A stretch of DNA of 16,080 nucleotides from Candidatus Shapirobacteria bacterium UBA1435 (GTDB lineage Bacteria > Patescibacteriota > Microgenomatia > UBA12405): the NCBI GenBank assembly GCA_002329385.1, contig DCTR01000022.1, positions 1 through 16,080 on the forward strand. Direction: 5' to 3'. Position 1 is the stretch's first letter. Every line of letters starts with the position of its first letter. Below are positions 1 to 16,080 of the stretch, piece after piece. Under the pieces are notes generated by a model that saw nothing but the letters and a program-made list of their open reading frames with translations, was not told the origin of the DNA and made no database searches. The position numbers and the translations under genes are program-made.

Positions 1-414
1 ACCGGTCATGCAAGACAGGGTTCAACAAGATCTCCCCAGTGGGCAGGCGGCGGCGTTGTATTCGCTCCCGTTCCCAGAGATTACACCATCCGTCTGAACA
101 AGAAGGAGAAGAGGGCTGCTCTTAAGTCCGCTCTTACCAGCCGGGTTCAGGCAGGCAAGTTCATCGTAGTGGACGAGCTGAAGTTTGATGAGATCAAGAC
201 CAAGAATTTCCAGACTGTTATGGATAACCTGAATGTGAAGAAGGGACTTGTCGTTTTGGCTGACAATGATGCAAACGTAGTTCTTTCTGCAAGAAATATC
301 CCTACAGTACAGACCACTTTAACAAATACCTTAAACGTATATGACGTTATGAAGGCAGGTACAGTAGTTCTTACAAAGGACGCTGTTTCAAAGATTGAGG
401 AGGTATACGCATAA
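1..414 (+). CDS. rplD: 50S ribosomal protein L4, C-terminal part (5' end outside window)
   Basis: Frame 1 is open from the first base to TAA at 412-414, giving 137 residues of L4, a large-subunit assembly protein that binds 23S rRNA and lines the exit tunnel. The fragment begins in the conserved extended-loop region ([18 protein letters not shown] at residues 1-18) and continues through VFAPVPRDY and the C-terminal Rossmann-like part, ending KIEEVYA. An internal ATG at 169 is not the start, because the conserved sequence continues upstream of it. The protein closely resembles L4 of Lachnospiraceae, and codons (AGA Arg, GCA Ala, GTA Val) fit Clostridia, unlike everything after ~1510. The stop overlaps the rplW start as TAATG, suggesting translational coupling. 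Identification is very sure; the taxonomic reading is an inference from remembered family sequences. Confidence 0.96.
397..403 (+). promoter_or_regulatory. Shine-Dalgarno site for rplW
   Basis: GAGGAGG lies 10 nt before the rplW ATG at 414, inside the last codons of rplD. It is a strong SD of the type common in Clostridia, and it contrasts with the nearly SD-free genes after the rplB junction. Confidence 0.75.
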
Positions 415-713
415 TGGCTGACATTAAATACTATGACGTAATCCTCAAACCGGTTATTACTGAAAAGAGTATGGCTGGTATGGGTGAGAAGAAATATACT
501 TTCCTGGTTCATCCGGATGCCAACAAGTCTCAGATTAAGGAAGCTGTTGAAAAGATGTTCGAAGGAACCAAAGTAGCAAAGGTTAACACCCAGAACTATG
601 ACGGCAAGAACAAGAGACGTGGTATGACAGTCGGCAAGACTGCCAAGACCAAAAAGGCAATCGTTCAGCTCACCGCAGACAGCAAGGACATCGAGATTTT
701 TGCAGGTCTGTAA
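414..713 (+). CDS. rplW: 50S ribosomal protein L23
   Basis: This 99-residue protein is L23, which sits at the peptide exit tunnel and is the docking site for trigger factor and SRP. The family pattern is clear: [15 protein letters not shown] at 6-20, [20 protein letters not shown] around 27-46, then the basic loop [21 protein letters not shown]. Length is normal. The start is fixed by the GAGGAGG SD and by the TAATG overlap with rplD. It belongs to the Clostridia-like part of the window by protein sequence and codon use. A 79-nt gap with a small hairpin separates it from rplB. Confidence 0.97.
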
Positions 714-743
714 AGAGCAAAAAGAAGTAAACGGTTAATGTAT

Positions 744-761
744 GCAGCATATGAATGCTGC
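744..761 (+). other. Small RNA hairpin in the rplW-rplB gap
   Basis: GCAGCAT (744-750), loop ATGA, then ATGCTGC (755-761) form a perfect 7-bp stem. No U-tract follows, so it is not an intrinsic terminator. It ends 16 nt before the rplB SD. It may be an RNA processing or stability element, or chance; its function is unknown. Confidence 0.5.
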
Positions 762-777
762 GCAAATAATCACAAGC

Positions 778-784
778 AAAGGAG
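778..784 (+). promoter_or_regulatory. Shine-Dalgarno site deciding the rplB start
   Basis: AAAGGAG, 8 nt before the ATG at 793, selects MGIKTY as the start of L2. The in-frame ATGs at 742 and 751 fall in the hairpin region and precede no L2-like sequence. Confidence 0.85.
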
Positions 785-792
785 ATATAACA

Positions 793-1617
793 ATGGGAAT
801 TAAGACATACAACCCATATACACCTTCCAGAAGAAATATGACCGGTTCAGATTTCTCTGAGATTACAAAGACAACTCCTGAGAAATCCCTTTGCGTATCC
901 TTAGCAAAGAACGCAGGTCGTAATAATCAGGGTAAGATCACGGTAAGACACCGTGGCGGCGGTTCCAGAAGGAAATACAGAATCATCGATTTTAAGAGAA
1001 ATAAGGATGGCATTCCTGCTACTGTAATCGGTATCGAATACGATCCTAACAGAACAGCAAACATCGCACTCATCTGCTATGAAGATGGCGAGAAGGCTTA
1101 CATCATTGCTCCCGAAGGTCTGACCGACGGCATGAAAGTAATGAACGGTGAGCATGCAGAAGTAAGAGTAGGCAACTGCCTGCCTTTATCTGAGATTCCT
1201 GTTGGTACTCAGGTACACAACATTGAATTATATCCTGGCAAGGGCGGCCAGCTGGTTCGCTCCGCAGGTAACAGCGCACAGCTGATGGCTAAGGAAGGAA
1301 AATATGCAACACTTCGTCTTCCCTCCGGCGAAATGAGAATGGTTCCTCTTGTATGCAGAGCAACCGTAGGTGTTGTAGGCAATGTTGATCACAGCCTTGT
1401 CAATATCGGTAAAGCAGGACGTAAGCGTCACATGGGAATCAGACCTACTGTCCGCGGTTCTGTCATGAACCCCAACGACCATCCCCACGGTGGTGGTGAA
1501 GGCCGGAGCTCTATCGGCATGAACCCCAAGACCAAGTGGGGCCGTCCGGCTATGGGCAAAAAAACCCGCGCCCGCAAAAAGTCCTCAAACAGATTAATTA
1601 TTAAAAGAAGAAAATAA
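793..1617 (+). CDS. rplB: 50S ribosomal protein L2, apparently chimeric (Clostridia-like body, CPR-like C-terminus)
   Basis: L2 is a primary 23S rRNA-binding protein needed for subunit joining and the peptidyl-transferase centre. The 274-residue frame starts [20 protein letters not shown], as in Lachnospiraceae, and keeps that character to about residue 217. The invariant stretch [17 protein letters not shown], with the conserved functional histidines (H230, H232), spans residues 222-238. After residue 238 the sequence becomes [20 protein letters not shown] and ends LIIKRRK, unlike Clostridia and similar to CPR L2 tails. Codon choice changes at the same place from AGA/GCA/GTA to CGC/GCC/GTC. 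The frame is kept, so the product looks whole, but I consider it a fusion of two orthologues. The stop at 1615-1617 is directly followed by the S19 ATG. The start was chosen from the SD at 778-784. Confidence 0.93.
1441..1506. other. Probable chimeric junction between two genomes inside rplB
   Basis: Left of this interval, proteins, codons and SD sites look like Clostridia. To the right they look like CPR/Microgenomates. The interval encodes the most conserved segment of L2 ([22 protein letters not shown]), so the exact crossover cannot be placed by eye. An assembly artefact is the simplest reading; real homologous recombination is the alternative. Confidence 0.75.
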
Positions 1618-1896
1618 ATGTCCCGCAGTTCGAAAAAAGGACCATATATCGACAAGAATTTGGGAAAAAAGATCGCTGCTCAAAAAGGCGATAGCACCCC
1701 GATCAAAACTTATGCCCGTAATTCCCAAGTTGCCCCTGAATTTGTTGGTCATAACCTTTCTATCTACAACGGCAAAAAATTTATTAATGTTTATGTCACC
1801 GAAGACATGGTCGGCCATCGGGTGGGTGAGTTTGCTCCTACTCGGACGTTCAAAGGCCACGGCCGCGTCGTTAAGCGTGTGATTGAAAAAACCTGA
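1618..1896 (+). CDS. rpsS: 30S ribosomal protein S19
   Basis: S19 is a small-subunit head protein that works with S13 near the A site and forms an intersubunit bridge. The 92-residue product has the family signature throughout: [12 protein letters not shown] at the start, [23 protein letters not shown] in the middle, and [18 protein letters not shown] near the end. Length matches the family. The ATG follows the rplB stop with no gap and no SD, typical of the following genes. It is the first gene lying wholly in the CPR-like part. Confidence 0.97.
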
Positions 1897-1897
1897 C

Positions 1898-2311
1898 ATG
1901 GCCAAGTCGACTACCGTTTTACCATCACCAACTCCTGCCCCCGTCCAGGAATTAGCTTCCGCTACTTCCAAAGTGGCTAAACACCTGAATAAAAATGTCA
2001 AAATTTCCCCGCGAAAACTAAGGATTTTGGCTAACGAAATCAAAAGGTTGCCACCGGTCGAAGCCGCTACCCGTCTTAAATTTACCAACACCAAAGCTTC
2101 ACGTATTCTTCAAAAGGCGATTAAAACCGTCATCGCCGATGCCAAAAACAACTATCAACTCAATCCCGACAAATTGGTTTTTGATTCCATCCTCGTTGGC
2201 GATGGTCTTAAAATTAAAAGATTGGACAAGTCTCACGGTTCTCGTTTTGCCCGTGGTTTGATCCAAAAACGCCATAGTCGTCTTACCATTACTGTTTCAG
2301 AGAATAAATAA
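1898..2311 (+). CDS. rplV: 50S ribosomal protein L22 with low-complexity N-terminal extension
   Basis: L22 contacts all 23S rRNA domains and its beta-hairpin lines the exit tunnel. The core begins near residue 28 (KHLNKNVKISPRKLRILANEIK) and includes NTKASRILQKAIKTVIADAKNN and the tunnel loop to the SRLTITVSE end. The first ~27 residues (MAKSTTVLPSPTPAPVQELA and onward) are rich in S, T, P and A and are not part of the usual L22 fold, so the protein is longer (137 residues) than typical L22 (~110). I start at ATG 1898, one base after the S19 stop; an in-frame ATG at 1883 would overlap S19 and adds nothing recognisable. No SD is visible. Confidence 0.93.
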   Translation: MAKSTTVLPSPTPAPVQELASATSKVAKHLNKNVKISPRKLRILANEIKRLPPVEAATRLKFTNTKASRILQKAIKTVIADAKNNYQLNPDKLVFDSILVGDGLKIKRLDKSHGSRFARGLIQKRHSRLTITVSENK

Positions 2312-2314
2312 CCT

Positions 2315-2959
2315 ATGGGCCAAAAAATAAATCCAATCGCCTTTAGGCTGGAAACTACCAAAAAAAGTCCGGAGTGGCAGTCCTCATGGTTTGCCTCACC
2401 AGGTAAATATAAAGAGCTATTACTTGAAGACAAAAAGATCCGTGACTATCTCCAAAAACGTCTATACTCGGCGGGGATTATCTCCATCCGCATTGAAAGA
2501 TCAGCCAAAAAATTAAAAATTATCCTTAGTGTCAGCCGTCCGGGTTTAGTTATCGGTCGGGGAGGCAAGGAATTGGAAAGCATTAAATCCGAAATTACTA
2601 AATTGGTCAAAACGAAATCTTCCGGCAAACTGAACATCGACATCCAGGTCGAAGAGTTCAAATACAGCGACCTTTCTGCCAAACTTGTCGCCGAAAAGAT
2701 TGCTTATCAGCTTACGAAAAGGTTGCCCTACCGTCGGGTTGTCCTCTCTGCCATGGAGAAGTCGATGGCTTCCGGCGCCAAAGGAATTAAGATCATCCTA
2801 GGCGGCAGGATCAACGGCGCCGAAATCAGTCGTCGGGAAAAATTTTCCCAAGGCACCATTCCTCTTAGCACCATCAAGTCTATCGTTGATTATTACCAAT
2901 GTCCTGCTCTTACCCGTTCCGGATACATCGGGGTTAAAGTTTATCTTTGTCTAGGCTAA
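2315..2959 (+). CDS. rpsC: 30S ribosomal protein S3
   Basis: S3 sits at the mRNA entry channel of the 30S subunit and contributes to helicase activity. The 214-residue product starts with the canonical [12 protein letters not shown] and contains a type II KH domain with the IGRGG loop at residues 80-84. It also carries the C-terminal signature, including [20 protein letters not shown] and [14 protein letters not shown], and ends in [12 protein letters not shown]. The family usually reads GVKVWI at that last motif. It lacks the longer charged tail of many S3 proteins. Three nt separate it from rplV and there is no SD. Identification is certain. Confidence 0.97.
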
Positions 2960-2969
2960 ACTAACCGCT

Positions 2970-3371
2970 ATGCTTCAACCAAGCCGCACAAAATATCGCA
3001 AAGCATTTAGAGGAAGGATGGGTGGATTTTCAAAGGGTTCATCTGTCGCTTTTGGCGAATACGGCCTAAAGGCGCTTCAGGCCTCCTGGGTCACTGCCAA
3101 CCAGATCGAGGCCGCCAGAAAAGCCATCGCCCATGCCACCAAACGGAATGGCCGGATGTGGGTTCGTCTTTTTCCGGATAAACCTTTTACCGAAAAAGGT
3201 GCCGTTACTATGGGTGCTGGCAAGGGTGACGTCAAAGGTTACGTTTGCGTTGTTCGGCCCGGCAGAGTTATGTTTGAAGTCTCCGGTGTTTCGGAGCAGT
3301 TGGCCAACGAAGCTCTCCGGCTGGCAGCAGCCAAGCTCCCTGTTGTTAGTAAGGTAGTTAAAAGGCAATAA
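2970..3371 (+). CDS. rplP: 50S ribosomal protein L16
   Basis: L16 organises the A-site region of the 50S subunit and helps position tRNA. The 133-residue protein starts [19 protein letters not shown] and carries [30 protein letters not shown] sequence around 28-53. It then has [15 protein letters not shown] and a variant of the glycine-rich loop ([18 protein letters not shown], where most bacteria have a GKGKG...WVAVVKPG form). The end, [11 protein letters not shown], is standard. Length is normal. It lies 10 nt after rpsC with no SD. Confidence 0.97.
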
Positions 3372-3384
3372 ACTTCTAGATATT

Positions 3385-3606
3385 ATGAAAAAAACTGATA
3401 AAATTGCCTACAGGCAAAAAGAGGTAGCGCAACTGCGCACAATTCTGGCCGATCTTCGGCGAAAGCTGGTCGAAACCAGGGCCAAGCTCCACACTGGCAA
3501 TCTGAAAGACACCTCCGTTATTAAAAAAATCAGAGCTGAAATCACCATGGTTTTAACTTTGATTACCGAAAATGACAAACAAAAAACTTCAACCATCTCA
3601 AAGTAA
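3385..3606 (+). CDS. rpmC: 50S ribosomal protein L29
   Basis: L29 is a two-helix protein at the exit-tunnel rim that forms part of the trigger-factor/SRP docking area with L23. The 73-residue product is helical and basic, with VAQLRTILADLRRKLVETRAKLHTGNLKD-type sequence around residues 14-42 and the second helix VIKKIRAEITMVLTLI following. It is slightly longer than common L29 (~65) because its last residues are encoded in a 35-nt overlap with the next gene, rpsQ, in another frame. Position between L16 and S17 confirms the call. Confidence 0.9.
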   Translation: MKKTDKIAYRQKEVAQLRTILADLRRKLVETRAKLHTGNLKDTSVIKKIRAEITMVLTLITENDKQKTSTISK

Positions 3607-3838
3607 AGGAAAAACCTTTATCGGTCTTGTCGTCTCCGACAAAATGCAAAACACCATTGTTGTTGCCATGGATCATCAGTTTCTTCACCCGAAATACCGC
3701 AAGACCGTCACCCGCACCAAAAAAATCTACGCCGACAACAACCTCAAGGCTAAGGTTGGCGATACCGTCAAAGTCAGGGAGACACGTCCCCTAAGCAAAC
3801 TCAAAAGATTTATAACTTTAGAGATCGTCAAAAACTAG
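3572..3838 (+). CDS. rpsQ: 30S ribosomal protein S17
   Basis: S17 is an OB-fold primary 16S rRNA-binding protein. The 88-residue product carries the family core [20 protein letters not shown], then [37 protein letters not shown] and a short end. The ATG at 3572 lies inside rpmC, giving a 35-nt overlap. The next in-frame ATG (MQNTIVV) would remove the conserved first strand, so the overlapping start is favoured. No SD is seen, so translation may be coupled to rpmC. Confidence 0.95.
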
Positions 3839-3839
3839 T

Positions 3840-4208
3840 ATGGTCCAGCTGCGAAGTATTATCAAGCCTGCCGACAATTGTGGTGCCAGACTGATTCAGG
3901 TAGTTCACGTCTATCGTGGTTCTTTTCACAAAAAAGCCACCATCGGCGATATCGTTGTCGGTGTCGTCAGGGATGCCATCCCCAATGGCCTGGTCAAAAA
4001 GAAAGAAAAAGTCAGGGTTGTTATTGTCCGGACCAAAAAAGAAATTGGTCGCACCGATGGCTCCTATATCCGTTTCAGCGAAAATGCCGGGGTAATCATC
4101 GATACCCAGAATAATCCCCGCGGCACCAGGATTTTTGGGCCGATCGCCAGGGAAATTAAGGATTTGGGCTTTAACAAAATCGTCTCGATGGCTAAGGAGG
4201 TATATTAA
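3840..4208 (+). CDS. rplN: 50S ribosomal protein L14
   Basis: L14 is one of the most conserved 50S proteins, a beta-barrel at the subunit interface that interacts with L19 and the silencing factor RsfS. The 122-residue product matches along its length: [69 protein letters not shown] and [13 protein letters not shown]. Length is standard. It starts one base after the S17 stop. Its final codons hold the SD for rplX. Confidence 0.98.
4194..4200 (+). promoter_or_regulatory. Shine-Dalgarno site for rplX (rare in this cluster)
   Basis: AAGGAGG lies 9 nt before the rplX ATG and is embedded in the end of rplN. It is the only clear SD among the ribosomal genes after the rplB junction, and it sets the L24 start at 4210 rather than the upstream in-frame ATG at 4135. 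Confidence 0.8.
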
Positions 4209-4209
4209 A

Positions 4210-4536
4210 ATGAAAATAATTATCGGCGATAAGGTCCAGATCTTAATCGGTAAAGATAAAGGCCGTTCGGGCGAGGTCATCGGGGTTTCTCCCAAGACCA
4301 AAAAAGTGCTGGTTAAGGGTCTAAATTTGTATCACCGTCACCTTAAGCCAGTCCAGGGCAGAAAGGGTGGCATTGTTGACAAAGAAAGAGAAATTGATCT
4401 ATCTAAAGTCTCTTTTATCTGTCCAAGCTGTCAAAAGATTAGCCGTGTTGGCTATCATCTCGACGCCTCCGGTCAGAAAATCCGTTTCTGCAAAAAATGC
4501 TCAACCGAAATTATGCCTGTTAAGCCCAAAAAATAA
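4210..4536 (+). CDS. rplX: 50S ribosomal protein L24, zinc-ribbon form
   Basis: L24 initiates 50S assembly by binding the 5' domain of 23S rRNA. The 108-residue product opens with a KOW motif (MKIIIGDKVQILIGKDKGRS) and continues with VLVKGLNLYHRHLKP. The C-terminal half carries two CxxC pairs (C71/C74 in FICPSCQ and C94/C97 in FCKKC), which probably bind zinc as in many bacterial L24 proteins. The start at 4210 is chosen because of the AAGGAGG SD and because residues upstream of it overlap rplN and do not resemble L24. Confidence 0.95.
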   Translation: MKIIIGDKVQILIGKDKGRSGEVIGVSPKTKKVLVKGLNLYHRHLKPVQGRKGGIVDKEREIDLSKVSFICPSCQKISRVGYHLDASGQKIRFCKKCSTEIMPVKPKK

Positions 4537-4538
4537 CT

Positions 4539-5069
4539 ATGTTACGTCAAAATTACCAAACCATTGTCAGGGATTACTTTAGTCAGCTTAAAGGCCGCAA
4601 CCCCCTATCTCTCCCCAGATTAGCCAAGGTCGTGATCAATTATCGCGTCCCGGAAGGTCGTGAGAGTCAGGAAAGTCTGACGGCCGCCCAAACAGAAATT
4701 ATGGCCATCACCGGCCAAAAGCCTGTCCTCACCCGTTCCCGGTTGGCGATTGCCTCTTTTAAGGTCAGGAAAGGCGATCCCTTGGCCTACAAGGTCACTC
4801 TTCGTGGTGGACGGATGTATGATTTTATTGAAAAACTTTTTAATCTTGTGCTTCCCCGTCTTCGTGATTTTAAGGGTATGTCTGCCAGTGCCTTCGATGA
4901 TGCCGGTAACTACAATCTCGTTATCAAAGATCAAACCTATTTTCCCGAGATAGACCTTGACAAGATTACCAAAATCCGTTCAGTCCAGGTGACCTTAAAT
5001 ATTACTGCCTCTTCAAAAGATGAGGCAAAAATGTTATTATCCGCCCTAGGTTTTCCCTTTGCTAAATAA
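4539..5069 (+). CDS. rplE: 50S ribosomal protein L5
   Basis: L5 binds 5S rRNA and contacts P-site tRNA in the central protuberance. The 176-residue protein has the expected order: N-terminal helix with the RDYF motif, PRLAKVVINYRV, ITGQKPVLTRSRLAIASFKVRKG, VTLRGGRMYDFIEKLFNLVLPRLRDF split across residues 85-110, and NLVIKDQTYFPEIDLDKI. The end, SKDEAKMLLSALGFPF, is also typical. Length is normal. It starts 2 nt after rplX, with no SD. A 35-nt AT-rich gap follows it, the longest inside the spc part. Confidence 0.96.
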   Translation: MLRQNYQTIVRDYFSQLKGRNPLSLPRLAKVVINYRVPEGRESQESLTAAQTEIMAITGQKPVLTRSRLAIASFKVRKGDPLAYKVTLRGGRMYDFIEKLFNLVLPRLRDFKGMSASAFDDAGNYNLVIKDQTYFPEIDLDKITKIRSVQVTLNITASSKDEAKMLLSALGFPFAK

Positions 5070-5104
5070 AATTAAAAAATTGCATATTGTAAATCGTAAT
5101 CAAC

Positions 5105-5290
5105 ATGGCCAATAAAGCAAAAATCGTTCGGGAAAAAAAACAACTCAAATATAAAGTTCGCTATCATAACCGTTGTCAATTATGTGGTCGCCCCCGCGGC
5201 TATATCAGAATTTTTGGCCTTTGTCGACTCTGTTTTCGCAAACTCGCCCATGCCGGCATGTTGCCCGGAGTTAAAAAATCTACCTGGTAA
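5105..5290 (+). CDS. rpsN: 30S ribosomal protein S14, zinc-binding short type
   Basis: S14 is a late-assembling protein of the 30S head. At 61 residues it is the short, zinc-binding form, with CQLCG (C24, C27) and CRLCF (C40, C43) making a four-cysteine site. The conserved [15 protein letters not shown] and the C-terminal [11 protein letters not shown] confirm the family. The ATG at 5105 follows an AT-rich 35-nt gap with no clear promoter or SD. The stop is 2 nt before rpsH. Confidence 0.97.
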
Positions 5291-5292
5291 AC

Positions 5293-5685
5293 ATGATCGC
5301 CTCACTCTCAATCGACTATTTGGTTAGACTCAAAAACGCCTCCCTGGCTGGTTCCCCTTCTATCGTCTCTCCCTACTCCAAATTTTGTTTGGCAATTGCC
5401 CAAATACTGAAAAAAAATAACTTCATTGCTGATTTTCGGGTAATCGAAGGCAAATCTTTTAAACAACTTGAAACTATTCTTGCCTATGATCAGGATCAGC
5501 CAAAAATCCGTCAGGTCGAGATTATCTCAAAGCCCAGTCGCCACCTTTATCACAAGGCCGCTTCGCTTCCCTGGGGCACCAACCGCGACTCATTAATTAT
5601 TGTCTCCACCTCTTCCGGTCTCATGTCTCAAAAAGAGGCCAACAATAAAAAAATAGGTGGGGAGATTATTGCTCAAATTTCATAA
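5293..5685 (+). CDS. rpsH: 30S ribosomal protein S8
   Basis: S8 is a primary binder of the 16S central domain and, in many bacteria, the spc operon repressor. The 130-residue protein has the family pattern in somewhat divergent form: DYLVRLKNASLAG near the start, PYSKFCLAIAQILKKNNFI, and ISKPSRHLYH. The C-terminal STSSGLMSQKEANNKKIGGE corresponds to the common STSKGVMTDREAR-xxxxGGE motif. Whether it regulates this cluster cannot be read from the sequence. Confidence 0.95.
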   Translation: MIASLSIDYLVRLKNASLAGSPSIVSPYSKFCLAIAQILKKNNFIADFRVIEGKSFKQLETILAYDQDQPKIRQVEIISKPSRHLYHKAASLPWGTNRDSLIIVSTSSGLMSQKEANNKKIGGEIIAQIS

Positions 5686-5690
5686 CCGCT

Positions 5691-6230
5691 ATGTCGCGCA
5701 TTGGCCGTCTGCCTATTTCTATCCCCGATGGTGTTACCGTTACTGTTGAAGCCTCGCAGGTGGTTGTTACTGGCCCAAAAGGCTCACTGAAACTTGCCAT
5801 TCCTTCCGCCATCAAGGTTGAAGTCCAAGATGGCCAGGTGATTGTTTCCTGCTTGTCCGAAACCAAGCAAAATCGCGCCAAACATGGTTCTATTCGCGCC
5901 ATCATCAACAACATGATTCGCGGCACCGTTGACCCCTGGAAAAAAGAGCTCGAAATTCGCGGCACTGGCTACAAAGCTTCGGTCAATGGCAACAAACTGA
6001 TCGTCAGTGCCGGTTATATCCACCCTGTCGAGATGGTCGCCCCCGAAGGTGTTCAGTTTTCCGTAAATCAGGATACCAACATTACTGTTATTGGTTGCGA
6101 CAAGGTTAAAGTCGGTCAGGTTGCCAGCAATATTCGAAAAATCCGTAAACCCGAACCTTATAAAGGCAAGGGCATCCGTTACGTTGGTGAATTTATCAAA
6201 CTTAAAGCTGGCAAGACCGCCAAAGCATAA
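5691..6230 (+). CDS. rplF: 50S ribosomal protein L6
   Basis: L6 lies near the sarcin-ricin loop and the factor-binding site. The 179-residue product starts MSRIGRLPISIPDGVTV and has two related alpha/beta domains. The first includes VVVTGPKGSLKL; the second includes ELEIRGTGYKASVNGNKLIV. It ends with the signature IRKPEPYKGKGIRYVGE and a lysine-rich tail. Length and position between S8 and L18 are standard. Five nt separate it from rpsH, with no SD. Confidence 0.98.
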   Translation: MSRIGRLPISIPDGVTVTVEASQVVVTGPKGSLKLAIPSAIKVEVQDGQVIVSCLSETKQNRAKHGSIRAIINNMIRGTVDPWKKELEIRGTGYKASVNGNKLIVSAGYIHPVEMVAPEGVQFSVNQDTNITVIGCDKVKVGQVASNIRKIRKPEPYKGKGIRYVGEFIKLKAGKTAKA

Positions 6231-6232
6231 AC

Positions 6233-6577
6233 ATGATCAAACATTCATCCACCCAAAGGCGGCTTCTCCGTGTCAGAAAAAAGCTTCAGGTCAACCTTGG
6301 CCTGCCCAGACTTTCTGTTTTCCGGAGCAATCAACATCTTTGGGCCCAGGTTATCGACGACAAACATGGCAAGACCCTTGCTTCTGCCAACACCAAAACC
6401 CTCAAAGACGCCAAAGGAACTAAATCAGAGAAAGCCTATCTTTTAGGCAAAGAAATTGCTAAAATTGCTCTGTCTTTAAACATTAAAAGAGTTCGCTTCG
6501 ACCGTGGCCTTTCCCAATACCACGGGCGTGTCCAAAAACTGGCCGAAGGTGCCAGAAGCGAAGGATTGACCTTCTAA
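6233..6577 (+). CDS. rplR: 50S ribosomal protein L18
   Basis: L18 binds 5S rRNA with L5 and fixes it to the 50S subunit. The 114-residue product shows the basic N-terminus RRLLRVRKKLQ, then LPRLSVFRSNQHLWAQVIDD, the alanine-rich GKTLASANT segment, and the end RVRFDRGLSQYHGRVQKLAEGARSEGL, split here as a continuous run near residues 86-112. The family usually has FDRGGYLYHGRV there. Length is normal, and it lies 2 nt after rplF. Confidence 0.96.
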   Translation: MIKHSSTQRRLLRVRKKLQVNLGLPRLSVFRSNQHLWAQVIDDKHGKTLASANTKTLKDAKGTKSEKAYLLGKEIAKIALSLNIKRVRFDRGLSQYHGRVQKLAEGARSEGLTF

Positions 6578-6578
6578 T

Positions 6579-7094
6579 ATGGACGATCACACCCCCCGAC
6601 AAAACAATCCCAATAACAGTCGGCCTCCCCACTTTCGGCCCGAAAGAGCAGAAAGTGAATTTGCCGATAAAGTAGTTGAAATCAAACGTGTTTCCAAAAA
6701 AACCAAGGGCGGCAATCAAATATCCTTTACTGCCCTGGTCGTTTCTGGTGACAAAAAATCACGGGTAGGTGTTGGTCTCGGTAAAGCCAAAAGTGTTGCC
6801 GACGCTATTCAGAAAGCTATCCAAAAGGCTCGTAAATCGATGATAAACGTGCCGATTGTCGATGGCACCATTCCTGTCTCGGTCAAGCTAAAATTTAAGG
6901 GTGCCTTGGTTCTCATCCGTCCCGGCAAGTCCGGAAGTGGTCTTATTGCCGGCGGTCCCGTCCGTTCAGTGGTCGAATTGGCCGGCATCAAGGACCTGGC
7001 CAGCAAAATTATCGGTTCTCGCAATAAGTCGGTTAATGTTTGGGCCACTCTTAAGGCTCTGACCCAAATTGGCCACCAATACCGGTCCAAATAG
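6579..7094 (+). CDS. rpsE: 30S ribosomal protein S5
   Basis: S5 contributes to decoding accuracy and the mRNA entry site. The 171-residue product has a polar N-terminal tail of about 28 residues (MDDHTPRQNNPNNSRPPHF and onward). The conserved core follows: VVEIKRVSKKTKGG, ISFTALVVSGDKKSRVGVGL, GKAKSVADAIQKAI, VPIVDGTIP and the glycine-rich RPGKSGSGLIAGGPVRSVVE. Its stop is only 3 nt before rplO. The rpmD (L30) gene normally found here is missing, as is usual in CPR bacteria. Confidence 0.97.
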   Translation: MDDHTPRQNNPNNSRPPHFRPERAESEFADKVVEIKRVSKKTKGGNQISFTALVVSGDKKSRVGVGLGKAKSVADAIQKAIQKARKSMINVPIVDGTIPVSVKLKFKGALVLIRPGKSGSGLIAGGPVRSVVELAGIKDLASKIIGSRNKSVNVWATLKALTQIGHQYRSK

Positions 7095-7097
7095 TCT

Positions 7098-7547
7098 ATG
7101 GAGATCCTATCCAAACTTACCAAGATTACATCCAAAAAAGCCAAAAGAGTTGGCCGTGGTTACGGCTCTGGTGCTGGCGGACACACCACCGGCAAAGGTG
7201 CCAAAGGTGACAAAATCCGTGGCAAAACCAAATTAACCTTTGATGGCACCAAAATAAAAAAATCCTGGATCAAACGCCTACCCTACCTTAGAGGCAAGCA
7301 CCTGACAATCGCCTATCGCCGCCATCTGAAATTTGACCTCGGCCAAATCAGTCAATGGTTTAAAGACGGAGAAGTGGTTACTCCTAAATTATTAGTCGAA
7401 AAGGCCAATGTCCCTGTTAGACTAAGCCGCCGGCCAATCAAAATTTTAGCCAAAGGCAAACTCGATAAAAAAGTCGATTTTGAAGGTTTGAGTTTCTCCC
7501 GGACAGCCAGCAAAATGGTTATCGCTGCCGGTGGTAATATTAAGTAA
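7098..7547 (+). CDS. rplO: 50S ribosomal protein L15
   Basis: L15 is a late 50S assembly protein with a long basic N-terminal arm. The 149-residue product shows the glycine/lysine-rich arm [20 protein letters not shown] at residues 17-36, then LPYLRGKH (the family's LPKRGF-like region), and the C-terminal globular domain with [21 protein letters not shown]. Its TAA overlaps the secY ATG as TAATG, implying coupling to secY. Length is standard. Confidence 0.95.
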
Positions 7548-8827
7548 TGAATCGGATATCCCAGGCCTTAAAAATCTTTATTGAGGCTCTAAATACCCCT
7601 GTCTTAAGAAAAAAAATTCTCTTTACCCTCGGCGTACTTGTTACCTTTCGTCTCATTGCCCATGTTCCCGTTCCCGGGGTAAATAGCCAGCTTCTCCGCC
7701 AGTTTTTTGCTCAAAACCAACTTCTTTCCCTTTTGGATATTTTCTCCGGCGGCACTCTGGCTAATTTTTCTGTTGCCGCTCTTGGCCTGACTCCTTACAT
7801 CAACGCTTCGGTAATGATGCAGCTTTTAACTATGGTCGTTCCCCAGTTGGAAGAACTAAATAAAGAAGGGGAATATGGCCGGGCAAAAATTAACCAATAT
7901 ATCAGGATTGCCACTATTCCCATCGCCGTAGTCCAATCTGTCGGTATGTATAGCTTGCTTCGTTCCCAACAGATCATCGCCAATCTCTCGCCGCTTACCT
8001 TGGTAGCCCTGGTGCTTAGCATGGTTGCTGGCACTATGATTATGGTTTTTTTGGGAGAGTTAATCAACCAGTTTGGCGTGGGCAACGGCACATCTATGAT
8101 AATTTTTGCTGGCATTGTCGGTCGTTTACCTATCAGCATTTATCAAACCCTTTCCATCACTGATTTTTCCAATCCGCAAAACCTTGCCAGTATGGTCGTT
8201 TTTGCTGCTATCGCCTTCGCCATGATCTTGGGCATTGTCATGGTTGAGGAGGCGGTACTTCGTGTCCCTATCAATTATGCCAAAAGGGCGCAGTCGACTT
8301 ATTTGCCAATTAAGGTTGATACTGCTGGTGTCATGCCAATAATTTTTGCCGTTTCTTTAGCCACCATGCCTTCCTTGGCCGGCCAGTTTCTTGGTCGCGT
8401 TTCCAGTCCGTTTGTCTCCTCCTTTGGTCGCTGGTTGGTTAGTTTTTTCGGCACCGATGGTATTCCCTACATCATCTTTTATTTTCTTCTTGTCCTGGGT
8501 TTTACTTATTTCTACACTTCTGTCATCTTTAAGCCCCACGACATTGCCGAAGAATTACGCAAATCTGGTGGTTTTATCCCTGGCATCCGTCCTGGCATCT
8601 CCACTGAAAAACGGCTTAGCTACCTTATCAATCGTGTTTTAGTTATTGGTGCTGTTTTTTTAGGACTGATCGCTATTGCCCCGCTGATCGTTCAAAAAGT
8701 TACCAACGTTTCCACCCTCACTATTGGCGGCACTAGTGTCCTAATCGTTGTCTCGGTGGTAATCGAGTTGACCAGAAAAATCGAAAACGTCGTCCAAATG
8801 CATAATTACGATAAACTAACTTATTAA
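7547..8827 (+). CDS. secY: Protein translocase channel subunit SecY
   Basis: SecY is the membrane channel of the Sec translocon, which exports and inserts proteins with SecA, SecE and SecG. The 426-residue product is strongly hydrophobic, with alternating hydrophobic segments consistent with the ten helices of the family. Family motifs seen include [12 protein letters not shown] near residues 35-46, a plug region [20 protein letters not shown], and [13 protein letters not shown]. Others are [17 protein letters not shown], the [22 protein letters not shown] region, and [17 protein letters not shown] in the cytosolic loop that engages SecA. Length is typical. It overlaps rplO by one base and is followed 11 nt later by adk. 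Confidence 0.98.
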
Positions 8828-8838
8828 TTACTAAACCT

Positions 8839-9423
8839 ATGTCTCTCAATCTTTTCATCATCGGTCCCTCTGGTTGTGGTAAATCAACCCAGGCCAAATT
8901 GATCGCTCAAAAATACAACCTCAAACATTTCTCCATGGGCCAGCTTTTCCGCGACGAAATCGCCGCTGGCTCGCAAATCGGCACCCAGGTCAAATCTTAC
9001 CTGGATCAGGGTGTTCCAGTCCCAGACCAAACCACTTGTGATCTTTTGGCCGGACACTTGCAACAAATTGGCAACCAGAATTTTATCGTTGACGGCTTTC
9101 CTCGGCTGCTTGGTCAGGGCAAATTTATCGACGACTATTTAGCCGCCTCCGGCCACCCCGCTTCGCTGGTTATTCACCTGAAGGTTGACTTTCTGGAAAT
9201 AATCAAAAGACGCCAAAAAATGGGTCAGGATTTCCAGGAGAAAGACCGCACCGACAACACCCCCGAAGCCATCGCCAATCGCCAAAAAGTGCTTTACGAA
9301 AACAACATTGCCCCTATCCTTGATTATTATCGCCAGAAAAACCAACTTTTCGAAGTTGACGGCAATCGGCCGATCGAGCCGATCTTTGCTGATATTGCCC
9401 AAACAATCGATAAACTAATATAA
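8839..9423 (+). CDS. adk: Adenylate kinase
   Basis: Adenylate kinase converts ATP + AMP to 2 ADP in the cytosol. The 194-residue protein has a full P-loop GPSGCGKST (residues 9-17, catalytic K15). AMP-site arginines are in SMGQLFRDE (R38) and DGFPR (R89). A short LID without zinc cysteines contains RR (124-125) and RTDNTPEAI (R137), followed by R148 and the IAPILDYY helix. This is the short-LID form, so it is smaller than E. coli Adk (214). Position after secY is the classical one. No SD is seen in the 11-nt gap. All catalytic residues I can place are present, so I consider it active. Confidence 0.95.
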   Translation: MSLNLFIIGPSGCGKSTQAKLIAQKYNLKHFSMGQLFRDEIAAGSQIGTQVKSYLDQGVPVPDQTTCDLLAGHLQQIGNQNFIVDGFPRLLGQGKFIDDYLAASGHPASLVIHLKVDFLEIIKRRQKMGQDFQEKDRTDNTPEAIANRQKVLYENNIAPILDYYRQKNQLFEVDGNRPIEPIFADIAQTIDKLI

Positions 9424-9424
9424 A
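9419..9424 (+). promoter_or_regulatory. Possible weak promoter -10 before the adenylate-kinase-like gene
   Basis: TATAAA (9419-9424) lies 18 nt after TTGCCC (9395-9400). Transcription would begin about 7 nt before the ATG at 9438. The region is AT-rich gene-end sequence, so this may be chance. Confidence 0.22.
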
Positions 9425-9437
9425 TACTATAGATCAA

Positions 9438-10076
9438 ATGTCGTTAAATCTGTTTATTGTTGGTCCCTCTGGAGGCGGTGTTACCCAGCAAGCTACCCTA
9501 ATTGCTACCAAATACGGCCTGGCCAATATATCTATGGGACAATTGCTTCGTGACCAGATTTCCATGGGCACAGAGCTTGGCGTTAGGGCAAAACTATTTA
9601 TCGATCAGGGCAGATGGGTTCCCGACGAAATCACCTTTTCCGTCCTAAAAGCCGCCCTTAGAAAAATCAATAATCAAAATTTCATTCTTGACGGCTACCC
9701 CCGCGCTATTAATCAGGGACCCTTGGTCGAAGAATACCTTTCTGATTTTAACCAGTCTGTTGATGCCCTTATCCACCTCAATATCGATTTTGCCGAAATC
9801 GCCAACCGCCGCGCCCTTAATGAAGCCCAGGGTAAAAAGTTCCATCTCGAAACCCGTACCGACGACACTCCCCAAAGTATTGCCCGGCAGTATCAGTCAT
9901 ACCGTCAGAATATCGCTCCGATTCTCAACTATTTTCGCCAGAAGTCAAAGCTGTTTGATGTTGACGCCAATCGCTCCATTGAAAACATTTTTTCCGATAT
10001 CTGTCAATATATCGATCAGCTTATATCCTCAAAACCTCCAAGCGCCGACCTGTCGTCTGCCATGGAGAAACTTTAA
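9438..10076 (+). CDS. Adenylate-kinase paralogue with degenerate P-loop (possible pseudoenzyme)
   Basis: This 212-residue protein aligns with the preceding Adk over its whole length: MSLNLFIVGPSGGG, SMGQLLRDQ (R38), DGYPRAINQG (R89), NRRALNEAQ, RTDDTPQSIA (R140) and NIAPILNYFRQKSKLFDVD. The P-loop reads GPSGGGVTQ where its neighbour has GPSGCGKST, so the essential lysine is valine (V15). After SIA it is one residue shorter than its neighbour, shifting the final LID arginine (R150). The AMP-binding arginines are kept, and it has an extra polar C-terminal tail of about 20 residues. The reading frame is intact, so it is not a simple pseudogene. I infer an old tandem duplication; an AMP/nucleotide sensor or a partner of the active kinase are possible roles, without direct evidence. 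It occupies the place where map usually lies. Confidence 0.85.
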   Translation: MSLNLFIVGPSGGGVTQQATLIATKYGLANISMGQLLRDQISMGTELGVRAKLFIDQGRWVPDEITFSVLKAALRKINNQNFILDGYPRAINQGPLVEEYLSDFNQSVDALIHLNIDFAEIANRRALNEAQGKKFHLETRTDDTPQSIARQYQSYRQNIAPILNYFRQKSKLFDVDANRSIENIFSDICQYIDQLISSKPPSADLSSAMEKL

Positions 10077-10102
10077 CCATTCATCATCTACTCTCGTAAA
10101 AT

Positions 10103-10309
10103 ATGCCCAATGAAGCCCAAGTAAAAGGCGTCGTTACCGAAGTTCTCCCCAATACTCTTTTTCGTGTCAAACTCGAAAATGATAAAGAAATTATTGCCTA
10201 TCTGGCCGGAAGATTGAGGATGTATCACATTCGCATTATGGCAGGCGATACGGTTTCCCTAGTCTTAAGCCCCGACGGTAATAAAGGCCGTATCGTCTAT
10301 CGGGGATAG
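10103..10309 (+). CDS. infA: Translation initiation factor IF-1
   Basis: IF-1 is an S1/OB-fold protein that occupies the 30S A site during initiation and assists IF-2 and IF-3. The 68-residue product has the family sequence [19 protein letters not shown], then [20 protein letters not shown] and the end GRIVYRG. The family usually has AHISGKMRMNYIRI in the middle. It lies 26 nt after the adenylate-kinase-like gene and 60 nt before rpmJ, from which it is separated by a promoter. No SD precedes it. Confidence 0.96.
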
Positions 10310-10326
10310 TCTATACAATTTAGTCT

Positions 10327-10355
10327 TTGATATTGGGCCAACTTTAGGTTACAAT
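10327..10355 (+). promoter_or_regulatory. Promoter for the alpha part of the cluster (rpmJ onward)
   Basis: TTGATA (10327-10332) and TACAAT (10350-10355) are separated by exactly 17 nt, each matching the sigma-70 consensus at 5 of 6 bases. The expected start of transcription, about 10362, leaves an 8-nt leader before the rpmJ ATG with no SD. A perfect 7-nt inverted repeat, GATATTG (10329-10335) and CAATATC (10352-10358), overlaps both boxes and could be an operator. It sits in the longest gap between the IF-1 and L36 genes. Confidence 0.65.
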
Positions 10356-10369
10356 ATCCAAGTCTCAAC

Positions 10370-10483
10370 ATGAAGGTCAAATCCAGCGTCAAAAAACGAT
10401 GTAAAAATTGTAAAATAGTGATTCGCAAGGGTCGCCGTCGTGTTATTTGTTCTACCAAAAAACATACCCAAAAACAGGGATAA
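10370..10483 (+). CDS. rpmJ: 50S ribosomal protein L36, zinc-binding form
   Basis: This 37-residue protein is L36, a small zinc-ribbon protein of the 50S subunit. It reads [20 protein letters not shown] followed by [17 protein letters not shown]. The C-x2-C-x12-C-x4-H zinc site (C11, C14, C27, H32) is intact, so this is the zinc-dependent form. Length and sequence match the family, and its position between infA and rpsM is canonical. It follows the promoter at 10327-10355 and has no SD. Confidence 0.96.
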
Positions 10484-10488
10484 CCAAT

Positions 10489-10908
10489 ATGAGGATCTCC
10501 GGAGTCGAAATACCAGACAACGAAAGGGCTGAAATTGGCCTGACCCGTTTTTATGGTATTGGTCGGACAAATGTCAAAAAGCTCGTCAAATCAGCCAAAA
10601 TCAACCCCGACACCCGCATAAAAGATCTCTCTCGTGACGATATCGGTAACCTGATGAAGGCTTTGGAAAATTTTACTGTCGAGGGTGATTTAAAAAAAGA
10701 AATTCGTGAAAATATCGACCGTTTAAAGGCAATTAGGGCTTACCGGGGCATTCGCCACATCGTCGGTTTGCCGGTCAGAGGCCAGAGGACCAAATCAAAC
10801 TCCCGCACCCGTAAAGGTAGAAAAAAGACGGTTGGTTCGCTTACCAAAGAAGCTTGGGCAAAAATCGAAACCCAGCAAAAAGCCGCAACTGTAGCCAAAA
10901 ATTCCTAA
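10489..10908 (+). CDS. rpsM: 30S ribosomal protein S13
   Basis: S13 is in the 30S head, contacts P-site tRNA and forms intersubunit bridges. The 139-residue product starts MRISGVEIPDNERAEIGLT and includes FYGIGRTNVKKL, the IRAYRGIRHIVGLPVRGQRT signature (residues ~82-101) and SRTRKGRKKTVG. A C-terminal extension of about 20 residues follows (KEAWAKIETQQKAATVAKNS), making it longer than typical S13 (~120). The start at 10489 is chosen over the in-frame ATG at 10447, which lies inside rpmJ. Confidence 0.96.
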   Translation: MRISGVEIPDNERAEIGLTRFYGIGRTNVKKLVKSAKINPDTRIKDLSRDDIGNLMKALENFTVEGDLKKEIRENIDRLKAIRAYRGIRHIVGLPVRGQRTKSNSRTRKGRKKTVGSLTKEAWAKIETQQKAATVAKNS

Positions 10909-10914
10909 AATTCT

Positions 10915-11322
10915 ATGGCCAACACTACCACTACCCCTACTACTTCTGCCCCAAAGAAAAAACAATATCAGAGTTTTGCTGAAGGGCGCCTTTATGTTAG
11001 TTCCACTTTCAACAATACAATTGTTACTATCACTGACCCCAGGGGCAATGTTCTTTCCTGGTCAAGTTCGGGAAATGTTGGTTTTAAAGGTGCGCGCAAG
11101 TCTACTCCCTATGCTGCCACCACCGCCATCGAAAAAGTCCTCGATGAGGCCAGAAAATATGGAATGAAAAAATTATCCGTTTATCTGAAGGGTCCGGGCG
11201 TCGGCCGTGATGCCGCTCTCCGTCATCTTCGCACCAAAAGGGATTTTGAGGTGGAAATGATTGCCGACATTACTCCAGTTCCCCACAATGGCCCCCGGCC
11301 TCCCAAACAAAGAAGCATCTAA
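10915..11322 (+). CDS. rpsK: 30S ribosomal protein S11
   Basis: S11 is on the 30S platform near the mRNA exit and the Shine-Dalgarno helix. The 135-residue product has a threonine/proline-rich N-terminus (MANTTTTPTTSAPKKK), then GRLYVSSTFNNTIVTITDPRG-type sequence from residue ~24. GNVGFKGARKSTPYAATTA, VYLKGPGVGRDAALR and the end TPVPHNGPRPPKQR follow. The HNG site, isomerised to isoaspartate in some bacteria, is present. The gap to rpsM is 6 nt with no SD. Confidence 0.97.
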   Translation: MANTTTTPTTSAPKKKQYQSFAEGRLYVSSTFNNTIVTITDPRGNVLSWSSSGNVGFKGARKSTPYAATTAIEKVLDEARKYGMKKLSVYLKGPGVGRDAALRHLRTKRDFEVEMIADITPVPHNGPRPPKQRSI

Positions 11323-11328
11323 ATCCTT

Positions 11329-11964
11329 ATGAGTAGAATTACTTCAGATTCCAAATGCCGGCTGTGTCGGGCGGAAGGCCAAAAGCTCTACCTAAAGTCT
11401 TCCCGCTGTTTTTCCGCCAAATGTCCTCTCGAAAAGAAAGGCGCTGTTCCTCCTGGTATGCACGGCATCAAAAGGGCCAAAAAACCCACAGATTACGGTC
11501 TTCAATTGCGGGCTAAGCAGAAAGCCAAAAGAATTTACGGCGTCAACGAAACGCAGTTTAAAAATATCTTTGATCGAGCCAAGAAAGTCAAAGGTCAGGT
11601 TGGCCACAATCTCCTCGTCCTTCTCGAAAGGCGGCTTGATAGCGTCTTGCACTCTTCCGGCCTCTCTTCCTCCAGAAGTCACGCCAAACAGTTAATCAGC
11701 CATGGTAATGTTCTCGTCAACGGCCAACCGGTTAGTATCTGCTCCTACACCGTCAAGATCGGTGACGAAATTAGCCTGAATCCGGTGGCAATCGACAAAG
11801 TCAAAGATATTTTTCGTGCCAACGACAAAGACCTCAAAATTCCCGGTTGGTTTAACGTCGACCTCAAAAAATTCAGCCTAAAAATCACCAAAATGCCATC
11901 AGTCGACGATCTCCCCACTGCCGACATCGATATCAATTTAATAGTTGAATATTATTCCAGATAA
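11329..11964 (+). CDS. rpsD: 30S ribosomal protein S4, zinc-containing form
   Basis: S4 nucleates 16S 5'-domain assembly and often acts as the alpha-operon repressor. The 211-residue product has an N-terminal four-cysteine cluster (C10, C13, C27, C32: CRLC and CFSAKC), so it is the zinc form. It continues with PPGMHG, YGLQLRAKQKAKRIYGV, and an S4 RNA-binding domain (LERRLDSVLHSSGLSSSRSH through AKQLISHGNVLVNG). The C-terminal LIVEYYSR is standard. Fifteen nt separate it from rpoA. Whether it represses the promoter before rpmJ cannot be read here. Confidence 0.97.
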   Translation: MSRITSDSKCRLCRAEGQKLYLKSSRCFSAKCPLEKKGAVPPGMHGIKRAKKPTDYGLQLRAKQKAKRIYGVNETQFKNIFDRAKKVKGQVGHNLLVLLERRLDSVLHSSGLSSSRSHAKQLISHGNVLVNGQPVSICSYTVKIGDEISLNPVAIDKVKDIFRANDKDLKIPGWFNVDLKKFSLKITKMPSVDDLPTADIDINLIVEYYSR

Positions 11965-11979
11965 AAATTAATAACAAAT

Positions 11980-12897
11980 ATGATTGATACCAGCAAATTT
12001 CACTTAAAAACCATTAAGGAGTCAGACAACTACGGCAAGTTTGAACTCTCTCCTCTATTTGGCGGCCTTGGTCACACCGTCGGTAACAGTCTTCGCCGGG
12101 TTCTTTTAATCACCGTCCCCGGGGCGGCCATCACCCGCATTAAGGTCGATGGTGCTAGCCATCTTTTTACCACTTTGCCTGGAGTCAAGGAAGATTTGGT
12201 TGAAGTTTCACTTAATCTCAAAAAAATTAAATTTAATTATTCCAAAAACGAGCCAGTCGTTCTCAATCTTTCCAAAAAGGGTCCGGGGCCAGTCACTGCC
12301 GCCGACATCGAGGATTCTGAAGTCTGTCGTGTGTCAAATCCGGAGCAACATATCGCCACTCTCTCTGATGCCAAATCATCCCTCAAGATGGAGTTAACCG
12401 TCGAAAGGGGAGTGGGCTACACTCTCGCTCGTGAGCAAAAAACTGATGTTGTTGGCGAGATAATCCTCGACGCTTCTTTTACTCCTATCACCAAGGTTAA
12501 CTATGCCGTCGAACCGACACGGCTTGGCAAAAAATCAAATTATGACAAGCTTGTTTTGGAGCTTTGGACTGACGGCTCTATCGAACCGGTTAAAGCCCTC
12601 AAGTTGGCCGCCAAAGACCTGGTCAATTGTTACTCCCAGATCTTTGACCCGAAAGAATATGAAGACGAGGTTGTTACTCTTTCCGCTCTGCCTATTTCAC
12701 AAGGTTATGATATTTCCGTTGAAGAAATCGAACTTCCTCTAAGAGTGACCAATGCTCTCAAAAAAGCCGGATACACCACCATCGACACCTTGATCAAGGC
12801 CGGCCGGGCAGAAGTCAGCAAGGCCAAAAACGTCGGTGAAAAATCGCTTAAAATTATTGATGGTTGGCTCAAGGAAAAAGGATTTATTTGGAAATAG
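11980..12897 (+). CDS. rpoA: DNA-directed RNA polymerase subunit alpha
   Basis: The alpha dimer is the scaffold of RNA polymerase and its C-terminal domain reads UP elements and activators. The 305-residue protein has the N-terminal dimerisation domain with FELSPLFGGLGHTVGNSLRRVLL (residues ~20-42) and GAAITRIKVDGASHLF-type sequence, and LGKKSNYDKLVLELWTDG later. A linker near 220-240 leads to the C-terminal helix-hairpin-helix domain (ELPLRVTNALKKAGYTTIDT). Residues equivalent to E. coli R265, N268 and K298 (RVTN, GEKSL) are present, so DNA contact by alpha-CTD is probably retained. It is flanked by rpsD and rplQ, as usual. Confidence 0.98.
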   Translation: MIDTSKFHLKTIKESDNYGKFELSPLFGGLGHTVGNSLRRVLLITVPGAAITRIKVDGASHLFTTLPGVKEDLVEVSLNLKKIKFNYSKNEPVVLNLSKKGPGPVTAADIEDSEVCRVSNPEQHIATLSDAKSSLKMELTVERGVGYTLAREQKTDVVGEIILDASFTPITKVNYAVEPTRLGKKSNYDKLVLELWTDGSIEPVKALKLAAKDLVNCYSQIFDPKEYEDEVVTLSALPISQGYDISVEEIELPLRVTNALKKAGYTTIDTLIKAGRAEVSKAKNVGEKSLKIIDGWLKEKGFIWK

Positions 12898-12903
12898 CGT
12901 TAT

Positions 12904-13395
12904 ATGAAACATCGTATCTTTGGGAAAAAACTAGGCAGAAACCATCATACGCGTCAGGCTCTCTTTCGAACGCAAATCAATAGCCTGTTTTTGCGTGGTT
13001 CAATCACCACCACCGCTGCCAAGGTCAAGGCCCTAACCCCTCTTGCTGAAAAAATCTGCACCAGGCTTGTTTCTCAAACCAACCTTGAGGCCTGCCGCTT
13101 GCTCTCCCGATATGTTCCAGACAGAAACCTAGCCCGTCGTCTTGTCGAATTCTATAAGAACTCCTTTAACGGCAGAAGTTCCAATTTTCTTAAGACCGCC
13201 AAAATCAAATTCCGCCAGGGAGACGATTCCTTAATGGTTAAACTTGCTTTTTATCAGGACGTCAAACCCCCGGTTGCTGTCAAGCCATCCAAAGCTGACG
13301 ACAAAACCAAGAATTCCCCAAAGACAGACAAGACTATCAAAAAACCATCTCCCGCCAAAGTCAAATCGACAGTTAAAAAGGAGACAACCAAATGA
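12904..13395 (+). CDS. rplQ: 50S ribosomal protein L17 with lysine-rich C-terminal tail
   Basis: L17 lies at the 50S exit-tunnel side. The core occupies residues 1 to ~115: MKHRIFGKKLGRNHHTRQAL, RGSITTTAAKVKALTPLAEK, then LARRLV and RQGDDSLMVKLAF (common bacterial form RxGDxAxMVxIEL). A tail of about 45 residues, made almost only of K, P, S, T, V and D, follows and is absent from short L17 proteins; it is probably disordered and may bind rRNA. The stop overlaps the next start (ATGA at 13392-13395), indicating coupling with rplM. Confidence 0.95.
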   Translation: MKHRIFGKKLGRNHHTRQALFRTQINSLFLRGSITTTAAKVKALTPLAEKICTRLVSQTNLEACRLLSRYVPDRNLARRLVEFYKNSFNGRSSNFLKTAKIKFRQGDDSLMVKLAFYQDVKPPVAVKPSKADDKTKNSPKTDKTIKKPSPAKVKSTVKKETTK

Positions 13396-13808
13396 ATTCC
13401 ACCACCCAACGAAAAGGAGAATGTCAAAATAGAAAATGGTTTTTAGTCGACCTTAATGGTCAGACCCTGGGTCGCGTTTCTACCCAAATCGCCGCTCTTC
13501 TCATGGGTAAAAATAATTCCGATTTCTCTTTTCATCGCGACGATGGCGCTTATGTGGTCGCTGTCAACGCCGCCTCCATTACTGTCAGTGGCAACAAGGC
13601 TAACGAAAAAGTCTATTATCACCATACTGGCTATCCCGGCGGTATTAAAGAATTGACCTATAAGGAAATGATGATCAGAGATCCGAAGAAGGTGATTATT
13701 CATAGCGTCTATGGCATGTTGCCCAAAAATAAACTCCGTGACCGCCGAATTTCCCGGTTAAAAGTTTTTCTAGATTCCCAGCATCCTTACGCTGATAAAC
13801 TTAAATAA
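13392..13808 (+). CDS. rplM: 50S ribosomal protein L13
   Basis: L13 is an early 50S assembly protein. The 138-residue product contains RKWFLVDLNGQTLGRVSTQI, the FHRDDGAYVVAVNAASITVSG block, the hallmark KVYYHHTGYPGGIK, and GMLPKNKLRDRRISRLKVF followed by a short end. Start and length are consistent with the family, and the ATG overlaps the rplQ stop by 4 nt. Linking L13-S9 directly behind L17 is common in Gram-positive and CPR genomes. Confidence 0.97.
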   Translation: MNSTTQRKGECQNRKWFLVDLNGQTLGRVSTQIAALLMGKNNSDFSFHRDDGAYVVAVNAASITVSGNKANEKVYYHHTGYPGGIKELTYKEMMIRDPKKVIIHSVYGMLPKNKLRDRRISRLKVFLDSQHPYADKLK

Positions 13809-13813
13809 AATTT

Positions 13814-14218
13814 ATGCCCAAAAAAACCGCTCAAAATAATTATTTTTATGCCGTTGGTCGCCGGAAATCCTCTGTCGCTACTGTCAAACTTTTTCTTTCT
13901 GAAGGTGCTAACACCGTCAATGGTCGCCCGGTTGACAAATATTTTGGTCAAAGCACTCTCCAACTAGATCTGGCTCGCCCATTCTCCGGTTTGAAATCCA
14001 AACATAGTTTTACCGCCAGACTCTCCGGCGGTGGTATCAATGGCCAAAAAGAGGCTCTTATTCTTGCCCTCTCTCGTGCTGTCCAAAAGACCGACCCCGC
14101 CCTGACTTCGGTCTTGCGTGGCGCCGGCCTTTTGACCGTTGATTCCCGTGTCCGTCAAAAGCGAATGGTTGGCACCGGCGGTAAGGCCAGACGCCAAAAA
14201 CAGTCTCCAAAGCGTTAA
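13814..14218 (+). CDS. rpsI: 30S ribosomal protein S9
   Basis: S9 has a globular domain on the 30S head and a long C-terminal tail whose last residues reach P-site tRNA. The 134-residue product has FYAVGRRKSSVATVKLFLSEG, a GRPVDKYFG segment, SARLSGGGINGQ-like sequence (here TARLSGGGINGQKEALILAL) and the basic tail ending QKQSPKR. The terminal K-R matches the near-invariant KR end of the family. Six nt follow rplM; 9 nt precede uppP. Confidence 0.97.
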   Translation: MPKKTAQNNYFYAVGRRKSSVATVKLFLSEGANTVNGRPVDKYFGQSTLQLDLARPFSGLKSKHSFTARLSGGGINGQKEALILALSRAVQKTDPALTSVLRGAGLLTVDSRVRQKRMVGTGGKARRQKQSPKR

Positions 14219-14227
14219 TCGGGTATT

Positions 14228-14950
14228 ATGAACTTGTTATCCGGCCTTTTCCTTTCCCTAGTCCAGGGGGTAACCGAATTTGTCCCGGTTTCGTCGTCTG
14301 GTCATCTGTTTTTAGTCCAGAAACTGTTTAGTCTGACTCCGTCCTTGTCGTTTACGGTTTTTCTCCACCTTGCCACCCTTCTAGTTGTTCTCCTTTATTT
14401 TCAAAGCCGGTTCGATTTTCTTCGCCAGAATTTCTTATACATCATCCTCGGTTCCTTGCCCGCCGGCATCATCGGCCTGCTTTTTAAGGACCAGATAGAA
14501 ACTGCTTTTGCCGATCCTCCCTTGTCGGTGTTGTTTCTTATCACTGCCCTACTTCTAGTTGCCGCCAGGTTCCTCCCCGTCAATAATCGTCCGCTTAATT
14601 TTTTTCGGGCGCTGTTTATTGGCTTATTTCAGGCCGTTGCCATTCTTCCTGGTATTTCTCGCTCCGGCGCCACCTTGTTTGCCGCTTCCTTGGTTGGCCT
14701 AAATCCGTCCCTTGCTTTCGATTTTTCTTTTGCCCTTTTTGTTCCTGCTTCGCTTGGGTCTTCTCTTCTCGAGTTTCGATCAATTGCCGGTGGTTTTCTT
14801 TCTCAACCTCAATATTTGGTTTATTTTGCCACCACCTTCTTTATTGGCCTGTTCGCTTTTCGTCTGTTAAAAAAGACAACTGTCTCAAGAAAAAATTGGC
14901 TCTTTAGTATTTATCTTTGTCTGCTCTCTCTTGCCCTGTCTTTTCTCTAA
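14228..14950 (+). CDS. uppP: Undecaprenyl-diphosphatase UppP (BacA family)
   Basis: UppP is an integral membrane phosphatase that recycles undecaprenyl pyrophosphate to the carrier lipid used for cell-wall and glycan export. The 240-residue protein is strongly hydrophobic. Its first signature is QGVTEFVPVSSSGH (residues 13-26), with E17 and H26 matching E. coli E21 and H30. The second is PGISRSGAT (141-149), with R145 matching the catalytic arginine. The first acidic position of the E/QxxxE motif is glutamine (Q13), which the family allows. It is about 25 residues shorter than E. coli UppP. It begins 9 nt after rpsI, so it is probably transcribed with the ribosomal genes, and its stop overlaps that of the converging gene. 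Confidence 0.93.
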   Translation: MNLLSGLFLSLVQGVTEFVPVSSSGHLFLVQKLFSLTPSLSFTVFLHLATLLVVLLYFQSRFDFLRQNFLYIILGSLPAGIIGLLFKDQIETAFADPPLSVLFLITALLLVAARFLPVNNRPLNFFRALFIGLFQAVAILPGISRSGATLFAASLVGLNPSLAFDFSFALFVPASLGSSLLEFRSIAGGFLSQPQYLVYFATTFFIGLFAFRLLKKTTVSRKNWLFSIYLCLLSLALSFL

Positions 14951-15156
14951 GCCAACCCCAATTTACCGTTGAATTTGTCGTTTAATATTTTGGTTGCCTG
15001 CTGGGTAGCCACCTTAACCATCCGTTTTTTCCTTTTTAAGCCCTCTTCCTCGTGCAACCGTTTGTCGGTTGTAAGCGGCAACACTGAGTGCGGTTTTTCC
15101 TTGAAATCCATATCGGTTAGAATACCATCTTTGTCTGATTGTGTCGATGCCTGCAC
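14947..15156 (-). CDS. Small hypothetical protein, possibly the tail of a degraded gene
   Basis: On the - strand a GTG at 15156 opens a 69-residue frame of charged, coding-like sequence (IVQASTQSDKDGILTDM from just before the start, then KRLHEEEGLKRKKRMVKVA and an end of FNGKLGLA). The frame stays open upstream to a stop at 15205-15207, and residues there (LEIEAPDGRI) also look coding, so the real protein may start earlier or the gene may have lost its 5' part. It converges on uppP, their stop codons overlapping as CTAA. I do not recognise the family. The + strand reading of the same DNA is cysteine- and serine-rich and less convincing. Confidence 0.35.
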   Translation of the reverse strand: MQASTQSDKDGILTDMDFKEKPHSVLPLTTDKRLHEEEGLKRKKRMVKVATQQATKILNDKFNGKLGLA

Positions 15157-15261
15157 TATCCGGCCATCTGGCGCTTCGATTTCCAGGCAAAAACTAAGCC
15201 TTGGTTATCTTTTGGTGGAAAACGTCAAACCATGACCGCTGGGCCAACACTCCTTCGGGTT

Positions 15262-15270
15262 TGATACAAT
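15262..15270 (+). promoter_or_regulatory. Extended -10 promoter for the EF-Tu-domain-like gene
   Basis: TGATACAAT matches the extended -10 form TGnTAtAAT with one mismatch. No good -35 is seen at the usual distance, as often with extended -10 promoters. Expected transcription start is near 15277, giving a 27-nt leader that contains the SD. The gap from 15157 to this point holds no other recognisable element. Confidence 0.45.
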
Positions 15271-15285
15271 TACCTAAGTTAATCT

Positions 15286-15296
15286 AAAGGAGGTGA
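15286..15296 (+). promoter_or_regulatory. Near-perfect Shine-Dalgarno site before a TTG start
   Basis: AAAGGAGGTGA is fully complementary to the usual bacterial 16S 3' end and ends 7 nt before the TTG at 15304. It decides the TTG start, since no ATG gives the conserved N-terminus. Confidence 0.9.
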
Positions 15297-15303
15297 GACT
15301 ATC

Positions 15304-15555
15304 TTGAATAGCAAAATAGGAGTGATTACTCATTATTTCGACAAAATCCAAGTGGCGGTTCTTAGCCTCACCGATGCCCCGGTCAAGGCTGGCGACCAAA
15401 TCCAAATCGGCGAAGATGGTATCGGTTTTGTCCAGACCGTCGATTCCATGCAGGTAGATCACGCCCCGGTCACCGAAGCCAAAATTGGCGACGAGGTTGG
15501 CCTAAAAGTCATCCAGCCGGTCAAAGAGGGAGACACTGTTTATCTGGTTTCCTAA
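15304..15555 (+). CDS. Small EF-Tu domain-2-like protein (translation elongation factor-like)
   Basis: This 83-residue protein begins at TTG. It resembles the family annotated as 'translation elongation factor-like protein', a single beta-barrel related to domain 2 of EF-Tu/EF-G: KIGVITHYFDKIQVAVLSLT at residues 4-23, APVKAGDQIQIG, the characteristic FVQTVDSMQVDHAPVTEAKI (45-64) and GDEVGLKV, then REGD-like VKEGDTVYLVS. There is no GTPase domain. The family occurs in diverse bacteria and archaea, often near U32 peptidases, but its function is not settled and no such neighbour is visible here. It has its own promoter and the strongest SD in the window, indicating regulation separate from the ribosomal cluster. 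Confidence 0.8.
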   Translation: MNSKIGVITHYFDKIQVAVLSLTDAPVKAGDQIQIGEDGIGFVQTVDSMQVDHAPVTEAKIGDEVGLKVIQPVKEGDTVYLVS

Positions 15556-15585
15556 GTTCATCTACCAAGGTCTCTCGTTTTCAGA

Positions 15586-15591
15586 TATAAT
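15586..15591 (+). promoter_or_regulatory. Consensus -10 box placed for a leaderless mRNA
   Basis: TATAAT is a perfect -10. Counting 7 nt from its last base places the transcription start at 15598, the A of the next gene's ATG. No -35-like hexamer or SD is visible in the 42-nt gap, which is consistent with leaderless expression. Confidence 0.5.
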
Positions 15592-15597
15592 TGGCCC

Positions 15598-16056
15598 ATG
15601 GATCGAGAGAGAACAACCATTCAACCCGGACCGAAAGAAAACGTTCTTCAATCCGCAACCATTTTGGTCGCCGAAGACGAACCCGTAAACCGCGAATTGT
15701 TTAAGAGGTGGTTTGAAAGGCAAGGAGCTGTTGTCACCACCTTTGCCACCGCCGAAGAGTTGGCTGATTATGTCCGCGATCACGGCTCCCCCTCCTTAAT
15801 CTTTTCCGACAACAATCTTGGTTCTGGCATGAAGGGCGTCGATCTAATTAGGCGCCTTAAAGATCAACCCGAAACCCGTAACACCCCCATGGTTCTGATG
15901 AGTGGTGACTTTTCCATTGGCAAATCTCCCCAGCAGCTTCAGGACGACCAGCTGCGCTACGGCTTTGATGCTGCCATCAACAAACCCTTTGACTTTCCCC
16001 GGGCCACTGATCTTGCTCGTCGCTTAATTGCCGAATCGGCATCTTCGTCAAAATAA
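15598..16056 (+). CDS. Stand-alone response-regulator receiver protein
   Basis: This 152-residue protein is a CheY-like receiver domain with a polar N-terminal extension of about 20 residues and a short tail. It has the acidic pocket AEDEP (E26, D27), the phosphoacceptor D71 in IFSDNNLG, the switch serine S102 in VLMSGD and the invariant lysine K129 in INKPFDF. All key residues are present, so it should be phosphorylatable. No DNA-binding or enzymatic output domain is attached, so it probably acts by protein contact or in a phosphorelay. No histidine kinase is in the window. An insertion (about residues 105-120) lengthens the loop between S102 and K129. It is preceded by its own -10 box and ends 2 nt before a tRNA on the opposite strand. 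Confidence 0.9.
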   Translation: MDRERTTIQPGPKENVLQSATILVAEDEPVNRELFKRWFERQGAVVTTFATAEELADYVRDHGSPSLIFSDNNLGSGMKGVDLIRRLKDQPETRNTPMVLMSGDFSIGKSPQQLQDDQLRYGFDAAINKPFDFPRATDLARRLIAESASSSK

Positions 16057-16058
16057 AG

Positions 16059-16080
16059 TCGGGGATACTGGATTCGAACC
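16059..16080 (-). tRNA. 3' part of a tRNA (possibly tRNA-Pro), cut by the window edge
   Basis: Read on the - strand, the sequence gives the second half of a T-arm (GG-TTCGAAT-CC, 3' stem CCAGT), acceptor strand ATCCCCG and discriminator A at 16059. CCA is not encoded; CTT follows. A partner 5' strand CGGGGAT with C1:G72 and A73 is typical of bacterial tRNA-Pro, but the anticodon lies outside the window. Confidence 0.8.

Follow-up and report, generated by a model that had tools for sequence, protein, structure and literature searches.

Gene content of the window and its place in the genome

The window, that is, the whole stretch of 16,080 bases analysed here (positions 1-16080), is the first gap-free stretch of a 32,131-base scaffold (G000:C23), in which NN follows directly after position 16080. 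The genome to which this scaffold belongs (G000) comprises 799,308 bases in 48 contigs and is rated 94.3% complete with 0.09% contamination. On the forward strand, the window opens with the 3′ part of rplD for L4 (1-414; positions 54-188 of the model TIGR03953), truncated by the scaffold end, which is followed by a complete rplW for L23 (414-713), a spacer of 79 bases with an AGGAG ribosome-binding site (714-792), rplB for L2 (793-1617), rpsS (1618-1896), rplV, rpsC and rplP, and then by the rest of the S10/spc/alpha cluster and later genes up to 16080. NCBIfam models match L4, L23, L2, S19, S3 and L16 in the window, with L22 scoring under its curated cut-off, and the TIGR01171 model of L2 is matched along its length (427 bits). 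No N run occurs anywhere in the window. In the 72,214 bases of the scaffolds C1, C5, C10, C15 and C23 of this genome (L115-L119), 14 of the 15 N runs are exactly two bases long and one is of 11 bases; these runs are probably scaffold joins with a nominal gap, and those of two bases could partly be masking.

Farther along the window, Pfam models identify a tandem pair of adenylate kinase genes (8839-9423 and 9438-10076) that lies between secY and infA, with 102 of 193 aligned residues identical. The second has GPSGGGVTQQ where the first has GPSGCGKSTQ, and so is devoid of the ATP-binding loop lysine. One adenylate kinase match was found in 46 of the 56 genomes searched and two in seven; among these seven, only G000 and G055 have neighbouring adenylate kinases, rather than pieces of one gene or a match on another contig. 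Near the right end of the window, an 83-aa ORF with a weak match to EF-Tu domain 2, under the curated cut-off (15304-15555), adjoins the gene for a response-regulator receiver protein (15598-16056).

Origins of the two parts of rplB

The left part of the window is of the Lachnospiraceae type. The reference for this type consists of the best 80 of 589 genome loci encoding relatives of the whole L2, all titled as Lachnospiraceae or related Firmicutes. Positions 1-1440, spacers included, align with Lachnospiraceae loci in a single piece, at 81.6% over 1,443 columns (L006) and at 80.5% (L007); since 81.6% is the best DNA match, the Lachnospiraceae parent species is absent from the 80 loci. The product of rplB codons 1-229 (793-1479) shares 224/229 residues with a database protein (P0122) and 220/229 with a locus titled Acetatifactor (L008), compared with at most 129/229 for any aligned CPR row. 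A quick tree was built from the window, 9 database proteins, 29 CPR loci and 20 of the 80 loci (59 rows in all); in it, the L2 of the window falls into a set of 25 rows, 23 of which are Lachnospiraceae, with an SH-aLRT of 99. A single real lineage with an odd L2 was rejected as an explanation, since the body of the protein groups with Lachnospiraceae in this tree and the L2s of 29 related genomes group with CPR. In addition, rplW and rplB overlap or abut in the CPR relatives G007 and G011, in contrast to the spacer between them in the window.

The right part is of the Microgenomates type of CPR, beginning with rplB codons 238-274 and the stop codon (1504-1617). The last 45 residues of L2 match a database protein, P0001, letter for letter (44/44 in the multiple alignment owing to a shifted gap), and the last 37 are found in no protein other than P0001 among the 288 listed and in none of 109 loci. 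From residue 230 on, L2 shares 39/44 residues with P0002 and up to 38/43-44 with CPR loci, against 32/45 with the best of 20 aligned Lachnospiraceae loci. At the DNA level, positions 1500-3400 match CPR genomes of the same family at 65-72% in the top 14 of 50 rows, and the assignment of the whole stretch from rpsS onward (1618-16080) to native CPR DNA rests on ORFs, profiles, DNA matches, codon use and the lack of N runs. When the database was searched with L2 residues 222-274, the top 11 matches were L2 proteins of 244-249 aa and lower-ranked matches reached 281 aa, some of them 68-77% identical; source names among the listed matches include Woesebacteria (P0028, P0082) and Shapirobacteria (P0037, P0061). 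P0001 itself is a 245-aa L2 with a CPR body, encoded on a 1,903-base contig, and the rows nearest to it along the tree are those of same-family CPR and P0028, the latter with the top body identity (71%). Because none of the 561 pairs among 34 CPR L2 proteins is identical over the first 44 residues from the HPHGGGEG motif on (one pair with 96% body identity differs by one residue), P0001 is probably the ordinary L2 of a very close relative.

The position of the switch was narrowed by a per-base comparison with the 80 Lachnospiraceae-type loci and 28 CPR loci, one further CPR locus having been left out since its motif reads HAHGGGEG (L090); the Lachnospiraceae columns past about 1522, which are shifted by one codon, were excluded. 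Bases 1474, 1477 and 1478 match in 80/80 Lachnospiraceae-type loci and in fractions of 0.18, 0.00 and 0.04 of the CPR loci. Codons 230-237 (1480-1503) encode the same eight residues, HPHGGGEG, in both groups, with variable third positions, of which base 1494 leans to Lachnospiraceae (0.86 versus 0.36 for CPR). Bases 1504-1505 favour CPR (0.68 and 0.93 versus 0.14 and 0.35), and bases 1519-1521 do so more strongly (0.93-1.00 versus 0.01-0.05), although bases 1506 and 1515 lean to Lachnospiraceae, against the general pattern 3′ of the junction. This per-base support puts the switch between 1479 and 1519, and it most likely lies inside 1480-1504. The nearest relatives thus change sharply within one gap-free contig, as is expected of a metagenome chimera.

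Base composition and codon use change at the same place. Positions 1-1440 score +0.18 and positions 1518-3000 score -0.15 in the log-ratio of tetranucleotides (Lachnospiraceae over CPR); the 111 CPR reference chunks have a maximum of -0.058 and the 556 Lachnospiraceae chunks a minimum of -0.021, most of these chunks being also part of the backgrounds and window 1-1440 lying outside them. Codon log-ratios amount to +76 bits for L4, +27 for L23, +54 for L2 residues 1-100 and +45 for residues 101-200, are small near the junction (+2.7 for 201-229 and -4.6 for 238-274), and amount to -35 for S19, -64 for L22, -84 for S3 and -44 for L16, these last four being themselves included in the CPR codon background. 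An AGGAG-type motif stands upstream of both starts left of the junction (rplW and rplB) and of 0/7 starts tested to its right. There is no GC step at the junction, though GC skew changes from positive to negative.

Most of this agrees with what had been claimed beforehand in a reading of the sequence alone (the sequence-only reading). It had assigned L4, L23 and about the first 217 residues of L2 to Lachnospiraceae; alignment, tree and codons uphold that origin, and the boundary has to be moved to residue 229. It had further regarded the C-terminal end of L2 and all later genes as CPR/Microgenomates, which the identity with P0001, the same-family DNA matches and the codon and tetranucleotide ratios bear out, and it had seen codon use, SD use and protein character change together at one place with the frame kept. 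Indeed, the codon log-ratio flips its sign there, AGGAG motifs go from 2/2 to 0/7, and a single ORF (793-1617) runs unbroken through the junction inside rplB. Of the comparisons it had proposed, that of tetranucleotides sets the two sides of the junction on opposite sides, and that of the two L2 halves yields different nearest relatives, P0122 and L008 (Lachnospiraceae) for the first and P0001 (CPR) for the second.

The missing native stretch and the nature of the join

Profile searches of G000 return one match each for L2_C, L2_N, L4 and L23, all in this window, and no match for L3 (rplC) in this 94%-complete genome; the corresponding searches for L2, L3, L4 and L23 matched 13 or 14 of 14 control genomes. 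The S10 gene (rpsJ) ends another scaffold, C15 (23,096 bases), where it is cut at profile position 70 of 98. Upstream of rpsJ on C15 lie the EF-Tu gene (tuf) and then a two-N run, at which tuf apparently lacks its final residues and rpsJ its start. By profile, the gene order in the two same-family genomes compared is tuf-rpsJ-rplC-rplD-rplW-rplB-rpsS in G007 and rpsJ-rplC-rplD-rplW-rplB in G011. From the single L4, L23 and L2, the lack of L3, the end of C15 in rpsJ and the order in these relatives, it follows that the native stretch is missing exactly at the foreign piece. The bin lacks the CPR sequence from the 3′ part of rpsJ through rplC, rplD and rplW to the 5′ part of rplB; the right-hand part of this stretch is taken up by the Lachnospiraceae piece. 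This piece forms the extreme left end of scaffold C23, and a second breakpoint back to CPR is not seen there. Native continuation that is absent, together with another contig that stops at the matching place, is what a metagenome chimera is expected to leave behind.

The start of the contig is therefore almost certainly a metagenome assembly chimera of Lachnospiraceae, Firmicutes of the gut type, and Microgenomates-type CPR, unrelated bacteria with tiny genomes, presumably joined through a shared k-mer. The assembler would have extended a Microgenomates-type CPR contig leftwards through rplB. Within the codons for HPHGGGEG, which hardly vary, it would have switched from the CPR path to that of an unrelated Lachnospiraceae species present in the sample, and continued along rplB, rplW and rplD until this path ended about 1.5 kb farther on. 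The bridge would be a k-mer common to both parents, and coverage that was low or uneven along the CPR path may have been the trigger. As the switch sits in homologous codons of one gene, the reading frame stays intact. Two other kinds of artefact were considered and rejected: a scaffolding error, as the window is without N, and a complete foreign contig placed in the bin, as the remainder of the same gap-free contig is CPR.

How readily such a bridge could form is indicated by the exact matches between the two groups. In pairs of one Lachnospiraceae and one CPR locus, the motif is overlapped by the longest exact match anywhere in the gene in 394/2320 cases, about 17%, where length alone would give roughly 5%. 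Exact runs around the motif reach at least 21 bases in 42/2320 pairs and at least 24 bases in 30, which makes a bridge of k-mer length between the phyla possible but not the rule. The whole 24-base junction word of the window occurs in none of the loci compared; its CCC codon (1483-1485) is found in 2/80 Lachnospiraceae-type and 4/28 CPR loci, and the window's best exact matches span 1462-1484 for the Lachnospiraceae-type loci (L020) and 1486-1502 for the CPR loci (L101 and L112).

The same sequence could in principle arise by recent inter-phylum homologous recombination, in which Lachnospiraceae DNA replaced CPR rplD, rplW and the 5′ part of rplB, with a crossover in the HPHGGGEG codons and a working hybrid L2 as the product. 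The intact frame, the fit of the hybrid to the L2 model along its length and the lack of any further copy of rplD, rplW or rplB in G000 would suit such an event. It would not account for the absence of an L3 match or for the end of C15 just where the missing stretch should start, and its one visible breakpoint adjoins the scaffold end, beyond which a left breakpoint could lie. Since the piece retains codon use of the Lachnospiraceae type, any real transfer would have to be recent. A product of recombination would be expected to turn up again in relatives or in assemblies made independently, but the hybrid does not recur in the genomes and listed proteins searched. An L2 match is present in 53/56 genomes searched, G000 included, and thus in 52/55 related genomes, three being without a match; the main matches in these 52 are 48-59% identical to the hybrid, with one 75-residue fragment at 68% (G020:C50), and no Firmicute-like L2 is among them, in a set that holds no other genome of the same genus. 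Three protein searches, covering 5.8 billion sequences and scoring about 8,000 each time, list no second protein with the same body and tail among their best 120 matches each; these matches represent 90%-identity clusters, so that a Lachnospiraceae cluster could hide a hybrid. Taken with these points, recombination is very improbable.

A chimeric molecule formed during amplification or library preparation, and not by the assembler, would yield an identical sequence, and genuine reads would then cross the junction. As a matter of general knowledge, a single chimeric molecule normally builds no contig of 1.5 kb unless it is amplified, and random ligation is not expected to fall in homologous codons with the frame kept; such a laboratory origin is extremely improbable. 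An assembly jump, as already proposed by the sequence-only reading, is favoured by the location of the piece at a scaffold end, the matching gap in the native operon, the lack of Firmicute-like L2 among the matches of relatives and the existence of P0001, and also by the eight L2 proteins described below.

Similar joins in published assemblies and possible ones in other L2 proteins

Chimeras of rplB have been described in gene-targeted assembly. The Xander study (PMC4526283) reports that in a defined community their share was 30% at k=30 and 0.3% at k=45, that two rplB contigs had a 5′ part from Bacteroides vulgatus and last 190 bases from an unknown organism, and that soil data were far less affected. 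According to the same study, bulk assemblers aim to prevent chimeras by breaking contigs off at forks in the path. A further paper again blames small k for chimeras (PMC5657035). The window resembles the Xander cases in the gene and in the joining of two parents through shared words, which in the window are presumed; those come from gene-targeted assembly of a defined community and soil (PMC4526283), whereas here the parents belong to different phyla and the join, in a genome bin, has been carried into a genome collection. A study of CPR and mock-community genomes (PMC8172020) finds chimeric joins in the mock community always at contig ends, which is also where the foreign sequence of the window lies. 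The mock chimeras given there are between Salmonella enterica and Escherichia coli (PMC8172020), whereas the parents of the window belong to separate phyla and are joined at a protein motif that does not vary. A non-exhaustive literature search found no published account of an L2 join between CPR and Firmicutes.

Since the join is most likely an assembly error and not gene exchange, it matters mainly as a warning on ribosomal genes in assembled genomes. Such an error passes the usual quality figures (94% complete, 0.09% contamination) because the foreign piece takes the place of single-copy genes instead of adding second copies. L2, L4 and L23 are frequently used in concatenated ribosomal protein trees, and joins of this kind therefore bring wrong letters into CPR phylogenies. 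Recombination, if true, would be remarkable for a core ribosomal gene; no evidence here points to it. The HPHGGGEG motif of L2 is worth routine screening.

Other L2 proteins may have been joined at the same motif. A tail was counted as foreign-looking when the best identity to the 80 loci was at least 0.90 for the body and below 0.75 for the tail; with each locus left out in turn, the lowest tail value among the 80 was 0.72, in a locus with a broken-looking tail (L041), and the next was 0.81. The test set held 168 listed matches (P0121-P0288), 11 of which could not be split and were dropped, P0001-P0120 being outside the test. By this measure, in which the window itself scores 0.96 for the body and 0.65 for the tail, a Lachnospiraceae body with a foreign-looking tail from HPHGGGEG on is found in 8/157 other Lachnospiraceae-like L2 proteins (P0125, P0137, P0141, P0149, P0156, P0159, P0199 and P0212). 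They are like the L2 of the window in being Lachnospiraceae-like up to the motif and unlike in the tail after it, but their tails differ from the CPR tail and they are known from protein sequences alone. Three of the eight are encoded on contigs of about 1 kb, and the longest contig has 8,160 bases; the tail of P0156 matched L2 of many PDB entries. These eight may be chimeras, a lead and not a proof, and some could be genuine proteins from lineages that the 80 reference loci do not cover. Their foreign tails fit HPHGGGEG as a common crossing point in assembly. Apart from them, one listed protein of 413 aa (P0121) is an L2 with its N-terminal part tandemly repeated, perhaps another assembly error.
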